64,000 nucleotides of DNA, from assembly GCF_036287215.1 (NCBI RefSeq), contig NZ_CP142860.1, positions 2,170,001 to 2,234,000 on the forward strand, read 5' to 3'. Source of the stretch: Caproiciproducens sp. CPB-2 (lineage in GTDB: Bacteria; Bacillota; Clostridia; Oscillospirales; Acutalibacteraceae). Made by a program: the position numbers and the translations under genes. The notes beneath the pieces are model-generated. The model made no database searches and had not been told where the DNA came from. It worked only from the letters and a program-made list of their open reading frames with translations. Shown piece by piece: positions 1-64,000 of this stretch. The first letter of the stretch is position 1; every line of letters begins with the position of its first letter.

Positions 1-1094
1 GGCTGACCATCAACGTTTTCGGCGGCACCCGGCGCTTTATCGGCGGAAACCGCTGCGAAAAGCCGGTGACGAAGCGCACGTCGGGGGACGAGCTCAACAT
101 GTACGCCTATAAGCTCGGCCTGCTGCGCTCCTACCGGCCCGTACCGGGCAGAAGGGGCAAAATCGGCATTCCGATGGGGCTGAATCTCTATGAGCTGCTC
201 CCCTTCTGGCATACCTTCTTTACCAGGCTCGGCTTTGAGGTAACGCTCTCTCCCCTTTCCAGCAGGGAGCTTTACATCGAGGGCCAGAGCACCATTCCTT
301 CCGACACGGTCTGCTTCCCCGCAAAGCTGATGCACGGACATGTGCAGGCTTTGATCGACGAGGGCGTTAAAAATATTTTTTACCCCTGCATGTCGTATAA
401 TTTCGACGAGGGTCTGGGTGACAACCACTACAACTGTCCCGTCGTCGCCTATTATCCGGAAGTCATTTCCGCAAACATGAGCATGCCGGAAGGCTTCCGC
501 CTGATCCACGACTATGTGGGAATCCACAGAAAGCGCGATTTCCCGAAAAAAATGCACGGAATTCTTTCCGGGTATTTTGACGATATCTCCCTTTCCAAGG
601 TGAAAGAAGCGGCAAAAGAAGCGTACCGCGAATACGACGGGTATTTCGCGAAGGTACACGAAAAGGGCGACCGGATCATTGCCGAAGCGCGGAAGCAGCA
701 CAAGCCGATCATCGTCCTGAGCGGAAGACCCTACCATCTTGACCCGGAAATCAACCACGGCATCGACAAGCTGATCGTCAGCCTGGGCGCGGCGGTCATC
801 TCGGAAGATGTTCTGAGTAATAAGGTAACACGCTTCCACACCACGGTTCTGAACCAGTGGACCTATCACGCAAGGCTGTACGCGGCCGCCGAATACATCG
901 GCGACAAGCCCGACATGAACCTTGTCCAGCTCGTTTCGTTCGGCTGCGGCGTAGACGCCATTACCACCGACGAGGTACGCAGCATTCTGGAAGCGAACGA
1001 CAAAATTTACACACAGATCAAGATCGATGAAATTACGAATCTCGGCGCGGTAAAGATCAGGCTGCGCAGCCTCTTTGCCGCTCTGGAGAAATGA
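1..1094 (+). CDS. 2-hydroxyacyl-CoA dehydratase activase-related protein (DUF2229/COG3580 type), 3' part
   Basis: The reading frame is already open at the window edge (in frame from base 3), so this is the C-terminal part of a longer protein; an internal ATG is not the true start. The visible part resembles the DUF2229 region that follows the ATPase activase domain in large activase-related proteins of Clostridia. Conserved-looking cysteines sit in VCFPAK and in a YPCMSY...YNCPVV segment and could bind an iron-sulfur cluster. The family is linked to ATP-driven electron activation of 2-hydroxyacyl-CoA dehydratases, but the substrate of this subgroup is unknown. The downstream gene starts 9 bp later and continues the architecture that many relatives carry as one polypeptide of about 1400 residues. 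Confidence 0.75.
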   Translation, partial: LTINVFGGTRRFIGGNRCEKPVTKRTSGDELNMYAYKLGLLRSYRPVPGRRGKIGIPMGLNLYELLPFWHTFFTRLGFEVTLSPLSSRELYIEGQSTIPSDTVCFPAKLMHGHVQALIDEGVKNIFYPCMSYNFDEGLGDNHYNCPVVAYYPEVISANMSMPEGFRLIHDYVGIHRKRDFPKKMHGILSGYFDDISLSKVKEAAKEAYREYDGYFAKVHEKGDRIIAEARKQHKPIIVLSGRPYHLDPEINHGIDKLIVSLGAAVISEDVLSNKVTRFHTTVLNQWTYHARLYAAAEYIGDKPDMNLVQLVSFGCGVDAITTDEVRSILEANDKIYTQIKIDEITNLGAVKIRLRSLFAALEK

Positions 1095-1103
1095 GGTGAT
1101 TCT

Positions 1104-2402
1104 TTGGCGGAACTGAAATTCAGCAAGGACGGGCGCTTGCTTTTTACAAAGGAAATGAAAAAGGAATATACCATCCTCTGCCCCATGATGGCGCCGATCC
1201 ATTTTCAGCTGATCGTAAACGTGCTGAACAACTGCGGATACCATGTGGAGCTTTTGACGAACGACGGCCCGAACGTCGTGCAGGAGGGCCTGAAATATGT
1301 CCATAACGATACCTGTTACCCCGCTTTGCTGGTCATCGGCCAGTTTATCGACGCGCTTCATTCGGGGAAATACGACCTGGACCGCACCGCGCTGATTATT
1401 ACCCAGACGGGCGGCGGCTGCCGCGCGTCCAACTATATCCACCTTCTGCGCAAGGCGCTGAAAAAGGCCGGGCTGGAACGGGTTCCGGTTGTTTCGCTCA
1501 ATATGTCCGGGCTGGAAAGCAACCCCGGATTTACGCTGACCCTGCCGATGCTGCGGAAATTTATCGCGGGGCTTGTCTACGGCGACGCGCTGATGCTGCT
1601 GGACAACCAGACGAAGGCATACGAGTCGGTCCCCGGCGAGAGCGGCCGGACGGTCAGAAAATGGACGGAGGCCCTGACGGAGCAGTTCAATCACGGGCAG
1701 GGCCTGTCGCTGAAACAGCTGAAAGAAAACCTCCATAAAATCGTCCGCGATTTCGCGCAGATCGAAATCGACCGCAGGCCGAAAATCAAGGTCGGCATCG
1801 TCGGGGAAATCTATGTGAAATACTCCGCGCTGGGCAACAACCATCTGGAGGATTTTCTCGCGGAGCAGGACTGTGAGGTAAACGTGCCGGGCATCCTGAA
1901 TTTCGGCCTTTTCAAGGTCGACAACCGGCTGGAGGATATCAAGCTTTACGGCGGGAGCAGGGCAAAGTACGTGGTCGTCAAGGCGTTGATGGACTATCTG
2001 CTGAAAATGCAGGACATCCTGATCCGCGCGGTGAAAACCGAACCCCGCTTTCTGGCGCCGGAGCCCTACGCCCACACGAAAAGCCTGGTGAAGAACGTCA
2101 TCGGCTACGGCAACAAGATGGGCGAAGGCTGGCTTCTGACCGCGGAAATGCTGGAGCTGGTCGAGCAGGGCTATGAGAATATCGTGTGCACACAGCCGTT
2201 CGGCTGCCTGCCGAACCATATCTGCGGCAAAGGCATGATCCACCGGATCAAAGCGGTGGACGAACGGTCCAATATTGTCCCCATCGACTACGACCCGAGC
2301 GCGACGCGCGTCAATCAGGAAAACAGAATCAAGCTGATGCTGGCCGTCGCCAGGGAGAAGCTGGCCGCACAAACGGAGGAAGAGACGGAGAAAAAATCAT
2401 GA
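1104..2402 (+). CDS. 2-hydroxyacyl-CoA dehydratase-related protein (COG3581 type)
   Basis: A 432-residue protein starting at TTG, chosen because GAGGTGAT lies just upstream and the preceding gene ends 9 bp before. Cysteines in [21 protein letters not shown] and [16 protein letters not shown] are spaced as in the HgdB/D-like iron-sulfur component of dehydratase-type enzymes. It is the second half of the activase-related protein that is a single chain in many Clostridia, so the two probably form a complex. The TGA stop overlaps the mscL start (ATGA), which suggests translational coupling. Reaction and substrate cannot be read from the sequence; the family call is fairly secure. Confidence 0.75.
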
Positions 2403-2806
2403 AAAAATTAGTCAGTGAATTTAAAGAATTTGCCATGCGCGGGAACGTCATGGATATGGCGGTCGGCGTTGTCATAGGCGCCGCGTTCGGAAAAATCGTG
2501 TCCTCGCTGGTTGCCGACATCATTACGCCCGTGCTTTCTCTGGTTACCGGCAGAATCAACCTGACGGCTTTGGCGGTGACCGTCCCCGCGGCGCTGAAAG
2601 GCACCGAACCGATCATGATTCGTTACGGAAATTTCCTGCAGACGGTACTGGATTTCATCGCTGTCGCTTTTTCCATTTTCCTGGTCATCAAGGCGTCCAA
2701 CCGTCTGAAGCGGAAAAAGGAAGAGGCCCCGCCCGCCGCCCCGGAAATCAGCCGCGAAGAAGCTTTGCTGACGGAAATCCGCGACCTGCTGAAAAAGGAA
2801 AACTGA
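2399..2806 (+). CDS. mscL: Large-conductance mechanosensitive channel MscL
   Basis: A 135-residue membrane protein, a normal length for MscL, that releases solutes when membrane tension rises on hypo-osmotic shock. It begins with the typical amphipathic N-terminus ([26 protein letters not shown]), followed by TM1, a periplasmic loop, TM2 (about residues 78-100) and a charged C-terminal helix ([11 protein letters not shown]). The start is the ATG overlapping the upstream stop by 4 bp; longer in-frame extensions run inside the preceding gene and are not credible. It is the last gene of its operon and is followed by a strong hairpin. Confidence 0.95.
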
Positions 2807-2830
2807 CAGAAAAACTCCTGTAAAACGCAT

Positions 2831-2863
2831 CCCCAGCCGGCATTGCTGCCGGCTGGGGATTTT
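2831..2863 (+). terminator. Rho-independent terminator after mscL
   Basis: A 12-bp perfect stem (CCCCAGCCGGCA with TGCCGGCTGGGG) with a TTGC loop is followed by ATTTT. It lies between convergent mscL and the minus-strand metallo-hydrolase and mainly serves the plus strand. Confidence 0.85.
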
Positions 2864-2882
2864 ACCGTCCTGTGAAATCGGA

Positions 2883-4487
2883 TTACCGGTTCCATTTCTC
2901 GCTCAGCGCGTTGATCTGGTCGGCAAATTTGGCAAGATCCTTGTTCGCGCCGCCCTCGTTTCGCTGTATCACCTGTATCAGCCGTTTTCCGGCCTCCATC
3001 AGGCGGGCAAACGGAGCGGAGAATTTCTTTCCCCTGTCCTCCCTGCGCGGGCTGCGCAGCTCCGGCGCGACGCCCTCTTCCAGAACGCTGTTTTCCGCCA
3101 GGTCAAAGGAGGCTTCAAAATTGGGGACAATCGCGTTGTACCCCAGCTGCCGCAGGGTGTCGCCGAACATCTCGCTGACCTGCAGTTCTCCGTGTACCAC
3201 AAACACGCGCTTCGGCTTGGGGTCAAACGCCCGGATCCACTGGATCAGGCCCGACCGGTCCGCGTGCGCGGAAAGCGCACGGAAATTGTAAATATGCGCC
3301 TGTACCGTGATTTCCTCGCCGAAAAGCTTCACCTGATCGATCCCGTCGACCAGCATTCTGCCGAGGGTGCCGTTGGCCTGATAGCCCACAAACACGACCG
3401 CGCATTCCGGCCGCCACAGATTATGCTTGAGGTGGTGGCGGATTCGTCCGGCTTCGCACATCCCGCTGGAGGAAATGATGACCTTGGGTACGTTATCCAT
3501 ATTCAGCGCTTTGGATTCCTCCACGCTGGCGCAGATATTCAGGTTGGAAAAATGAATCGGCTCAAATCCGGCCCTGATGACCTTGACGGCGGCATCGTCG
3601 GCGTAACCGTCCAGATTGCCGCCGTAGATTTTGGTTGCTTCCGCCGCAAGCGGGCTGTCCACATAAACCGGGAAATCCGGGTTGTTTTTGACAAGGCCGC
3701 GTTCCTTCATCTCACGGATATAGTAAAGCAGCTCCTGCGTACGGCCGACCGCAAAGCTGGGGATGACCACGTTGCCCCCGGCGGAAAGGGTTTTATCGAA
3801 AACCTCGGCGAGCTTCGGGACATAGTCGTCCATCTTTTCATGATCGCGGTCGCCGTAGGTCGATTCCATCACCACATAATCCGCTTCCCGGATATACTGC
3901 GGATCGCGGATGATCGGCTGATTTTTGTTGCCGATGTCCCCGGAAAAGACGATTTTTTTCGTCTCGCCGTGCTCCGTCAGCCACATCTCCACCGCCGCGG
4001 AGCCGAGCAGGTGACCGGCGTCCGTAAAGCGGAAACGGACCCCTTCGCAAAGCTCCACCATTTCCCCGTAGGAAAACGGGACCAGCCGGTTCAGCGTTTC
4101 CTGCGCGTCCTCCACGGTGTAAATCGGCTCCTCCGGTTCGCGCCCGGCGCGCCTTCCCTTCCGGTTCTCGTTGATCGCGTCCATCTCCTGTATATGGGCG
4201 CTGTCGCGCAGCATGATGGAAAGCAGCTTGCAGGTCGCCCCGGTCGCGTACATTTTCCCGTCGTAGCCGTTCTTGACCAGAAGCGGCAGCCGTCCGCTGT
4301 GGTCAATATGCGCGTGCGTTACGATAACATAATCGATCTGGGACGCATAAAAAGGCAGCCTGTGGTTGTCGTCCTCATCGGCGCCCTGCTGCAGGCCGCA
4401 GTCGATCAAAATCTTTTTTCCGTTTACAAGTAAGCAATGGCAGCTTCCGGTGACTTCTTTGTCCGCACCGTAAAATATCAGTTGCAT
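2883..4487 (-). CDS. Beta-CASP metallo-beta-lactamase-fold RNase/exonuclease family protein
   Basis: A 534-residue protein with the metallo-beta-lactamase motif HAHIDHSG (residues about 58-65), downstream metal ligands (DAGHLLGSA, FSGDIG), a beta-CASP insertion and a C-terminal RMMBL segment (ALSAHADRSGL and VFVVHGE). The family, related to Ysh1/CPSF73 and bacterial RNases, is zinc dependent and acts on RNA or other phosphodiesters; the cellular substrate here is unknown. It is about 70 residues longer than minimal relatives, with a charged C-terminal extension (SPRREDRGKKFS onward). It sits 3 bp downstream of exonuclease III on the same strand and is probably cotranscribed with it. Confidence 0.85.
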   Translation of the reverse strand: MQLIFYGADKEVTGSCHCLLVNGKKILIDCGLQQGADEDDNHRLPFYASQIDYVIVTHAHIDHSGRLPLLVKNGYDGKMYATGATCKLLSIMLRDSAHIQEMDAINENRKGRRAGREPEEPIYTVEDAQETLNRLVPFSYGEMVELCEGVRFRFTDAGHLLGSAAVEMWLTEHGETKKIVFSGDIGNKNQPIIRDPQYIREADYVVMESTYGDRDHEKMDDYVPKLAEVFDKTLSAGGNVVIPSFAVGRTQELLYYIREMKERGLVKNNPDFPVYVDSPLAAEATKIYGGNLDGYADDAAVKVIRAGFEPIHFSNLNICASVEESKALNMDNVPKVIISSSGMCEAGRIRHHLKHNLWRPECAVVFVGYQANGTLGRMLVDGIDQVKLFGEEITVQAHIYNFRALSAHADRSGLIQWIRAFDPKPKRVFVVHGELQVSEMFGDTLRQLGYNAIVPNFEASFDLAENSVLEEGVAPELRSPRREDRGKKFSAPFARLMEAGKRLIQVIQRNEGGANKDLAKFADQINALSEKWNR

Positions 4488-4490
4488 CCT

Positions 4491-5267
4491 CTATTCTCCC
4501 GTCTGTGTATTTTTCATGGACAAAATAAGCTCGACCGGGCAATGGTCGCTGCCCATCACCTCCGGGTGTATGCTGCTGGCCTCGATTCTGTCGCGGATGG
4601 AGTCGGACACAAGGAAATAATCGATCCGCCACCCCGCGTTTTTCTCCCTTGCCTTAAACATATACGACCACCACGTATAGGCGCCCGTTTCCTCCGGGTG
4701 CAGGTAACGGAAGGTGTCCGTAAACCCGGCGGCGAGCAGTTCCGACATCTTTTCGCGTTCCTCGAAGGAGAAGCCCGCGTTGCCGACATTCGTCTTCGGA
4801 TTTTTCAGATCGATCTCATTATGTGCCACATTCATGTCCCCGCACACAACGACCGGTTTTTTCGCGTCGAGCTGTTTCAGATAGGCGCGGAAAGCGTCCT
4901 CCCAGCGCATCCGGTACTCGATGCGCACCAGGTCCCGCTGGGAATTGGGCGTATACACCGTCACAAGGTAAAAATCCTCAAATTCCAGCGTGATGGAACG
5001 CCCCTCGCCGACATGCTCCGGGTCGCCGATATCGTAACCGACGGAAAGAGGTTCCATCCTGGTAAAAACAGCCGTGCCGGAATAGCCCTTCTTTTCCGCG
5101 GAATTCCAGTACTGCCGGTAGCCCGGCAAAACGATTTCCGCCTGCTCCGGCTGCATTTTCGTTTCCTGAATGCACACGGCGTCGGCGTTGGCCGATTGAA
5201 AATAGTCCGTAAAGCCCTTGTTCAAACAGGCGCGAAGCCCGTTGACATTCCATGATATCAGCTTCAA
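4491..5267 (-). CDS. xth: Exodeoxyribonuclease III (AP endonuclease family)
   Basis: A 258-residue enzyme of the ExoIII/APE1 family, acting in base-excision repair by cleaving at abasic sites and trimming 3' ends. It shows the N-terminal SWNVNGLRA motif, the metal-binding glutamate in CIQETKMQ (about residue 36), CGDMNVAHNEID, and the C-terminal GSDHCPVELIL catalytic Asp-His pair. The length is standard. It is first in a two-gene minus-strand operon with the beta-CASP hydrolase, and an extended -10 promoter lies about 80 bp upstream. Confidence 0.93.
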   Translation of the reverse strand: MKLISWNVNGLRACLNKGFTDYFQSANADAVCIQETKMQPEQAEIVLPGYRQYWNSAEKKGYSGTAVFTRMEPLSVGYDIGDPEHVGEGRSITLEFEDFYLVTVYTPNSQRDLVRIEYRMRWEDAFRAYLKQLDAKKPVVVCGDMNVAHNEIDLKNPKTNVGNAGFSFEEREKMSELLAAGFTDTFRYLHPEETGAYTWWSYMFKAREKNAGWRIDYFLVSDSIRDRIEASSIHPEVMGSDHCPVELILSMKNTQTGE

Positions 5268-5345
5268 TCATTCATCCCCCATTTTTTATTTCCGCCTCCG
5301 GCCCGCCGGAGGAACCGTTCATTTTCGGTCAAAGCTTTTGGGGTT

Positions 5346-5376
5346 ATTATATCATATTCATATCGAAAAGAGTAAA
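5346..5376 (-). promoter_or_regulatory. Extended -10 promoter for exonuclease III operon
   Basis: On the minus strand TGATATAAT (extended -10) is preceded by TTTACT with 19-bp spacing. The -35 fit is modest, but the TGn element supports function. It lies 79 bp upstream of the xth ATG. Confidence 0.55.
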
Positions 5377-5451
5377 TAATTTTCCTCAGAGCTTCCGTAA
5401 AAAGCATAAGAGACGGTGGAAGCACAATACTTCTTCTATCAAAAATATGCC

Positions 5452-5480
5452 TTGAAGGAAGCCCGGATTCCCGCTATAAT
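5452..5480 (+). promoter_or_regulatory. SigA-type promoter for the cyclophilin gene
   Basis: TTGAAG, 17-bp spacer, TATAAT. The transcript would start about 30 bp before the ATG and contain the GGAGG ribosome site. Confidence 0.8.
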
Positions 5481-5518
5481 AGGGATATGACTTTTTACAG
5501 AATTGATGGAGGAAGATT

Positions 5519-6034
5519 ATGAAAAATCCAATTGTTACCATTCAAACGGGCCGCGGCACGATAAAAATTGAGCTTTATCCCGAAATTGCTCCGAACACCG
5601 TAAAGAACTTTATTTCCCTTGTCAAAAAAGGATTTTATGACGGAACCATCTTTCACCGCGTGATTCCCGAATTCATGATCCAGGGAGGCGACCCGGAAGG
5701 CACCGGAATGGGCGGCCCCGGCTACAGCATCAAAGGCGAATTCCGCTCCAACCGTTTTCAGAACGACCTGAAGCACGTGAAGGGCGTCATTTCCATGGCG
5801 AGGTCCATGAGCCCGAACAGCGCGGGGTCCCAGTTCTTTATCATGGTTGCCGACGCGCCGCACCTTGACGGGGAATACGCCGCTTTCGGCAAGGTGACCG
5901 AGGGAATGGAAGAGGCGGAGCGCATTGTGTCGGTTCGCCGCGACTACAGGGATAAGCCGTATGAAGACGAAATCATGAAGAGCGTTACCGTCGATACGTT
6001 CGGAGAGGAATACGGAGAACCCGAAAAACAGTAA
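5519..6034 (+). CDS. Peptidyl-prolyl cis-trans isomerase, cyclophilin type
   Basis: A 171-residue single-domain cyclophilin that isomerises proline peptide bonds during folding. Recognisable elements are FHRVIPEFMIQGGDPEGTG (catalytic Arg and the MIQGGD signature), MARSMSPNSAGSQFFI and the LDGEYAAFGKV segment. There is no signal peptide, so it is cytoplasmic. The ATG follows GGAGG, and a good promoter lies immediately upstream. It may be cotranscribed with the ABC exporter that begins 28 bp downstream. Confidence 0.95.
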   Translation: MKNPIVTIQTGRGTIKIELYPEIAPNTVKNFISLVKKGFYDGTIFHRVIPEFMIQGGDPEGTGMGGPGYSIKGEFRSNRFQNDLKHVKGVISMARSMSPNSAGSQFFIMVADAPHLDGEYAAFGKVTEGMEEAERIVSVRRDYRDKPYEDEIMKSVTVDTFGEEYGEPEKQ

Positions 6035-6062
6035 CGGAAGAAATGATATTAGGGAGCATGCA

Positions 6063-7802
6063 ATGTCGATTTTTAAAAAATTTATAAGATACTACCAACC
6101 ATACCGGGGAATGTTTTACTTCGATATGTTCTGTGCGCTGATCGTGTCGGCAGTTGACGTCGCGTTTCCGCAGATTCTGAATTTTCTGACAAAGGGTCTG
6201 TTCGCGCGGGAAGCACACACCATTTTGGAAAATCTCCCGTGGATTGCGGCGGGCCTTCTGGCCATGGAGCTGATCCGCCTCGGCTGCCAGTACTACATTA
6301 CCAGCTGGGGACACGTCATGGGCGCCAGAATGGAAAGCGACATGAGGCAGGACCTGTTTGACCACCTGCAGCGCCTTTCCTTTTCGTATTACGACCGCAA
6401 CAACACCGGGGAAATGATGAGCAAGCTTGTGTCCGACCTGTTCGACATCAGCGAGCTTGCCCACCACGGGCCGGAAAACATTCTGATTTCGCTTTTGAAA
6501 ATCGTGGGAAGCTTTGCGCTGATGATGATCATCAACGTCCCGATGACTCTGATTCTGCTGGGAGTAACGCTGATTATGATTGTTTTCAGCATCCACCAGA
6601 ACCGGAAAATGCGTGCGGTGTTCATGGACAACCGCAAAAAAATCGCGGGCGTCAATTCCCGCGTGCAGGACAGCCTGGCCGGCATCCGGGTGGTAAAAAG
6701 CTTTGGCAACGAGGAGCTGGAACAGGCAAAATTCAACGAAAGCAACCTGAAATTTCTGGACTCAAAAGAGAGCAGCTACCGGGTGATGGGAAGCTTCCGC
6801 GCGGGCACCTCATTTTTTGAGGGACTTCTCTTCCTGACCGTGCTGGTCAGCGGGGGCCTGTTTATTGCGCAGGGTTCCCTGCACGTTGCCGATCTGGCTG
6901 TCTATGCCCTGTACATCAACATTATTATCAACCCCATCGACATACTGATCGAATTTACCGAACAGTTCCAGAAGGGCTACTCCGGCTTCAAGCGCTTTAT
7001 CGAAGTGGTGGAAACGGAACCGGAGATTGTCGACCGGCCCGGCGCGGTCGAGCTGAAGGACGTGAAAGGCGACATCCGGTATGAAAACGTCTCGTTCAGT
7101 TACGATTCCGCGAACGACGTGCTGGAAAATATCAATATTTCGATTGAGGCGGGAAAAACCGTGGCGCTGGTCGGGCCTTCGGGCGGCGGCAAAACCACCC
7201 TTTGCTCCCTTTTGCCCCGTTTTTACGACGTGACCGCCGGAAGCGTAACGATCGACGGCACGGATGTGCGCGATATCAGGCTGAAATCCCTGCGCAGCGC
7301 AATCGGGATCGTCCAGCAGGACGTCTACATGTTTGCGGGCAGCATCAAAGAAAACATTGCCTACGGCAAACCGGACGCGACGGATGAGGAAATCATCGCC
7401 GCCGCAAAGAGCGCGAATATCCACGACTTTATCGCGGGGCTTGACGACGGCTACGACACCTATGTGGGCGAACGCGGCACGCGCCTTTCCGGCGGGCAGA
7501 AGCAGCGTCTGGCCATTGCCCGCGTCTTTCTGAAAAATCCGAAAATCCTGATTCTGGACGAAGCGACCAGCGCGCTGGACAACGAAAGCGAGCGTCATAT
7601 CCAGAATTCGCTGGAGGAGCTGTCCAAGGACAGGACCACCATCGTGATCGCCCACCGGCTCAGCACCATCAGCAACGCGGATGAAATCATTGTGATCGGC
7701 GACGAAGGCATTGAGGAACGCGGCACCCACCAGGAACTGATTGAGAAAAACGGCATCTACGCAAAGTACTACAATATGCAGTTTGAAGGGCTGGACGCTT
7801 AA
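6063..7802 (+). CDS. ABC exporter, fused permease and ATPase (MsbA/BmrA-like)
   Basis: A 579-residue half-transporter with an N-terminal six-helix ABC-exporter membrane domain (about residues 15-310) and a C-terminal nucleotide-binding domain. The ATPase shows Walker A GPSGGGKTT (near 373), Q-loop GIVQQDVYMF, signature LSGGQKQR (near 476), Walker B ILILDEATSALD (near 495) and the switch histidine in VIAHRLS. Such half-transporters normally work as homodimers exporting lipids, peptides or drugs; the substrate is not predictable. There is no second exporter gene next to it, consistent with a homodimer. A terminator follows. Confidence 0.92.
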   Translation: MSIFKKFIRYYQPYRGMFYFDMFCALIVSAVDVAFPQILNFLTKGLFAREAHTILENLPWIAAGLLAMELIRLGCQYYITSWGHVMGARMESDMRQDLFDHLQRLSFSYYDRNNTGEMMSKLVSDLFDISELAHHGPENILISLLKIVGSFALMMIINVPMTLILLGVTLIMIVFSIHQNRKMRAVFMDNRKKIAGVNSRVQDSLAGIRVVKSFGNEELEQAKFNESNLKFLDSKESSYRVMGSFRAGTSFFEGLLFLTVLVSGGLFIAQGSLHVADLAVYALYINIIINPIDILIEFTEQFQKGYSGFKRFIEVVETEPEIVDRPGAVELKDVKGDIRYENVSFSYDSANDVLENINISIEAGKTVALVGPSGGGKTTLCSLLPRFYDVTAGSVTIDGTDVRDIRLKSLRSAIGIVQQDVYMFAGSIKENIAYGKPDATDEEIIAAAKSANIHDFIAGLDDGYDTYVGERGTRLSGGQKQRLAIARVFLKNPKILILDEATSALDNESERHIQNSLEELSKDRTTIVIAHRLSTISNADEIIVIGDEGIEERGTHQELIEKNGIYAKYYNMQFEGLDA

Positions 7803-7838
7803 AGCCTTTCCCGCGCCGCGGGTTGTCCGGGCTGCAGC

Positions 7839-7878
7839 AAAAAAGGTATCCCCCGCAGCCGGCGGAGGATACCTTTTT
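7839..7878 (+). terminator. Rho-independent terminator after the ABC exporter
   Basis: Stem GGTATCC/GGATACC, extended by A/T pairs and by a GC-rich inner part, is followed by TTTTT. The flanking A and T runs make it potentially bidirectional. Confidence 0.8.
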
Positions 7879-7984
7879 CGTCTCATTTGGGCCGGAATGT
7901 GACCTGATCACCGAGCCGGAAGATTTTATATGTTATCATGAATATACACACTTTGGAAAAAATACAAATGGAAAACACAAGTTT

Positions 7985-8088
7985 ACGGTATTTACGGTTG
8001 ATTCTGCAACAAGATTGTGTTCTTTCCCCCGCCTTCGGCGGGGGAAAGAACGTGTTTTATCTCGCAAATTGAAATGGAATCGCTGTAG
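7985..8088. repeat. Dispersed imperfect palindrome, copy A
   Basis: About 104 bp in the exporter-ccdA interval. The core is a CCCCCGCC-TTC-GGCGGGGG type hairpin extended by TTCTTT/AAAGAA, flanked by a TGATTCTGCAACA block on the left and an ATCTCGCAAA block on the right. The ends are weakly inverted (ACGGTATTTACGGTT versus AAATGGAATCGCTGTAG). Copies B and C share both conserved blocks. Its left end is the most diverged of the three. There is no coding capacity. Confidence 0.8.
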
Positions 8089-8105
8089 GAAAGAAAGGAG
8101 AGACC

Positions 8106-8777
8106 ATGGATTATCTGATTTCATTTCTGGAAGGGATCATCACATTTATTTCTCCCTGCCTCTTACCAATGCTGCCGATCTATATTTCCTATTTTGCGGG
8201 ACAGGAGATTCAGAATCAAAAGGCCCCGGTCATTCGGAATTCCCTTGGGTTTGTACTTGGCTTCACCTTTGTGTTTACGGCAATGGGTGCTTTCGCGGGG
8301 ACGGTCGGGAGCTTTCTGAAAGAATATCACACCGCGGTGAATCTTGTCACCGGTATTGTCGTCATCCTATTCGGGTTAAACTTTATGGGGCTGATCAAAA
8401 TCCCTTTTCTGAATGGAAACCGGCAGTTGAATTTTAAAAAGCGAAATATGGATTTTGGGGCCTCCATTCTGTTCGGCGTGATCTTTTCCATTGGCTGGAC
8501 CCCCTGCGTAGGCGCGTTTTTAGGCTCCGCTCTGATGCTCGCCGCTTCGAGCGGGGAAAGCATGAAAGGCATTTTTATGCTTCTCTCGTTTTCGCTTGGG
8601 TTGGGGATTCCCTTTCTGATCAGCGCTGTTTTGATCGACCGCCTCATGTCCGCGTTTGACTTTATCAAAAGGAACTACCGGATCATCGGCATGATTTCGG
8701 GCGGATTGCTCGTCGTCGTCGGCCTGATGATGGCGACCGGACTTATGGGCTGCTTTTTGTCCCTATTTACTTTTTGA
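8106..8777 (+). CDS. ccdA: Cytochrome c biogenesis protein CcdA (thiol-disulfide transporter)
   Basis: A 223-residue polytopic membrane protein with six predicted helices that moves reducing equivalents from cytoplasmic thioredoxin across the membrane. The redox pair is visible as C18 in FISPCLLP and C134 in GWTPCVGAF, the two half-channel motifs of the family. It lies 10 bp upstream of a membrane-anchored thioredoxin-like protein, its expected electron acceptor. No cytochrome c genes are seen nearby, so the pair may serve general extracytoplasmic disulfide reduction. The ATG follows AAAGGAG. Confidence 0.92.
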   Translation: MDYLISFLEGIITFISPCLLPMLPIYISYFAGQEIQNQKAPVIRNSLGFVLGFTFVFTAMGAFAGTVGSFLKEYHTAVNLVTGIVVILFGLNFMGLIKIPFLNGNRQLNFKKRNMDFGASILFGVIFSIGWTPCVGAFLGSALMLAASSGESMKGIFMLLSFSLGLGIPFLISAVLIDRLMSAFDFIKRNYRIIGMISGGLLVVVGLMMATGLMGCFLSLFTF

Positions 8778-8787
8778 GGAGTACGAT

Positions 8788-9357
8788 ATGAAAACAAACG
8801 GAAAAATTTTGCTGGGATTTCTCGCGTTCGTGGTATTCTTCGCCGTCGTTTACTATGCCTACAACACGTTATCCAACCGGTTCCGGCCAAATCTGCCGGC
8901 ATCGTCTGAAACAGGCGGCTCCGCGGGAGAAAGCGGGAAAACACAGGCTCCCGATTTTACCGTATTCGATGAAAAAGGCAACAAGGTCAGGCTGTCGGAC
9001 TTTCAGGGGAAACCCGTTGTGCTGAATTTCTGGGCCTCCTGGTGCCCGCCGTGCAAGGGAGAAATGCCGCATTTCAACAGCCAGTACCAGAAGGAAAAAG
9101 ACGGCGTGGTCTTTCTGATGATCGATCTGGTGGACGGTCAGCGGGAAACGCAGGAAAAAGGGCAGAATTATGTAAAAGAGCAGGGCTTTGAATTCCCCGT
9201 TTACTTTGACAATGAGCAGCAGGCCGCCAATACTTACGGAATTTCAGCCATTCCGGACACGATCTTTATCGACCGGGGCGGCTATATTGTGAACGCCTAT
9301 CAGGGAGCGATCGACGAAGCGACTTTGATTGCCGGAATCGAATCGATCAAAAAATAA
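8788..9357 (+). CDS. Membrane-anchored TlpA/ResA-family thiol-disulfide oxidoreductase
   Basis: A 189-residue protein with a single N-terminal membrane anchor (about residues 7-26), a Ser/Gly-rich linker and a thioredoxin domain facing outward. The active site is WASWCPPCKGE with C86 and C89, and the cis-proline loop is SAIPDTIFID. The CPPC motif is common in this family. Adjacent CcdA is the likely electron donor. ResA-like proteins reduce apocytochrome c or sporulation proteins; the client here is unknown. Confidence 0.9.
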   Translation: MKTNGKILLGFLAFVVFFAVVYYAYNTLSNRFRPNLPASSETGGSAGESGKTQAPDFTVFDEKGNKVRLSDFQGKPVVLNFWASWCPPCKGEMPHFNSQYQKEKDGVVFLMIDLVDGQRETQEKGQNYVKEQGFEFPVYFDNEQQAANTYGISAIPDTIFIDRGGYIVNAYQGAIDEATLIAGIESIKK

Positions 9358-9386
9358 GAAAAATCCCCACTCCAAGCTTTACGATT

Positions 9387-9488
9387 ACAGCATTTCCAGT
9401 TGATTCTGCAACAGGATTGCGTTTCTCCCCCGCCAAAGGCGGGGGAGAAACGCGTTTTGTCTCGCAAACTGAAATGGAATTGCTATAG
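9387..9488. repeat. Dispersed imperfect palindrome, copy B
   Basis: About 102 bp between the convergent ResA-like and pyrimidine phosphorylase genes. It has the same architecture as copies A and C: ACAGCATTTCCAGTTG at the left, TGATTCTGCAACA, a CCCCCGCC-AAA-GGCGGGGG hairpin with TTTCT/AGAAA extension, GTCTCGCAAA, and GAAATGGAATTGCTATAG at the right. The ends form a near-inverted repeat, as in a MITE or REP-like element. A separate terminator hairpin abuts its right end. Confidence 0.85.
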
Positions 9489-9526
9489 GGCCCTTACTGA
9501 AAGATTCAGTAAGGGCCTGAATTTTT
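9489..9526 (+). terminator. Rho-independent terminator after the ResA-like gene
   Basis: A 13-bp perfect stem GGCCCTTACTGAA/TTCAGTAAGGGCC with an AGA loop is followed by TGAATTTTT. Confidence 0.85.
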
Positions 9527-10847
9527 AGTATTTTTCTACGCCGTCCACGGTCACCCGGCCGTGAATCACCGGGACAAACGCGGGTTTTTCCGGGCGGATG
9601 GAAACCGCGCTTTCAAACAGCTTTTCCGCTTCCCTGCATTTGTCCAGAGAGGAAGAGTAAAACTCCGCGATCACGTCGCCTTCCTTGACGTAATCCCCGA
9701 TCTTTTTGCGGAGCAGGATGCCCGCGCTGAAATCGATGGAATCCTCTTTCTTCTCGCGCCCCGCGCCCAGCTCGACGGAAGCGATCCCGCACTGCTCCGT
9801 ATTCATGGAGTAGAGATACCCTTCGCTCAGCGCCGGAACGTCATATTTGACCTTTGCCTGTGTAAATCTTGCGCCGTCGTCTAAAACGGCGGTGTCACCG
9901 CCCTGCGCCGCGACCATTTCCTTGAGCTTTGCAAAGGCCTCGCCGTTGCCGATCTGGCGTCCGGCAAGCTTTTTACACGCTTCCATACTTCCCCTGCCCG
10001 CCAGAAACAGCATGTTGGCGGCAAGCTCCAGACAGATTTCCGTGAGGTCTCCGGGCCCGCGTCCCTTGAGCGTTTCACAGACCTCCCTGATTTCCAGCGA
10101 GTTGCCGATGGCGTTTCCGAGCGGACGGTCCATGTCGGTGATCAGCGCGATGGTCCTGCGCCCGACATGCTCGCCGATCGCCACCATTGCCTGCGCCAGC
10201 CGGATGGAATCGTCCACCGTTTTCATAAAAGCGCCGCTCCCGGTTTTGACGTCCAGCAGGATGCAGTCGGAGCCGGCCGCGATTTTTTTGCTCATGATAC
10301 TGGAAGCAATCAGCGGAATGCTTTCAATCGTCGCGGTAACGTCGCGCAGCGCGTAAAGCTTTTTATCCGCGGGCACCAGATTGCCGGACTGGCCGATCAC
10401 GCTGACGCCCACCTTCCGTACAATATCGAAGAATTTTTCACGGTCAATGGAGGTCTGCATGCCCGGAATGGCTTCCATTTTGTCCACCGTGCCGCCGGTG
10501 TGGCCAAGCCCGCGCCCGCTCATTTTCGCGACGCGCACCCCCAGGGACGCGACGATCGGAGAAATAATCAATGTGGTCTTATCGCCGACTCCGCCGGTGC
10601 TGTGTTTATCCACCTTGACGCCGTCTATGGAGGACAAATCCACGGTTTCGCCGGAGTTGGCCATGCACATGGTCAGGGAGGCCGTTTCCCTGTCCGTCAT
10701 CCCCCGAAAATAAATTGCCATCAGCAGAGCGGATACCTGATAATCCGGAATCTCCCCTTTGACATAGCCGTTGATAAAGAACCGGATTTCCTCGTCGGAG
10801 AGCGACCCGCCGTCGCGTTTTTTCGCAATGATATCATACATTCTCAT
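9525..10847 (-). CDS. pdp: Pyrimidine-nucleoside phosphorylase
   Basis: A 440-residue enzyme splitting uridine, thymidine or deoxyuridine with phosphate into base and (deoxy)ribose-1-phosphate. The N-terminal alpha domain (YDIIAKKRDGGSLSDEEI), the KHSTGGVGDKTTL phosphate-binding stretch (near 81), MSGRGLGHTGGT and the C-terminal alpha/beta domain match the thymidine/pyrimidine phosphorylase family at full length. It is the last gene of the minus-strand nucleoside block, 6 bp after the HAD phosphatase. Its product feeds deoB and deoC in the same region. Confidence 0.94.
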   Translation of the reverse strand: MRMYDIIAKKRDGGSLSDEEIRFFINGYVKGEIPDYQVSALLMAIYFRGMTDRETASLTMCMANSGETVDLSSIDGVKVDKHSTGGVGDKTTLIISPIVASLGVRVAKMSGRGLGHTGGTVDKMEAIPGMQTSIDREKFFDIVRKVGVSVIGQSGNLVPADKKLYALRDVTATIESIPLIASSIMSKKIAAGSDCILLDVKTGSGAFMKTVDDSIRLAQAMVAIGEHVGRRTIALITDMDRPLGNAIGNSLEIREVCETLKGRGPGDLTEICLELAANMLFLAGRGSMEACKKLAGRQIGNGEAFAKLKEMVAAQGGDTAVLDDGARFTQAKVKYDVPALSEGYLYSMNTEQCGIASVELGAGREKKEDSIDFSAGILLRKKIGDYVKEGDVIAEFYSSSLDKCREAEKLFESAVSIRPEKPAFVPVIHGRVTVDGVEKY

Positions 10848-10853
10848 TTTCAG

Positions 10854-11486
10854 TCACCTTCCTACGATCATTTTATCCAGCAGGAAGATTCCGTTTTCCC
10901 GAAGGGCCGTACGGAGCACGTCCGGGTCCCCTTCGTAGCAGTGCCCTTCCATGCCGAGCTTTCTTCCCGCTTCCACATTGTCCGCGCGGTCGTCGATAAA
11001 GTAACACTCGCGCGGATCGAGCGAAAACTCCTTGAAAAACTTCCGGTAGATTTCCTCATCCGGTTTGATGCAGTGGAAATCCGCCGAAAAGAAAACACCC
11101 GAAAAATACTGCAGAGCCGTAATTCTCGGCGTTATGCTGTGAATTTTTTTCCCCGCGTTGGAAAGCAGATACAGCGAATAGCCGTTCTCCTTCAGTTCGC
11201 GCACCAGCGGCAGAATATTGTCCAGGACCTGCATGTGATCGATCCAGTTCAGCAGCAGCTCTGTCGCGGCGCCGTGCAGGCGCTCCGGCAGGCACGAACA
11301 GACCGGCTCGATCAGGTCCTCCTCCGTAATGGTGCCGCGGTCAATCTCCTTCCATGTGCCCGTCTCAAACACCTTGGAACGAATCAGGCGGATATCCTCC
11401 GGGTCCCTGGTATAGTGGCTGATAAAAAAGTCCGGATTAAAATCCACCAGCACCTGGCCCATGTCGAAAACAATATTGTTGATCAT
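10854..11486 (-). CDS. HAD-superfamily phosphatase
   Basis: A 210-residue hydrolase with HAD motif I (VFDMGQVLVDF, a DxG variant in which Gly replaces the second Asp), motif II in YLLSNAG, the lysine in HCIKPDEEIY and motif III in CYFIDDRADNVEAG. The DMG motif occurs in the YihX/epoxide-hydrolase-like HAD branch that includes alpha-glucose-1-phosphatase, but acidic catalysis may differ. Its place between cdd and the nucleoside phosphorylase suggests removal of phosphate from nucleotides or sugar phosphates; this is inference from context. Confidence 0.8.
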   Translation of the reverse strand: MINNIVFDMGQVLVDFNPDFFISHYTRDPEDIRLIRSKVFETGTWKEIDRGTITEEDLIEPVCSCLPERLHGAATELLLNWIDHMQVLDNILPLVRELKENGYSLYLLSNAGKKIHSITPRITALQYFSGVFFSADFHCIKPDEEIYRKFFKEFSLDPRECYFIDDRADNVEAGRKLGMEGHCYEGDPDVLRTALRENGIFLLDKMIVGR

Positions 11487-11487
11487 T

Positions 11488-11907
11488 CTATTCCTCCATA
11501 TCCGCCTTGCTGAACCCGAGCGGGAGCAAATCCTTCAGCGTGAAAACCTCCCACTGCTCCGTGCTTTTCCCGAGAATGATCCGGAAGGTCGCCGGGTCGC
11601 AGAATTCCATCATGACCTGACGGCAGACCCCGCAGGGCGGGCAAAGCCCGCCGACGGGTTCCCCGGTTCTGCCGCCGACAATCGCGATGCAGTCGAACTC
11701 CGTCTCCCCCTCGCTGACCGCTTTGAAAAAAGCCGTGCGCTCGGCGCAGTTCGTAGGGGTAAATGCCGCGTTTTCAATGTTGCAGCCCTTGTAAATCTTT
11801 CCGCTTTTCGTCAGCAGCGCCGCGCCCACGCCGAATCCCGAGTAGGGGGTGTAGGCCGTTTCCCTGGCGGAAACAGCCGCCGCAACCAATTCTTTATAAT
11901 CTTCCAT
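11488..11907 (-). CDS. cdd: Cytidine deaminase
   Basis: A 139-residue homotetrameric-type cytidine deaminase turning (deoxy)cytidine into (deoxy)uridine, the substrate of the downstream phosphorylase. Zinc and catalytic motifs are NCAERTAFF (C, E) and PPCGVCRQVM (two Cys); the substrate motif is GCNIENAAFTPTN. The length is typical. The stop is adjacent to the HAD start (1 bp apart), so the genes are tightly coupled. A palindromic repeat lies 26 bp upstream. Confidence 0.95.
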   Translation of the reverse strand: MEDYKELVAAAVSARETAYTPYSGFGVGAALLTKSGKIYKGCNIENAAFTPTNCAERTAFFKAVSEGETEFDCIAIVGGRTGEPVGGLCPPCGVCRQVMMEFCDPATFRIILGKSTEQWEVFTLKDLLPLGFSKADMEE

Positions 11908-11933
11908 CTCTTCACCTTTTTTCCTATAGCATT

Positions 11934-12024
11934 TCCAGTTGTTCCGGCAACAAGGTTGTGTTCTTCCCCGCCGAAGGCGGGGAAGAACGTGTTTCGTCTC
12001 GCAAAATGAATGAAATTGCTGTAG
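11934..12024. repeat. Dispersed imperfect palindrome, copy C
   Basis: About 91 bp in the deoC-cdd gap of the minus-strand operon. It shows CTATAGCATTTCCAGTTG at the left, GGCAACAAGGTTGTG, a TTCTTCCCCGCC/GGCGGGGAAGAA hairpin, GTCTCGCAAA, and GAAATTGCTGTAG at the right. It is the shortest copy and has the clearest terminal inverted repeats (CTATAGCA versus TTGCTGTAG). Inside an operon it could act as an RNA stem that attenuates or protects mRNA. Confidence 0.85.
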
Positions 12025-12083
12025 ATAGAATTGAGGAACGGCTGCCGCCGCTCCTCAGAATTTTCATATTTGCCGGGAGCCGG

Positions 12084-12755
12084 TCAATATCCGTGCGCCT
12101 CTTCATCTTTTATGATTTTGATAATCCTGCTCGTGCCGAGGCGGGAAGCCCCGAGCGATACGAATTTCTCCGCGTCGTCCATGGCTTTGATGCCGCCGGC
12201 GGCTTTGATTCTGACCTTCGGCCCGATATGGGCGGCAAAGAGCGCGACATCTTCAAACGTAGCGCCCGCCGTCGAAAAGCCGGTGGAGGTCTTGATGAAA
12301 TCCGCGCCGGATTCGGTCACTACCTCGCACATTTTTATCTTTTCTTCCTTCGTCAGCAGACAGGTTTCAATAATGACCTTCAGGATACGCGCGCCGCAGG
12401 CGGCTTTTACCTGCCGGATTTCGTCCAACTGCAAATCGAAAAGCCCGTCTTTCACCCAGCCGATATTGACGACCATATCGATTTCATCGGCGCCGTTGTG
12501 AATCGCGTCCTTCGTTTCAAACACCTTGACCGCCGTCGTGGAATAGCCGTTCGGAAAACCGATTACGGTGCAGACCGCCATTTTGCCGCCTACGTATTCC
12601 TTCGCGCGCTTCACATACGCGGCGGGGATGCAGACCGACGCGGTGCGGTATTTGACCGCGTCGTCGCAGATCTGCCTGATTTCTTCCCATGTCGCCGTTT
12701 GTGTCAGCAGGGTATGATCTACTTTCTCCAGTATTTCCCGGTGATCCATTTTCAT
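12084..12755 (-). CDS. deoC: Deoxyribose-phosphate aldolase
   Basis: A 223-residue class I aldolase cleaving 2-deoxyribose-5-phosphate to acetaldehyde and glyceraldehyde-3-phosphate. The Schiff-base lysine is in DFIKTSTGF, the second conserved lysine in [10 protein letters not shown], and the substrate-binding DHTLL and CIPAAYV segments are present. It completes the deoxynucleoside route with deoD, pdp and deoB from the same block. It begins 35 bp after the permease stop and is followed by a repeat-bearing gap before cdd. Confidence 0.95.
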
Positions 12756-12790
12756 GATCTCCTTTTTTTATTTTCAATACTGCAGTCCCG

Positions 12791-13711
12791 TTATCTTACA
12801 CCCTTTTCATAGGGCTCGCCGTCCGCCTTCGGGGCGACCGAACGGCCGACGAACAGAATCAGAACCACAATGGTCAGAATGTACGGAAGCATCGCAAGAA
12901 TCTGGGACGGAACGGCAAAGTCGCCGCCGCCCAGCACAATCGTCAGAGCCTGCGCAAAACCGAAGAGCAGGCATGCGCCGTAAGCGCCGAACGGAGTCCA
13001 TTTCCCGAAGATAACGGCCGCCAGCGCGATGAAGCCCTGCCCGCTGATCGCGGTCGGCGTAAACTGAGAGATAATGGCAAGCGTCATGGAAGCGCCGCCG
13101 AAACCGGCCAGAACGCCGGATACGAACACGCACAGGTAGCGGACGCGGCTGACATGAATACCCAGTGTGTCGGCCGCGGCGGGATGCTCGCCCACCGAGC
13201 GCACATGGAGTCCCCATTTGGTCCGGTAAAGGAAGAACCACATGACGGCGGACACCGCCAGCGCAAGCACGACCGTGACGTCCACATTCAGGTTTTTCAA
13301 GGGGCTGTCGGCAAACCCGCTTTCCCCAAACAGCTTCGGCAATGTTTTTGCGGGAAGCGTCATGGTCGCGTCGTCGAACATCAGGCGGCAGAAAAACAGC
13401 GCCAGCCCCGGTCCGATCAGATTGATGGCGATACCGGAAATGGTCTGGTCCGCCTTAAAGGTGACGGAAGCCACCGCGTGCAAAAGGGAGATTAGGCCGC
13501 CCGCCGCACCGGCCGCAAGCAGGCCGAGCCACGGACTGCCGGTAAAATAGCTGACCGCGGCCGCCGTGAACGCGCCTACCGTCATCATTCCCTCAATACC
13601 GATGTTGACGACGCCGGAGCGCTCCGAAATGACGCCGCCCAGTGCGCCGAACACCAAGGGGGTCGAGTACATCAGCGTAATGCCGAGCAACAGAAGAATT
13701 TTACTTAACAC
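12791..13711 (-). CDS. Nucleoside ABC transporter permease (NupQ/RnsD-like)
   Basis: A polytopic permease of the BMP-linked nucleoside importers, about 306 residues. I place the start at the GTG overlapping the previous stop by 11 bp, because AGAGGTG lies 7 bp upstream; an upstream ATG would overlap the neighbour by 44 bp. The ERSGVVNIGIEGMM segment near the N-terminus is typical of this permease family. It forms the importer with the preceding permease, ATPase and lipoprotein, taking up purine or pyrimidine nucleosides. NupQ of Bacillus is a close functional analogue, and substrate range is inferred from context. Confidence 0.88.
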   Translation of the reverse strand: MLSKILLLLGITLMYSTPLVFGALGGVISERSGVVNIGIEGMMTVGAFTAAAVSYFTGSPWLGLLAAGAAGGLISLLHAVASVTFKADQTISGIAINLIGPGLALFFCRLMFDDATMTLPAKTLPKLFGESGFADSPLKNLNVDVTVVLALAVSAVMWFFLYRTKWGLHVRSVGEHPAAADTLGIHVSRVRYLCVFVSGVLAGFGGASMTLAIISQFTPTAISGQGFIALAAVIFGKWTPFGAYGACLLFGFAQALTIVLGGGDFAVPSQILAMLPYILTIVVLILFVGRSVAPKADGEPYEKGVR

Positions 13712-14828
13712 GGTGAGCACCTCTCTTTTCAAGCCTGTCGGCAAGTGACGGCACGATTTTCGTCAGAGCCACAAAGAATACGATGGTGCCGATCATGATG
13801 TTGATAATCTCCGTCGGCGCTCCGACATCCTGCTGCACGCTCTGCCCGCCGTAAAGCAGTCCGCCAAACAAAAGCCCGGCAAAGATACAGCCTACCGGAG
13901 AGGAACCGGCGATCAGCGCGACGGACAGGCCGTTGAAGCCGTTGTTTTCAAACGCCGCCATCTGGGAAATTTTGTGCGGCGAGGTTCCCGTAATCGCCAG
14001 CGCGCCCGCAAGGCCCGCCAGAGCCCCCGCGATCAGCATCGCCTGGGTGATGTTGCGGCCCACGTTGATTCCGGCGAATTCCGCGGCGTCGCGGTTAAAA
14101 CCGACCGCGCGCAGCTCGTAGCCCTTTGTGGAGCGGTAAAGCAGCACCCAGATAACAAGGGCCATGATCACGGCGACCAGAATGCCGAAATTCACATCCG
14201 TTTTCAGCATCATTTCATACAGCCACTGGTGCGGCTTCAGCGCGGCCATACCTGCCTTGGAGGTTTTCCAGTTCGGCAGGAGCATGGTGAAGCTCGATTC
14301 GTTCACCGCGAAGGAGCTCGTGGAATTCGGCTGATGGTAAACCGCCGTATTGACAATAAAGTTGGAAAGGTAAAGGCCGATCCAGTTCAGCATGATGCTG
14401 GTGATGACCTCATGAATGCCGAACCGCGCTTTCAGGCAGCCGATGATTCCGCCGAAAACAGCCCCGGCAAGCACACCGGAAAGCACTACAAGCGGGATCT
14501 GGATAACGGGGGCAAAATCAAACTTGACACCGACGCAGACGGCGGCGATGGTCCCCGCTATGTACTGGCCCTCGGCACCGATATTGAACAGGCCGGTTTT
14601 AAAGGCAAACGCGACGCTCAGTCCGGTCAATATGATCGGCGTCGCCTTGATAATGACGTTGGAAATGTACTTCGGCTTTGCGAAGATTCCCCGGAACAGC
14701 GCCCCGAAGGACTCCCATGGGTTGTAGCCCGCAAACACGAGCACGACCGCGGCAACCAGAAAACCGAACAGAATCGCAATAAAGGTGGAGGTAATCGGTT
14801 TTTTAAGAATTTTGACTGTTGTTTTCAT
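13701..14828 (-). CDS. Nucleoside ABC transporter permease (NupP/RnsC-like)
   Basis: A permease of about 375 residues with an N-terminal helix, a FNIGAEGQYIAG segment typical of the family, and a long extracytoplasmic insertion near residues 165-205. The ATG at the second Met is preferred because GGGAGG lies 8 bp upstream; a TTG one codon earlier is possible. It overlaps the ATPase gene by 26 bp and the second permease by 11 bp, so the four importer genes are translationally coupled. Confidence 0.88.
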   Translation of the reverse strand: MKTTVKILKKPITSTFIAILFGFLVAAVVLVFAGYNPWESFGALFRGIFAKPKYISNVIIKATPIILTGLSVAFAFKTGLFNIGAEGQYIAGTIAAVCVGVKFDFAPVIQIPLVVLSGVLAGAVFGGIIGCLKARFGIHEVITSIMLNWIGLYLSNFIVNTAVYHQPNSTSSFAVNESSFTMLLPNWKTSKAGMAALKPHQWLYEMMLKTDVNFGILVAVIMALVIWVLLYRSTKGYELRAVGFNRDAAEFAGINVGRNITQAMLIAGALAGLAGALAITGTSPHKISQMAAFENNGFNGLSVALIAGSSPVGCIFAGLLFGGLLYGGQSVQQDVGAPTEIINIMIGTIVFFVALTKIVPSLADRLEKRGAHRVK

Positions 14829-16353
14829 CAAACTTACCTCCCGCCATCAAAAGTCCTATCGTTTTTTCGTCGACCTCTCCCTGCTTGAAGCTGTCGACAA
14901 TCGTTCCCGCGTAAATCACGTCGATGGTATCCGCGACATTCATGACCTCGTCAAGCTCGAGGGAAATCAGAAGGATTGCCCTGCCCCGGTCCCGTTCGCG
15001 CACCAGCGTCTTATGTACGTATTCGATCGCCCCTACGTCCAGCCCGCGGGTCGGCTGAACGGCGATCAGAAGATCGGGCTCGTTCGATATTTCACGCGCA
15101 AGGATGACCTTCTGCTGGTTTCCTCCGGAAAGTCCGCGCACCGGCTGGCTTTCGCAGTTATCCGGACGGATATCGAACTCTTTGATCAGGTTCTTCGTGT
15201 AGGAAAGGATTTCGCTTCTGTTGAGCATACCGCTTTTGCTGTACGGCTGGCTGCGGTATTTCTCAACCACCATATTTTCCGCCACTGTAAACGGAAGCAC
15301 CAGGCCGCGTTTCTGCCGGTCTTCATGCACCGTGGAGATTTTATGGTCGATGACGTTGCGCGGCGTCGTGTTCTGGATTTCGGCGCCATTGATTTTGATG
15401 GTGCCGCTCTCCACCCTTGTCAGGTTGGTGATGGCTTCGACCAGCTCTTTCTGGCCGTTCCCGTCAATGCCCGCCACGCCGACGATTTCGCCTTTGCGCA
15501 CCTTCAGCGACAGATTTCTGACCGCGGCCAGCTTCCGTTCGTCCCTGACCGTCAGATTGTCGATTTCAAAGACGACCTCGCCCGGATTGGCCGGGGATTT
15601 TTCGACCACAAGCTGGACCGCATGGCCGACCATCTTGGTGGCAAGCTCTTCCTGGTCCACATCGGCGACGTTTACCGTGTCGATATACTCGCCGCGGCGG
15701 ATAATGGTGCAGACGTCCGAGGAGGCTTTGATCTCCTTGAGCTTATGCGTAATGATAATGATCGTTTTCCCATCCGCTATCAGATTCCGCATGATCTGAA
15801 TCAGGTCATCGATTTCCTGCGGAGTAAGGACCGCCGTGGGCTCATCGAGGATGAGCAGGTCGACTCCGCGGTAGAGTGCTTTTAATATTTCAACACGCTG
15901 CTGCATGCCAACGGAAATATCTTCGATTTTTTCATCCGGGTCCACTTCCAGCCCGTATTTCTTGACGATTTCAAGAATTTCCTCGCGTGCTTTTTTCATG
16001 TTTAATACGCCGAACTGATTGGTCACTTCGTTGCCCAGAATAATATTCTGGGTTACGGTGAAATTGTCTACCAGCATGAAGTGCTGATGGACCATGCCGA
16101 TTCCGTGTTCAATGGCAATATTCGGGTTCTTGATATTGACCTTTTCCCCATTCAGGAAGATTTCCCCCGCTTCGGCCTGATACAGGCCGTACAGAACATT
16201 CATCAGTGTGCTTTTTCCGGCGCCGTTCTCGCCCAATATGGCATGAATCGTACCCTTTTTAACATCGAGACTGACGTTATTCAGAGCGCAAAAGGAGCCG
16301 AACATTTTTGTAATACCGTGCATCTGCACCGCGTATTCCCGGTTGACTTCCAT
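14803..16353 (-). CDS. Nucleoside ABC transporter ATP-binding protein (NupO/RnsB-like)
   Basis: A 516-residue double ABC ATPase as in ribose/nucleoside importers. The first half has Walker A GENGAGKST (near 42) and Walker B LLILDEPTAVLTP; the second half has a degenerate Walker A (GIDGNGQKEL), signature LSGGNQQK and a Walker B-like segment LLIAVQPTRGLDVG in which the usual Asp-Glu pair is replaced. Degeneration of the second site is normal in this family. It lies 98 bp after the lipoprotein gene, with a stem-loop between them. Confidence 0.9.
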   Translation of the reverse strand: MEVNREYAVQMHGITKMFGSFCALNNVSLDVKKGTIHAILGENGAGKSTLMNVLYGLYQAEAGEIFLNGEKVNIKNPNIAIEHGIGMVHQHFMLVDNFTVTQNIILGNEVTNQFGVLNMKKAREEILEIVKKYGLEVDPDEKIEDISVGMQQRVEILKALYRGVDLLILDEPTAVLTPQEIDDLIQIMRNLIADGKTIIIITHKLKEIKASSDVCTIIRRGEYIDTVNVADVDQEELATKMVGHAVQLVVEKSPANPGEVVFEIDNLTVRDERKLAAVRNLSLKVRKGEIVGVAGIDGNGQKELVEAITNLTRVESGTIKINGAEIQNTTPRNVIDHKISTVHEDRQKRGLVLPFTVAENMVVEKYRSQPYSKSGMLNRSEILSYTKNLIKEFDIRPDNCESQPVRGLSGGNQQKVILAREISNEPDLLIAVQPTRGLDVGAIEYVHKTLVRERDRGRAILLISLELDEVMNVADTIDVIYAGTIVDSFKQGEVDEKTIGLLMAGGKFDENNSQNS

Positions 16354-16394
16354 TACAACAGACCCCCTGCCCGTTAATCAATTCTTTTAAGCGT

Positions 16395-16426
16395 AACGGG
16401 GCGCAGTAAAACCCATGCGCCCCGTT
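16395..16426 (-). terminator. Intercistronic hairpin between lipoprotein and ATPase genes
   Basis: An 11-bp perfect stem AACGGGGCGCA/TGCGCCCCGTT with a 10-nt loop, followed on the minus strand by ACGCTTAAAAG rather than a long T run. It is best read as a partial terminator or mRNA-stabilising stem that lets the binding protein be made in excess. Confidence 0.65.
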
Positions 16427-16451
16427 GCCCAAAAGAATAAAAGAGTAATAC

Positions 16452-17534
16452 TTATTTAAGCCCTTTTTCGAACTCTGCGAATTCATCCTTATTCGCCGGA
16501 GGAGTGATCGTCTTATCCTTGATTTTGCCTTCGAGCGCGATTGCCGCGTTATAGGTGTCGTCGCCCATAAGCTTGTGCTCTTCCGGAATCCCGACGGCGT
16601 CTTCGGTCAGGCCGTAGGTGTAAGTTTTTCCGCCGATCTCCTTGCCGTCCATGGCTTCCTTGGAAACGAGCTCGACAGCCTGGTTAACAAGCTTCAAAGC
16701 GGAGGTAAGAACGTTTTCGGGCGCAAGATAGGCCTGGTCGCGGTCAACGCCGATCGCATACTTCTTGGCTTCCTTGGCTGCTTCAATAACGCCGACGCCA
16801 ACGCCGCCGGCGGCATGGAACACGATATCGCAGCCGTCGGAGAACATCTTGGTGGCGATTGCCTTGCCCTTGGCGGAATCCGTGAAGCTTTCCGCGTACT
16901 GGGAGTCAATATCGATCTTTTTGCCCAGCTCTTTCGCGGCGTAAGCAACGCCCGCTCTGTAGCCGTACTCAAACTGGTCGATGATGGCGCTGGTCATGCC
17001 GCCGACGAAACCGACTTTGTTGGTCTTTGTGGTTTTTCCCGCAATGTAGCCGACCAGGAAGGAAGGCTCCTGAGCGCGGAACATCACGCCGGTCACGTTT
17101 GCGGGAGTCTTCTCATAAGCGTTATCTACGATCGCATAGTTGATGTCCGGGTTCTGTTTTGCGGAATTGAGGATCGCGTCGGCCATTGCGAAGCCGATGC
17201 CCCAGATCAGATTGTTGCCGTCGTCGGCAGCTTTGTCCAGGTTTGTCGCGTAGTCGGACTCCTGCTTGGATTCGGAATACTTGACCGTGACGCCCGTATC
17301 CTTGGAAAGCTTCTGGAGGCCTTCCCACGCGGACTGGTTGAAGGACTGGTCGTTGACACCGCCGGTATCCGTTACCATGCCGATTTTAAAGTCGGTCGCC
17401 GCTGCGGATTCCGCCTTGCTTTCGGCAGCTGAGCCGGCCGCTTCCGAGCTGGATGCCGCCGGGGCGTTGGAAGCGCAGGCGGTCGCAGAAACTGCCATCA
17501 TAACTGCCAGAAAAAGTGCTACAATCTTCTTCAT
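16452..17534 (-). CDS. BMP-family nucleoside-binding lipoprotein
   Basis: A 360-residue surface lipoprotein, the substrate receptor of the nucleoside importer. It has a lipoprotein signal peptide with the modified cysteine at about C20 (SATAC), then a Ser/Ala/Glu-rich linker and the BMP domain (MVTDTGGVNDQSFNQSAWEGL near 53). BMP proteins of this type bind purine nucleosides, matching the catabolic genes nearby. It is the first gene of the importer operon and has its own promoter about 90 bp upstream with an inverted repeat in the leader. Confidence 0.92.
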   Translation of the reverse strand: MKKIVALFLAVMMAVSATACASNAPAASSSEAAGSAAESKAESAAATDFKIGMVTDTGGVNDQSFNQSAWEGLQKLSKDTGVTVKYSESKQESDYATNLDKAADDGNNLIWGIGFAMADAILNSAKQNPDINYAIVDNAYEKTPANVTGVMFRAQEPSFLVGYIAGKTTKTNKVGFVGGMTSAIIDQFEYGYRAGVAYAAKELGKKIDIDSQYAESFTDSAKGKAIATKMFSDGCDIVFHAAGGVGVGVIEAAKEAKKYAIGVDRDQAYLAPENVLTSALKLVNQAVELVSKEAMDGKEIGGKTYTYGLTEDAVGIPEEHKLMGDDTYNAAIALEGKIKDKTITPPANKDEFAEFEKGLK

Positions 17535-17570
17535 TAATTTTTCCTCCTGATTATTTTTTGGATATATGGA

Positions 17571-17590
17571 ATACCACGAAAACGTGATAT
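17571..17590. promoter_or_regulatory. Inverted repeat in the leader of the BMP operon
   Basis: ATACCACG-AAAA-CGTGATAT, 8-bp arms with one mismatch, 31 bp downstream of the -10 box. It may be a repressor operator or a small leader stem. It differs from the LacI-type palindrome at 20622. Confidence 0.4.
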
Positions 17591-17620
17591 TACTCCCATT
17601 CTCTTTTCGCGCCGAAAATC

Positions 17621-17649
17621 ATCTTACTTTATTTCGCCGCATTTTGCAA
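17621..17649 (-). promoter_or_regulatory. Promoter of the nucleoside importer operon
   Basis: Minus strand TTGCAA, 17-bp spacer, TAAGAT, lying just after the deoD stop and giving a leader of roughly 80 nt before the BMP lipoprotein. Confidence 0.6.
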
Positions 17650-17666
17650 TCAATTTTTCCATTAAG

Positions 17667-18377
17667 TTAAGCGATTTCCAATGCGATTTCCATCATCTGG
17701 GTAAATCCGGTCTGGCGCTCCTGGGCCGAAAGGGATTCGCCGGTAAACGGGCAGTCGGAGATCGTGAGGAGGCAGAGCGCGTTTTTATTGGCCCTCGCGG
17801 CGTTCATATAGAGAGCCGCGGCTTCCATCTCCACCGCCAGCACGCCCATCTTTTTCCACGAGGCCAGCGCGTTTTCGTTGTCGTCGTAGAAAGTATCCGA
17901 AGACAGCACATTGCCTACGACCGTATGCACGCCCAGTTTTTCCGCGGCGTTAACCGCGTTTCTGAGAAGGTCATAGCCGGCAATCGGCGCAAACGTACCC
18001 GGCAGATTGTACTGGGCCGCATAGTTGGAATTGGTGCAGGCACCCATGCCGACTACGACGTCGCGCACGTGCACATTGTCGGCGATCCCGCCGGCGGAGC
18101 CGATGCGGATGATGTTTTCCACCCCGTAGAAATTGAAAAGCTCGTAGGTGTAAATGCCGACGGAGGGGATTCCCATTCCGCCGCCCATGACGGACACGCG
18201 TTTGCCCCGGTACGTTCCGGTGTAGCCGAGCATATTGCGCACGGTGTTAAAGCAGACCGGATCGGTCAGATAGGTTTCGGCAATGAATTTGGCGCGGAGC
18301 GGATCGCCCGGCATTAAGACGGTTTTTGCGATTTCTCCTTCTCTGGCCCCGTTATGGGGCGTTGGTACGTTAGACAT
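17667..18377 (-). CDS. deoD: Purine-nucleoside phosphorylase, DeoD type
   Basis: A 236-residue hexameric-type phosphorylase splitting (deoxy)adenosine, inosine or guanosine into base plus (deoxy)ribose-1-phosphate. It shows [22 protein letters not shown], the [13 protein letters not shown] phosphate/ribose loop, [10 protein letters not shown] and the catalytic Asp in TISDCP. The start at [10 protein letters not shown] is chosen because AGGAGG precedes it; an ATG eight codons upstream lacks a ribosome site. It follows deoB by 13 bp in the regulator-deoB-deoD operon. Confidence 0.95.
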
Positions 18378-18390
18378 AGTCTCCTCCTGT

Positions 18391-19560
18391 TCAGTCGACA
18401 ATATTTTTCAGCCGGGACGTGCCGGTAATTTCCGGCTTCACCCCGAAATAATCAAGAATCGTGGCCGCGATATCGGCAAAGGTCGGCAGTGTGCCCAGAT
18501 TGGCCCCGGCTTTTACCCGTTTGCCGTAAATCACCCAGGGCGTGTACTCGCGGGAGTGGTCGGTGGAGGGTGTGATCGGGTCGCAGCCGTGGTCCGCGGT
18601 AATCATCAGCAGGTCGTCCTCGCGAAGGCCCGCCAGAATTTCGGGCAGCTTTTCGTCAAAACAGGTCAAGCCTTTGGCGTAGCCGTCCACGTCGTTGCGG
18701 TGGCCGTAAAGCATGTCGAAATCGACCAGATTGATAAAGCACAGGCCGTTGAAGGTTTCCTTCGTCAGCTCGATCGTGCGGTCAATGCCCTCCGCGTTGC
18801 CCTTTGTCCTCATAAACCGGGTAATCCCCCTGCCGGCGAAAATATCGTTGATCTTGCCGACGGCGATCACATCATAGCCGTTTTCCTTCAGCTGGTCCAG
18901 CATCGTCGTCTTCGGGGGGAGCAGCGAAAAGTCGTGGCGGTTCGAGGTGCGGGTATAATCCGGATAGGTCCCGACAAACGGCCTTGCGATCACCCGGCCG
19001 ACGCCGTGCTCGCCCGCCAGCAGTTCCCTCGCGATCTGACAGCAGCGGTAAAGCTCTTCCACCGGCACGAGCTCCTCATTCGCCGCTATCTGAAATACGC
19101 TGTCCGCGGAGGTGTAAACGATGAGCGCGCCCGTTTCGGCATGCTCCCTGCCGTAATCCCGGATGACCTCGGTGCCGGAATAAGGCTTGTTGCAAATGAC
19201 CCTGCGGCCCGTTTTTTCTTCAAACGCACGGATGACCTCCGGCGGAAAGCCGTCCGGATAAGTCGGCAGCGGTTTGGGGGAATTGATTCCCGCAATTTCC
19301 CAATGGCCGATCGTGGTGTCCTTGCCCTTGGAAATTTCCCTCATGCGCGCGACCGCGCCCGCGGGGCGCTCCGCCCCCGGGCGGCAGGTGACGCCGTCGA
19401 TATTGAAAAGGCCCAGCTTCTGCATGTTGGGCATATCAAAATACCTGCTTGTCGCGGCGGCGGCAAGCGTATTGCTCCCTTCGTCGCCGTACTCCGCGGC
19501 GTCCGGCTCTTCGCCGATACCGACACTGTCGAGTACAATCAAAAAAACTCGTTTATTCAT
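18391..19560 (-). CDS. deoB: Phosphopentomutase
   Basis: A 389-residue alkaline-phosphatase-superfamily mutase converting (deoxy)ribose-1-phosphate to the 5-phosphate for deoC or the pentose pathway. Metal and catalytic motifs are visible: [15 protein letters not shown] (Asp), [11 protein letters not shown] (the phosphorylated Thr in DTT), ITADHGCDP and DHSREYTP. The length is standard. It starts 15 bp after the LacI-type regulator and is followed by deoD, so both nucleoside products of the two phosphorylases feed into it. Confidence 0.95.
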
Positions 19561-19575
19561 AGTATCCGCCTTTCT

Positions 19576-20571
19576 TCATTTGCGCATTCTTGTCGTCTGC
19601 CCCATTTTCAGAGAAACGGGCAACACGTTCTCCCTGGAGCTGAGCTTCCCGTTTGCGACCTGATCAATAATCAGTTTTGCCGCAAGCCGCCCGATTTCCT
19701 CGATCGGCTGTACGACGGTGGTCAGCGCAGGCGTCATCAGCGAGCTGAGCTCCACTCCGTCATATCCCACAATCATGATGTCGTCCGGGACTTTTTTATC
19801 CTGTTCGCACAGCACCTTATACAGGGACAGCGCGGTCATATCGCTCAGGGCCAGAATCCCGTCCACATTCGGAAAGCGTTTCAGAAGCTCGCGCGAGCTC
19901 TCGACCGCGTCGAAGCTGTACTGGCTTTCCATAAATAGAGGCTGGATGCCGTGTTCGTTGCAGACGTCCACATAGCCCAGAAAGCGCTGGCTCCCGCTGG
20001 AATATTTCTGCGGCCCGCGCATGAGGACGATATGGCGGCACCCGCACTCGATCAGATGCTCGGTGGCAAGGCGCCCTCCCGAGTAATTGTCGGACTGGAC
20101 CACCGCAGTATAACGGCTGCCTGCGTCCTTGTCCAGAGCGACAACGGGCAGCGGGCAGCTGCGGATTTCTTCATCCAGATTATCATTGTTGGCGGTAATA
20201 ATAATGCCGTCCGCATTCATGGCGGTAAGCATATTGATATAGGCGACTTCCTTTTTCGGATTTTCGTCCGAATTGCACAGGATCATCTTATAGCCGTTCT
20301 GAAACGCCTCATCCTCAATCGCCCGGCCGATCTCGGTCAGGAAAACGTTCAGGATGCTCGGCACGATGTAGCCAATGATCTTAGAAGACTTTTTATAGAG
20401 CGAACGCGCGATTTCATTTGGCTTGAAACCGGTTGCATCGATCGCTTCCAAAACGCGTTTTACTTTTTCGTCACTTACTTTTGCCGTCCCGTTGATGACA
20501 CGAGACACAGTCGCCGACGAAACACCGGCTAATCTCGCCACATCGCTGATCTGAGCCAAAATCATCACCAT
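19576..20571 (-). CDS. LacI-family transcriptional regulator of the deo operon
   Basis: About 331 residues. The N-terminal helix-turn-helix and hinge (ISDVARLAGVSSATVSRVINGT) are followed by a periplasmic-binding-protein-like effector domain. The ORF could be extended upstream, but that part would lie across the operator; AGGAAAG supports the ATG two codons before ATGATTTTG. As first gene of the operon with deoB and deoD, and with a perfect LacI-type palindrome in its own leader, it very probably represses the operon and is relieved by a nucleoside or sugar phosphate. The use of a LacI rather than DeoR regulator here is notable. Confidence 0.9.
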   Translation of the reverse strand: MVMILAQISDVARLAGVSSATVSRVINGTAKVSDEKVKRVLEAIDATGFKPNEIARSLYKKSSKIIGYIVPSILNVFLTEIGRAIEDEAFQNGYKMILCNSDENPKKEVAYINMLTAMNADGIIITANNDNLDEEIRSCPLPVVALDKDAGSRYTAVVQSDNYSGGRLATEHLIECGCRHIVLMRGPQKYSSGSQRFLGYVDVCNEHGIQPLFMESQYSFDAVESSRELLKRFPNVDGILALSDMTALSLYKVLCEQDKKVPDDIMIVGYDGVELSSLMTPALTTVVQPIEEIGRLAAKLIIDQVANGKLSSRENVLPVSLKMGQTTRMRK

Positions 20572-20621
20572 AGCTTTCCTGTTAAAAATGCGGTTGAACC
20601 GGACCCCGTCCCTTTTGAATT

Positions 20622-20637
20622 TTGAAACCGGTTTCAA
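20622..20637. promoter_or_regulatory. LacI-type operator upstream of the regulator-deoB-deoD operon
   Basis: A perfect 16-bp palindrome TTGAAACCGGTTTCAA with the central CG typical of LacI/GalR operators. It starts about 10 bp downstream of the -10 box, around the expected transcript start, where bound repressor would block RNA polymerase. Confidence 0.8.
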
Positions 20638-20646
20638 TGTATTTCC

Positions 20647-20675
20647 ATTCTACACCAGCGTTATCTGATTGTCAA
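20647..20675 (-). promoter_or_regulatory. Promoter of the regulator-deoB-deoD operon
   Basis: Minus strand TTGACA, 17-bp spacer, TAGAAT: a perfect -35 and near-consensus -10, immediately upstream of the palindromic operator. Confidence 0.85.
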
Positions 20676-21025
20676 TATTTTTTCACACTAACAATATTTT
20701 TTGTTTATAATGACCAGCGAACAAGCTTTTTCATCCTGCGAAAACTGTCTTATTCCTCATAATTATATTACAGCGGGCAAAATAGTTCCAGTACTTTTTG
20801 AAATTATTTTCAAAAGAGGCCCTTGCAGCCAGGTTGCAGACAAACTGCCGGACCGCGACAAATCGCGCAAGTCAAGGCGGCAAGCGCCGCAAATAAGGAA
20901 GGGTAACAGCACCTTTCGCGCCTACGGCAATCACGACTGCAGCATTCTGTAGTACTCCTCTGTGCTTCGTCCCGGGGTCGTATAAAATCAGCTTTATGAG
21001 AGTGACTTTGACGTCAGTCTGGTCC
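20676..21025. other. Intergenic region between the deo regulator and CorA
   Basis: About 350 bp with no credible gene. The left third is AT-rich. The rest (from about 20816) is GC-richer and contains short inverted segments such as GGCGGCAAGCGCCGC, but I see no terminator with a T run, tRNA or riboswitch core. Short open frames here lack ribosome sites. Confidence 0.5.
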
Positions 21026-21931
21026 TTACAGTATTTTCTTCTTTTTGAAAAAGAGAATACAGACGACCACAAAAGCAACCGAAAGACCCGCGGCAAAAGC
21101 GTAGCCGTACGGCCACTGAAGCTCCGGCATATACTTGAAATTCATGCCGTACCAGCCGACCAGAAGCGTGAGCGGAAGAAAAATAGCGGTAATCACGGTA
21201 AACAGCTTCATAATCGCGTTCAGCCCGATGTCCACCTGCGACTGATACGCCTCGCGCACCTGCGTGATATAGTCGCGCAGGTTGAGGACGCTCCGGTTCA
21301 GGCGGTCCACCCGGGCCGTAAACATCTTGAAATAGCGCAGCGCGCCGGAGGACAGAATCCCGTTGGAGTTTTCCTCGATGCTCTCCGCGACATCCAGCAG
21401 CTGCTCATAATATTTTTTATAGAACATCAGCCGTTTCCGCATCGCGATGATGTCCTTGATAAAATCCTCGTCCGCGCCCTCCATGACCCGCTCCTCCAGC
21501 GCGGAGATCTCCTCTTCCAGCGCCTGCAGCTCCTCCGAATCATGAATGGTCAGGTTGTTGAAAAATGCGTAAAGAATCCGCGTGATATTCAGGCTGGATG
21601 TTTTGCCGCCCGCAAAAGTATCCAGCACATCCTGTACCGCACGGTTTTCCCTGTTGCTGACAAAGACGATCCGGTCCGGCATGATATACAGCCCGATCCG
21701 GTGGGTCAGATACCGTTCGTTGTCGTTGACGACATTCAGTAGAATAAAGTCATACCCGTCGTACGCCTCCAGCTTGGCGGGACCCGGGTTCGCGCACTCG
21801 CCGAACGTGTGCGGCGCCGCGCAGAAATGACCGGCGCGCAGCTCCTCCGGCGTACAGACGCAGACGGTATCCGGCGCAAACGGAGTTTCCGCTCCCTCAA
21901 GCGTTTCTTTCGTAATCCGATAACACTTCAT
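21026..21931 (-). CDS. CorA-family divalent metal ion transporter
   Basis: About 301 residues; a Mg2+/Co2+ channel-type transporter. The cytoplasmic alpha/beta and long helical N-domain is followed by two C-terminal helices with the pore signature YGMNF between them (near 254-258) and a basic tail FFKKKKIL. The start at MKCYRITKE is chosen because GGGAG lies 7 bp upstream; the longer form adds 17 residues without a ribosome site. It is single and convergent with nothing; a perfect terminator separates it from metQ upstream. Confidence 0.9.
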   Translation of the reverse strand: MKCYRITKETLEGAETPFAPDTVCVCTPEELRAGHFCAAPHTFGECANPGPAKLEAYDGYDFILLNVVNDNERYLTHRIGLYIMPDRIVFVSNRENRAVQDVLDTFAGGKTSSLNITRILYAFFNNLTIHDSEELQALEEEISALEERVMEGADEDFIKDIIAMRKRLMFYKKYYEQLLDVAESIEENSNGILSSGALRYFKMFTARVDRLNRSVLNLRDYITQVREAYQSQVDIGLNAIMKLFTVITAIFLPLTLLVGWYGMNFKYMPELQWPYGYAFAAGLSVAFVVVCILFFKKKKIL

Positions 21932-22041
21932 AGCCATACTCCCTATGTTTTCTTTTCCCGCCCTGCAGCGGTTTTCCCGCACAGGCGGGTTCCGATGGAA
22001 TTAATCCCATTGTAGCAAAATACATCCCTTATTTCAACGCT

Positions 22042-22077
22042 AAAACACCTGCACGGAGAAATCCGTGCAGGTGTTTT
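22042..22077. terminator. Bidirectional terminator between metQ and corA
   Basis: A 16-bp perfect stem AAAACACCTGCACGGA/TCCGTGCAGGTGTTTT with a short loop. A and T flanks make it work on both strands; it ends the metNIQ transcript. Confidence 0.9.
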
Positions 22078-22093
22078 CTGCAATCGCTTTCGC

Positions 22094-22963
22094 TTATTTT
22101 ACCGGAACAACAGCCCCGTTGAACGTATCCGTGATAAAGGTTTTGATTTCCTCGCTCTTCAGCACTTCCACCAGCGCCTTGATATCCTCGCGGCTTTCGT
22201 CGCCTTCGCGGACAGCGATAATGTTGGCGTATGTGGTTGCCGCAAGGGAGTCGTTCGCTTCCACTGCGAGCGCGTCGGAAACCTTCAGATTTCCCTCGAG
22301 AGCATAGTTGCCGTTGATGACGGCCAGGTCCACGTCGGGCAGGGTACGGACCAGCTGGGCAGCTTCAATTTCCGTAAACTTCAGCTTCTTCGGGTTTTCC
22401 GCAATGTCCTTCTGAGTGGCGGTGATCCCGGCGCCGTCCTTCAGCTTGATCAGGCCCTGGTCCTGGAGCAGCAGAAGCGCTCTGGCCTCATTGGAAGTAT
22501 CGTTTGGAACCGCAATGGTCGCGCCTTCCTTCAGATCGGCAAGGGCCTTGGTTTTCCCGGCGTAAATACCGAACGGCTCATAGTGGATGGAGCCCGCGGA
22601 AACAATCTTGGTTCCATTTTCCTTGTTGAATTCATCCAGATACGGCTGATGCTGGAAGTAGTTGGCGTCCAGGTCCTTGCTGTCCAGAGCTTTATTGGGA
22701 AGAACATAATCGGAGAATTCCTTGATCTCAAGATCGTAGCCCTTGTCTTTCAGCAGCTTGGCGGCTTCCTTCAAAATAATCGCGTGCGGTGTCGGGGACG
22801 CGCCGATGACGATTTTCTTGGCTGCCGCCGTGCTTTCCGCTTCGCTGGAAGCCGGGGCGGCAGAGGATGCGGCCGCAGAGGAAGCGGTTGCGGAATTCGC
22901 GCAGCCGGCAAATACAGAAGCAGAGAGTGCCGCAATTAAGATTGCTGATAATAATTTTTTCAT
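22094..22963 (-). CDS. metQ: Methionine-binding lipoprotein MetQ (NlpA family)
   Basis: A 289-residue receptor of the D/L-methionine ABC importer. It has a lipoprotein signal with modified cysteine C21 (SVFAGC), an Ala/Ser/Glu linker, and the NlpA domain with IGASPTPHAIILKEA, FQHQPYLDEFN and the VPNDTSNEARALLLL segment typical of MetQ. It comes last in metN-metI-metQ order, 40 bp after metI, and is followed by the terminator. Confidence 0.93.
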   Translation of the reverse strand: MKKLLSAILIAALSASVFAGCANSATASSAAASSAAPASSEAESTAAAKKIVIGASPTPHAIILKEAAKLLKDKGYDLEIKEFSDYVLPNKALDSKDLDANYFQHQPYLDEFNKENGTKIVSAGSIHYEPFGIYAGKTKALADLKEGATIAVPNDTSNEARALLLLQDQGLIKLKDGAGITATQKDIAENPKKLKFTEIEAAQLVRTLPDVDLAVINGNYALEGNLKVSDALAVEANDSLAATTYANIIAVREGDESREDIKALVEVLKSEEIKTFITDTFNGAVVPVK

Positions 22964-23003
22964 TGTAAAACCTCCAAAATTTCAGATAGGAATCGTTTAT
23001 CGT

Positions 23004-23666
23004 TTAATTTTTTCTTTTGTCGCTCAGTCCGGCCGCCCTCATCCCGATGCCCTGAAGCACCTGAACGATCACAACCAGCAGAATGGTGGCGATCAGCATC
23101 ATCTCGCCCTGCCAGCGGTAAAGGCCGTAATTGATCGCAATCGTGCCCAGCCCGCCGCCGCCGACAACGCCGGCCATGGCGGAATATCCCAGAATCGTGG
23201 TCGTCGCAATGGCGCAGCCCACAATCAGGGAAGGCTTGGATTCGGGAAGCAGGACCTTCCAGATAATCTGGAAGTCGGACGCGCCCATGGACTGCGCGGC
23301 TTCAATCACGCCGATGTCAATCTCTTTCAGCGAGGACTCGACGAGCCTCGCGATAAAGGGCGCCGCCGACAAGGTCAGCGGAACAATGGTTGCCGTGGAA
23401 CCGATGGTGGTGCCCGTCACCATTCTTGTAAACGGAAAGATGGCGATCATCAGGATCAGGAACGGGATGGAGCGGGTCAGATTGACGATCACATCCAGCA
23501 CCTTATACAGAGAAGCGTGCGGGCGGATCCCGTCCTTTGCGCTGGTGAACAGCAGGATTCCCACGGGCAGGCCGATAATATAGGCAAAGAGTGTGGAAAC
23601 CAGTACCATATACAGGGTTTCACCAATGCCCTGCAACAACATGCTCAGCGTTGACTCATCCCACAT
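23004..23666 (-). CDS. metI: Methionine ABC transporter permease MetI
   Basis: A 220-residue permease with five or six helices. The BPD-type coupling motif EAAQSMGASDFQIIWKVLLPE (near 140) contacts MetN. It overlaps metN by 11 bp, so translation is coupled. Length and sequence match MetI. Confidence 0.93.
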   Translation of the reverse strand: MWDESTLSMLLQGIGETLYMVLVSTLFAYIIGLPVGILLFTSAKDGIRPHASLYKVLDVIVNLTRSIPFLILMIAIFPFTRMVTGTTIGSTATIVPLTLSAAPFIARLVESSLKEIDIGVIEAAQSMGASDFQIIWKVLLPESKPSLIVGCAIATTTILGYSAMAGVVGGGGLGTIAINYGLYRWQGEMMLIATILLVVIVQVLQGIGMRAAGLSDKRKN

Positions 23667-24669
23667 AACCGTTCACCTCCTCAGCGGACAGACCCTTCGC
23701 GCGTACATAGTCAAACATCTTCTGCGCCAGAGCCTCGTCCTGCGGCAGCTGGACCACCATCTGGCCAAACGCTTTGCCGTCTATGTCTTTGGTGTCTGCG
23801 TACAGGATATTGACGGGCGCCTTGCAGTCGAGGACCATATTCGCAATGACCGGCTCAAAAGAAGAATTTCCATCAAACACAATGCGCATACATCGCTTGC
23901 TGATCATTTTATCGGGATGTTTCCCTTCGGGGTAGACCAGCTTCTGCGCCGCCGCCGTCTGCGGTCTGTGGAAAATATCCTCCACAGAACCGGATTCGGC
24001 AATCCGGCTGTCGTCAATAATGGCGACGCGGTTGCAGATTTCCTCTATTACGCTCATCTGATGCGTGATAATAACAATGGTGATGCCCATCCGGCGGTTG
24101 ATATCCTTCAGCAGCGCCAGGATCGACGTGGTGGTGGTCGGGTCAAGGGCGCTGGTGGCTTCGTCGCACAAAAGCACCTTCGGATTGGTCGCAAGCGCGC
24201 GGGCAATGGCCACACGCTGTTTCTGGCCGCCGGAAAGCTGGGCGGGGTAAGCCCGGGCCCTGTCGGCCAGGCCGACGAGCTCAAGAAGCTCTTTCGCCCT
24301 TTTTCTTGCGGATGCCCTGTCAGCGCCGGCCAGCTCCAGGGGAAAACAGATATTCTGCTCCGCCGTGCGCTGCATCAGAAGATTGAACTGCTGGAAAATC
24401 ATCCCCATGGACCGGCGAACCGTGCGCAGGTCCTTATCGGAAAGGGCGGACAGGTCGCGCCCGTCGAACAGGACAGTGCCCTCCGACGGCTTTTCCAGCA
24501 TGTTGATACATCGTACCAGCGTGCTCTTACCGGCGCCGCTCATGCCGATAATGCCAAAAATATCGCCTTTTTCAATCGTCAGGTTAATATCGCTTAAAGC
24601 CTGCACCTCAGAATCCTTCGTGTGGAAGGTTTTGCTCAACGATTGAATTTCGATGATAGCCTCGCCCAA
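23656..24669 (-). CDS. metN: Methionine ABC transporter ATP-binding protein MetN
   Basis: A 337-residue ATPase with Walker A GMSGAGKST (near 40), signature LSGGQKQRVAIARAL, Walker B LLCDEATSALDP and switch His (VIITHQMSV). The C-terminal NIL regulatory domain (about 265-337) binds methionine and inhibits transport in known homologues. The start is TTG with GAGGGGGT 6 bp upstream. A consensus promoter lies about 40 bp upstream; the leader is too short for a SAM riboswitch. Confidence 0.94.
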   Translation of the reverse strand: MGEAIIEIQSLSKTFHTKDSEVQALSDINLTIEKGDIFGIIGMSGAGKSTLVRCINMLEKPSEGTVLFDGRDLSALSDKDLRTVRRSMGMIFQQFNLLMQRTAEQNICFPLELAGADRASARKRAKELLELVGLADRARAYPAQLSGGQKQRVAIARALATNPKVLLCDEATSALDPTTTTSILALLKDINRRMGITIVIITHQMSVIEEICNRVAIIDDSRIAESGSVEDIFHRPQTAAAQKLVYPEGKHPDKMISKRCMRIVFDGNSSFEPVIANMVLDCKAPVNILYADTKDIDGKAFGQMVVQLPQDEALAQKMFDYVRAKGLSAEEVNGYVG

Positions 24670-24708
24670 GCCGACACCCCCTCAAATAACATTACTAAAC
24701 ATATAGGA

Positions 24709-24737
24709 ATTATAGTGAATATTGCATAATTTGTCAA
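24709..24737 (-). promoter_or_regulatory. Promoter of metNIQ
   Basis: Minus strand TTGACA, 17-bp spacer, TATAAT: full consensus at both boxes. Confidence 0.9.
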
Positions 24738-24767
24738 TGCATATTGCAAAAATAAATAAAACAAATC

Positions 24768-25430
24768 TTATTCTCCCGTCCACCGGGCGGCAAGCGCCTT
24801 GATTTTTATACCCTTTTCCATGAACATTTTTTCATGTTCGGTCAGCGCATTTCCCTGCTGACCGCCGCCGTGCAGGTCGTAGGTCATAGACAGAATCTCA
24901 AACCCGCTTTCTTCAAAGTACACCAGCGAATCGTCAAAAAGGGCGCCGTCATCGGTTTTAAAGTGGATTTCTCCGCCCTTTTCCAGAATCTGCTTGTAAT
25001 TCTCAAGCTGGCGGGGATAGGTCAGCCGCCGTTTGTGATGCTTGGCCTTCGGCCACGGATTGCAGAAATGAATATAGATTCTCTCCACCGTATCTTCGGC
25101 ATTCATCACGGTGAGAATCCGCTCAATATCCTGCGCCATCAGCACGACGTTGTCCGGCTCTGCGTTCCGCTCCCGGAACGCCTGTTCAATATTCCGTTTG
25201 GCCGGGCCGAGAACGGCATCCTTCAAATCGATTCCCATATAATTGATCTGCGGATTCTGCGGGGCAAGCCCGGCGAGAAAAAGGCCCTTTCCGCAGCCAA
25301 GCTCCAGATGGATGGGCTGCCGCCGCCGGAAAAAGCTGTGCCATTTTCCAATATACTGTGCGGGATTGCGGACAAAAAAGCCGCACGCATCCAGCTCGGG
25401 CGCGGCCCACGGTTTATTGCGCATTCTCAT
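24768..25430 (-). CDS. trmB: tRNA (guanine-N7-)-methyltransferase TrmB
   Basis: A 220-residue SAM-dependent enzyme that makes m7G46 in tRNA variable loops. Motif I is LELGCGKGLFLAGLA (near 43), the Asp-containing acceptor region is MGIDLK, the substrate motif FCNPWPKAKHHKRRLT is diagnostic for TrmB, and the C-terminal segment LTEHEKMF follows. It is 12 bp downstream of the YbaK-type gene and may be cotranscribed. Confidence 0.95.
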   Translation of the reverse strand: MRMRNKPWAAPELDACGFFVRNPAQYIGKWHSFFRRRQPIHLELGCGKGLFLAGLAPQNPQINYMGIDLKDAVLGPAKRNIEQAFRERNAEPDNVVLMAQDIERILTVMNAEDTVERIYIHFCNPWPKAKHHKRRLTYPRQLENYKQILEKGGEIHFKTDDGALFDDSLVYFEESGFEILSMTYDLHGGGQQGNALTEHEKMFMEKGIKIKALAARWTGE

Positions 25431-25442
25431 GACGGTAAACCC

Positions 25443-25931
25443 CTATCCTTTTCCCTGAAGATCCTGCCAGTTTTTGCAGACGTCCACCCATTTCACGCTT
25501 TGGGAAACGTGGAAAAGCTCGTCACAGCTCAGCTCCACGCAGGAGCTTGCGCTGCCGCCCGCGGGGAAAACTTTGGAGAAGCGTTTCAGCGAAACGTCGC
25601 AGTACACCCTTGCGCAGGGCGGATTTCCAAACGGGCAGACGCCCCCTACCTTGTACCCGGTCAGCTGCTCCACCTCGTCGGGAGCAAGCATTTTCGCCTT
25701 TGTGCCGAACTCTGCCTTGAATTTTGCGTTGTCCACCTTGGCGTCTCCCGCAGCGACGACAATCACGCAGCCGCCGCCGCTGTGAAAAGAGATCGACTTT
25801 GCAATGCGCGCTTCCTCAACATTCAGCGCCTGTGCGGCCAGCTCCACCGTCGCGCTCGAAACCGAAAATTCGTGCAGGCGGTCTTCCATCCCGTATAATT
25901 TTAAATAATCCTTTACTTTCTGAACCGACAT
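25443..25931 (-). CDS. YbaK/ProX-family aminoacyl-tRNA deacylase-like protein
   Basis: About 162 residues. The YbaK/EbsC fold is indicated by AKSISFHSGGGCVIVVAAGDAKVDNAKF, where the lysine (about 45) is the catalytic residue, and GGVCPFGNPP. Family members remove mischarged amino acids (Ala or Cys) from tRNA-Pro or tRNA-Cys. Several free cysteines in the C-terminal half are unusual. The second Met is chosen as start since GGAGG is 5 bp upstream. Confidence 0.85.
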   Translation of the reverse strand: MSVQKVKDYLKLYGMEDRLHEFSVSSATVELAAQALNVEEARIAKSISFHSGGGCVIVVAAGDAKVDNAKFKAEFGTKAKMLAPDEVEQLTGYKVGGVCPFGNPPCARVYCDVSLKRFSKVFPAGGSASSCVELSCDELFHVSQSVKWVDVCKNWQDLQGKG

Positions 25932-25958
25932 CATTTCCTCCGGCTTTCCGATATTATT

Positions 25959-25992
25959 GATAGGTACCTATCCGAGCATGTCGAAAACATGC
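25959..25992. promoter_or_regulatory. Palindrome and hairpin in the leader of the YbaK-type gene
   Basis: GATAGGTACCTATC is a perfect 14-bp palindrome, followed 3 bp later by a small hairpin GCATGT-CGAAA-ACATGC. On the minus strand both lie 28-60 bp upstream of the start codon. They may be a repressor site or a leader structure; no family is recognised. Confidence 0.35.
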
Positions 25993-26341
25993 GGACTGTC
26001 AAAAATCGCGGGATTTCCCCGCTGTATTCCGATCAATTATTGAATTCTTTATAGTATAGCATACTGCGTAAAAGTAAAAAGTATTTTTATTCAAATTTGT
26101 AATAAGACACAAATTTCAACGAATTTTTTTCCGTTTTATGTATCTGTTTCCCTATGCCGGAAATCCGGAAATTTCCGCTTCCCAACCGCATTGGCGGCAA
26201 ACCGGACAGCCCGCATAATGACGCCGCCATTTGCATAAAGATTATCACCCGCGAAGAGCACGGCGTACCCCAAATCCCCTTTTTTCGTTAGATTATTATA
26301 ATTTATTACTTTTATATAATTATTTTTATGAAAATAAATCA
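25993..26341. other. Divergent intergenic region with a GC-richer island
   Basis: About 350 bp between divergent genes. The flanks are very AT-rich; an extended -10 box (TGCTATACT) for the YbaK gene lies near 26060 on the minus strand. Between about 26150 and 26280 there is a GC-richer stretch with the open minus-strand reading GDNLYANGGVIMRAVRFAAN. It has no ribosome site, so it may be a gene relic or a structured RNA. I do not recognise it. Confidence 0.4.
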
Positions 26342-26370
26342 TTGTACACGAAAATAAAATAGTGTATATT
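26342..26370 (+). promoter_or_regulatory. Promoter of the diguanylate cyclase gene
   Basis: TTGTAC, 17-bp spacer, TATATT. It lies upstream of the chosen GTG and overlaps an alternative upstream ATG, which it therefore rules out as start. Confidence 0.6.
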
Positions 26371-26427
26371 TTATTTATTGTCATCTGCTGTTTTTTCAAT
26401 CGTGCTACTTGGAAAGGACGTGAGCAT

Positions 26428-28695
26428 GTGAAAACAAATCCAAGGCTGAAAACGGTTTTGATTCTTGCCATTTCCTGCTCTGTCCTGACTACTTCCTTCA
26501 CTGTGTTTGCCTTTCAGCTGAAAAAAGACATCCGGAATTTTGCCGATCAGGAAATTGAGGAAAGCGAGCAACAGAATTCCGCGGCATTGTCCGGCCAGTT
26601 CAGCGAAAGACTTGCGGTTTTAAGCTCTCTGGCGTCTTTGATCGGCAGCAGGGAGGTTCAAAACGACCCAACCGTTACACAGGCGATGCACTCTTTGACA
26701 AAAAGCGGCGCGTTCGTACAGACCGCCATCGCGGATTTAAACGGCGACAGCACTTCGGACAGCGGCGAAAAAAGCAATGTGGCGGAATATGATTTCTTTA
26801 AAAAATCCTTAAATGGTCAAAAGGCAGTCTGCGACTCCTTTGCTTTTTACGGCAAAAAGAGCCTGCTTTTTTCCGTGCCGGTCTATCGAAAGGAAGCCGT
26901 AGCCGGCGTCCTGATAGGGATTTCCGACACCGGGCCGCTGACGGACGCCCTCAGCACAGCCGTATACGGCGGCGCCGGCTCCCGCCTTTTGCTCGGGCGC
27001 GACGGCAGAGTCATTCTTCAGTCGGACACGCCGTTTGACAGCAAGGAGGAAAATCTGTTCTCCTGTCTGCTGAACAGAAACCAGGGCAACCGGGACAGCA
27101 TTGACCGCATCCGCGGGATCATGGACCGCTCGGAAAGCGGTGCCGTGGAGTACGGGACCGGCGGTTCTTACGGTTATCTTTACTTTGCTCCTGTTGCGGG
27201 GACGGACTGGTACCTGGCCGCCGCGGTCCCGGATACCGCGGTTTTTTCCAGATTCGGGCGTCTTCTTCTGCTGTGCGCAATTCCTGTGGCGGGAACCGCG
27301 CTGACTTTTCTTCTGCTTGGAACTTACTTCGTCGTTCTGCTGCGCCGGAAAAACGCCGACGTCAGAAAAGGGATTCAGGAGCTGAAAGCGCTGACCGCCA
27401 ATATCCCCGGCTGCGTGCAGCACTGCAAATACGATGGCTTTCTCACGATCGTGTACTGCAGCGACGGCTTTCCGCAGCTGACCGGATATACCCCGGAAGA
27501 AATCGGGCGGTTCTTTCACAACCGGTTCCTCCTCATGGTTTATGAGCCCGACCGCGAGGTCATTCAGCGGAGCATAGACGCCCAGCTTCAGAACGGCAGC
27601 GTCATTGACGTGCAGTACCGTCTGTTAAGAAAGGACGGCTCCCTGATCTGGGTTCTCGACAAGGGACAGCTGATGGCCGAAAGCGGCATGGAGCCCGAGC
27701 TTTACTGCCTGCTGACGGACATCACCGACCAGCGGGAAATCATGCAGGAGCTGGAAATCAGCAACGAACGCTATCAAATCGTGCTGGACCAGTCGGACAG
27801 TATGATTTTTGAATACGACATCGTCAACGGGACGGTATCCAACAGCACAAGCGGACTTTCTGTGTTCGGAAGCGGCAGCGCAATCCGGAACTTTCCCGAC
27901 AGCGTGCTGAAAAGCGAAATGATTCACCCCGACGACCTTGACCTGTTCCGCTCCATGTTTACCGGCGTCAAAAACGGAGCGCACAGCGCGGAGGGCGAAT
28001 GCCGGCTGAAAGACCGGCAGGGCTCCTATCTCTGGTACAGCATGAAGATCACTACGATTTTTAATCAGAACGGCGAACCGGTCCGGGCTATCGGCAGGAT
28101 CAGCGACATCACCTGCCAGAAGGAAGCCACCCAAAAGCTGGTGCAGAAAGCGCAGCGCGACGGACTGACCGGGCTGCTGAACAAATCCGCCACAAAAGCG
28201 TATATTGAGCAGGCGCTGGTCGGCAACGAGCTTTGCGCACTGTACATCATCGACGTCGATCATTTCAAGGATATCAACGACCATCTTGGACATATGTTCG
28301 GCGACGCGGTGCTGGCGGAAATCGGCGGCAAGCTGAAAAAGCTGTTCCGCACCTCCGACGTGGTGGGGCGTGTCGGCGGGGATGAATTCATGGTGCTTCT
28401 GAAAAGCATCGGCGACCTGTCCCTGGTGGCCGAAAAGGCAGACGCCATTCACCAGAGCCTGCAGCAGACTTTCGAGAACGGGCCGAAACAGTATTCCATC
28501 TCCGGCAGCATCGGTATCGCGGTTTACCCGAAAGACGGCAGGACCTACGCGGACTTATATAAAAAGGCGGATGCCGCCCTTTACGAAGCGAAGCGCTGCG
28601 GCAGAAGCAGGTTTGTCATTTTTGACGGCGGGCTTGAAACATCCGGGTACGTAAACGGCGCTCCCAAACAATATGATTCCCTTTCCCCCCAGTGA
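26428..28695 (+). CDS. Membrane sensor diguanylate cyclase (extracytoplasmic sensor, two PAS, GGDEF)
   Basis: About 755 residues, starting at GTG with AGGA upstream. TM1 (about 10-32) and TM2 (about 270-295) flank an extracytoplasmic sensory domain of Cache type. Two PAS modules follow (about 315-425, with PEEIGRFFHNRFLL, and 430-560), then a GGDEF domain (about 570-735). The active motif GRVGGDEF is intact, and an RxxD inhibitory site (RTSD) lies five residues before it, so it should make cyclic-di-GMP and be product-inhibited. No EAL or HD-GYP partner is nearby. It stands alone between a promoter and a terminator. Confidence 0.9.
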   Translation: MKTNPRLKTVLILAISCSVLTTSFTVFAFQLKKDIRNFADQEIEESEQQNSAALSGQFSERLAVLSSLASLIGSREVQNDPTVTQAMHSLTKSGAFVQTAIADLNGDSTSDSGEKSNVAEYDFFKKSLNGQKAVCDSFAFYGKKSLLFSVPVYRKEAVAGVLIGISDTGPLTDALSTAVYGGAGSRLLLGRDGRVILQSDTPFDSKEENLFSCLLNRNQGNRDSIDRIRGIMDRSESGAVEYGTGGSYGYLYFAPVAGTDWYLAAAVPDTAVFSRFGRLLLLCAIPVAGTALTFLLLGTYFVVLLRRKNADVRKGIQELKALTANIPGCVQHCKYDGFLTIVYCSDGFPQLTGYTPEEIGRFFHNRFLLMVYEPDREVIQRSIDAQLQNGSVIDVQYRLLRKDGSLIWVLDKGQLMAESGMEPELYCLLTDITDQREIMQELEISNERYQIVLDQSDSMIFEYDIVNGTVSNSTSGLSVFGSGSAIRNFPDSVLKSEMIHPDDLDLFRSMFTGVKNGAHSAEGECRLKDRQGSYLWYSMKITTIFNQNGEPVRAIGRISDITCQKEATQKLVQKAQRDGLTGLLNKSATKAYIEQALVGNELCALYIIDVDHFKDINDHLGHMFGDAVLAEIGGKLKKLFRTSDVVGRVGGDEFMVLLKSIGDLSLVAEKADAIHQSLQQTFENGPKQYSISGSIGIAVYPKDGRTYADLYKKADAALYEAKRCGRSRFVIFDGGLETSGYVNGAPKQYDSLSPQ

Positions 28696-28714
28696 AAACA
28701 ATCGGAAAACCACA

Positions 28715-28762
28715 GGAAGCCAGCTTCCGGCAACAACTGCGCCGGTGACTGGCTTCCCTTTT
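28715..28762 (+). terminator. Terminator after the diguanylate cyclase gene
   Basis: Stem GGAAGCCAG/CTGGCTTCC with an inner CCGG/CCGG pair, followed by CTTTTC. Confidence 0.75.
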
Positions 28763-28780
28763 CATAAATCCGCGAAATTC

Positions 28781-28808
28781 TTGAAATAACCACAAATCGT
28801 GATATAAT
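28781..28808 (+). promoter_or_regulatory. Promoter of apbE
   Basis: TTGAAA, 16-bp spacer, extended -10 TGATATAAT, about 30 bp before the ATG of apbE. Confidence 0.8.
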
Positions 28809-28836
28809 TCTAAGCAGTTATGCAAGGGAGGAAACA

Positions 28837-29886
28837 ATGGATAGAAACAAAAAAATCATTCTGACGCTCAGCGTCCTGCTGACCGCCGTCATCGTCTGTC
28901 TGGCCTTCCTCTGGATCAGATTCGGACAGCGCGCGGACAGCTACGAATGTACGAACTTCGCAATGGGAACTTATGTCCAGCAGACCGTTTATGGGAAAAA
29001 CGCGGAGACGGCGGCAACCGCTGCCGCTAAAAAAATAGGCGAGCTGGAAAACCTGATTTCGTGGAGAATCGCGGATTCCGATATCGACAGGCTGAATCAG
29101 GCTTCCGGCTCCAGCTGGGTCAGGCTCGACGCGAGGACCATCGCTCTGCTTCAAAAAAGCCTTACCGTCGCTCAGAAGTCCGGCGGGGCCTTTGACCCTA
29201 CCATCTTGCCGATTACCTCCCTATGGGATTTCGGAGGAGAGAACCAGCGTGTTCCCTCTAAGGCGGAAATCGATACCTATTTGAAATACGTGGATTATAA
29301 CAATTTAAGAGTAAACCCAAAGGATTCCGCCGCGTCCCTGAAGCTGCACTATACCGCGGTCGAACTGGGCGCGATCGGGAAGGGCGCCGCCTGTGACGAA
29401 GCAGTCGCCGCCTACCGGCAGGCCGGAGCGGACTGCGGAATCGTCGCCGTCGGCGGCAGCGTGGGAGTATTCGGCACCAAGCAGGACAAATCGCCCTGGC
29501 GTGTGGCGGTGCGCGATCCCCGCAGCTCCGAAGCGCAGAGTGCTTCCATGGGCACAATTGACCTGGCCTCCGGTTTTGTGTCCACTTCCGGTACATACGA
29601 AAAGAATTTTACGGAAAGCGGCGTTACCTATCATCATCTTTTAAACCCGAAAACCGGCTACCCGGAAAACAACGGCCTGCTTTCCGTCACGGTAGTCTGT
29701 GACAACGGCGCGCTGAGCGACGCGCTTTCCACCGCCTGTTTTGTTTTGGGAAAAGAGAAGGGGACCGCTCTTCTGAAGGAATACAACGCCGGCGGAATCT
29801 TTATCAACAGCGATCATCAGGTATTCGTCACGGATAATCTTGTAAATTCTTTTAAAATTGTCGAAAAGCAATATATTTTTAAATAA
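28837..29886 (+). CDS. apbE: FAD:protein FMN transferase ApbE
   Basis: A 349-residue membrane-anchored enzyme that attaches FMN covalently to a Thr (or Ser) of RnfD and RnfG. It has an N-terminal anchor (about 8-27), the NFAMGTYVQQ start of the domain, a Gly-rich VELGAIGKGAACDEA loop, GGSVGVFG, HHLLNPKTGYP and the C-terminal metal/substrate motif DALSTACFVLG. In clostridia apbE usually sits directly before rnfC; here 5.1 kb of other DNA intervenes. The last 200 bp of the coding sequence plus the stop and downstream bases are repeated before rnfC. The full-length copy is intact. Confidence 0.93.
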   Translation: MDRNKKIILTLSVLLTAVIVCLAFLWIRFGQRADSYECTNFAMGTYVQQTVYGKNAETAATAAAKKIGELENLISWRIADSDIDRLNQASGSSWVRLDARTIALLQKSLTVAQKSGGAFDPTILPITSLWDFGGENQRVPSKAEIDTYLKYVDYNNLRVNPKDSAASLKLHYTAVELGAIGKGAACDEAVAAYRQAGADCGIVAVGGSVGVFGTKQDKSPWRVAVRDPRSSEAQSASMGTIDLASGFVSTSGTYEKNFTESGVTYHHLLNPKTGYPENNGLLSVTVVCDNGALSDALSTACFVLGKEKGTALLKEYNAGGIFINSDHQVFVTDNLVNSFKIVEKQYIFK

Positions 29887-29920
29887 AACGAGTTAAAATT
29901 CAGAATATTAAAATCTTTAT
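29688..29920 (+). repeat. Direct repeat, left copy: apbE 3' end
   Basis: 233 bp covering the end of apbE and 34 bp after its stop. It matches 34643-34874 with only about five differences. Homology begins at CACGGT(A/G)GTCTGTGAC and fades after AATCTTTAT. Confidence 0.95.
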
Positions 29921-30000
29921 AACCTGTATTCTAAGGCTTTGCTTCGTAAGGTGGTATACCAAAGTAAGAATCAATCACACAGGATAAAGGAGAATTCAAA

Positions 30001-31164
30001 ATGCATATTTCCACTCAAAGTGCACAGCAAATTGTGAACGAGATAAGTACTATTGTCAAGCAGCATGTAAATATGATGGATGCACAAGGTTATATTATTG
30101 CCAGTACCGATTCGAGCCGTGTAGGGAATTACCACGAAGGTGCAAAAAAGATCATTGACGAGCATCTTACGGAATTTTATGTGACTCCCGAAACAGAAAC
30201 TCCTTTCACCCGCGCCGGACTCAATCTTCCCATAATCATCAACGGTGAGACCATCGGCGTTATAGGCATCACCGGCGGGTACGAGCAGGTTTTTAACTAT
30301 GGGCAGATTGTAAAAAAAATGACGGAAATTCTGGTGCGGGAAAGCTACGCCCGGGAGCAGGAGCGGTTTGACAAGAAGATTGAAAGCCGTTTTTTGGAAG
30401 ACTGGATTCTGGGTACAGGCGCAGAGTTGGGCCACGCCTTTATTGAAAGGGGCGTCGCACTGCACATTGACATCACCCGTCCAAGGCGGGTCATGGTGCT
30501 GCGGCTTGCAGACTTTCAACGCCTTGCCGGCACCGGAGAGGGGCAGAAGGTGATTGAAAAGATAGAGCAGGCTGTCCGTCAGTTTATCTGTGAGGAACCG
30601 GGAAATGTCTATTTGCGCCTTACTACGAAGCAAATTTGTTTGGTAATGCCTCGCAGTGACATTCAGATGCGTGCATTAGCAGAAAAACTTTGTCAACATA
30701 TCCATAGTTTATTTGATGTGACGCTTTTCGCGGGAATTGACAATGGGGAGACCGGTACAACTGACGTCCGAGGCGCCTATATCAAGGCCAATAAAGCATC
30801 TCATGCCTGTAACGTGCCCGCTTACTGCATTATGCTGTACGACCAAATTAACATGGAAATATTCATGGAGGAGATTCCAAAGGTATTGAAAGAAGAATAC
30901 CTGCGTAAAATATTTGCAGGCTGCAGCTTTGAAAAAATGCGTAACTGGATTGCTATTTTAGAAGTTTACTTTCATGCCGAAGGTTCCATCCGCTTATCGG
31001 CTGAAAGGTTGTTCATGCATAAGAACACCCTACAATACAAACTGAAGAAACTGGAAGAATGTACCGGTTATGACGTGCGCCTTCCCAGTAACAGCGCAAT
31101 TTTTTATATTGCTGTTTTGTTTTTTCGGGATATTCAAAAAGAATTGCTTATTTTGGGCAATTAA
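30001..31164 (+). CDS. CdaR-family sugar-diacid/glycerate regulator
   Basis: A 387-residue activator of the CdaR type: an N-terminal diacid-recognition domain (about 5-135, ISTQSAQQIVNEIS and GVIGITGGYEQVFNYG), a GGDEF-like middle and a C-terminal PucR-type helix-turn-helix (LFMHKNTLQYKLKKLEE, near 340-356). CdaR proteins respond to glycerate, galactarate or glucarate and activate permease and kinase genes, which is exactly what follows. The ATG follows AAAGGAG. Confidence 0.9.
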   Translation: MHISTQSAQQIVNEISTIVKQHVNMMDAQGYIIASTDSSRVGNYHEGAKKIIDEHLTEFYVTPETETPFTRAGLNLPIIINGETIGVIGITGGYEQVFNYGQIVKKMTEILVRESYAREQERFDKKIESRFLEDWILGTGAELGHAFIERGVALHIDITRPRRVMVLRLADFQRLAGTGEGQKVIEKIEQAVRQFICEEPGNVYLRLTTKQICLVMPRSDIQMRALAEKLCQHIHSLFDVTLFAGIDNGETGTTDVRGAYIKANKASHACNVPAYCIMLYDQINMEIFMEEIPKVLKEEYLRKIFAGCSFEKMRNWIAILEVYFHAEGSIRLSAERLFMHKNTLQYKLKKLEECTGYDVRLPSNSAIFYIAVLFFRDIQKELLILGN

Positions 31165-31366
31165 TACAATAGAACTGATGATTTTTTAATTATGATGTTA
31201 TGGGTAATATAAATTCAAGGCTAATTGTGTTATATAGGACATATACAATCTTTCCGCAATGTTATAATATAGGTTAAAGAAAGAGAGTTTGTGCAAAGAT
31301 TTTAGGAAAATTGCCGAACTCGCGAAAGCTGTTATAAGCTTGAATACATTGTAGGAGGGTAATTTT

Positions 31367-32770
31367 ATGTCTGGAATCGGTCTAATTATTGCGTTTGTTA
31401 TTGCGATCATTGTAATGATACTGGCAATTTCAAAGCTGAAAGTCCATCCATTTTTGTCCATCATGAGCGTATCCCTTATTTTGGGACTTGTTGCGGGAAT
31501 TCCACTGACAGATGTCGAACAAGCCGACGGTACGGTGGTGCAGGGTCTGGCCAACGTAATCGGCGCAGGCTTCAGCGGTACATTCACCAGTATCGGTATT
31601 GTAATTATTTTGGGTGCCCTGATCGGCACTATCCTTGAGGCGACGGGCGCGGCTTTTAAGCTGGCTGATATGGTTATCAAATTGGTTGGACCCGACCATC
31701 CCGACCTTGCCATGCTGCTTATGGGCTGGGTTGTGTCAATCCCTGTGTTCTGTGACAGCGGCTTTGTCATCTTAAACCCAATTCGCAAAGCTTTGGTACA
31801 GCGTACCCGCAAAAGCAGCGTTGCTATGACGGTTTGTCTGTCGGCCGGTTTGTATGCTTCTCATGTATTCATACCTCCAACGCCGGGGCCAATCGCGGCT
31901 GCCAATACCCTTGGCATTGGCAACAATCTGCTTTTAGTAATGGGTATGGGTGCCCTTGTCTCTATTCCAGCTCTTGTGGCAGCTTATTTTTATTCCAAAT
32001 ACATCAGTAAAAAAGTGAAAGCCGCTGATGAGTATGATGCGAAGGCAGCGGACGGCGAAATCATAAAGACCTATGAGCAAGTCGTCGCAGAATACGGCCG
32101 TCTGCCAAACGGGGCCCTTGCACTTAGCCCAATCATTGTTCCCGTTTTGCTTATGGCTCTCGGTTCCATTGCTTCTATGTCCAAATGGACCGGTTCAGCG
32201 CTCATCATGTGTACGTTCCTCGGCACTCCCATTATCGCCCTTGCCATAGGAACCCTGTTTGGCGTATGGCTGCTGGTGGACACCAAACAAATGAAAAAGT
32301 TCTACAATATCACCGATGAAACTTTAAAAACCGTTGGGCCGATCCTGTTTGTCACCGCAGCGGGCGGCGTGCTTGGCAAGGTGATTGCCGTATCCGGTAT
32401 GGTACAGTTCATCACATCCAATGCATCGCTTTTGCAGACAGTAGGCATCTTCTTCCCGTTCCTTTTGGCAGCTATCCTCAAATCTGCGCAAGGTTCCTCA
32501 ACCGTTGCTATTACAACCACAGCCGGCATCATGGCTCCGCTGATGGATCTTATGGGGCTGGGGGTGCCTGTTCTGAGCGCTCTTACCGTAATGGCCATCG
32601 GCGCCGGTGCAATGACCGTCTCCCATGCAAACGACTCCTATTTCTGGGTTGTTACCAATTTTGGCGCATTGAAGCCGGAACAGGGTTACAAAACACAAAC
32701 TATGGTTACTTTGGTTGAAGGTGTTGCCGCAATGGCAGGCGTTTTTGTCCTATCGCTCTTTTTACATTAA
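31367..32770 (+). CDS. GntP-family permease, probable glycerate or gluconate:H+ symporter
   Basis: A 467-residue protein with about 12-14 helices. It shows the GntP-family pattern: a hydrophobic N-terminus, the CDSGFVIL motif, FIPPTPGPIAAA (near 167) and SAQGSSTVA-TTTAGI (near 370). The start follows AGGAGGGTAA. Lying between a CdaR regulator and glycerate kinase, it most likely brings in glycerate; gluconate is the alternative. A candidate TATAAT box lies near 31265 in the 200-bp leader. Confidence 0.88.
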   Translation: MSGIGLIIAFVIAIIVMILAISKLKVHPFLSIMSVSLILGLVAGIPLTDVEQADGTVVQGLANVIGAGFSGTFTSIGIVIILGALIGTILEATGAAFKLADMVIKLVGPDHPDLAMLLMGWVVSIPVFCDSGFVILNPIRKALVQRTRKSSVAMTVCLSAGLYASHVFIPPTPGPIAAANTLGIGNNLLLVMGMGALVSIPALVAAYFYSKYISKKVKAADEYDAKAADGEIIKTYEQVVAEYGRLPNGALALSPIIVPVLLMALGSIASMSKWTGSALIMCTFLGTPIIALAIGTLFGVWLLVDTKQMKKFYNITDETLKTVGPILFVTAAGGVLGKVIAVSGMVQFITSNASLLQTVGIFFPFLLAAILKSAQGSSTVAITTTAGIMAPLMDLMGLGVPVLSALTVMAIGAGAMTVSHANDSYFWVVTNFGALKPEQGYKTQTMVTLVEGVAAMAGVFVLSLFLH

Positions 32771-32802
32771 ATTGCCCATTCGGCTTTTACGATACTATTT
32801 CT

Positions 32803-32838
32803 GGGACGGTAAGAGAGATTACCGTCCCAATGCTTTTA
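32803..32838 (+). terminator. Stem-loop between permease and kinase genes
   Basis: A 10-bp stem GGGACGGTAA/TTACCGTCCC with a 6-nt loop, then AATGCTTTTAA. It may partly terminate or stabilise the permease mRNA before the kinase. Confidence 0.6.
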
Positions 32839-32875
32839 ACCCTGTAACCACACACAAAGGAGAACGGAGAACATT

Positions 32876-34006
32876 ATGAAAAAGGTCTTACTAATCCCTG
32901 ATTCTTTTAAGGGGACGATGTCGTCCAGTGAAATATGCACCATTATGGAAAAGTCCATTCATCGTTATTACCCCCATGCGGAAATAATCAGCATTCCAGT
33001 GGCAGACGGCGGTGAGGGAAGTGTGGAATCCTTTTTAACTGCCGTTGGGGGTGAAAAGGTGCAGCTTTCTGTAAAAGGACCCTATTTTGAAGAGGTACAG
33101 AGCTTTTACGGGTGTTTGCCTGACCATACTGCAGTAGTGGAAATGGCTGCCGCGGCAGGTCTGCCTCTGGCAGGGGATAATCGACATGCAGAAAAAACCA
33201 CAACCTACGGTGTCGGTCAGTTGATAGAGCATGCGGCAAAGGCGGGCTGTAAAAAAATTATTGTCGGTCTTGGCGGCAGTGCTACCAATGACGGGGGCGC
33301 AGGTGCTGCGGCTGCGTTAGGTGTCCGCTTTATGAATGCAGAAGGCCAATCTTTTATCCCTGTCGGCGAAACTTTATGCAACATTGCTTCAATTGACGTC
33401 AGCGGACTCAGCCCGGCTCTTGCGGGAGTAGAGTTGATCACAATGTGCGATATTGACAACCCTCTGTGCGGACCCCAGGGCGCCGCAGCGGTATTCGGAC
33501 CGCAAAAAGGTGCAGATGAGGCGATGGTAAAAGTGCTGGATGGCAATCTTACGCATATGGCAGCGGTGGTAAAAAGAGATCTGGGGAAAGACATCATTCA
33601 TCTTGCAGGCGCCGGCGCCGCAGGCGGAATGGGCGGCGGTATGGTGGCTTTTTTCGGCAGCAGGCTGCAAATGGGCATTGAAACCGTGCTGGATACGGTT
33701 CATTTCAATTCGCTTCTTGAAGGCGCGGATTTGGTATTTACTGGCGAGGGTAAAATCGATTTTCAATCGCTGCGCGGCAAGGTAGTGATCGGTGTAGCAC
33801 GCCGCGCAAAAGAAAAGGGAGTCCCCGTTATCGCCGTTGTGGGTGATATTGGTGATAATATTGAAGGAATGTACGATCAGGGGGTCAATGCCATTTTCAG
33901 TATCAATCGTGTTGCGGTACCGTTTGACGAAGCAAAAAAGCGCAGCAGGAGCGACCTCATGCTTACTATGGATAACCTTATGCGCCTTATTTCACTGGTT
34001 GGGTAA
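32876..34006 (+). CDS. Glycerate 2-kinase (GarK/GlxK family)
   Basis: A 376-residue kinase phosphorylating D-glycerate to 2-phosphoglycerate for glycolysis. Family motifs: IPDSFKGTMSS, VADGGEGSVESF (near 43), VGLGGSATNDGGAGAAAALG (near 133), MCDIDNPLCGPQGAA and FTGEGKIDFQS (near 289). The length is normal and the ATG has AAAGGAGAA upstream. It completes the sense-import-phosphorylate cassette. Confidence 0.93.
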   Translation: MKKVLLIPDSFKGTMSSSEICTIMEKSIHRYYPHAEIISIPVADGGEGSVESFLTAVGGEKVQLSVKGPYFEEVQSFYGCLPDHTAVVEMAAAAGLPLAGDNRHAEKTTTYGVGQLIEHAAKAGCKKIIVGLGGSATNDGGAGAAAALGVRFMNAEGQSFIPVGETLCNIASIDVSGLSPALAGVELITMCDIDNPLCGPQGAAAVFGPQKGADEAMVKVLDGNLTHMAAVVKRDLGKDIIHLAGAGAAGGMGGGMVAFFGSRLQMGIETVLDTVHFNSLLEGADLVFTGEGKIDFQSLRGKVVIGVARRAKEKGVPVIAVVGDIGDNIEGMYDQGVNAIFSINRVAVPFDEAKKRSRSDLMLTMDNLMRLISLVG

Positions 34007-34050
34007 TTATCTGCCATGGAAAAATTCAGTTAATAAAAAATGTAAACTTT

Positions 34051-34450
34051 ATGGGTGAAGGCGGAGTTATCATCACAACAATGCAGCCGGCACGACGGGG
34101 ACAAGTTCATGAAGGTGCAAGGAGAATTATGTCCGGAGAAATTGATGAACTTGCCATTGGTATGGAGGATGCAAAAAAATTACAGGGCACATTACTCGGC
34201 TACAATAGGGTTGTTGCCTGTATAAGCAAAGCGAATAGGCTGTATCGGCCTGTCAGGATACCCGAAAAAAATGCGTCCGTTTCAGCATCTGGCAACTATC
34301 ATTGTTAGGAAAGAGTTTGAAAAGTTCCAGGCGACAAACCGCAAACAAGAAGTTCTTGCGAATGTCGTAGGCGAAATTGATAAACATCGTCTGCCCTACA
34401 AGAAATATCTGCCGGGAGCGAAGATTTTTTTCAGCATTCAAAGAAATTGA
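34051..34450 (+). other. Unrecognised coding remnants in the insert
   Basis: Two short plus-strand frames: 34051-34308 (85 residues, containing GARRIMSGEIDELAIG) and 34271-34450 (59 residues, containing RKEFEKFQATNRKQEVL and LPYKKYLPGAKIFF). They overlap in different frames; neither has a convincing ribosome site. They look like pieces of broken genes brought in with the insertion. No family is recognised. Confidence 0.4.
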
Positions 34451-34458
34451 AGATATGA

Positions 34459-34647
34459 CGAATCTATCTGGTTCAAAATCTGTACAACCGGTCGGACATG
34501 GCGACCATGACGCAAGTCATCGACAGCCGCGCCTTTTCGGAATTTTGCGGAGTGGAATCAAGCAATCAGGCGCCGGATGGAGATACCATCGGGCGGTTCC
34601 GCGCGCTGTTAGTGGAGCACGGCCTGCAGGAAAAGCTGTTTGCACGG
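34459..34647 (+). mobile_element. IS5-family transposase N-terminal fragment
   Basis: Reading RIYLVQNLYNRSDMATM, then VIDSRAFSEFCGV, then PDGDTIGRFRALLVEHGLQ gives about 62 residues of the N-terminal (DUF772) region of IS5-type transposases. It is preceded by a stop, lacks a start and is cut at LFAR, where the sequence passes into the apbE tail at CACGGTGGTCTGTGAC. The catalytic DDE domain is missing, so it is inactive. Terminal inverted repeats are not visible. Confidence 0.8.
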
Positions 34648-34874
34648 TGGTCTGTGACAACGGCGCGCTGAGCGACGCGCTTTCCACCGCCTGTTTTGTT
34701 TTGGGAAAAGAGAAGGGGACCGCTCTTCTGAAGGAATACAACGCCGGCGGAATCTTTATCAACAGCGATCATCAGGTATTCGTCACGGATAATCTTATAA
34801 ATTCTTTTAAAATTGTCGAAAAGCAATATATTTTGAAATAAAACGAGTTAAAATCAGAATATTAAGATCTTTAT
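34643..34874 (+). pseudogene. Truncated second copy of the apbE 3' end
   Basis: It encodes only the last 65 or so residues of ApbE (VVCDNGALSDALSTACFVLG onward to KQYILK), stop at 34839-34841, and the first 30 bp of the original downstream region. Its junction with the transposase remnant shows microhomology. It is followed by what looks like the original apbE terminator and the rnfC leader, so this end keeps the ancestral neighbour. Confidence 0.93.
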
Positions 34875-34919
34875 GTTCTATATTCTCAAACACATTCCGG
34901 CAACATTCGTTTCCCGCAG

Positions 34920-34953
34920 CACGTCTGTGGACAAACTCTGCAGGCGTGTTTTT
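34920..34953 (+). terminator. Terminator downstream of the apbE tail, before rnfC
   Basis: CACGTCTG/CAGGCGTG stem (one G-U pair) with a 13-nt loop, followed by a run of five T. It would originally have ended or attenuated apbE transcription before rnfC. Confidence 0.6.
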
Positions 34954-35014
34954 CATGGATATCAGAACCGTTTACCGGTCTGATAACAGATGAGTAAAAT
35001 ATGGAGGAAAAAAC

Positions 35015-36355
35015 ATGGAATTGACATTTCCGGCCAAGCCATTCAAAACGCATGGCGGTGCGGACGTTCCCCACAATAAGAACACGGCGCAGACTGAGTC
35101 CGCCGTGATGCCGCCTCCGGCACAGGTGGTGCTGCCCATGCAGCAGCATGCAGGCGCTCCCTGCGCTCCGCTTGTAAACGTCGGCGAAACCGTTCTGGTG
35201 GGACAGAAAATTGCGGACAGCGGCGCATTCATCAGCGCTCCGATTCATGCGAGCGTCTCAGGCAGAGTCAGCGCGATCAAAAAGGTCATGCTGCCCGGCG
35301 GACAGTACACCGACGCGGTTGTCATCGACTCCGACGGTCAGATGGCCGTTTCCCCGGACGTAAAACCGCCGGCAACGGAAACGCCGGAAGCGTTTACGAA
35401 GGCGATCCGGGAATCGGGGCTGGTAGGACTTGGCGGCGCGGGGTTCCCGGCGCACGTAAAGCTCCATGTTCCAAAGGATAAAAAGCTCGACACCATGATT
35501 GTCAACGCGGCGGAATGCGAACCGTACATAACAGCGGACAACCGCGAGGCGATTGAAAATTCCTGGGATGTGCTTTCGGGGATTTACGCCGTGGCGGATC
35601 TGTTAAAGCTGGAACGCGTGATCATTGCCGTTGAAGACAACAAGCCGGACGTCATTGAAATTCTGAAAAAAATCGCGGACAGCAAAACAAACGACCCGGA
35701 AGACCGTGTGCGCATTCTTCCCCTGCACGCGCGTTATCCGCAGGGCGCTGAAAAGGTACTGATCAAGGCCTGTACGGACCGCGAAATCCCGATGGGAAAG
35801 CTGCCCGCCGACGTGGGCTGCCTCGTGATGAACATTACCTCTGTTTCCTTTATTGCCAAATACCTGAAAACAGGGATGCCGCTTGTGACAAAGCGGGTCA
35901 CCGTCGACGGATCGGCGATCCGGAATCCACAGAATGTCATTGTCCCAATCGGCACAAAGATCGCCGACATGATTGAATTCTGCGGCGGGTACCGGTCGGA
36001 GCCGAAAAAACTTTTAATGGGCGGCCCCATGATGGGTCTTGCCCTGGCCAGCGACGAGCTTCCAGTGTTGAAGCAAAACAACGGTATCCTCGCGTTCGGA
36101 GAAAAGGAAGCCCGGATGAACGCGCCGACCGCCTGCATCCGCTGCGGCCGCTGTGTGGACGGCTGTCCTATGAATCTGATCCCCACGCAGCTTGAAAAAT
36201 ACTCCAATGCCAAGGATGTTGAAAAGCTTCAGGAATATGACGTCATGACCTGCATGGAATGCGGCACCTGCGCCTTCAACTGCCCGGCGGGCAGACCCCT
36301 TGTACAGGCCATCCGGCTTGGCAAGGGACTGGTAAAAGCGGGAGGTAAAAAATAA
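35015..36355 (+). CDS. rnfC: Rnf complex subunit RnfC
   Basis: A 446-residue soluble NADH-binding subunit of the Na+/H+-translocating ferredoxin:NAD+ oxidoreductase. It has the RnfC N-terminal barrel-sandwich region, a flavin/NADH-binding domain (GLGGAGFPAHVKL, AAECEPYITADNR), an SLBB segment and two C-terminal [4Fe-4S] motifs, CIRCGRCVDGCP (near 374) and CMECGTCAFNCP (near 412). The ATG has GGAGG upstream. It is the first gene of rnfCDGEAB. Confidence 0.95.
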   Translation: MELTFPAKPFKTHGGADVPHNKNTAQTESAVMPPPAQVVLPMQQHAGAPCAPLVNVGETVLVGQKIADSGAFISAPIHASVSGRVSAIKKVMLPGGQYTDAVVIDSDGQMAVSPDVKPPATETPEAFTKAIRESGLVGLGGAGFPAHVKLHVPKDKKLDTMIVNAAECEPYITADNREAIENSWDVLSGIYAVADLLKLERVIIAVEDNKPDVIEILKKIADSKTNDPEDRVRILPLHARYPQGAEKVLIKACTDREIPMGKLPADVGCLVMNITSVSFIAKYLKTGMPLVTKRVTVDGSAIRNPQNVIVPIGTKIADMIEFCGGYRSEPKKLLMGGPMMGLALASDELPVLKQNNGILAFGEKEARMNAPTACIRCGRCVDGCPMNLIPTQLEKYSNAKDVEKLQEYDVMTCMECGTCAFNCPAGRPLVQAIRLGKGLVKAGGKK

Positions 36356-37308
36356 TGGCAGAGAAATTGATCGTATCGTCTTCTCCCCATATCAGAAGCG
36401 GCGTGACGACCCGCAAAATCATGCTGGACGTCATCATTGCGCTGACTCCGGCGGCAATCGCTTCCGTGATTATCTTTGGATTCAAGGCCCTCGTGCTGAT
36501 CCTTTGTTCCGTTGCTTCCTGCGTCCTCAGCGAATATGTCTGCAGAAAGGTCATGAAGCGTGAAAACACCATCGGCGACCTGAGCGCCGTAGTAACCGGA
36601 ATCCTCCTTGCATTTAACGTACCCGTGGGCGTCAGCCCGTTCATTGTCATCTTCGGCGGAATTGCCGCCATTGTGGTGGTAAAGCAGATGTTCGGCGGAA
36701 TCGGACAGAACTTTGTGAACCCGGCGCTGACCGCGCGCATTATCCTGATGTCCTCCTTCCCCGCCCAGATGAGCAGCTGGAACGCCCCGTTTTATTATCT
36801 GCACAGCACCGACGCGATGACCACCGCTTCCCCGCTCGGCATCTTGAAGGAGGGCGCAAGCGGCACCATGCCGACGCTGCTCAATATGCTGGTCGGCGTC
36901 CGCGCGGGATGTCTTGGGGAAACCTGCGCGGTGGCGCTGATTCTCGGCGGTATCTATCTGGTGGTGCGCGGGTTCATCAGCCCCGCCATCCCGCTGTGCT
37001 ATATCGGCTCCGTCGCCGTGATCTCCCTGATTGCGGGAAGGAACGTTCTGTTCGACCTGCTCGCGGGCGGCCTGCTGCTCGGCGCCATCTTCATGGCGAC
37101 CGATTACGCTACCTCCCCGATCAACCTGAAGGGCAAGATCGTCTTCGCCGTCGGCGCGGGCGTCATCACCATGCTGATCCGTATTTTTGGCCAGCTTCCG
37201 GAAGGCGTGTCCTTCTCCATCATCCTGATGAACCTTCTGGTGCCGCATATCGAACGCTTGACACGTCCCAGGGCATTTGGAAAGGAGCGTGTGAAAGTTG
37301 AAGATTGA
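36355..37308 (+). CDS. rnfD: Rnf complex subunit RnfD
   Basis: A 317-residue membrane subunit with about ten helices carrying covalent FMN. The start overlaps the rnfC stop by 1 bp. The predicted flavinylation segment reads DAMTTASPLG; the position usually filled by Thr is Ser159. Other conserved parts, GGIGQNFVNPAL and FMATDYATSP, are intact. ApbE is the enzyme that would attach the FMN. Confidence 0.95.
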   Translation: MAEKLIVSSSPHIRSGVTTRKIMLDVIIALTPAAIASVIIFGFKALVLILCSVASCVLSEYVCRKVMKRENTIGDLSAVVTGILLAFNVPVGVSPFIVIFGGIAAIVVVKQMFGGIGQNFVNPALTARIILMSSFPAQMSSWNAPFYYLHSTDAMTTASPLGILKEGASGTMPTLLNMLVGVRAGCLGETCAVALILGGIYLVVRGFISPAIPLCYIGSVAVISLIAGRNVLFDLLAGGLLLGAIFMATDYATSPINLKGKIVFAVGAGVITMLIRIFGQLPEGVSFSIILMNLLVPHIERLTRPRAFGKERVKVED

Positions 37309-37852
37309 CAGAAAAGAGGTGCTCACCCCCGCCCTCACACTGTTTGTGATCTGTTTGGTCACCGCGGTCCTGCTGGCGGGCACAAACCTGATGACGCGCG
37401 ATAAAATCGTGGAGATCAACCAACAGTCCGAATCCGCTTCCCGCCAGCTTGTGCTTCCTTCCGCGAAGGATTTTGAGAATTCCAAAGACGGTACGTACGC
37501 GATCGGCAAAAACGGAAACTCGCTTGCCGGATATGTGTTTACCACCAAGACAAAAAGCTACGGCGGCGACCTGAAGGTGATGACCGGCATTGATAAAGAC
37601 GGCAAAATCACCGGCGTCGTCCTGCTGGCCATCAGCGATACGCCGGGCCTCGGCCTGAATGCGGAAAAAGAAAGTTTTCGCGATCAGTACAAAAAGGCCG
37701 TCCCCGAAAACGGGTTTGAAGTCATTAAATCCGGCACGGCTTCGGACACGCAGATCGAGGCGATGACGGGCGCCACCATTACGAGCAAAGCTGTCACCAC
37801 ATGCGTGAACGACGCAATTAAACAATATCAGAAAGTAAAGGGGGGCGAATGA
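37298..37852 (+). CDS. rnfG: Rnf complex subunit RnfG
   Basis: A 184-residue protein with one N-terminal helix and an extracytoplasmic FMN-binding domain. The covalent FMN site is in EAMTGATITSKA, acceptor Thr160. The start is TTG with AAAGGAG upstream and overlaps rnfD by 11 bp. It passes electrons between RnfD and the membrane core. Confidence 0.94.
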   Translation: MKIDRKEVLTPALTLFVICLVTAVLLAGTNLMTRDKIVEINQQSESASRQLVLPSAKDFENSKDGTYAIGKNGNSLAGYVFTTKTKSYGGDLKVMTGIDKDGKITGVVLLAISDTPGLGLNAEKESFRDQYKKAVPENGFEVIKSGTASDTQIEAMTGATITSKAVTTCVNDAIKQYQKVKGGE

Positions 37853-37853
37853 A

Positions 37854-38543
37854 ATGTCGAAAACTCCATGGCAGGAATTCAGCAAAGGCATCATCAAGGA
37901 AAATCCTGTTCTTCGCCTTGTACTCGGCACCTGCGCCACGCTTGCGCTGAGCACCTCTGCAAGCAACGCGATCGGCATGGGTCTTGCCACGACCTTTGTG
38001 CTGGTGGGGTCCAATACGGTTATTTCCCTGCTGCGCAGGGTCATTCCGGACAAGGTGCGTATTCCTTGCTATATCACGTTGATCGCGGGATTTGTCACCA
38101 TTGTACAGATGCTGATCGAAGCGTATTCCCCCAGCCTGAAAGCGGCGCTCGGCATCTACCTTCCCCTGATTGTCGTGAACTGCATCATTCTGGGCAGGGC
38201 CGAGATGTTCGCGAACAAAAACAAGGTCCTTCCGTCCGTTCTGGACGCCCTGGGTATGGGCGCCGGCTTTACCGCCACGCTGCTGGTGATGGGCATCATC
38301 CGCGAACTTCTGGGCGCCGGAACGGTTTTCGGATTCCCGATTACCGCCGGATTTGTATCGCCCATTATCATCTTCCTGCTCCCTCCGGGAGGCTTCTTCG
38401 TGTTCGGCATGATGATTGCGCTGGCAAACAAGCTGGCTGCTGAAAAAGGCGCCGAACCGGCTGAGCTGGGCTGCCAGAACTGTCCTCTCTGCGGAAGCTG
38501 CTCCATGATGGCTGAAAAAGAAAAGGAGTGTGCGGGAAAATGA
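37854..38543 (+). CDS. rnfE: Rnf complex subunit RnfE
   Basis: A 229-residue polytopic subunit of the RnfA/E/NqrD/E family, forming the membrane core with RnfA and a shared [2Fe-2S] site. Conserved segments are ENPVLRLVLGTCATLALS, YLPLIVVNCIILGRAE and the RELLGAGTVFG loop. A C-terminal cysteine cluster (GCQNCPLCGSC) is an added feature beyond the membrane core. It starts 1 bp after the rnfG stop. Confidence 0.94.
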   Translation: MSKTPWQEFSKGIIKENPVLRLVLGTCATLALSTSASNAIGMGLATTFVLVGSNTVISLLRRVIPDKVRIPCYITLIAGFVTIVQMLIEAYSPSLKAALGIYLPLIVVNCIILGRAEMFANKNKVLPSVLDALGMGAGFTATLLVMGIIRELLGAGTVFGFPITAGFVSPIIIFLLPPGGFFVFGMMIALANKLAAEKGAEPAELGCQNCPLCGSCSMMAEKEKECAGK

Positions 38544-39148
38544 TCAAAGGATTATTCGCTATTTTTTTGGCTGCCATACTGACCGAAAACTACATCCTCA
38601 ATAAATTTCTGGGCATCTGCCCTTTTCTGGGCGTTTCCAAAAAGCTCGACACCGCAACCGGCATGAGCATTGCGGTCACCGTCGTCATGGTGATTTCCAC
38701 TGCGGCGACGTGGCCGATTTATACCTATGTACTGGTTCCGCTGGACCTCGCGTACTTACAGACGATCGTGTTTATTCTGATTATTGCGGCCCTCGTTCAG
38801 TTTATTGAGACGGTATTGAAAAAATACATTCCTTCCCTGTACAACGCGCTCGGCATTTACCTCCCTCTCATTACCACCAACTGCGCTGTGCTCGGTGTAA
38901 CCATGCTGGTCATTGAGAAAGGCCAGTCCGACCCGACCTTCGGCTTTATCCAGTCGCTTGTAAACGCGTTTGGCTCCGGCATCGGCTTTCTGGTGGCCAT
39001 GGTTATCTTCGCGGGCGTGCGGGAAAGAATTGAAAACAACGATATTCCAAAATCTCTTCAGGGTTTGCCGATCACACTGGTTGCCGCGTCGCTGACAGCC
39101 GTGTCGTTTCTCGGCTTTCAGGGCCTTGTTGACGGCATGCTGGGTTAG
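38540..39148 (+). CDS. rnfA: Rnf complex subunit RnfA
   Basis: A 202-residue membrane subunit homologous to RnfE in inverted topology. TENYILNKFLGICPFLGVSKK near the N-terminus holds the conserved cysteine, and YLPLITTNCAVLG carries the second. The ATG overlaps the rnfE stop (ATGA) and is preferred to a GTG four codons earlier. Confidence 0.94.
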   Translation: MIKGLFAIFLAAILTENYILNKFLGICPFLGVSKKLDTATGMSIAVTVVMVISTAATWPIYTYVLVPLDLAYLQTIVFILIIAALVQFIETVLKKYIPSLYNALGIYLPLITTNCAVLGVTMLVIEKGQSDPTFGFIQSLVNAFGSGIGFLVAMVIFAGVRERIENNDIPKSLQGLPITLVAASLTAVSFLGFQGLVDGMLG

Positions 39149-39159
39149 GAGATGCAGAT

Positions 39160-39954
39160 ATGAATGAAATATTGACTCCGGTCCTGATTGTGGCCGGGAT
39201 CGGCCTTTTATCAGGCCTCATCCTTGCGATTGCGTCGATCGTCATGGCCGTGCCCAAGGACGAAAAGGCCGAGGCAATTCGCGACATGCTGCCGGGAGCC
39301 AACTGCGGCGCCTGCGGATATTCCGGCTGTGACGGCTACGCAAAGGCGCTGTCCTCGGGCGAGGCGAAACCCGGACTCTGCCCGGTGGGCGGTGCGGCGG
39401 TAGCCAAAGCCATTTCCGAATACCTTGGCTGCGACCCGGGCGACGTGGAATCAAAGGTGGCTTTGGTCCACTGCCTTGGCAGCTATGACAATACGACCGA
39501 TAAAGTGGAGTACGAAGGAATCGCGACCTGCGCGGGAGCGGCGATCGTCGCCGGCGGCGTGGCAAGCTGTCAGTATGGCTGCATGGGCCTGGGCGACTGT
39601 ATGAACGCCTGCCAATACGGCGCGATCAGTGTTTGCAACGGCGTTGCCAAAATTGACCCGGTCAAGTGCAGAGGCTGTTCCATGTGTGTAAAAGCCTGTC
39701 CGAAACACCTGATTTCGTTTGTCCCCGCGACAAAGCAGGCGGTGGTCCGATGCAGCAACTGCGACAAAGGCGCCCTGACCAGCAAAGTCTGTAAGGTCGG
39801 CTGCATCGGCTGTATGAAATGTGAAAAGACCTGTCAGCACGACGCCATCCACGTTGTAAATTCCCTTGCGGCCGTCGATCCTGCCAAATGTGTCGGCTGC
39901 GGCGACTGCGCCGGCGTTTGTCCAAGGCACTGCATTACCATGTTCGGAGTGTAA
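39160..39954 (+). CDS. rnfB: Rnf complex subunit RnfB
   Basis: A 264-residue ferredoxin-oxidising subunit: an N-terminal helix anchor (about 6-30), a Fe-S domain with CGACGYSGCDG (near 49) and a fourth Cys further on, then a cysteine-rich C-terminal part with several [4Fe-4S] motifs (CRGCSMCVKACP, CIGCMKCEKTC, CVGCGDCAGVCP). It receives electrons from reduced ferredoxin and feeds the complex. It is the last gene of the operon, followed by a terminator. Confidence 0.95.
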   Translation: MNEILTPVLIVAGIGLLSGLILAIASIVMAVPKDEKAEAIRDMLPGANCGACGYSGCDGYAKALSSGEAKPGLCPVGGAAVAKAISEYLGCDPGDVESKVALVHCLGSYDNTTDKVEYEGIATCAGAAIVAGGVASCQYGCMGLGDCMNACQYGAISVCNGVAKIDPVKCRGCSMCVKACPKHLISFVPATKQAVVRCSNCDKGALTSKVCKVGCIGCMKCEKTCQHDAIHVVNSLAAVDPAKCVGCGDCAGVCPRHCITMFGV

Positions 39955-39971
39955 GCAATAGAATGAAAAAC

Positions 39972-40010
39972 GGGGTGTAACCCGGCCAGCCGGGAAGCAC
40001 CCCAATTTAT
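39972..40010 (+). terminator. Terminator after rnfB
   Basis: GGGGTG and CCCGG pair with CCGGG and CACCCC in an interrupted stem, followed by AATTTATT. The T tract is weak. Confidence 0.65.
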
Positions 40011-40077
40011 TCGACTTCCATAAAGGTTTATATTGCTTTTTTTATGAGTTTATTATATAATATAACACGTTGTTCAT

Positions 40078-40164
40078 GCCGGTGTGATGGAATTGGCAGA
40101 CGTAGTGGACTCAAAATCCACCGGTAGCGATACCGTGCCGGTTCGAGTCCGGCCACCGGCACCA
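40078..40164 (+). tRNA. tRNA-Leu (anticodon CAA)
   Basis: An 87-nt class II tRNA: acceptor GCCGGTG/CACCGGC, a D-arm region GATGGAATTGGCAGAC, anticodon stem GTGGA/TCCAC with loop CTCAAAA (anticodon CAA, reads UUG), a long variable arm, and T-arm GGTTCGAGTCC. The 3' CCA is encoded. A terminator follows directly. Confidence 0.95.
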
Positions 40165-40201
40165 AAAAGCAGTTCGGCCCTTGTGGGCCGGGCTGCTTTT
40201 T
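40165..40201 (+). terminator. Terminator after tRNA-Leu
   Basis: AAAAAGCAG...CTGCTTTTT outer stem with an inner CGGCCC/GGGCCG stem and TTGT loop. Confidence 0.9.
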
Positions 40202-40317
40202 CGCGTTGATGGCTCCATTCCCCGAACCGCGGTGCAGGTTGGGAGAAACATCAGGAAATCAGATCCTTCCGGATAAATGCAGGGACTCGCGGAACGCGGG
40301 TTCAGCGTGCCAATACC

Positions 40318-40338
40318 CGAGTCCGGCCACCGGCACCA
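40318..40338 (+). repeat. 21-bp copy of the tRNA-Leu 3' end (candidate attachment site)
   Basis: This stretch repeats positions 40144-40164 of the tRNA exactly (CGAGTCCGGCC...GGCACCA), 174 bp downstream. The sequence between has no tRNA fold. A small hairpin and T run follow. It fits the attR left by an element that integrated in the tRNA and later lost its interior, or a partial duplication. Confidence 0.75.
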
Positions 40339-40375
40339 TCGAAAAGGCCGTAGATCTATGTCGACGGCTTTTTAT

Positions 40376-40976
40376 TTATTCCCACTCATCCCAATCGGAT
40401 AAATCAAGCCAATCTGAAACCGGGTGTTTACTGTCGCCAATGCATTGATTTAAAGAAATGTTCCTATATGAATTATATAGGTACCGTGTTTCATGATTTC
40501 TTTTTCTTATCGTTTCGGATATTAAGCTGTGAACATGTATAGAAAAGTTATTTCCCTTATACTTTTCTTTAACAGTATAACAGCAAACTATCATTTCATG
40601 AAAAAGGTCCTCAGATATCGACTCTGTTAAAAACTGAGTTATAGCAACTACAAATGCCTTTGGAAGAGCCTTCAATTCTTCTTTGAATCTCGAGACTTTG
40701 CCAAAAGCCTTTTCGTAGGGTTTTCGATATATTCTCCTTGCCAGCTCTTAGTTGTCTCGCTCCTGCACTATCCGCTTCCAGAATACACATATTTCGGCAA
40801 TTATCCGTAAGCCTAATCTGGAGGAATTTCCCTCCGAGTATACTTGAGAGTTTGCCATTCATGTTGAATTTTCCATCTTGATAGATGTTAATACAAGTTG
40901 TAAATAAGCGGTTTACAGGGGGAGCAACAACAATTGTAAAAGAATCAAGGGGAATATCTTTTTTTGTTTTATTCAT
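40376..40976 (-). pseudogene. Frameshifted hypothetical gene
   Basis: Two overlapping minus-strand frames read as one protein of about 200 residues with a single frameshift near 40720. The first part (from ATG at 40976, with AGGTGA upstream) contains FTIVVAPPVNRLFTTCINIY and SADSAGARQLRAGKENI-like sequence; the second continues from KPYEKAFGKVSRFKEELKAL through DLFHEMIVCCYTVK to the stop. It is AT-rich and unlike the rnf and phosphonate genes around it, which suggests foreign origin. I do not recognise the family; sequencing error is the alternative to a real mutation. Confidence 0.5.
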
Positions 40977-41373
40977 CGCTTTTTCACCTCACTCGTAAGT
41001 ATTTAAGCGTTATACATTTTTCTTATGATAACATAGTACTTTTAAAGACTTATCAAAAATATATTAAATAATAAATACTACTTACCGATTACCTGCAAAC
41101 CATTGATATTACTCGTACCGGAAGTAAGAATGAACGGAATACTCGCACTCCGAATATCCTAAGCAGCAGATAATCAAGCTGCTTTGGCATGGCGCAGACA
41201 CGGCAGGCCGTCGCAACGGAAAAGTCTTTCTTCATCGCTGTCTTCGAAAGCAACAAACTCAATACTCATGCGACTTTCAGTTTCTTCGGGTGACCTGGAG
41301 AATACTCTGTTGGGTCAGAAAAAGGTACCGGGTGAAGGTGTGCTCTGTTAATGAACATTTAACCTCGCAGTTG
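40977..41373. other. AT-rich intergenic region before the phosphonate locus
   Basis: About 400 bp. The first 120 bp are very AT-rich and carry a likely promoter zone for the decayed minus-strand gene. The part from 41160 to 41340 is less AT-rich and holds a 31-codon minus-strand frame beginning MSIEFVAFEDSDEERLF, too short to judge. No RNA gene is seen. Confidence 0.4.
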
Positions 41374-41402
41374 TTGACGCTGACATGGTGCCATGATAGG
41401 AT
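41374..41402 (+). promoter_or_regulatory. Promoter of the phosphonate operon
   Basis: TTGACG, 17-bp spacer, TAGGAT, about 30 bp before the phnW ATG. Confidence 0.7.
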
Positions 41403-41432
41403 GACCTTAAATTGATGAAAGAGGTGCATGGG

Positions 41433-42554
41433 ATGCAATCGGTCAAAAGAAATATTCTTCTTACTCCCGGGCCGGCAACAACAACCGACACGGTTAAAAT
41501 GGCACAGGTCGTTCCGGATATCTGCCCCAGAGAACGGGAATTCGGGAATGTCATGGAATGGATTCGCCAGCAGCTGACCCGCATTGTACATGGGGATCCC
41601 GCAAAATATACCGCCGTGCTGTTCTGCGGGTCGGGTACTATAAATATCGACGTCGCAATCAATTCGCTTTTGCCCGCGGAGAAAAAGATTCTGTTTCTGA
41701 ATAACGGATTCTACAGTTCACGCGCGGTCGATGCCTGTCAGGCCTATGGGCTGCCGTATGTGGAACTGAATTTTCCGATTGACGAGCTGCCCGATCTGGA
41801 GCTTACGGAAAAAACTCTTCAGGCCAATCCCGATATTGCGATTGTATACACCACCCACAATGAAACGGGAACCGGCATCCTGAATCCTGTCAGAGAGATC
41901 GGCGCGCTGGCTCACCGGCACGGCGCCGTGTTTGTGGCCGACACAACATCCACCTACGCGCTGCTTCCCATCGACATGGAACGGGACAACATCGACTTTC
42001 TGATGGCGTCCGCCCAAAAGGGGCTGATGGCTATGGCGGGCCTTTCTTTTATTGTCGGCAACGAAGCCATGATCCGAAAGACGAAGGACTACCCCACGCG
42101 TTCCTATTATTGCAATCTTTACATGCAGTACCAATATTACAAAACGACGGGACAGATGCATTTTACGCCTCCGGTCCAGACCGTTTACGCGCTTCAGAAA
42201 GCGCTCGAGGAGTTCTGGGAGGAGGGTGAGTCCGCAAAATACGCACGCCACCGCAGGGTGTGGAAAAAAATCCATGAATGCAGCGAAAGGCTTGGGCTCC
42301 GGGACATCATACGCAAAGAGCTCCAGAGCGGGCTGGTCGTTACCTTCAAATATCCCGCGGACCCAAATTGGGATCTCGATAAAATCCACGACTATTGCTA
42401 TGAGCGGGGATTCACCATTTATTCCGGCATCATTTCCGGCACTTTTCGGCTTTGCAGTCTGGGGGCGATCGATGAGCAGGATGTAGAAGATTTTTTCAGG
42501 GTTTTTGAAGCCGCGCTGCGCGTTCAAAAGATTTGCGTACCGGTTCGGTACTGA
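41433..42554 (+). CDS. phnW: 2-aminoethylphosphonate-pyruvate transaminase PhnW
   Basis: About 373 residues. A class V PLP enzyme converting 2-aminoethylphosphonate and pyruvate to phosphonoacetaldehyde and alanine. Motifs: ILLTPGPATTTDTVK at the N-terminus, CPREREFG, FCGSGT (near 68), VADTTSTY and the PLP lysine in SAQKGLMAMAGLSF (near 195). The start is placed at MQSVKRN because GAGGTG lies 6 bp upstream; an ATG six codons earlier would overlap that site. It is first in the phnW-pbfA-phnX-gntR operon. Confidence 0.92.
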   Translation: MQSVKRNILLTPGPATTTDTVKMAQVVPDICPREREFGNVMEWIRQQLTRIVHGDPAKYTAVLFCGSGTINIDVAINSLLPAEKKILFLNNGFYSSRAVDACQAYGLPYVELNFPIDELPDLELTEKTLQANPDIAIVYTTHNETGTGILNPVREIGALAHRHGAVFVADTTSTYALLPIDMERDNIDFLMASAQKGLMAMAGLSFIVGNEAMIRKTKDYPTRSYYCNLYMQYQYYKTTGQMHFTPPVQTVYALQKALEEFWEEGESAKYARHRRVWKKIHECSERLGLRDIIRKELQSGLVVTFKYPADPNWDLDKIHDYCYERGFTIYSGIISGTFRLCSLGAIDEQDVEDFFRVFEAALRVQKICVPVRY

Positions 42555-42569
42555 ACCGGGGAGCAGAGA

Positions 42570-43919
42570 ATGAATATGGAAAACCGTTGTCAAACAGAGG
42601 GAGACACGAACCTGTCGGAACTGCGCCTTACATGGCAGGAGAAATTTCTGAGCACGGAAGCAGCGGACCTGATCGAAAGGGATCGCAGGGCTTTTTTCTC
42701 CCAGTCCCTTTCAACTCCCTGTCTCAACGCCGTGCAGAGCGCCGACGGCATTTACCTGTATGATCTCGACGGAAGGAGCTATATGGACTTCCACGGAAAC
42801 AGCGCCCATCAGCTCGGCTACCGCAACCCATATGTGATGAAAGCGCTGCACGCGCAGCTTGAAGACCTTTCGTTCGTGCCGCGCCGGTACACCAGCGAGA
42901 CACCGGTCCGCCTTGCGGAACAGCTGACCGAGCTTTGGAGCGGGTGGCCCGCGAAGGTCCTTTTCGCGCCGGGAGGCTCCGAGGCGGTGGAAATGGCGGT
43001 CAAGCTTGCCAGAAGATACACCGGGCGCTATAAAACCATTTCCATGTGGGATTCCTTTCATGGGGCTACCTTAGGGTCCATTTCCGTGGGCGGCGAAAGA
43101 GATTTCCGCTGCGGAATCGGTCCGCTGCTGCCCGGAGACATCCATATCCCCCCGTATAATTCCTTTCGCTGTGTGTTTGGCCGCTGCGGCGACTGCGGCC
43201 TGAAATGCCTGGATTATCTGGAATATGTGCTGAAAATGGAAGGGGACGTCGCCGCGCTGATTATGGAGCCGGTAAGGGCCACGGATGTGCAGATACCTCC
43301 CGCTGAATATTTTGAAAGAATACGGAGCCTTTGTGACCATTACGGAATTTTATTGATATTTGACGAAATTCCCACCGCTTTAGGAAGAACGGGTACTTTT
43401 TTCGCGCACGAGCATTTCGGGGTCAGGCCGGACATGGTAATTCTGGGGAAAGGCCTGGGCGGAGGCGCGGTTCCGTTTGCCGCCCTGCTGGCGGACGGAC
43501 GTTTCGACTGCGCGGGGGACATTTCATTGGGACACTTTACGCATGAGAAAAGCCCGCTGGGAGCGGCGGCGGGGCTGGCGGTAATCGAATGCATCCGAAA
43601 GGAACATCTGCTGGAGCACACGGCCGTACTCGGCAGCCTGATGGCGCGGCGGCTGAAGGATATGCAAAAACGTAATCCAATCATCGGCGATGTGAGGTGC
43701 ATCGGTTTGCTGGGATGCCTGGAACTGGCGTCAGGCCGGGAGAACGGAGAGCAGGCGGTCCGGATGGCGGAGCGCGTACTGTACCGCTGCCTTGAAAACG
43801 GGCTGAGCTTCAAAGTCTCGAAAGGCAGCTGCATCATCCTCTCTCCCCCGCTGATTGTTACGGAGGAGCAGCTTTGCCGCGCCCTCGACATTTTGGAACA
43901 GGCCATAGCCTCGCAATGA
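42570..43919 (+). CDS. Class III PLP enzyme, PbfA-like (hydroxy-aminoethylphosphonate ammonia-lyase)
   Basis: A 449-residue class III aminotransferase-fold protein with LYDLDGRSYMDFHGN, the GGSEAVEMAVKLAR segment, LIFDEIPTALGRTG and PLP lysine K294 in ILGKGLGGGAVP. Placed between phnW and phnX it matches PbfA, which eliminates ammonia from (R)-1-hydroxy-2-aminoethylphosphonate to give phosphonoacetaldehyde, thereby feeding phnX with a second substrate. A plain transaminase cannot be ruled out from sequence alone. A CGDCGLKC cysteine pair near 205 is unusual. Confidence 0.8.
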   Translation: MNMENRCQTEGDTNLSELRLTWQEKFLSTEAADLIERDRRAFFSQSLSTPCLNAVQSADGIYLYDLDGRSYMDFHGNSAHQLGYRNPYVMKALHAQLEDLSFVPRRYTSETPVRLAEQLTELWSGWPAKVLFAPGGSEAVEMAVKLARRYTGRYKTISMWDSFHGATLGSISVGGERDFRCGIGPLLPGDIHIPPYNSFRCVFGRCGDCGLKCLDYLEYVLKMEGDVAALIMEPVRATDVQIPPAEYFERIRSLCDHYGILLIFDEIPTALGRTGTFFAHEHFGVRPDMVILGKGLGGGAVPFAALLADGRFDCAGDISLGHFTHEKSPLGAAAGLAVIECIRKEHLLEHTAVLGSLMARRLKDMQKRNPIIGDVRCIGLLGCLELASGRENGEQAVRMAERVLYRCLENGLSFKVSKGSCIILSPPLIVTEEQLCRALDILEQAIASQ

Positions 43920-43958
43920 AAGCCGCCTCAGAAATTTTATGAATAAGGGGATTTAACG

Positions 43959-44768
43959 ATGCAAAAAGAAAAAATTCAAGCGGTGATCTTTGACTGGGCG
44001 GGAACGACGATCGATTATGGATGCTTTGCCCCGCTCGGCGCTTTTTTGGAGACATTCAGAAGCAGCGGCGTGGAGATTACGCTGGAAGAGGCGAGACAGC
44101 CGATGGGACTGTCGAAGATCAACCATATCCGTGCGCTGCTCGGCATGCCGAGAATAGCGGCTTTATGGAAGAAAAAATATGGAAGGCTTCCGGAGGACTC
44201 CGACGTCCGGAAGCTGTATCAGCAGTTTGTACCGGCGCTGACCGCGGTCCTGGGCAATTATTCGGAGTTGATTCCCGGTGTCGTGGAGACAGTGGAGGAA
44301 CTTCGCAAAACCGGTCTGAAAATCGGTTCCACGACGGGATATACCGACCAGATGATGAAAATCGTCGTCCCGTCGGCGGCAAAACGCGGATACGCCCCGG
44401 ACTGCGTTTTTACTTCGGACGGGCTGCCGGCAGGCCGTCCTTACCCGTGGATGTGCTATCAAAATGCCATTCGGCTCGGCGTGTACCCCATGCGCCGCAT
44501 GGTGAAGGTCGGGGATACCGTCAGCGATATTCAGGAAGGTGTCAACGCCGGCTGTTGGAGCATCGGCGTCGTGGAAGGCAGCAGCGAGCTTGGCCTGCGC
44601 CTGGAAGAGAAGGCTGTTATGAGTCCAAAAGCGTTTCAGGAAAAATGTGATGCTGCAAGGGCTCATTTTCTAAGCGCGGGGGCCCATTTTGTGATCAATA
44701 CCCTGAAAGAACTGCCCGCTCTGACAGAAAAGATCAACGGCCTGCTTTCAGAGGGGCAAAACCCCTGA
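43959..44768 (+). CDS. phnX: Phosphonoacetaldehyde hydrolase (phosphonatase) PhnX
   Basis: A 269-residue HAD-family enzyme cleaving the C-P bond of phosphonoacetaldehyde to acetaldehyde and phosphate. The nucleophile is D12 in IFDWAGTT, the Schiff-base lysine is in PMGLSKINHI (near 53), and the loops STTGYTDQMM, GRPYPWMCYQN and VKVGDTVSDIQEG are typical of PhnX. It takes the product of both upstream enzymes. The stop is close to the regulator start. Confidence 0.95.
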   Translation: MQKEKIQAVIFDWAGTTIDYGCFAPLGAFLETFRSSGVEITLEEARQPMGLSKINHIRALLGMPRIAALWKKKYGRLPEDSDVRKLYQQFVPALTAVLGNYSELIPGVVETVEELRKTGLKIGSTTGYTDQMMKIVVPSAAKRGYAPDCVFTSDGLPAGRPYPWMCYQNAIRLGVYPMRRMVKVGDTVSDIQEGVNAGCWSIGVVEGSSELGLRLEEKAVMSPKAFQEKCDAARAHFLSAGAHFVINTLKELPALTEKINGLLSEGQNP

Positions 44769-44803
44769 TGATGGGCACGGACATTGAAGGGAGAGTGAGA
44801 TTG

Positions 44804-45535
44804 ATGAGCGATGGTCACATCGTGAAAACGCAGCTGATGAAATTGAAGATTGCAGATTACGTGATGGGTTATATCCGTACCCACAGGCTGTCCACGGACG
44901 AAATGCTGCCCTCGGAAAACTCCCTTGCGACCCAGTTTGGCGTCAGCCGCAATGTCGTAAGGGGAGCGCTGGACCATTTGCGTTCTCAGGGAAAAGTATA
45001 CGCGCGCAAAGGGAAAGGCTTTTTTGTCGCGGAAAAGCAGCAGTTCATCGTCTATCAGCAGGATGTCAACGTCGGCTTTTCGGAAACATTTCAGGAGCCG
45101 GTATATCGCTATGAGAGTAAATTGCTGGCATGGACGCTGATCCGGGCCAAGCAGGTTGAAAAAAACATTTTCGGTCTTTCGGAGGGCGACCAGCTTTACC
45201 GGCTGAAAGTTCTGCGGTCCGTCATGGGTCTTCCCCTTGCCATTTGCTACTCTGAAATCCCGCAAAGAATGGTGCCGGAGCTGGAGCAGTATCTAAACAG
45301 CTTTTATTCGCTCAACGATATTCTTGTCGATAAATATGGCTACGCGCACCCGATCTGCAAGAGCGTGGCGGTCGAAGTGGTCCTGCCCACTGTTTCGGAA
45401 ATTCATCTGCTCGGCATTGATGCCGGCATCCCCCTGTTAAAGGAAACCAATGTATTCGAGGTACCCGGCGGTCCTGTGGAATATTTTCAGGTTTATGCAC
45501 GGAGCGACCGGTTTAAGCTGAAAATTAATTTTTAG
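44804..45535 (+). CDS. GntR/HutC-family regulator of phosphonate genes
   Basis: About 243 residues: an N-terminal winged helix (SENSLATQFGVSRNVVRGALDHLRSQGKVYARKG in pieces) and a C-terminal UTRA effector domain. The start at MSDGHIVK is chosen because GGGAG lies about 10 bp upstream; an ATG at 44768 overlapping the phnX stop is the alternative. It likely senses 2-aminoethylphosphonate or a breakdown product and controls both the catabolic operon and the transporter operon beyond it. A terminator follows. Confidence 0.88.
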   Translation: MSDGHIVKTQLMKLKIADYVMGYIRTHRLSTDEMLPSENSLATQFGVSRNVVRGALDHLRSQGKVYARKGKGFFVAEKQQFIVYQQDVNVGFSETFQEPVYRYESKLLAWTLIRAKQVEKNIFGLSEGDQLYRLKVLRSVMGLPLAICYSEIPQRMVPELEQYLNSFYSLNDILVDKYGYAHPICKSVAVEVVLPTVSEIHLLGIDAGIPLLKETNVFEVPGGPVEYFQVYARSDRFKLKINF

Positions 45536-45615
45536 CGATCTTAAGCCCGATACGGAAACTTCCCGTCTGCGCAGGCTTCCCCTGTATCGGCGGATCAGAA
45601 CATATTCGCTTTTCG

Positions 45616-45652
45616 GGGCGGCAGTATCCAGCTTGGATGCTGCCGCCCTTTT
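45616..45652 (+). terminator. Terminator after the GntR regulator
   Basis: GGGCGGCAG/CTGCCGCCC stem continued by ATCC/GGAT, loop of about 5 nt, followed by TTTTA. It separates the catabolic operon from the transporter operon. Confidence 0.88.
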
Positions 45653-45732
45653 ACCTGCGGAAAACCCTCAGCAACGTACTGAAGCAATACGCTGCTGCTA
45701 ATCGGTACGGAAATAGAGTTAACTGGTTTTTT

Positions 45733-45785
45733 ACATCGATGGGTTGGCGCTTTAACATATGAACCCTATGATTGAAACATCGATG
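45733..45785 (+). promoter_or_regulatory. Paired ACATCGATG direct repeats upstream of the transporter operon
   Basis: ACATCGATG occurs at 45733-45741 and 45777-45785, 44 bp apart (about four helical turns), each containing the palindrome CATCGATG. They lie in the 206 bp between the terminator and the binding-protein gene and are candidate sites for the GntR regulator. No strong promoter match was found here. Confidence 0.4.
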
Positions 45786-45858
45786 ACCGAGCGTTATCGT
45801 GAAATGGCGCCTTTGGACCGGTTACAAGAATTTTGACTACTGAAAGCGGGGTATAAAA

Positions 45859-46914
45859 ATGCCAGGATTTTGGAAAAAGACCGGCTGTCTGCTGACGGCC
45901 GCAGCTCTCATGATGACCTTTGCCGCAGGCTGCTCCGGCAGCGCGGGGACGGCTTCAGCCGAGAACAAGATTATTACTTATGGACAGCCCGACGATTGGG
46001 CAAACTGGAAGGAAATGTTCGCGACCTTCAATGAAAAATACGGAACCACGCACACCGACACCGATATGTCGAGTGCCGAAGAGATTCAGAAGTTCGGCGC
46101 GGAAAAGAACAATCCTGTTGCGGACACGGCCGAAGTCGGCATGATGTGGGGACCGGTCGCCGTGCAGCAGGGCGTTACCATGCCGTATAAACACGCGAAC
46201 TGGGATAAGATCGGCGACTGGGCCAAGGATAAGGACGGAAACTGGTCCGGGCTGTACGTCGGGGTCCCCGTGTTTTTGGTGAACACGGATATCGTCAAGA
46301 ATGTTCCGAAGTCATGGAACGATTTGCTGAAGAGCGATTACAAAGACATGGTCTGCATGTCAAACCCGCAGACATCGGGCTCCGGACAAAATATGGTTCT
46401 GGCTGCGTCGTACGCTCTGGGCGGAAGCGTCACCAATCTTGACGCGTCCATGTCCTATTTTTCGAAGCTCCAGAAAGCGGGCAACATCAAGAATATCTCC
46501 GTGTCCGTCGCAACACTGCAAAAAGGAGAGGTTCCGATTTACATTGTCTACGATTTCCTGGCGAAAGGGTATCAGGAACAGCTGAAAGGGCAGGCGAATT
46601 TCTCCATCGTGTTCCCGGAGGAAGGATCTATCTGGGCGCCGGGTGCATTGATCATCAATAAATGGTCGCCTCACCCTGACAACGCGAAAAAATTCGCGGA
46701 TTTTGTATCATCGGACGAAGGACAGCTGATTTTTGCAAAAGGGTATGCGCGCCCGATCCGCTATGTGGAAGGCAACCTGCAGATCCCGGATGAAATTAAA
46801 AGCAAGATGCTTCCAGACAGCTTTTACACGAACTGCGGGAAACCGACCGAATGGGACAAGGTGGCGCCGGATGTGATCGCAGCCAGGTGGACAAAGGAGG
46901 TTTTGGGACAGTAA
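45859..46914 (+). CDS. Phosphonate (2-AEP) ABC transporter substrate-binding lipoprotein, PhnS-like
   Basis: A 351-residue lipoprotein with modified cysteine C25 (FAAGC) and a solute-binding family 1 fold (ENKIITYGQPDDWANW, VPVFLVNTD, NPQTSGSGQNM). Position before two permeases and an ATPase, next to phnWX, points to uptake of 2-aminoethylphosphonate as in PhnSTUV. The fold alone would also suit ferric-ion receptors. It is the first gene of the transporter operon. Confidence 0.85.
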   Translation: MPGFWKKTGCLLTAAALMMTFAAGCSGSAGTASAENKIITYGQPDDWANWKEMFATFNEKYGTTHTDTDMSSAEEIQKFGAEKNNPVADTAEVGMMWGPVAVQQGVTMPYKHANWDKIGDWAKDKDGNWSGLYVGVPVFLVNTDIVKNVPKSWNDLLKSDYKDMVCMSNPQTSGSGQNMVLAASYALGGSVTNLDASMSYFSKLQKAGNIKNISVSVATLQKGEVPIYIVYDFLAKGYQEQLKGQANFSIVFPEEGSIWAPGALIINKWSPHPDNAKKFADFVSSDEGQLIFAKGYARPIRYVEGNLQIPDEIKSKMLPDSFYTNCGKPTEWDKVAPDVIAARWTKEVLGQ

Positions 46915-47777
46915 TGGTCAAAATGGAGCAGGAACAGAGTCTCAAAAGCCGGAAACGGCATGTTGGAGGAGCCCTCCCGTACCTCCTCGCATTGCCCTAC
47001 CTCATCATCTGTGCCCTGTTTTTGGTTTTCCCTGTGATCTCCATCATCGTTCACAGCTTTGACAGCGGTCTGAACGGCTGGATTGCCGTTGCGCGCAACA
47101 GCACTTACGTCAGGGCTTTTCGGGGCAGCTTCCTTCTCGCTTTTTGGACGACGGCGGAAGCTGCCGTCATCGGGGGGCTGCTTGCCCTGTTCTGGGCGCC
47201 AAAGCTGTCCAAGCACAGCTGGTTCCTTGCCTTTGTTAATTTTGGCGCCCACAACGGCGGTGTGAGCCTTGCGTTCTCGTTTATAGCGACGCTGGGAACA
47301 AACGGGATGCTGTCCCTGCTGCTGAAACATATCGGAATCGGGATGCTTGCCGATTTTAAGCTGGTAAGCCTTTCCGGGCTTCACTGGGCCTATCTTTCCT
47401 TTCTGGTTCCGTTTATGTGCCTGATTTTTATGCCGGCAGTGGGATGCCTGAAACCGGAGTGGTTCGCAGCCGCCCGCACCCTGGGCGCCGGAAAGCTCCG
47501 CTATTTTCTGAAAATTGCGGGTCCGGTTCTGCTTCCCTCGTTTCTCTCCTCCACCACACTTGTTTTTCTTCAGGCAATGGGAACTTACGCCACTGCCCAG
47601 GCCATCACCGACAACCGCATCAACCTGATTACGCTTCAAATCGGCTATTTAATGCAGATGTCCGTTTTTAACCGGTCCGACGCGGATATTCTTTCGGTGG
47701 TGCTGCTTTTAATTATGATCGTTACAACCTGTATTTATGATGTTTTTAATAAGAGGGCTTCAAAATGGATTGGATAA
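46914..47777 (+). CDS. Phosphonate ABC transporter permease (PhnU-like)
   Basis: About 287 residues with six helices. The ATG overlaps the binding-protein stop by 1 bp; an upstream in-frame ATG lies inside that gene. The coupling motif AARTLGAGKLRYFLKIAG (near 185) is typical of BPD permeases. It pairs with the downstream permease as a heterodimer. Confidence 0.85.
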   Translation: MVKMEQEQSLKSRKRHVGGALPYLLALPYLIICALFLVFPVISIIVHSFDSGLNGWIAVARNSTYVRAFRGSFLLAFWTTAEAAVIGGLLALFWAPKLSKHSWFLAFVNFGAHNGGVSLAFSFIATLGTNGMLSLLLKHIGIGMLADFKLVSLSGLHWAYLSFLVPFMCLIFMPAVGCLKPEWFAAARTLGAGKLRYFLKIAGPVLLPSFLSSTTLVFLQAMGTYATAQAITDNRINLITLQIGYLMQMSVFNRSDADILSVVLLLIMIVTTCIYDVFNKRASKWIG

Positions 47778-48634
47778 AAACCGGAGGATCTTCCGATACG
47801 CGGCCGATTTCCCGGAAAGCTAAGCGTGACAGGTGGGAACGGATCGGGTTTTCTGCGGTTTCGATTTTCTTCCTGCTGTATCTTGGCATTCCGATCCTTG
47901 CAACGGTGCTGTTTTCCCTGTCGGGAAAGTGGACCGACACCGTCCTGCCGCAGTCATGGTCGCTGAATGCCTATTCCATAATTTTCGCCAGCGATGAATT
48001 TTACTCGTCTCTGTTCCGAACGATTTTTCTTTGCCTGGTTGTGGCGGTCCTGGAGGTCGCTGTGACAATCCCCGCCGTCTTCGCAATCAAAATTGGAAAC
48101 GAAGGCCTTGGAAGGCTGATTCAAATACTTTCCATTATTCCAATAGCCCTGCCGGCGGTGGTGCTGGCTCTGGGTTCCGTCAAGTTTTACGGCGCGACGG
48201 TCCCCGCCCTGCTTGGCACCCCCGCCCTCCTGATTGGGGTTCAAGCCGCGTTCGGTCTGCCGTTCGTGTACTGGACGATCTTAAATGCATTTCAGGCTGT
48301 CGATGTGGTGGAGCTCTACAACGCCGCGAGGACTCTCCGGTGCGGAACTTTGGAATTTATCATCCGGATTATGATACCCTCGCTGAAAAAAGGGATCGTC
48401 ATTGCAGGAGTCATCGCCTTTGCGAGTACGTTTGATAATTTCGCGCTCCAGCAGCTGATTGTGGGAGCCGGCTGGGAGACCTTTGCGATGTATCAGTATA
48501 AATACTTTACCATGGACGGGCATGTGGTCAGTACGCTTTCCGTGATTGGAATGCTGATCATCTTTATCATGTCGTGGATTGCGGGTTTCCAAAGCAAAGC
48601 AAAAGGAGAAAGGAAGGAGGAAGATGCTCTTTGA
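47765..48634 (+). CDS. Phosphonate ABC transporter permease (PhnV-like)
   Basis: A 289-residue permease with six helices and coupling motif NAARTLRCGTLEFIIRIMIP (near 180). It overlaps the first permease by 13 bp and the ATPase by 4 bp. The short basic N-terminus RKAKRDRWERIG is cytoplasmic. Confidence 0.85.
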   Translation: MDWIKTGGSSDTRPISRKAKRDRWERIGFSAVSIFFLLYLGIPILATVLFSLSGKWTDTVLPQSWSLNAYSIIFASDEFYSSLFRTIFLCLVVAVLEVAVTIPAVFAIKIGNEGLGRLIQILSIIPIALPAVVLALGSVKFYGATVPALLGTPALLIGVQAAFGLPFVYWTILNAFQAVDVVELYNAARTLRCGTLEFIIRIMIPSLKKGIVIAGVIAFASTFDNFALQQLIVGAGWETFAMYQYKYFTMDGHVVSTLSVIGMLIIFIMSWIAGFQSKAKGERKEEDAL

Positions 48635-49776
48635 ATCATCTGAAACTTACGGACATTGAGAAACACTATGGAAAAGTCCGTGTTTTAAATCAAATCAATC
48701 TGGAGATCAGCGAGGGCAAAATGGTTTGTTTGCTCGGGCCCAGCGGCTGTGGAAAAAGCACGCTGCTGAAAATTATCGCGGGGCTGGAGATGCCTGACGG
48801 CGGCGGCATCGAGTTCAAGGGAGTGGACTGGGGCGGTTTGGACGCCAAAAAACGCCGTGTCGGGATGGTATTTCAGCATTATTCGCTGTTCCCCAATTTA
48901 AATGCGCTGCAAAACGTTGCGTTTGGATTGGAAATGAAAAGAATGCCCCGGAAACAGTCCCAAAAGGAAGCGGAAGAATGGCTGGAGAGGGTCGGACTTC
49001 AGGACTTCAGAAACCGGTATCCGCATCAAATGAGCGGCGGGCAGCAGCAGCGGGTCGCGCTGGCCAGGGCGCTTGCGCCCAGCCCCGATCTTCTTCTGCT
49101 CGACGAACCGCTCAGCGCGCTTGACGCGGCGGTACGGCTTTCGCTGCGCGGCGAAATCCGCAGGCTCCAGCTCCAGCTTGGCATCACGGCTGTTTTTGTG
49201 ACTCATGACCAGGCGGAGGCTCTTGCGATTGCCGACCGGGTGGCGCTCATGCGGGAAGGTTCCATCGTGGAATATGACGACCCGCAGACCATGTATTCCA
49301 ATCCGAATTGTTTTTTTACATCTTCGTTTATCGGGGTGGTTTCCGTTATGGAGGGTACGATCGCATCCCTTAGTCCCCCCATTGCGAAAGTATGCAGCGG
49401 TATGGTCGCATTGCCGCACCTTGACGAGAAAAAAGCGGAGATCGGCAGAAAAATCCGAATTGTCATGCATGCCGAGGACATAGAGCTTTCCGAAAGTTTC
49501 AGTGAAAACGGGCAGATCAACCATCTGCGGGGACAAATCTACAATTTGGATTTTCTCGGAAAGACGAAAAGATATACCATCCGTTCGTCCGATGGAAACA
49601 CTTTTTTTGTTGAGGTACACGCCAACGGACATACGGATCTTCAGATCGGCCAGACGGTGGAAATGATCGTCAGGCCCGAGAATATGCATGTCTTTGATGC
49701 GCAGACCGAAGAATCCCTGAAGAATGTCGGCGGGCAGGAAAAAAGCCTTGGGAACGGATTGCTGAATACTGGATGA
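48631..49776 (+). CDS. Phosphonate ABC transporter ATP-binding protein (PhnT-like)
   Basis: About 381 residues from a TTG start that overlaps the permease stop (TTGA) and has GGAGG about 10 bp upstream; a longer reading runs into the permease. Walker A is GPSGCGKST (near 38), signature MSGGQQQRVALARAL, Walker B LLLLDEPLSALD, and the switch His is in VFVTHDQAEAL. A C-terminal TOBE/MOI-type extension (about 250-381) is present. It drives the two permeases before it. Confidence 0.88.
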   Translation: MNHLKLTDIEKHYGKVRVLNQINLEISEGKMVCLLGPSGCGKSTLLKIIAGLEMPDGGGIEFKGVDWGGLDAKKRRVGMVFQHYSLFPNLNALQNVAFGLEMKRMPRKQSQKEAEEWLERVGLQDFRNRYPHQMSGGQQQRVALARALAPSPDLLLLDEPLSALDAAVRLSLRGEIRRLQLQLGITAVFVTHDQAEALAIADRVALMREGSIVEYDDPQTMYSNPNCFFTSSFIGVVSVMEGTIASLSPPIAKVCSGMVALPHLDEKKAEIGRKIRIVMHAEDIELSESFSENGQINHLRGQIYNLDFLGKTKRYTIRSSDGNTFFVEVHANGHTDLQIGQTVEMIVRPENMHVFDAQTEESLKNVGGQEKSLGNGLLNTG

Positions 49777-49811
49777 AACAAATAGAATGGTATTGTCAGG
49801 AGGTTCATAAG

Positions 49812-50639
49812 TTGGAAAAAGTGCTTTTTGTTCTAATCGATGGTCTGAACGCGGAAACAGCGTTTCGTCATATGGGTTTTATGGAGCATCTCGTGGAGGC
49901 GCGCATAGCGTCGAAGTATGTTGTCAGGTCGGAACTCCCATCGGTTTCCCGGCCGTTATATGAGGTCCTTATGACCGGAACGCCGGTATCCGTCAATCAG
50001 ATCGCTTCAAATGAAACAATCCGAAAATCCACTCAGGAAAATCTTTTCCAGATGTCGGTGGATGCCGGTATTGCGACTGCCGCCGCCGCTTATTATTTTT
50101 TCAGCGAACTATATCTTCATGCCCCGTTCCATCCGCTGACGGACCGGTTCCACAGTGATTCCTCATCGGCGATCCAGAACGCCATGTTTTATTATGACGA
50201 CAGCTACCCGGATTCCCATCTGTTTCTTGACGCGGATGAACTGATCATCCGCCATAACCCGGGATTTATTCTGGTGCATCCCATGAGTGTGGATTACGTC
50301 GGCCATCAATTCGGCGGGGAGAGCGGAGAGTACTGCAAGGCGGCTTTTAACGTTGATTGTATCCTGTCCCAGTTTCTGCTCAAATGGTCTGAAGAGGGAT
50401 ACAGCGTGATCATAACCGCTGACCATGGGATGGGCAGGGACAGAATCCATGGAGGAACCAGCGCAGAGGAAAGAATGGTTCCAATGTATATCATCAGCGA
50501 CCAAGTCGATGCGGCGGATTACAGCGATCAGGCGGTGGCCCAGCTGCATATTGCACCCCTTGTCTGTAAATTGCTGGGGCTGCCTCTTTCGGAACGCATG
50601 ATTGAACCAAAGATTCCCGGCCTGCATTCGGCTGTCTGA
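49812..50639 (+). CDS. Alkaline-phosphatase-superfamily hydrolase (NPP/phosphonoacetate-hydrolase-like)
   Basis: About 275 residues starting at TTG with a perfect AGGAGG 8 bp upstream; an ATG 39 bp earlier overlaps the ATPase stop but has no ribosome site. Metal and catalytic residues of the superfamily are all present: LIDGLNAE (Asp), PSVSRPLYE with a Ser where the nucleophile is expected, VHPMSVDYVGHQFGG (Asp, His), IITADHGMG (Asp, His) and RIHGG (His). No signal peptide is seen, so it is probably cytoplasmic. Lying last in the 2-AEP transporter operon it may hydrolyse a phosphonate or phosphonate ester; the substrate is unknown. Confidence 0.8.
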   Translation: MEKVLFVLIDGLNAETAFRHMGFMEHLVEARIASKYVVRSELPSVSRPLYEVLMTGTPVSVNQIASNETIRKSTQENLFQMSVDAGIATAAAAYYFFSELYLHAPFHPLTDRFHSDSSSAIQNAMFYYDDSYPDSHLFLDADELIIRHNPGFILVHPMSVDYVGHQFGGESGEYCKAAFNVDCILSQFLLKWSEEGYSVIITADHGMGRDRIHGGTSAEERMVPMYIISDQVDAADYSDQAVAQLHIAPLVCKLLGLPLSERMIEPKIPGLHSAV

Positions 50640-50735
50640 AGGATGGGCTGCAGGACCCGGCCGGCTCAGACTAAAATGAAATATCATAAAAGCAAAGGGA
50701 TGCGTAAAAGTCAATATCACCCGTAAAATGAAGTG

Positions 50736-50791
50736 ATGACCTGTAAGCAGACAGAAAAAACACTGTTTACTTACAGGTCATACTTTTTTTA
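50736..50791 (+). terminator. Terminator after the phosphonate locus
   Basis: A 12-bp perfect stem ATGACCTGTAAG/CTTACAGGTCAT, an inner ACAG/CTGT pair, then ACTTTTTTTAT. Confidence 0.92.
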
Positions 50792-51176
50792 TAGGATGAA
50801 CGCGCGCGCACTTCTGCGGCGGGCGTGAGGACTTTGTCTGGGGAGAACCGATTTATAACTCCACGGCGTCACGATCAGCAGTCTGGACCCGCAGACGCCG
50901 GACTACCGCGCCGACCAGACCGGAGGCCTCCGTCTCCAAAGGCGGCTTTACATGAGCGCGTCTCCTTTCGTCTTTTCTATCATTTTAGTCAAGTTGCCAT
51001 TGAGGAAAATAAAGGGAAGTGATAAAATATAGGCAGATTCAATTTATTTTGGTCTTTTTTACCTGATTGACTGTTGAACTTGATCGGTTGCCTCGAAGAT
51101 TGGATGAATGAAGGTTTGGCTAAATTATTCATAAACATCTATATAAACAATAAATAAAAATGAAGGATGGAACAAA
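50792..51176. other. Intergenic region with a composition switch
   Basis: About 385 bp. From about 50800 to 50960 it is GC-rich with a degraded-looking reading (HGVTISSLDPQTPDYRAD), perhaps a gene relic. From about 51000 it becomes AT-rich and stays so into the acetyltransferase genes. No promoter of good fit was identified. Confidence 0.4.
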
Positions 51177-51629
51177 ATGGAGCTTATAGTAAAAAGATTT
51201 GAAGAGTTAACAGTTGAGGAATTGTACGAGATTCTTAAGATAAGAGTTGCCGTATTTGTTGTTGAACAAAATTGTCCGTATCAGGAGATCGATGGCAAGG
51301 ATAAACGATCATTTCATGTGTATTTAAAAGATGATGATGGAATACAGGCATACTTAAGAGTTGTTGATAAAGGTGTGTCCTATAATGAGGTATCGATTGG
51401 CCGAGTGATTGCCGTGAAAAGACGGCATGGCATAGGCAGCGAAATTCTCTCAGAAGGGATAAAGGTTGCGAAAAACAAATTGAAGGCGACTGCTATAAGA
51501 ATAGAAGCGCAAACATATGCAAAAGGATTTTATGAAAAGCAAGGATTCAAACAGGTTTCAGGAATATTTCTTGAGGATGGAATCCCTCACATCCAGATGA
51601 TACTTGATTGCGTCTCCCCTACCCTTTGA
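51177..51629 (+). CDS. GNAT-family N-acetyltransferase (ElaA-like)
   Basis: A 150-residue single GNAT domain. RVAVFVVEQNCPYQEIDGKD at the N-terminus is typical of ElaA, and the acetyl-CoA loop is in IGRVIAVKRRHGIGSEIL (near 78-95), with a C-terminal EKQGFKQV. The substrate is unknown. It is AT-rich compared with genes to its left, consistent with horizontal gain. The ATG has AAGGATGG upstream. Confidence 0.88.
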   Translation: MELIVKRFEELTVEELYEILKIRVAVFVVEQNCPYQEIDGKDKRSFHVYLKDDDGIQAYLRVVDKGVSYNEVSIGRVIAVKRRHGIGSEILSEGIKVAKNKLKATAIRIEAQTYAKGFYEKQGFKQVSGIFLEDGIPHIQMILDCVSPTL

Positions 51630-51650
51630 GCTTATGTTTTATGAGGTTAA

Positions 51651-52079
51651 GAACACACATCATTAATCCGCAAGAGGGTAAGAAAATGCCCGCCATTTGT
51701 AACAATTAACAGCATAAAAGAAGATCTGATAATATTGCCAAAGGGTAAAACCCTGGAAGATAAATATTACATTGGCTTTTATAAAGATGGATCGCTTGTC
51801 GCAATAATGGATTTGATATCCGGGTATCCCAATTCGAAAACAGCATTTATAGGTTTCTTTATGACGGATCAGCAAGTGCAGGGAAAAGGCGTCGGGACCG
51901 CCATCATTACAGAAGTTTGTCATTACCTCAAAGAAACGGGCTTTTCTGCTGCAAAGCTTGCATATGTTAGAGGGAATTATCAAAGCGAAGCATTTTGGAT
52001 CAGAAATCATTTTGAAAAAACGGGCGTCGAAGTGCCCGCAGAAAGTTATGTACTTGTGGGAATGCAAAGATATTTGTAG
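51651..52079 (+). pseudogene. GNAT-family acetyltransferase lacking its N-terminus
   Basis: The frame opens after a stop at 51648-51650 and reads KCPPFVTINSIKEDL, then PKGKTLEDKYYIGFYKDG, the loop QVQGKGVGTAIITEV and on to the stop. Only a TTG at 51735 can start it, giving 114 residues that omit a well-conserved N-terminal section which is still readable upstream without a start codon. It therefore looks 5'-truncated and probably inactive, although the acetyl-CoA loop is intact. Alternatively translation starts at a nonstandard codon. Confidence 0.6.
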
Positions 52080-52258
52080 AAAAATAATTTGTAGGACCGG
52101 GCATGTTGGGCATCTAAACCGCTATCAGCCACTTGGGCTCTTACAAACAAATGGGATTCAGACTATGAAAACAATTGTTGTCTCCCCTCTATTGTGAATT
52201 TCGCAATGTGTTTACACACTGTAAAGAGCTTTATTATTTATAAAAGGGAGTGAAACGA

Positions 52259-53173
52259 ATGCGAAAAGTAAAAACACTTTTCCTGTTTCTTACCATAGGA
52301 ATTTTTTGTATTTTTTTTACACCTTTGTGTGTTGCCTATGCTAATTCACCTCCGCCTCCGAGTTATTTTTATTCGTACGTAACCAATGCAGATGAAAATG
52401 TAAGGTATATTGATATTCTGATTAAAATAGACAGTAACAACGAATATTATACGGATTTGAATACGGCAAATGCGAGTGCTCATGGCTTTAGCCGTTCAAC
52501 ACCTATCGTAGCTTACAATCAGGACGGATATATGAGCACATCTTTCCATTGTAAAGATGTGCAATCAAGTCCCAACAGCCAACAGTCCAACTCAGAGTTG
52601 ACAAAAGATATGATACTGAACAATGGGAATAAACCGATCAGTACTATGACGAAGACTATCAAAATCGCCTTGCTTGACAGGGATGGGAAACTCCTGAAGG
52701 TCTCCAATGCGGTAAGTGTAACGCCAACCGATGATGATACTTTTCCACGCACAGTCAGATATAATGCAGGGAGCGAAACGCCGACCATAGAATTTTCGCC
52801 GTATTATCACGGCTACAGCGCTATGGCTTTTTCGTTCTTATTCATTTTGGCTTATTTAACCAGAATGACGATATCCGTTGCGATAGAAGCTTTGGTCGCT
52901 GTTCCATTTAAAATGAGGCCGCTCCGGAAAGTTGTCGTGATCAACATTGTCACTCAAATCATACTTTTTGCTTTCATCAGATCCGGCACGGTTAGTTATA
53001 CCGATTCAGTAATTATCGGCGAAATATTTGTTTTCATTACTGAATTTGTGGCATACTTGTTCTTGTTCAAACATATTTCCAAACCCAAGCTTGCCCTGTA
53101 TACAGTAATTGCCAATACAATATCTCTGGCCGTTGGTCTGATTTTTAATTATTTTCATTTTCTCATTGGATAG
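52259..53173 (+). CDS. Exported multi-pass membrane protein of unknown function
   Basis: About 304 residues; the start follows GGGAG. A signal peptide or anchor (about 5-28) ending near VAYANSPPPPSYFY is followed by an extracytoplasmic Ser/Asn/Thr-rich domain of about 150 residues and four C-terminal helices (about 180-300). Family not recognised; the N-terminal fold cannot be named. It is AT-rich like its neighbours and lies 110 bp upstream of a CPBP protease on the same strand, so the pair may act together at the membrane. Confidence 0.7.
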   Translation: MRKVKTLFLFLTIGIFCIFFTPLCVAYANSPPPPSYFYSYVTNADENVRYIDILIKIDSNNEYYTDLNTANASAHGFSRSTPIVAYNQDGYMSTSFHCKDVQSSPNSQQSNSELTKDMILNNGNKPISTMTKTIKIALLDRDGKLLKVSNAVSVTPTDDDTFPRTVRYNAGSETPTIEFSPYYHGYSAMAFSFLFILAYLTRMTISVAIEALVAVPFKMRPLRKVVVINIVTQIILFAFIRSGTVSYTDSVIIGEIFVFITEFVAYLFLFKHISKPKLALYTVIANTISLAVGLIFNYFHFLIG

Positions 53174-53283
53174 GACATAACGCGAAGTGAAATAAGGTTA
53201 CTATGTTTGTGTGCCGTCTCCCCTATCTTCTGACCTTCTCCATTCTGTCTATGAAGCTCAGCTTAAACAAGGAGGTTCAATAT

Positions 53284-54198
53284 ATGGAGTCGGAAATTGA
53301 GGCAAAAAATTTCAGGACCACAGTGACGAAAGTTGCGTTGTGTCTGATTTTATCTGACGTCTTCATCCAGATGGTGTTGGCGCCAGTAGTTTATAAAATA
53401 ATTTTAGCGGCAGGCGGTACTACAAATGGGTTACCTTCCAGAGTCATATGGGTGGCTACTGGGTATATGTTTAACTTTCTTGTTGTTTTTCCGCTGATTG
53501 GAAAAATTCTACATATTCATTTACTGCACCTTTGGAATAGCGCTAAAGTTGACGTAAAGAATATGAAGTATTATATTCCAGTAGAATATACCTTTGCAGC
53601 TATTGGCCTGTTTTTGTTTTGTATACCCCTTTCTGCCCTGTTTCAGCGAGCCGGTCTTCAGTCACCATCACATTCTGAAATAGGTAGCAACGGGCCCTTT
53701 TTACTTACTATTTTGCTGATAGTCATTGGGGTTTTTATTGCTCCACTGTCAGAAGAAATACTTTGCAGGGGGCTGTTGCTTTCTGCTTTTGCTCCATATG
53801 GGAAATGTTTTGCTATCATCATGTCTTCTGTTTTTTTCTCACTCGGTCACGGAAATTTCACCCAACTCTTTCAAACATTTCTTTTTGGGCTTGTACTTGC
53901 ATATGTTACATTGGAAACCGGAAGTATAAAAAGCGCCTATATCCTGCACGTCATCAATAACGGTTTGACCTTAATTCCCAATACCATCGCCATTTATGTT
54001 ATTATTGCAATTTTAGGAGGCATTGGTATTTGGGTGCTGATAAAAAAGCGGCAGATGATTCTAAAAAACTTGCGTAAGGAGAAGGAAAATTTTGTTCCCG
54101 TGGAACATCGCATCCGCAGATTTTTTAGCAATCCATTGATGCTGTTCTATCTTATTTACTTGATCGCCAAGCTAATTCTTTCCGTGCAGCCGTTATGA
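53284..54198 (+). CDS. CPBP-family intramembrane metalloprotease
   Basis: About 304 residues with about eight helices. The catalytic EExxxR motif is LSEEILCRGLLL (near 157), followed by FSLGHGNFTQ (His near 188) and a further LHVINN (His). Members process CAAX-type or bacteriocin-related substrates or confer bacteriocin self-immunity. The start at MESEIEAKN has AAGGAGG 8 bp upstream; the longer frame is rejected. The preceding exported protein is a possible partner. Confidence 0.85.
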   Translation: MESEIEAKNFRTTVTKVALCLILSDVFIQMVLAPVVYKIILAAGGTTNGLPSRVIWVATGYMFNFLVVFPLIGKILHIHLLHLWNSAKVDVKNMKYYIPVEYTFAAIGLFLFCIPLSALFQRAGLQSPSHSEIGSNGPFLLTILLIVIGVFIAPLSEEILCRGLLLSAFAPYGKCFAIIMSSVFFSLGHGNFTQLFQTFLFGLVLAYVTLETGSIKSAYILHVINNGLTLIPNTIAIYVIIAILGGIGIWVLIKKRQMILKNLRKEKENFVPVEHRIRRFFSNPLMLFYLIYLIAKLILSVQPL

Positions 54199-54407
54199 TT
54201 TTCTGTTTTATATACGAATCTTCCGATATATACCACCCAAGGAAAAATCGAGGGCATCTCCATCCTTGACTCTCGGGGTACATTAGCAGCCGCTTATGGG
54301 TTGAAACGAATCGCTTTCTGCAGGAGAATTCCGAGATCCAGCCCAGCTACGGCCGTTGTTCCGCCCAGCCGTGCCGGAATGTGAAATATCAAAAAGAAGG
54401 TGTAGCA

Positions 54408-55172
54408 ATGGAAAACATCATCACCGTAACAGCGGACAACATTGATCGCGAGCATATCTGCTGCGCCATCTCCGACAAGAAGGGCGAAACCTGTGTATCC
54501 TCCAAAAAGGCGTGGATGAGAGAACGCTTTGCGGATGGCCTGGTGTTCCGGAAGCTAAATGTCCGGGGGAAGGTGTTTATTGAGTACATCCCCGCAGAGA
54601 AGGCATGGTGCCCCATCGGTGCACCGGGGTATATGCACGTCAACTGCTTTTGGGTTTCGGGGCAGTATAAGGGAAAGGGCTACGCCGACCGTCTGTTGGA
54701 GGAGTGCATTCAGGATGCCAAATCCAAAGGCTGCTGCGGCCTCACTGTTGTCGCCTCGGAGAAAAAACGTCCATTCCTGTCCGACCCGGATTATCTGAAA
54801 CACAAAGGCTTTTCAGCTGCCGATACCGCTGCGCCCTTTTTTGTTCTCTACTGCCTGCCGTTTACCGGGAACGCTCCTGTTCCGAGGTTCAGGGACTGCG
54901 CAAAGCAGGGCAAAATCGCCGAAAAGGGCATGGTGCTGTACTACACCAACCAGTGTCCGCACACCGACAAATATGTGCCGATCATCGTCAGCCTTGCGAA
55001 GGAACGCGGAGCGGAAATCAGCGTCCACAAGATCGCGACGACCGGGCAGGCACAATCTGCCCCCACGCCCTTTACCACCTACAGCTTTTTCTATGACGGC
55101 AAGTTTGTGACCAACGAGATTTTGGGACCGGCAAAATTTGAAAAATTTCTCGATCAGAGGAACTTTAGCTGA
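54408..55172 (+). CDS. YoaP-type N-acetyltransferase
   Basis: About 254 residues. An N-terminal GNAT domain (about 1-150) has the acetyl-CoA loop FWVSGQYKGKGYADRLLEE near 85-100. A C-terminal YoaP domain (about 180-245) has VLYYTNQCPHTDKYVPI. Both parts are known from B. subtilis YoaP, whose substrate is unknown. The ATG has GAAGGTG upstream. A terminator follows. Confidence 0.85.
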   Translation: MENIITVTADNIDREHICCAISDKKGETCVSSKKAWMRERFADGLVFRKLNVRGKVFIEYIPAEKAWCPIGAPGYMHVNCFWVSGQYKGKGYADRLLEECIQDAKSKGCCGLTVVASEKKRPFLSDPDYLKHKGFSAADTAAPFFVLYCLPFTGNAPVPRFRDCAKQGKIAEKGMVLYYTNQCPHTDKYVPIIVSLAKERGAEISVHKIATTGQAQSAPTPFTTYSFFYDGKFVTNEILGPAKFEKFLDQRNFS

Positions 55173-55184
55173 TGACAGCAAATT

Positions 55185-55221
55185 ATCCCCGCTGGCCTAT
55201 TGGCTGACGGGGATTTTTTTA
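55185..55221 (+). terminator. Terminator after the YoaP-type gene
   Basis: ATCCCCG/CGGGGAT stem with a 16-nt loop and a run of seven T. Confidence 0.8.
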
Positions 55222-55356
55222 TTTCTAAGGATATATGTAAAAAAGATTACAAAAAGATTACAATTGTTAACAAAATGTTTGCATTTTTATGATTTAATAG
55301 TAAAGAAATCAATCGGGTCGGGATACGGGCCAATTGCAGGTTTAGGAGGTGCTTTT

Positions 55357-56844
55357 TTGTCGTTCATCTCGCTGGAGTTTTTTCTGTTCTTTTCTGTCTC
55401 GACGGTGGTATATTTTGTCCTCCCCCACAAATTCCGGTGGATTTGGCTGCTCGCGGCCAGTTATTTTTTTTACATGTGTTATCATCCGTGGTACGCCATC
55501 TTTCTGGGCGTTTCCACGCTGGTCACCTACGCGAGCGGGTTGCTGATCGGGGAATCCGCCCGGCTGGCGGATCCCGGCAGAGCGGCGCGGCAGAAGAAAA
55601 TCTGGGTCGCCCTGAGCTTCTTCATCAATATCGGTATTTTATCCGTCTTCAAATATCTGAACCTGTTCAGTCAGATCGGCGCGGGCATCCTTTCCCTGAC
55701 GGGTGTTCCCGTGGCCGCGGCGCATTTCGACCTGCTGCTGCCGGTGGGAATCTCCTTCTACACCTTTCAGGCTCTGAGCTACACCGTGGACGTTTACAGA
55801 GGGGACGTTCCGCCGGAACGGCATCTGGGAAAATACGCGCTGTTTGTTTCCTTCTTCCCGCAGATCACTTCCGGCCCGATCGAGAAATCGAAGAACTTCC
55901 TCCGCCAGCTGGACGAGGTACATATTTTTGATTACGACCGGGCCAGAAGAGGCGTCCTGCTGATGCTGTGGGGCTATTTTCAGAAAATGGTCGTAGCGGA
56001 CCGGCTCGGAGTTCTGGTTGATACGGTATACGGAAAGCCGGCGCAGTACTACGGACTCGCCTCCATCGTTGCCGTCGTCTTTTACACGTTCCAGATCTAC
56101 TGCGATTTTGCCGGCTATACCAATATCGCCATCGGTGCGGCGGAAGTGATGGGCTTCCGGCTGACCACCAATTTCGACCGGCCGTATTTTTCAAGGTCGA
56201 TTCAGGAGTTCTGGCGGCGCTGGCATATTTCGCTGGGCTCCTGGTTCAAGGATTACCTGTATATCCCGCTCGGCGGGAGCCGGTGCTCCGCGTTCCGCCG
56301 CTGCCTGAATCTGATGACCGTGTTTGTGGTCTGCGGCCTCTGGCACGGGGATTCTGTCAACTTTCTGATCTGGGGCGCCCTGCACGGGTTTTATCAGGTG
56401 GTCGGGCTGCTGTCGAAGCGGCTGAGAAAAAATGCCCGGGAGCGCTTGGGAATCGGCGAGAGTTCCGCCTGGTACCGGGCTTTGCAGACCGCCTTCACCT
56501 TTTTACTGGTCAGCTTTGCATGGATCTTTTTCCGCGCGGAAACGCTGCCCGACGCGGCCGCGATGATCGGGAATCTGTTCCGGTTTAATCCGGCGTCCCT
56601 GTGGGACGGCTCCCTTTTCAGCCTCGGCCTCACGCAGCCGGAATTTCTGGCCGCGGTCCTTGGGATTCTCGTCGTGGCAGCGGTGGACTTTATAAAAAGG
56701 AAATGGGACCTGCGCAGCGCCGTGCTGGGCAGCAATGCCGCGGTGCGGTGGTCGGTGTATCTGACAGCCGCCCTGACGCTGGCCGTCTTCGGCACTTACG
56801 GGTCGGAATATAACGCCCAGCAGTTTATTTATAGCAAGTTTTAG
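55357..56844 (+). CDS. MBOAT-family O-acyltransferase (AlgI/DltB-like)
   Basis: About 495 residues starting at TTG, with AGGAGG 7 bp upstream; a longer frame runs over the preceding terminator. About 10-12 helices. MBOAT motifs: FFPQITSGPIEKS (near 167), RSIQEFWRRWHISLGSW, and the catalytic His in GLWHGDSVNF (near 330) with a second His in WGALHGF. Such proteins move acetyl or other acyl groups across the membrane to a partner that modifies a surface polymer; the SGNH protein downstream is that partner. Confidence 0.92.
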   Translation: MSFISLEFFLFFSVSTVVYFVLPHKFRWIWLLAASYFFYMCYHPWYAIFLGVSTLVTYASGLLIGESARLADPGRAARQKKIWVALSFFINIGILSVFKYLNLFSQIGAGILSLTGVPVAAAHFDLLLPVGISFYTFQALSYTVDVYRGDVPPERHLGKYALFVSFFPQITSGPIEKSKNFLRQLDEVHIFDYDRARRGVLLMLWGYFQKMVVADRLGVLVDTVYGKPAQYYGLASIVAVVFYTFQIYCDFAGYTNIAIGAAEVMGFRLTTNFDRPYFSRSIQEFWRRWHISLGSWFKDYLYIPLGGSRCSAFRRCLNLMTVFVVCGLWHGDSVNFLIWGALHGFYQVVGLLSKRLRKNARERLGIGESSAWYRALQTAFTFLLVSFAWIFFRAETLPDAAAMIGNLFRFNPASLWDGSLFSLGLTQPEFLAAVLGILVVAAVDFIKRKWDLRSAVLGSNAAVRWSVYLTAALTLAVFGTYGSEYNAQQFIYSKF

Positions 56845-57090
56845 GCCCGTTCGCAAATCAGGAGCTGGACGATTCACGTCCGACCGCGTCAAAAATGCCC
56901 GGCATACGGGCAGGCTGAACCTGCATGCCCGTTTCGCACATCGCTTGCTTTGAAGCGTATTCAAAGCGAGGAATACAGAAAACCCGTATGGAATAGGCTA
57001 TCAACGTGAGCACCGTAGGCGGGTAAGGCACTTTGTGTCTGAAAATCCGTCAATTTTCAATTTACGAACAAAGCCAAGTGGAGGAAACGA

Positions 57091-58113
57091 ATGCGTAAAA
57101 AAATCATTGGAAAAAGTTTGCTTTTTACTGCCCTGCTGGTTGTTCTTCTCGCCGGGCTCAGCCCGATCTTCGTTTACAAAACGGAGCACCGGGCAAAGCT
57201 GGAAGAGGGCCTGTACCTGTCCGACGACCAGTACGACGTTGTTTTTATGGGTTCCAGCCATATGAACGGCGGGCTGGACCCAAACGTCATCTGGAACCAG
57301 CAGGGCATCACCAGCTTTAATTATGCAACGGGTGGGCAGCCGCTTGATGTGACCTACTACTTATTAAAAGAAGTCTTAAAGACGCACAAGAGTCCTCTTG
57401 TCGTTGTGGACTTATTTTATCTTGGCATGACAACCCAATACGGGGAATCCGGGTTAATCAGCAACACGGTGGACAATATGCAATTTTCAGAAAATAAGCT
57501 GGAGACCATCTGGAACTGCGTCCCTCCGCAGGACCGAATTGCGTATCTCCTGCCGGTCCTGAAATATCATTTCAGATGGTCGTCCCTGCAGAAGAAGGAT
57601 TTCGGTTTCGACGTCGCGCCTCTTTACTACTCAAAGGGGTTTGCAGCCGGGACCGACCGGTACGGTAAACCGAATTCCGAGTGGAAGACTACGGACAACC
57701 GGATCGATATTCCGGAAAAGTCCCTGGAATACCTGAATAAAATTATCGATCTGTCAAAGACGGAGAACTTTGACCTCATTTTTATAAACATGCCCTGCGA
57801 CTACAGCGAAGCTGAAAAAGAAAGCGATTGGGTGAACGACTGCGAGGCTCTGTTCAACACGGTCGCGGATGTGGCGGAGGAAAACGGGATTCCGTTCCTC
57901 GATTTCTATGATAAGAAGGACGAGGTCGGGCTGGACTTTGCGAACGACATGAACAATGCGGGGCATCTTAACCTTTGGGGCGCGTACAAAATCAGTTCTT
58001 ACTTCGGGAATTATCTCGCTCAGAATTATGATCTGGAAGACCATCGGTCGGACAGCGCTTACGCGCAGTGGAATGAGGATTATCAGTACTCCCAGGCCGC
58101 TTCGGTCACATGA
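57091..58113 (+). CDS. SGNH-like surface protein, acyltransfer partner of the MBOAT protein
   Basis: A 340-residue protein with one N-terminal anchor (about 8-30) and an outer domain. GSSHMNGG (near 53) looks like SGNH block I with Ser as nucleophile, and NNAGHLNLWG (near 290) carries a Asp/His-type end block. It resembles the AlgX/AlgJ/DltD-style partners of MBOAT proteins. The 246-bp gap after the MBOAT gene is longer than usual within an operon, but the order is standard. Polymer target unknown. Confidence 0.78.
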   Translation: MRKKIIGKSLLFTALLVVLLAGLSPIFVYKTEHRAKLEEGLYLSDDQYDVVFMGSSHMNGGLDPNVIWNQQGITSFNYATGGQPLDVTYYLLKEVLKTHKSPLVVVDLFYLGMTTQYGESGLISNTVDNMQFSENKLETIWNCVPPQDRIAYLLPVLKYHFRWSSLQKKDFGFDVAPLYYSKGFAAGTDRYGKPNSEWKTTDNRIDIPEKSLEYLNKIIDLSKTENFDLIFINMPCDYSEAEKESDWVNDCEALFNTVADVAEENGIPFLDFYDKKDEVGLDFANDMNNAGHLNLWGAYKISSYFGNYLAQNYDLEDHRSDSAYAQWNEDYQYSQAASVT

Positions 58114-58166
58114 GTCCGAATTATACCGCTGTGCCGGGTCTGCCCCTGCTCAATCGATAAAAATTG

Positions 58167-58205
58167 TGCCCTCCTGACCATGACGGCCGGGAGGGCATTT
58201 TTATT
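58167..58205. terminator. Bidirectional terminator between the SGNH and glycosyltransferase genes
   Basis: TGCCCTCC/GGAGGGCA stem followed by TTTTTATTTT on the plus strand and by CAATTTTTATCG on the minus strand, so it serves both convergent genes. Confidence 0.88.
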
Positions 58206-58263
58206 TTAAACCGTAGAATGTACCTCGGCATTACATCGGCCACTTGGCCCGATGTGAGAATGG

Positions 58264-59511
58264 TCATTTATCCGCAAGTATTTTTTCGATAATTTCCACG
58301 GCAGCATGAACACCATTTTCAGCTCTTAACCGTTCTCCGATTTGGGCGGCTTTTTCTTTCATACGATGATTGCCGACAGCTTCCATGATTGCATTTGAAT
58401 AGTTCTCCACCGTAAGCTCTTTAGTCCAAATCGGTTTCGTTCCTATGCCTAACTCAAACAGCCTGTTTCCCCAAAAAGGCTGGTCGCCGCCAAAAGGAAC
58501 GATCACACTTGGCACGCCGGCGCGTACACCGGCGGCGGTTGTCCCTGCACCGCCATGATGAGAGACAGCCGCCATACGCTTAAACAACCATTCATGCGGG
58601 ATATTGCCTATTTGCATAACATTGTCCGACAGCTTAACGCCTTTCAGGCTGCGCCAGCCTGATGACAAGAGGGCACGCTGCCCCGTATTTGCAATGCTTT
58701 CCAAAACGATATGAAGTATCCGGTCGAAATCCCCGCCAACCGTACTGCCGAAACCTATGTATATCGGTTTGGTTCCATTGCTAAGAAAGTTTGCCAGTTT
58801 TTCATCCGGTACCCAATTTTCTGTGCTTTCCCGAATCCAGAATCCGGTCAAATAACAATCCTTGCTCCATTCTTTAGGCTTTGGCACGAGCACAGGGCTG
58901 AACGGATAGAGCGTAGGAATCGTTTCTCCATTCATTCTACGATATGGAAACTCAAAAAGCCTGATTTTCCTCAACCCCATCTCAGAGCGCCAATCGTTTA
59001 GCAATGACCTTGTTGCGTTTGACCAGAGAAGATCACCGCCCCAAAAAGTCAGCCTGTTATACGCTCTTCCTAATGGCAGAAGGGGCGCTGTCATTGCAGG
59101 AAATTCACCTGTAGGGTCAATGGGGCAAAACGGTACGCGAAAACAGGGAATCTTTAATTTCTCTCCCACATGGTAAGCAACGCTTCCAAGAAGGCTGTAT
59201 AAGATAGCGTCTGCGCCGGTACAGGCGGTTTCAATATTCGACAAAAATTCCTCTTTGACCGGATTCAGTAAATATTTTAAGTTGCTGAAATACTCAAAAG
59301 ATGAAACCTGTTCTCCAATCAACCGCCTCATGACCTCCCTGGCATCACCGGCCATAGGCGCATACTCAAATCCTTCTTTTTCTATTACATCCTGAAAAAC
59401 ATGCATGGCGCAGATACGAACCCTATGCCCTCGATCCAGCAATCCTTTCCCCAACGCAAGAAATGGCTGCACATCACCCCTTGAGCCAATCGTCACGATT
59501 GTAAATTTCAT
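58264..59511 (-). CDS. GT1-family glycosyltransferase (UGT/macrolide-type)
   Basis: A 415-residue GT-B enzyme. IGSRGDVQPFLALGKGL at the N-terminus is the acceptor-side signature of sterol- and macrolide-type glycosyltransferases, and the donor motif is SHHGGAGTTAAGVRAGVP (near 320) with PFGGDQPFWGNR. No signal peptide, so intracellular. Together with a TetR gene 13 bp upstream it forms an operon of inducible type, which suggests modification of a toxic or secondary compound. The acceptor is unknown. Confidence 0.88.
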   Translation of the reverse strand: MKFTIVTIGSRGDVQPFLALGKGLLDRGHRVRICAMHVFQDVIEKEGFEYAPMAGDAREVMRRLIGEQVSSFEYFSNLKYLLNPVKEEFLSNIETACTGADAILYSLLGSVAYHVGEKLKIPCFRVPFCPIDPTGEFPAMTAPLLPLGRAYNRLTFWGGDLLWSNATRSLLNDWRSEMGLRKIRLFEFPYRRMNGETIPTLYPFSPVLVPKPKEWSKDCYLTGFWIRESTENWVPDEKLANFLSNGTKPIYIGFGSTVGGDFDRILHIVLESIANTGQRALLSSGWRSLKGVKLSDNVMQIGNIPHEWLFKRMAAVSHHGGAGTTAAGVRAGVPSVIVPFGGDQPFWGNRLFELGIGTKPIWTKELTVENYSNAIMEAVGNHRMKEKAAQIGERLRAENGVHAAVEIIEKILADK

Positions 59512-59524
59512 TCCTCATTCCTCC

Positions 59525-60160
59525 TCAAGTATTGAATGAATGAACATCAAATAACTGTGCAAAGATCTGAGGAACAAATTGAGCATATTTTTCCGAATGG
59601 TGCTGTCCGTCATTCTCCCGGCCCTGGTGTGTCAGCGGCAGCATAGATGATAGAAAAACCTGCGCCATTATTTTGGTTCCTGCTTGCATAAGTAATGCTG
59701 TTTTTGGAATACAGCCAGACTTTAACCCTTGCCGGAGCAATTGATCAAGGGGGTCTATCAACGAAGAAATCACTTGACTGTCGATTAAATAATTGAAATA
59801 AGATACCCTCGGCGTATCCTGGTCAAAGTAAGCGTCAATTTTTTTGAAATCCTCTATCGCGTTTCGATAGATTGCCACGGACTTTCGCATCTTTTCAGCA
59901 TAGGTCAGATGGTCCTGCTCCAGCACTTCCATAATCTGTCCAATATACTGATTCATGTAATCCTGTACAACTGCTTCAAATATCTCATCCTTAGATTTAA
60001 AATAGTAATAAAAAACGCTTGGGGATAAAGCCCCGTCTTTGCCAACGGCATACAATATGTCCTGGATAGAAGTGTCGTTATATCCCTTTTCAAAGAAAAG
60101 AACGGCAGCTTGATTTATAAATTCTTTTCTTTTTATGTTTGGGTCTTTTTTAGGTCTCGC
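59525..60160 (-). CDS. TetR-family repressor
   Basis: About 211 residues: an N-terminal helix-turn-helix (FFEKGYNDTSIQDILYAVG, SPSVFYYYFKSKDEIF) and a variable ligand-binding domain. The start at MARPKKDP is preferred because GAGGAG lies 7 bp upstream. It is followed by the glycosyltransferase and preceded by a perfect palindrome, so autoregulation is expected. Confidence 0.9.
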   Translation of the reverse strand, partial: ARPKKDPNIKRKEFINQAAVLFFEKGYNDTSIQDILYAVGKDGALSPSVFYYYFKSKDEIFEAVVQDYMNQYIGQIMEVLEQDHLTYAEKMRKSVAIYRNAIEDFKKIDAYFDQDTPRVSYFNYLIDSQVISSLIDPLDQLLRQGLKSGCIPKTALLMQAGTKIMAQVFLSSMLPLTHQGRENDGQHHSEKYAQFVPQIFAQLFDVHSFNT

Positions 60161-60180
60161 CATACGACTGCTCCTCATTA

Positions 60181-60214
60181 TGATAGTTTATAGAATTTGT
60201 TCTATAAACTATCA
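60181..60214. promoter_or_regulatory. TetR-type operator of the repressor-glycosyltransferase operon
   Basis: Perfect 15-bp arms TGATAGTTTATAGAA and TTCTATAAACTATCA around a 4-bp centre, 20 bp upstream of the TetR start. TATAAA/TATAGA-like -10 sequences are inside the palindrome, so binding would hide the promoter. Confidence 0.85.
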
Positions 60215-60365
60215 TAAATCAGATTTTCGCTGATGTCAATGTCGCAAGTGCCCCTGTCTTCCCTTTTGCTCGTTTGCCAATGCCGAAACCTTTATTTTAT
60301 GAAGGAAAGTGTGTTATTATTAAAGTAAAGATAACTAAATTAAAATTCAGGTGAGAAGGGCAGTT

Positions 60366-60860
60366 ATGGGTATTACCGTTAGAGAATTTACACGTGAAGA
60401 TATTCCGGCTATGATTATAATTTGGAATGAGATCGTTGAGGACGGAATTGCTTTTCCTCAGACGGAGCTTTTGGAGGAAAAGAACGGCATGGAATTTTTT
60501 GAAAGCCAGTCTTTTACCGGGGTGGCAATTGAGCAGGAAACAGGTAACCTGGTCGGGCTGTATATCCTGCATCCAAACAATGTAGGCAGATGCGGGCATA
60601 TTTGTAACGCGAGCTATGCTGTAAAGGGCGATGAACGAGGAAAGAGAATCGGTGAGATTCTGGTTTTGCACTGTATTACTAAGGCGAAGGAAACTGGCTT
60701 TAAAATACTGCAGTTTAACGCTGTCGTAAGCACAAATACTGCAGCTCTCCATTTGTATAAAAAGCTGGGATTTGTCCAGCTTGGTGTCATTCCCGGGGGA
60801 TTTCTCATGAAAGACGGAAGCTATCAGGACATCATCCCGCATTATTATGTATTGCAATAA
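60366..60860 (+). CDS. GNAT-family N-acetyltransferase
   Basis: A 164-residue single domain with an N-terminal REFTREDIPAMIIIWNEIV, an acetyl-CoA loop VKGDERGKRIGEIL (near 93-106) and a C-terminal LYKKLGFVQLG. Start at MGITVREF with GAGAAGGG upstream. Substrate unknown. It diverges from the TetR gene. Confidence 0.88.
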   Translation: MGITVREFTREDIPAMIIIWNEIVEDGIAFPQTELLEEKNGMEFFESQSFTGVAIEQETGNLVGLYILHPNNVGRCGHICNASYAVKGDERGKRIGEILVLHCITKAKETGFKILQFNAVVSTNTAALHLYKKLGFVQLGVIPGGFLMKDGSYQDIIPHYYVLQ

Positions 60861-61058
60861 TAATGAAGGTCTTACCTATAACACCACGCAGGACCTGCGG
60901 TGGCATCCGAATCCGATTACCGACGCCGTTTGATGGATGGCCTATCCGCTAAGAGGCATGATGAGAGTGTTGCATGAACGGCCCTGTACGCCTGTGGTAT
61001 AATATAGATAAGAAAACTCTCAGCTTTGAGAGATAAAATGATTTCGGGAGTGACGGCA

Positions 61059-61652
61059 ATGGAGTATTCCATGATCAGGCAGAATTTTGAAAAGCATGGT
61101 TTTTCAACTCAGCTTTTTTCATCGAAAGAAGAAGCGAGCGATTATCTGGTGAACACCCTCCAGCGTCAAACGATTGGATTCGGTGGAAGCGCGACTCTGA
61201 AGGAAATGGGACTGTTTGAGGCTTTACAACAAAACAATGCCGTGGTATGGCACAATAAGGTGCCTTCCCGGGACGTCCGGCGCTTGGCCAACTGCGCAAA
61301 TATCTACATAACCAGTGCAAACGCCGTGACTGAGTCCGGAGAGATCGTCAATATCGACGCGACGGGAAATCGTGTTTCCATGACGGCTTTCGGTCCCGAA
61401 ACATGCTACTATATTGTGGGGAAAAATAAAATCACAGCAAATCTGAGTGACGCAATCTACCGCTGCAAGAACGTGGCCGCCCCGAAAAACGCCAAACGGA
61501 TGAACGCAAAAACCCCCTGCGCCAAAAATGCGGACAAATGCTATGATTGCAACAGCCCTGAGCGGATTTGCCGTATAACGACCATTATAGACCGTGCCCC
61601 GATGGGCATGAAGTGTGAAATCATCTTTATAGACCAGGAATTAGGGTTTTAG
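61059..61652 (+). CDS. LUD-domain protein (lactate-utilisation type)
   Basis: About 197 residues with the LUD fold (NFEKHGFSTQLFSSKEEA, IGFGGSATLKEMGL, ITSANAVTESGEIVNID). LutC-like proteins take part in L-lactate oxidation with LutA and LutB; these are not nearby, so the role is open. The C-terminal half has a cysteine-rich segment CAKNADKCYDCNSPERIC that could bind metal. Start at MEYSMIRQ, preceded by GGGAG. Confidence 0.8.
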   Translation: MEYSMIRQNFEKHGFSTQLFSSKEEASDYLVNTLQRQTIGFGGSATLKEMGLFEALQQNNAVVWHNKVPSRDVRRLANCANIYITSANAVTESGEIVNIDATGNRVSMTAFGPETCYYIVGKNKITANLSDAIYRCKNVAAPKNAKRMNAKTPCAKNADKCYDCNSPERICRITTIIDRAPMGMKCEIIFIDQELGF

Positions 61653-61759
61653 CAATGCCCATTTTGGGTATTCCCTGTTTTGGCGTTGATGGAGTGAAGG
61701 CCTTGAACCGCTGTGTTAAGAGAAACAAAAACAAAGAAAGCACAATCACCTGCACGAGT

Positions 61760-61800
61760 CCCGCTGTCTGCTGTTTTCCAGCAGACAGCGGGATTTCTTG
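61760..61800 (+). terminator. Terminator before the PadR operon
   Basis: A 14-bp perfect stem CCCGCTGTCTGCTG/CAGCAGACAGCGGG with a TTTTC loop, followed by ATTTCTTG. Confidence 0.85.
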
Positions 61801-61935
61801 ATATTAACGGTACAATCATAGAAGCAATGTGACAGGAAATACCAATACGTGAGGGGATAATATTTGCCGGCGTCCGGCGGACTGCTGTTTTTCATCCTGC
61901 GTTATAGATGGAATTCATTACTAAAGTAAGTGCTA

Positions 61936-61964
61936 TTGACAAAGCATCTATTCCGTGTTACTAT
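61936..61964 (+). promoter_or_regulatory. Promoter of the PadR-DrrAB operon
   Basis: TTGACA, 17-bp spacer, TACTAT. It overlaps an upstream GTG that would otherwise extend the PadR frame. Confidence 0.7.
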
Positions 61965-62023
61965 ATAGCAGTAATAAGTATCACTCCATACAAGTCATAC
62001 ATAATAGTAAAGAAGGGATTATA

Positions 62024-62356
62024 CTGGAAAACCTGACGGAAATGCTCAAAGGCGTGCTTGAGGGCTGCGTCCTTGAAATCATAAGCCGTAAAGAAACCTA
62101 CGGCTACGAAATCACGCGGCGGCTGAACGCCCTTGGCTTCACGGATGTTGTGGAGGGAACGGTGTACACCATCCTGCTCCGGCTTGAAAAAAGCAAGTTG
62201 GTAGAGATCACCAAAAAGCCCTCCGACCTGGGGCCGCCGCGAAAGTTTTTCGCGCTCAACGACGCGGGGCGCGAGGAACTGCGGAGGTTCTGGGAAAAAT
62301 GGGAATTTGTCGCGTCGAAAATCAACCAATTAAAGGAGGAGCAATCAGATGTCTGA
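62024..62356 (+). CDS. PadR-family regulator of the drug-efflux operon
   Basis: About 110 residues with the PadR winged helix (ILEIISRKETYGYEITRRL in part, then VVEGTVYTILLRLEKSKLV, PPRKFFALNDAGREEL). I place the start at a CTG (LENLTEMLKG) because AAGAAGGGA lies 5 bp upstream and relatives begin MENLTEMLKG; no ATG, GTG or TTG fits. ATG at 62042 is too far from the ribosome site. It probably represses its own operon and is relieved by a drug-like ligand. Confidence 0.78.
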   Translation: MENLTEMLKGVLEGCVLEIISRKETYGYEITRRLNALGFTDVVEGTVYTILLRLEKSKLVEITKKPSDLGPPRKFFALNDAGREELRRFWEKWEFVASKINQLKEEQSDV

Positions 62357-62720
62357 ATTTTTCGATAATTATTTTAATATCAAAAAAATAATCGGGAGCA
62401 AACGCGAATACAAGCAGCAGATGGCAAGGGTGGAGGCTCTGCCGAAAGACTATCAATACGTATTTAAAAAAATCCAAAGTCACATGTGGATGTTCGCGGC
62501 GGGATCCGGCTATGACATGATGAAGATCCATTATGACCTGATAGAACTGTTCGAGGCCGGCGCGGCGGAAGGCAAGCCTGTTTTGGAGATTACCGGAGAG
62601 GATGTGGCCGCATTCTGCGACGAGCTTTTGCGCAGCGCCAGGACATACACGGAAGACTGGCGTGAGGCGCTCAACCGCGACATACTGAAAAAACTTGGAA
62701 AGGGTAAGGCTTCAAAATGA
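62349..62720 (+). CDS. DUF1048-family protein
   Basis: A 123-residue protein (FFDNYFNIKKIIGSKREYKQQ and DVAAFCDELLRSARTY) regularly found between PadR and ABC-2 efflux genes. No membrane helix. Overlaps the PadR stop by 8 bp and the ATPase start by 4 bp. Its molecular role is not known. Confidence 0.85.
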   Translation: MSEFFDNYFNIKKIIGSKREYKQQMARVEALPKDYQYVFKKIQSHMWMFAAGSGYDMMKIHYDLIELFEAGAAEGKPVLEITGEDVAAFCDELLRSARTYTEDWREALNRDILKKLGKGKASK

Positions 62721-63478
62721 CAGAAACCGCTATTCAGGTAAAAGGGCTGCAAAAGTCCTACAAAAAACTTCATGTTCTGAAGGGCGTGGATTTCGAGGTG
62801 GAAAAAGGCAGTATTTTTGCCCTGCTCGGTTCCAACGGCGCGGGCAAAACGACGATTGTCAAAATCCTCACCACACTGCTCAAATCCGACGGTGGGACCA
62901 CCGTAGTGAACGGCTTTGATGTAACGAAGGAACCCGGCAAGGTCCGGCAGTCGATCAGCCTGACCGGGCAGTTTGCTGCCGTGGACGAGATTTTGACCGG
63001 GCGGGAAAACCTCATCATGATCGCGAGGCTGCGGCATCTTGTTAATTCGCGCCAGGTCGCGGACGATCTGCTGAACCGCTTCGGCCTGACAGATGCCGCC
63101 GACCGCAGGGTTTCCACCTATTCGGGCGGGATGCGCCGCAGACTTGACATCGCCATGAGCCTGATCGGAAACCCGCGGCTCATTTTCCTCGACGAGCCGA
63201 CCACCGGGCTTGACCCCGAGGCGCGCATCGAAGTCTGGAAGACGGTCAAAGAGCTCGCCGACAATGGCACGACGGTGTTCCTGACCACGCAGCATCTGGA
63301 AGAGGCCGAGCAGCTTGCCGACCGGATCGCCATCCTCCATAAAGGAAAAATAATCGTGAGCGGCACGCTCGAGGAGTTGAAAAAGCTGTTCCCGCCCGCG
63401 AAGGTGGAGTATATAGAAAAACAGCCGACGTTGGAGGAAATCTTCTTCGCAATCATCGGCAAGAAGGAGGAAAAATAA
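62717..63478 (+). CDS. Drug-efflux ABC transporter ATP-binding protein (DrrA-like)
   Basis: A 253-residue ATPase with Walker A GSNGAGKTT (near 38), signature YSGGMRRRLDIAMSL, Walker B LIFLDEPTTGLDP and switch His in LTTQHLEEAEQL. The short C-terminal extension fits the DrrA/daunorubicin-resistance group. Begins at ATG overlapping the DUF1048 stop by 4 bp and pairs with the downstream ABC-2 permease. Confidence 0.93.
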   Translation: MTETAIQVKGLQKSYKKLHVLKGVDFEVEKGSIFALLGSNGAGKTTIVKILTTLLKSDGGTTVVNGFDVTKEPGKVRQSISLTGQFAAVDEILTGRENLIMIARLRHLVNSRQVADDLLNRFGLTDAADRRVSTYSGGMRRRLDIAMSLIGNPRLIFLDEPTTGLDPEARIEVWKTVKELADNGTTVFLTTQHLEEAEQLADRIAILHKGKIIVSGTLEELKKLFPPAKVEYIEKQPTLEEIFFAIIGKKEEK

Positions 63479-64000
63479 ATGGAAGCGGCAAAGAACTACT
63501 TGTTCAGCGATATGAGCGTGATGCTTGGACGTTCCATGCGCCATATTTCCCGCAGCATGGACACCATCATCACGGTCTGCCTTACTCCGATAGCGATGAT
63601 GCTGCTGTTCGTCTACGTGCTCGGCGGCGCGATTCAAGCCGGCACAGACAATTATGTAAATTATCTGCTGCCCGGCATCCTGCTGATGGCGATCGCGAGC
63701 GGCATCTCCTACACGGCTTTCCGCCTGTTTACGGATATGCAAAGCGGCATCTTCGAGCGGTTCCACTCCATGCCAATCGCGCGTTCCGCCGCCCTGTGGG
63801 GGCATGTGCTGACCTCGCTGGTATCTAACGCAATTTCGGTCGTCGTCATCATCCTTGTAGCGCTGATAATGGGCTTTCGTTCATCGGCAGGAGTATTGTC
63901 TTGGCTTTCCGTAGCCGGTATCCTCGTGCTTGTGATACTGGCCCTGACGTGGATCGCGGTGATTCCCGGGCTGACCGCAAAATCGGTGGACGGCGCAAGT
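63479..64000 (+). CDS. ABC-2 type drug-efflux permease (DrrB-like), 5' part
   Basis: The first 174 residues are visible; the window ends in frame. An N-terminal cytoplasmic segment (MEAAKNYLFSDMSVMLGRS) is followed by at least four helices typical of ABC-2 permeases. It starts directly after the ATPase stop. With that ATPase it forms an exporter of drug-like molecules controlled by the PadR regulator. Confidence 0.9.
   Translation, partial: MEAAKNYLFSDMSVMLGRSMRHISRSMDTIITVCLTPIAMMLLFVYVLGGAIQAGTDNYVNYLLPGILLMAIASGISYTAFRLFTDMQSGIFERFHSMPIARSAALWGHVLTSLVSNAISVVVIILVALIMGFRSSAGVLSWLSVAGILVLVILALTWIAVIPGLTAKSVDGAS

Follow-up and report, generated by a model that had tools for sequence, protein, structure and literature searches.

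Foreign DNA that enters a bacterial chromosome can leave a duplicated piece of the target gene, and the closest described case comes from conjugation in E. coli. In the available excerpt of that report (PMC3240628), 56 of 60 clones gave the PCR product of a partial duplication. Sequencing of 14 duplication clones gave lengths of 109-950 bp, and the authors conclude that truncated circles had integrated by a single crossover; 4 of the 60 clones were homology-facilitated illegitimate events. Insertion with one homologous end and one illegitimate joint is described in the same excerpt and in part of a study of Vibrio effector arrays (PMC5361080), for which a displaced 3' part is also proposed. 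As for repeats beside variable DNA in general, an excerpt of a further report gives 10-18% of small variable segments as flanked by them (PMC2884548). The locus presented here, between apbE and rnfC of Caproiciproducens sp. CPB-2, is a clear yet ordinary gene-transfer scar of this sort, and its exact route is beyond one genome.

The insertion between apbE and rnfC

The window is the whole stretch of 64,000 nucleotides that was analysed, and every feature named below is on its plus strand. To the left of the insert is an intact apbE (28837..29886) of the FAD:protein FMN transferase family (Pfam ApbE, 274.9 bits); to the right is rnfC (35015..36355; RnfC_N and Complex1_51K), the first gene of the rnf cluster. 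Between them lie a cdaR-like regulator gene (30001..31164; Diacid_rec, GGDEF-like and HTH_30, a PucR-type HTH), the GntP-family permease gene gntP (31367..32770, by Pfam) and a glycerate kinase gene (32876..34006; Gly_kinase, 477.1 bits). A preliminary description of the locus had placed these three genes between two repeats, the left of which completes a full apbE, and the Pfam families bear out both statements. The order of CdaR-type regulator, GntP permease and glycerate kinase, assigned by Pfam and matched in relatives, is that of a predicted glycerate-use operon.

Behind the operon is an internal fragment of a transposase gene, presumably IS5-type, with neither end left (34453..34647). 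It was identified by a DNA match (34465-34643, about 180 bp) and by a protein match (74% identity) in genome G361, where it covers residues 44-108 of a transposase of 309 aa. About 400 bp upstream of that 309-aa frame G361 has a glycerate kinase gene, which hints that kinase and IS may already have been neighbours before they were inserted here. No other copy of this transposase was detected in the genome at the sensitivity of the protein search, and a search there for an intact IS of this type, as candidate source of the fragment, found none. A further piece, which the preliminary description did not mention, is a frameshifted second CdaR-like remnant between the kinase gene and the IS fragment (34030..34380, the right end approximate). 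Its Diacid_rec match is at 34030-34218 or, by Pfam, at 34051-34218, and its latter half, read by eye, sits in a different frame. Between the repeat copies the insert is overlapped by 21 ORFs of 60 aa or more, and a Pfam scan of all of them gave matches for five, namely the Diacid_rec type, GntP, Gly_kinase, the Diacid_rec remnant and the ApbE tail. The other 16 had no match, and no recombinase, replication or transfer family was found in the 21.

Is the cassette an addition or an ancestral part of the site? Eight of the 10 other same-genus genomes have a full-length rnfC (G003 and G009 gave none). Five of the eight, G010, G002, G008, G004 and G006, have apbE directly adjacent to rnfC, the apbE match stopping 113-255 bases before it, and in G001, G005 and G007 two small genes separate apbE and rnfC. 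The cassette is absent from the site in all eight, which include G010, collinear with both flanks of the insert and with apbE directly before rnfC. With apbE immediately in front of rnfC in five of the eight relatives and the cassette at this site in none of them, the insertion is real and derived, as the preliminary description had proposed; the arrangement is shared by none of these checkable relatives. A replaced donor segment marked by a step in divergence was also considered and rejected. In 500-bp windows the identity to G010 is 89-97% upstream and 92-96% downstream of the insert, and it dips nowhere except at the repeat and the flank beside it (90% at 29500 and 86% at 34500). The best match of the ApbE protein, at 94%, is from a Caproiciproducens sp., and the third, at 81%, is from an uncultured Caproiciproducens sp.

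The duplicated apbE tail and the hairpin before rnfC

Positions 29688-29920 and 34643-34874 align as a direct repeat of 233 bp at 97.9% identity, in agreement with the earlier claim that the last 200 bp of apbE and 33 bp beyond occur twice. The 5 differences are at 29694, 29842, 29880, 29899 (a 1-base indel) and 29912, and the longest block without a mismatch is 147 bp. A fainter likeness extends to about 29934/34888. By self-alignment, the left copy is then the apbE tail with its 3' flank at 29688..29934, and the right copy an orphan apbE tail with 3' flank at 34643..34888, which starts within the IS fragment; counting the fainter extension, about 245 bp of apbE end are duplicated on the far side of the insert. 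For comparison, 464 kb (400 kb of chromosome plus the window) were surveyed by megablast self-comparison (E <= 1e-10, at least 85% identity, pairs of at least 60 bp). Six direct-repeat pairs were found, and only the apbE-tail pair has a spacing of 1-20 kb; two of the other five are near-tandem and three are a single dispersed family of about 100 bp. Since it is the sole pair of its spacing among the six, the apbE-tail repeat is far beyond chance. A second genomic apbE was considered as the source of the tail and rejected, the DNA search of the whole genome having matched apbE in two places only, the gene and the orphan tail. Read by eye, outgroups agree better with the right copy at 29880 and in length at 29899, and the polarity of 29694, 29842 and 29912 is ambiguous against relatives.

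The preliminary description had also spoken of a broken IS5-type transposase fused to the second apbE tail. The broken transposase is there, as the internal piece given above; the fusion is one at the DNA level only, because the reading frames differ. Past the right joint the IS frame continues as ...KLFARWSVTTAR-stop, out of frame with the apbE tail; the tail is instead the end of a 154-aa ORF in a different frame.

Beside the right copy is a terminator-like hairpin (34918..34950) of 14 pairs with a 5-nt loop (z -2.68), and 2 of 200 shuffles fold as well. Of the five relatives with apbE next to rnfC, three (G010, G002 and G008) fold a comparable hairpin and two (G004 and G006) do not. It is not among the hits of a simple terminator scan, which gave 6 terminator-like sites against 6.7 expected and 14 promoter-like sites against 8.9 expected. 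The hairpin is likely a terminator. Of the earlier claim that the right copy keeps the terminator and the rnfC leader, the part on the ancestral leader holds, and the terminator is to be read as likely, with the hairpin missed by the scan. The rnf cluster would then keep its upstream boundary, and the glycerate operon may end at the hairpin. With apbE complete and the downstream genes keeping their leader, the operon appears to have been added harmlessly beside a conserved energy-metabolism cluster.

Could the insertion be undone? Excision by recombination between the apbE tails is mechanically possible, judging from the repeat, and such a loop-out would rebuild the ancestral apbE-rnfC junction and release 4955 bp. 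That RecA-dependent loop-out or tandem amplification of this 4955-bp unit goes on in the living population, switching glycerate use and the distance of apbE to rnf, seems quite improbable to us.

The origin of the cassette

The GC content of the cassette is 40-52%, against 53-58% in the rnf cluster. The GntP protein occurs in 2 of 11 genomes of the genus, its own included; the other is G005, where it is encoded elsewhere, the glycerate operon and apbE-rnfC being on different contigs. In a GntP tree of 27 rows it falls in a 7-row group (support 100/99) with G005/UBA5408, Pygmaiobacter, G309, G204 and G086, within which support for its nearest neighbours is weak (81/72). None of the 26 other rows exceeds 85% GntP identity, the value for G309, and the nearest rows of the CdaR-like regulator are likewise G005/UBA5408 and G309. 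A query of the named genome collection with the CdaR protein gave 38 loci. In the set of loci examined for gene order, five have the full trio of glycerate genes in this order: L046/L084 (counted once, as both appear to be one 33,519-bp contig), L059, L086, L087 and L116. At the DNA level, 70 of 398 family genomes, its own included, match the cassette at E <= 0.001, chiefly in the kinase gene, and 2 of 394 order genomes, one of them its own, match it at E <= 1e-150. The plasmid collection gave one record, a 90-kb Subdoligranulum plasmid that matches 52% of the query in 3 pieces at 68% identity; the phage collection gave two short records, which match only 34459-34601 in the IS fragment. No near-identical cassette was seen in the 398 family and 394 order genomes, the 38 CdaR loci, the plasmids or the phages, no plasmid or phage record joins the apbE tail with the cassette, and the genomes searched include neither an insert-free genome of the same species nor a donor. 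The insert-free site in relatives and the direct repeat of the apbE tail at both ends mark the cassette as a horizontally acquired insertion with partial duplication of the target gene.

Routes of entry and known counterparts

By which route, then, did it come? Our leading answer, held at about even confidence, is that the glycerate operon was acquired and inserted at the apbE end via linear DNA with an illegitimate right joint. The source would be a cdaR-gntP-glycerate kinase operon of the kind present in several Oscillospiraceae. The incoming DNA would have been linear, with a right end that was patchy before entry and held a broken cdaR and a broken IS. Its left end would have been attached to the 3' flank of apbE, through homology if an apbE tail came with the donor DNA and end-to-end if not. 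The right end would have been attached illegitimately, over a few bases, to a site in the native apbE some 245 bp before the left joint, so that an orphan apbE tail and the rnfC leader would remain downstream of the cassette. At its right end the insert does have several broken pieces side by side. The host probably has end joining available, because a Ku family is present in the genome. A ComEC family is present as well; since it is also matched in 10 of 14 control genomes, it is weak evidence of DNA uptake.

The joints can be compared with this scenario. The right joint falls in the middle of the IS5-type transposase fragment and reads ...AAGCTGTTTGCACGGTGGTCTGTG.... From the equivalent GC/CAC/GG, four IS relatives run into CAGGTTGT, CAGGTGGT or CAGGTTCT, and the native apbE at this position is CACGGTAGTC here and CACAGTGGTC in G010. 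The two sides have a few matching bases (CAC, with GGTGGT nearby) and no long homology. The left joint is confined to about 29913-29934, and the copies are too alike to place the crossover. A TTATAAyCTGTAT-like stretch resembles the upstream region of the UBA5408 cdaR, a marginal match with different spacing to the start codon, and would suggest a left joint around 29917.

A circle with the apbE tail of about 245 bp next to the cassette, entering by one homologous crossover as the preliminary description had it, is a possibility that we hold more tentatively. The left copy would then be native in its 5' part and donor in its 3' part, and the right copy donor in its 5' part and native in its 3' part, an assignment we regard as equally tentative. 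The geometry fits exactly; linear and one-step routes yield the same map, and the map does not single out the circle. The precedent in the excerpt of the E. coli report, with its 56 of 60 clones against 4 of 60, favours the circle for such structures, and the related cassette on the Subdoligranulum plasmid record agrees with it. So does the 3' flank of the left copy, which differs more than the coding part, as expected of a donor allele. Against these points, the circle must already hold both joints around a conspecific apbE fragment, which needs an earlier illegitimate event; the plasmid and phage records have no apbE tail together with the cassette, and the insert ORFs of at least 60 aa have no replication, transfer or recombinase family. 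Two points put linear DNA above the circle for us, the earlier event that the circle itself needs and the patchwork of broken genes at the right end; the ranking is a judgement and no measurement.

One-step capture appears unlikely. Here a staggered break or a template switch at the apbE end would have duplicated about 245 bp of target while a foreign fragment was taken up, and the copies, identical at first, would have diverged in place. It takes the fewest events, with two joints and no need of a donor apbE, and the patchwork right end and the Ku family suit it too. The spread of differences between the copies suits it less. Since the right copy is unconstrained, divergence in place predicts a rate in the coding part of at least about half that in the 3' flank. 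With homology taken to 29934, 2 of 9 differences are coding (P 0.016); with homology to 29920 only, the count is 2 of 5 (P 0.17), and gene conversion could mask such a signal. The flank has 7 differences in 56 bp against 2 in 189 in the coding part (Fisher p 0.0006), or, in the narrower count, 3 in 42 against 2 in 189 (p 0.04); slightly different counting gives p 0.00015 and 0.003. Between the right copy and G010 there are 19/195 coding and 14/44 flank differences, a ratio that fits either count (P 0.35 and 0.08). The spread thus appears only weakly informative on the route, and the flank excess mildly favours a tail that arrived with a donor, hence the circle or linear donor route.

The locus might also be the relic of a site-specific element that integrated in the apbE 3' end with a replacement tail and was later deleted down to the cassette. 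Elements like e14 integrate in icd and bring a replacement tail, and an intact gene with a replaced tail on one side and the displaced tail on the other is their classic pattern. We consider this relic very improbable, since the 21 insert ORFs have no Pfam recombinase match, the right copy begins inside a transposase fragment and the cassette is missing from this site in all eight same-genus genomes that have a full rnfC. An assembly or sequencing artefact at one repeat is the least credible of all: the structure is known from a single assembly, and for the 154-aa ORF over the right joint, whose search gave 21 proteins, the two that were aligned (the best, P0001, and the one of widest cover, P0011, at 76%) are ordinary ApbE without the same chimera, but the genome is a single contig of 3.45 Mb, the 5 differences in 233 bp show that the copies are no doubling of a single sequence, and the cassette differs in base composition.

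The locus is a clean natural example of operon addition beside a conserved energy-metabolism cluster, and same-species strains, if obtained, would make it useful for separating the recombination routes along which non-mobile metabolic operons become established in Clostridia chromosomes. How does it compare with the known systems? As in the E. coli duplicates attributed to truncated circles (PMC3240628, excerpt), foreign DNA lies between the gene and its duplicated part, of 109-950 bp there; the E. coli case had a laboratory plasmid with built-in homology, whereas the present one is natural and known from one assembly. As in the excerpted account of the Vibrio T6SS effector-immunity arrays (PMC5361080), a module sits at the 3' part of a gene with the old 3' part downstream; unlike in those arrays, the protein is unchanged, the cargo is a metabolic operon and one genome is concerned. 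Finally, in content and order the cassette is like other cdaR-gntP-glycerate kinase operons of Oscillospiraceae and their relatives (UBA5408/G005, G309, L086, L087 and L116), and it differs from them in its place beside apbE and rnf, followed by broken cdaR and IS pieces.

The junction of apbE and rnfC in relatives

Two small genes separate apbE from rnfC at loci L037, L039 and L040 of three same-genus genomes (G005, G007 and G001, respectively), and are absent from the apbE-rnfC junction in five others (G010, G002, G008, G004 and G006). The direct junction of these five genomes may therefore be the derived state; the alternative is a gain of the small genes in the former three.

The tRNA-Leu region behind the rnf cluster

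Behind the rnf cluster of the window lies a tRNA-Leu (CAA) gene (40078-40164), at which the sequence match to G010 stops. A 20-base copy of the 3' end of this gene is found at 40319-40338, 154 bases away, and resembles an attachment-site remnant. At the equivalent position in G010 (locus L129, about 3718-4005), a 43-base 5' piece of tRNA-Leu is followed by about 157 bases of other DNA and then by the full tRNA-Leu. Here too, part of a gene is duplicated beside the rnf cluster, but on the side away from apbE.

Other features of the window

A repeat of about 58 bases occurs in three copies (7984-8041, 9386-9443 and 11925-11982), with 71-74% identity measured against the middle one, which itself belongs to a dispersed family of about 100 bp with two further copies within the 464 kb of chromosome surveyed. 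At 41412-50639 there is a gene group in which a scan of 7 proteins identified two aminotransferases, a HAD hydrolase, a GntR regulator, a binding protein, an ABC ATPase and a phosphodiesterase-like enzyme. The group reads like one for the use of 2-aminoethylphosphonate, which is its candidate function.
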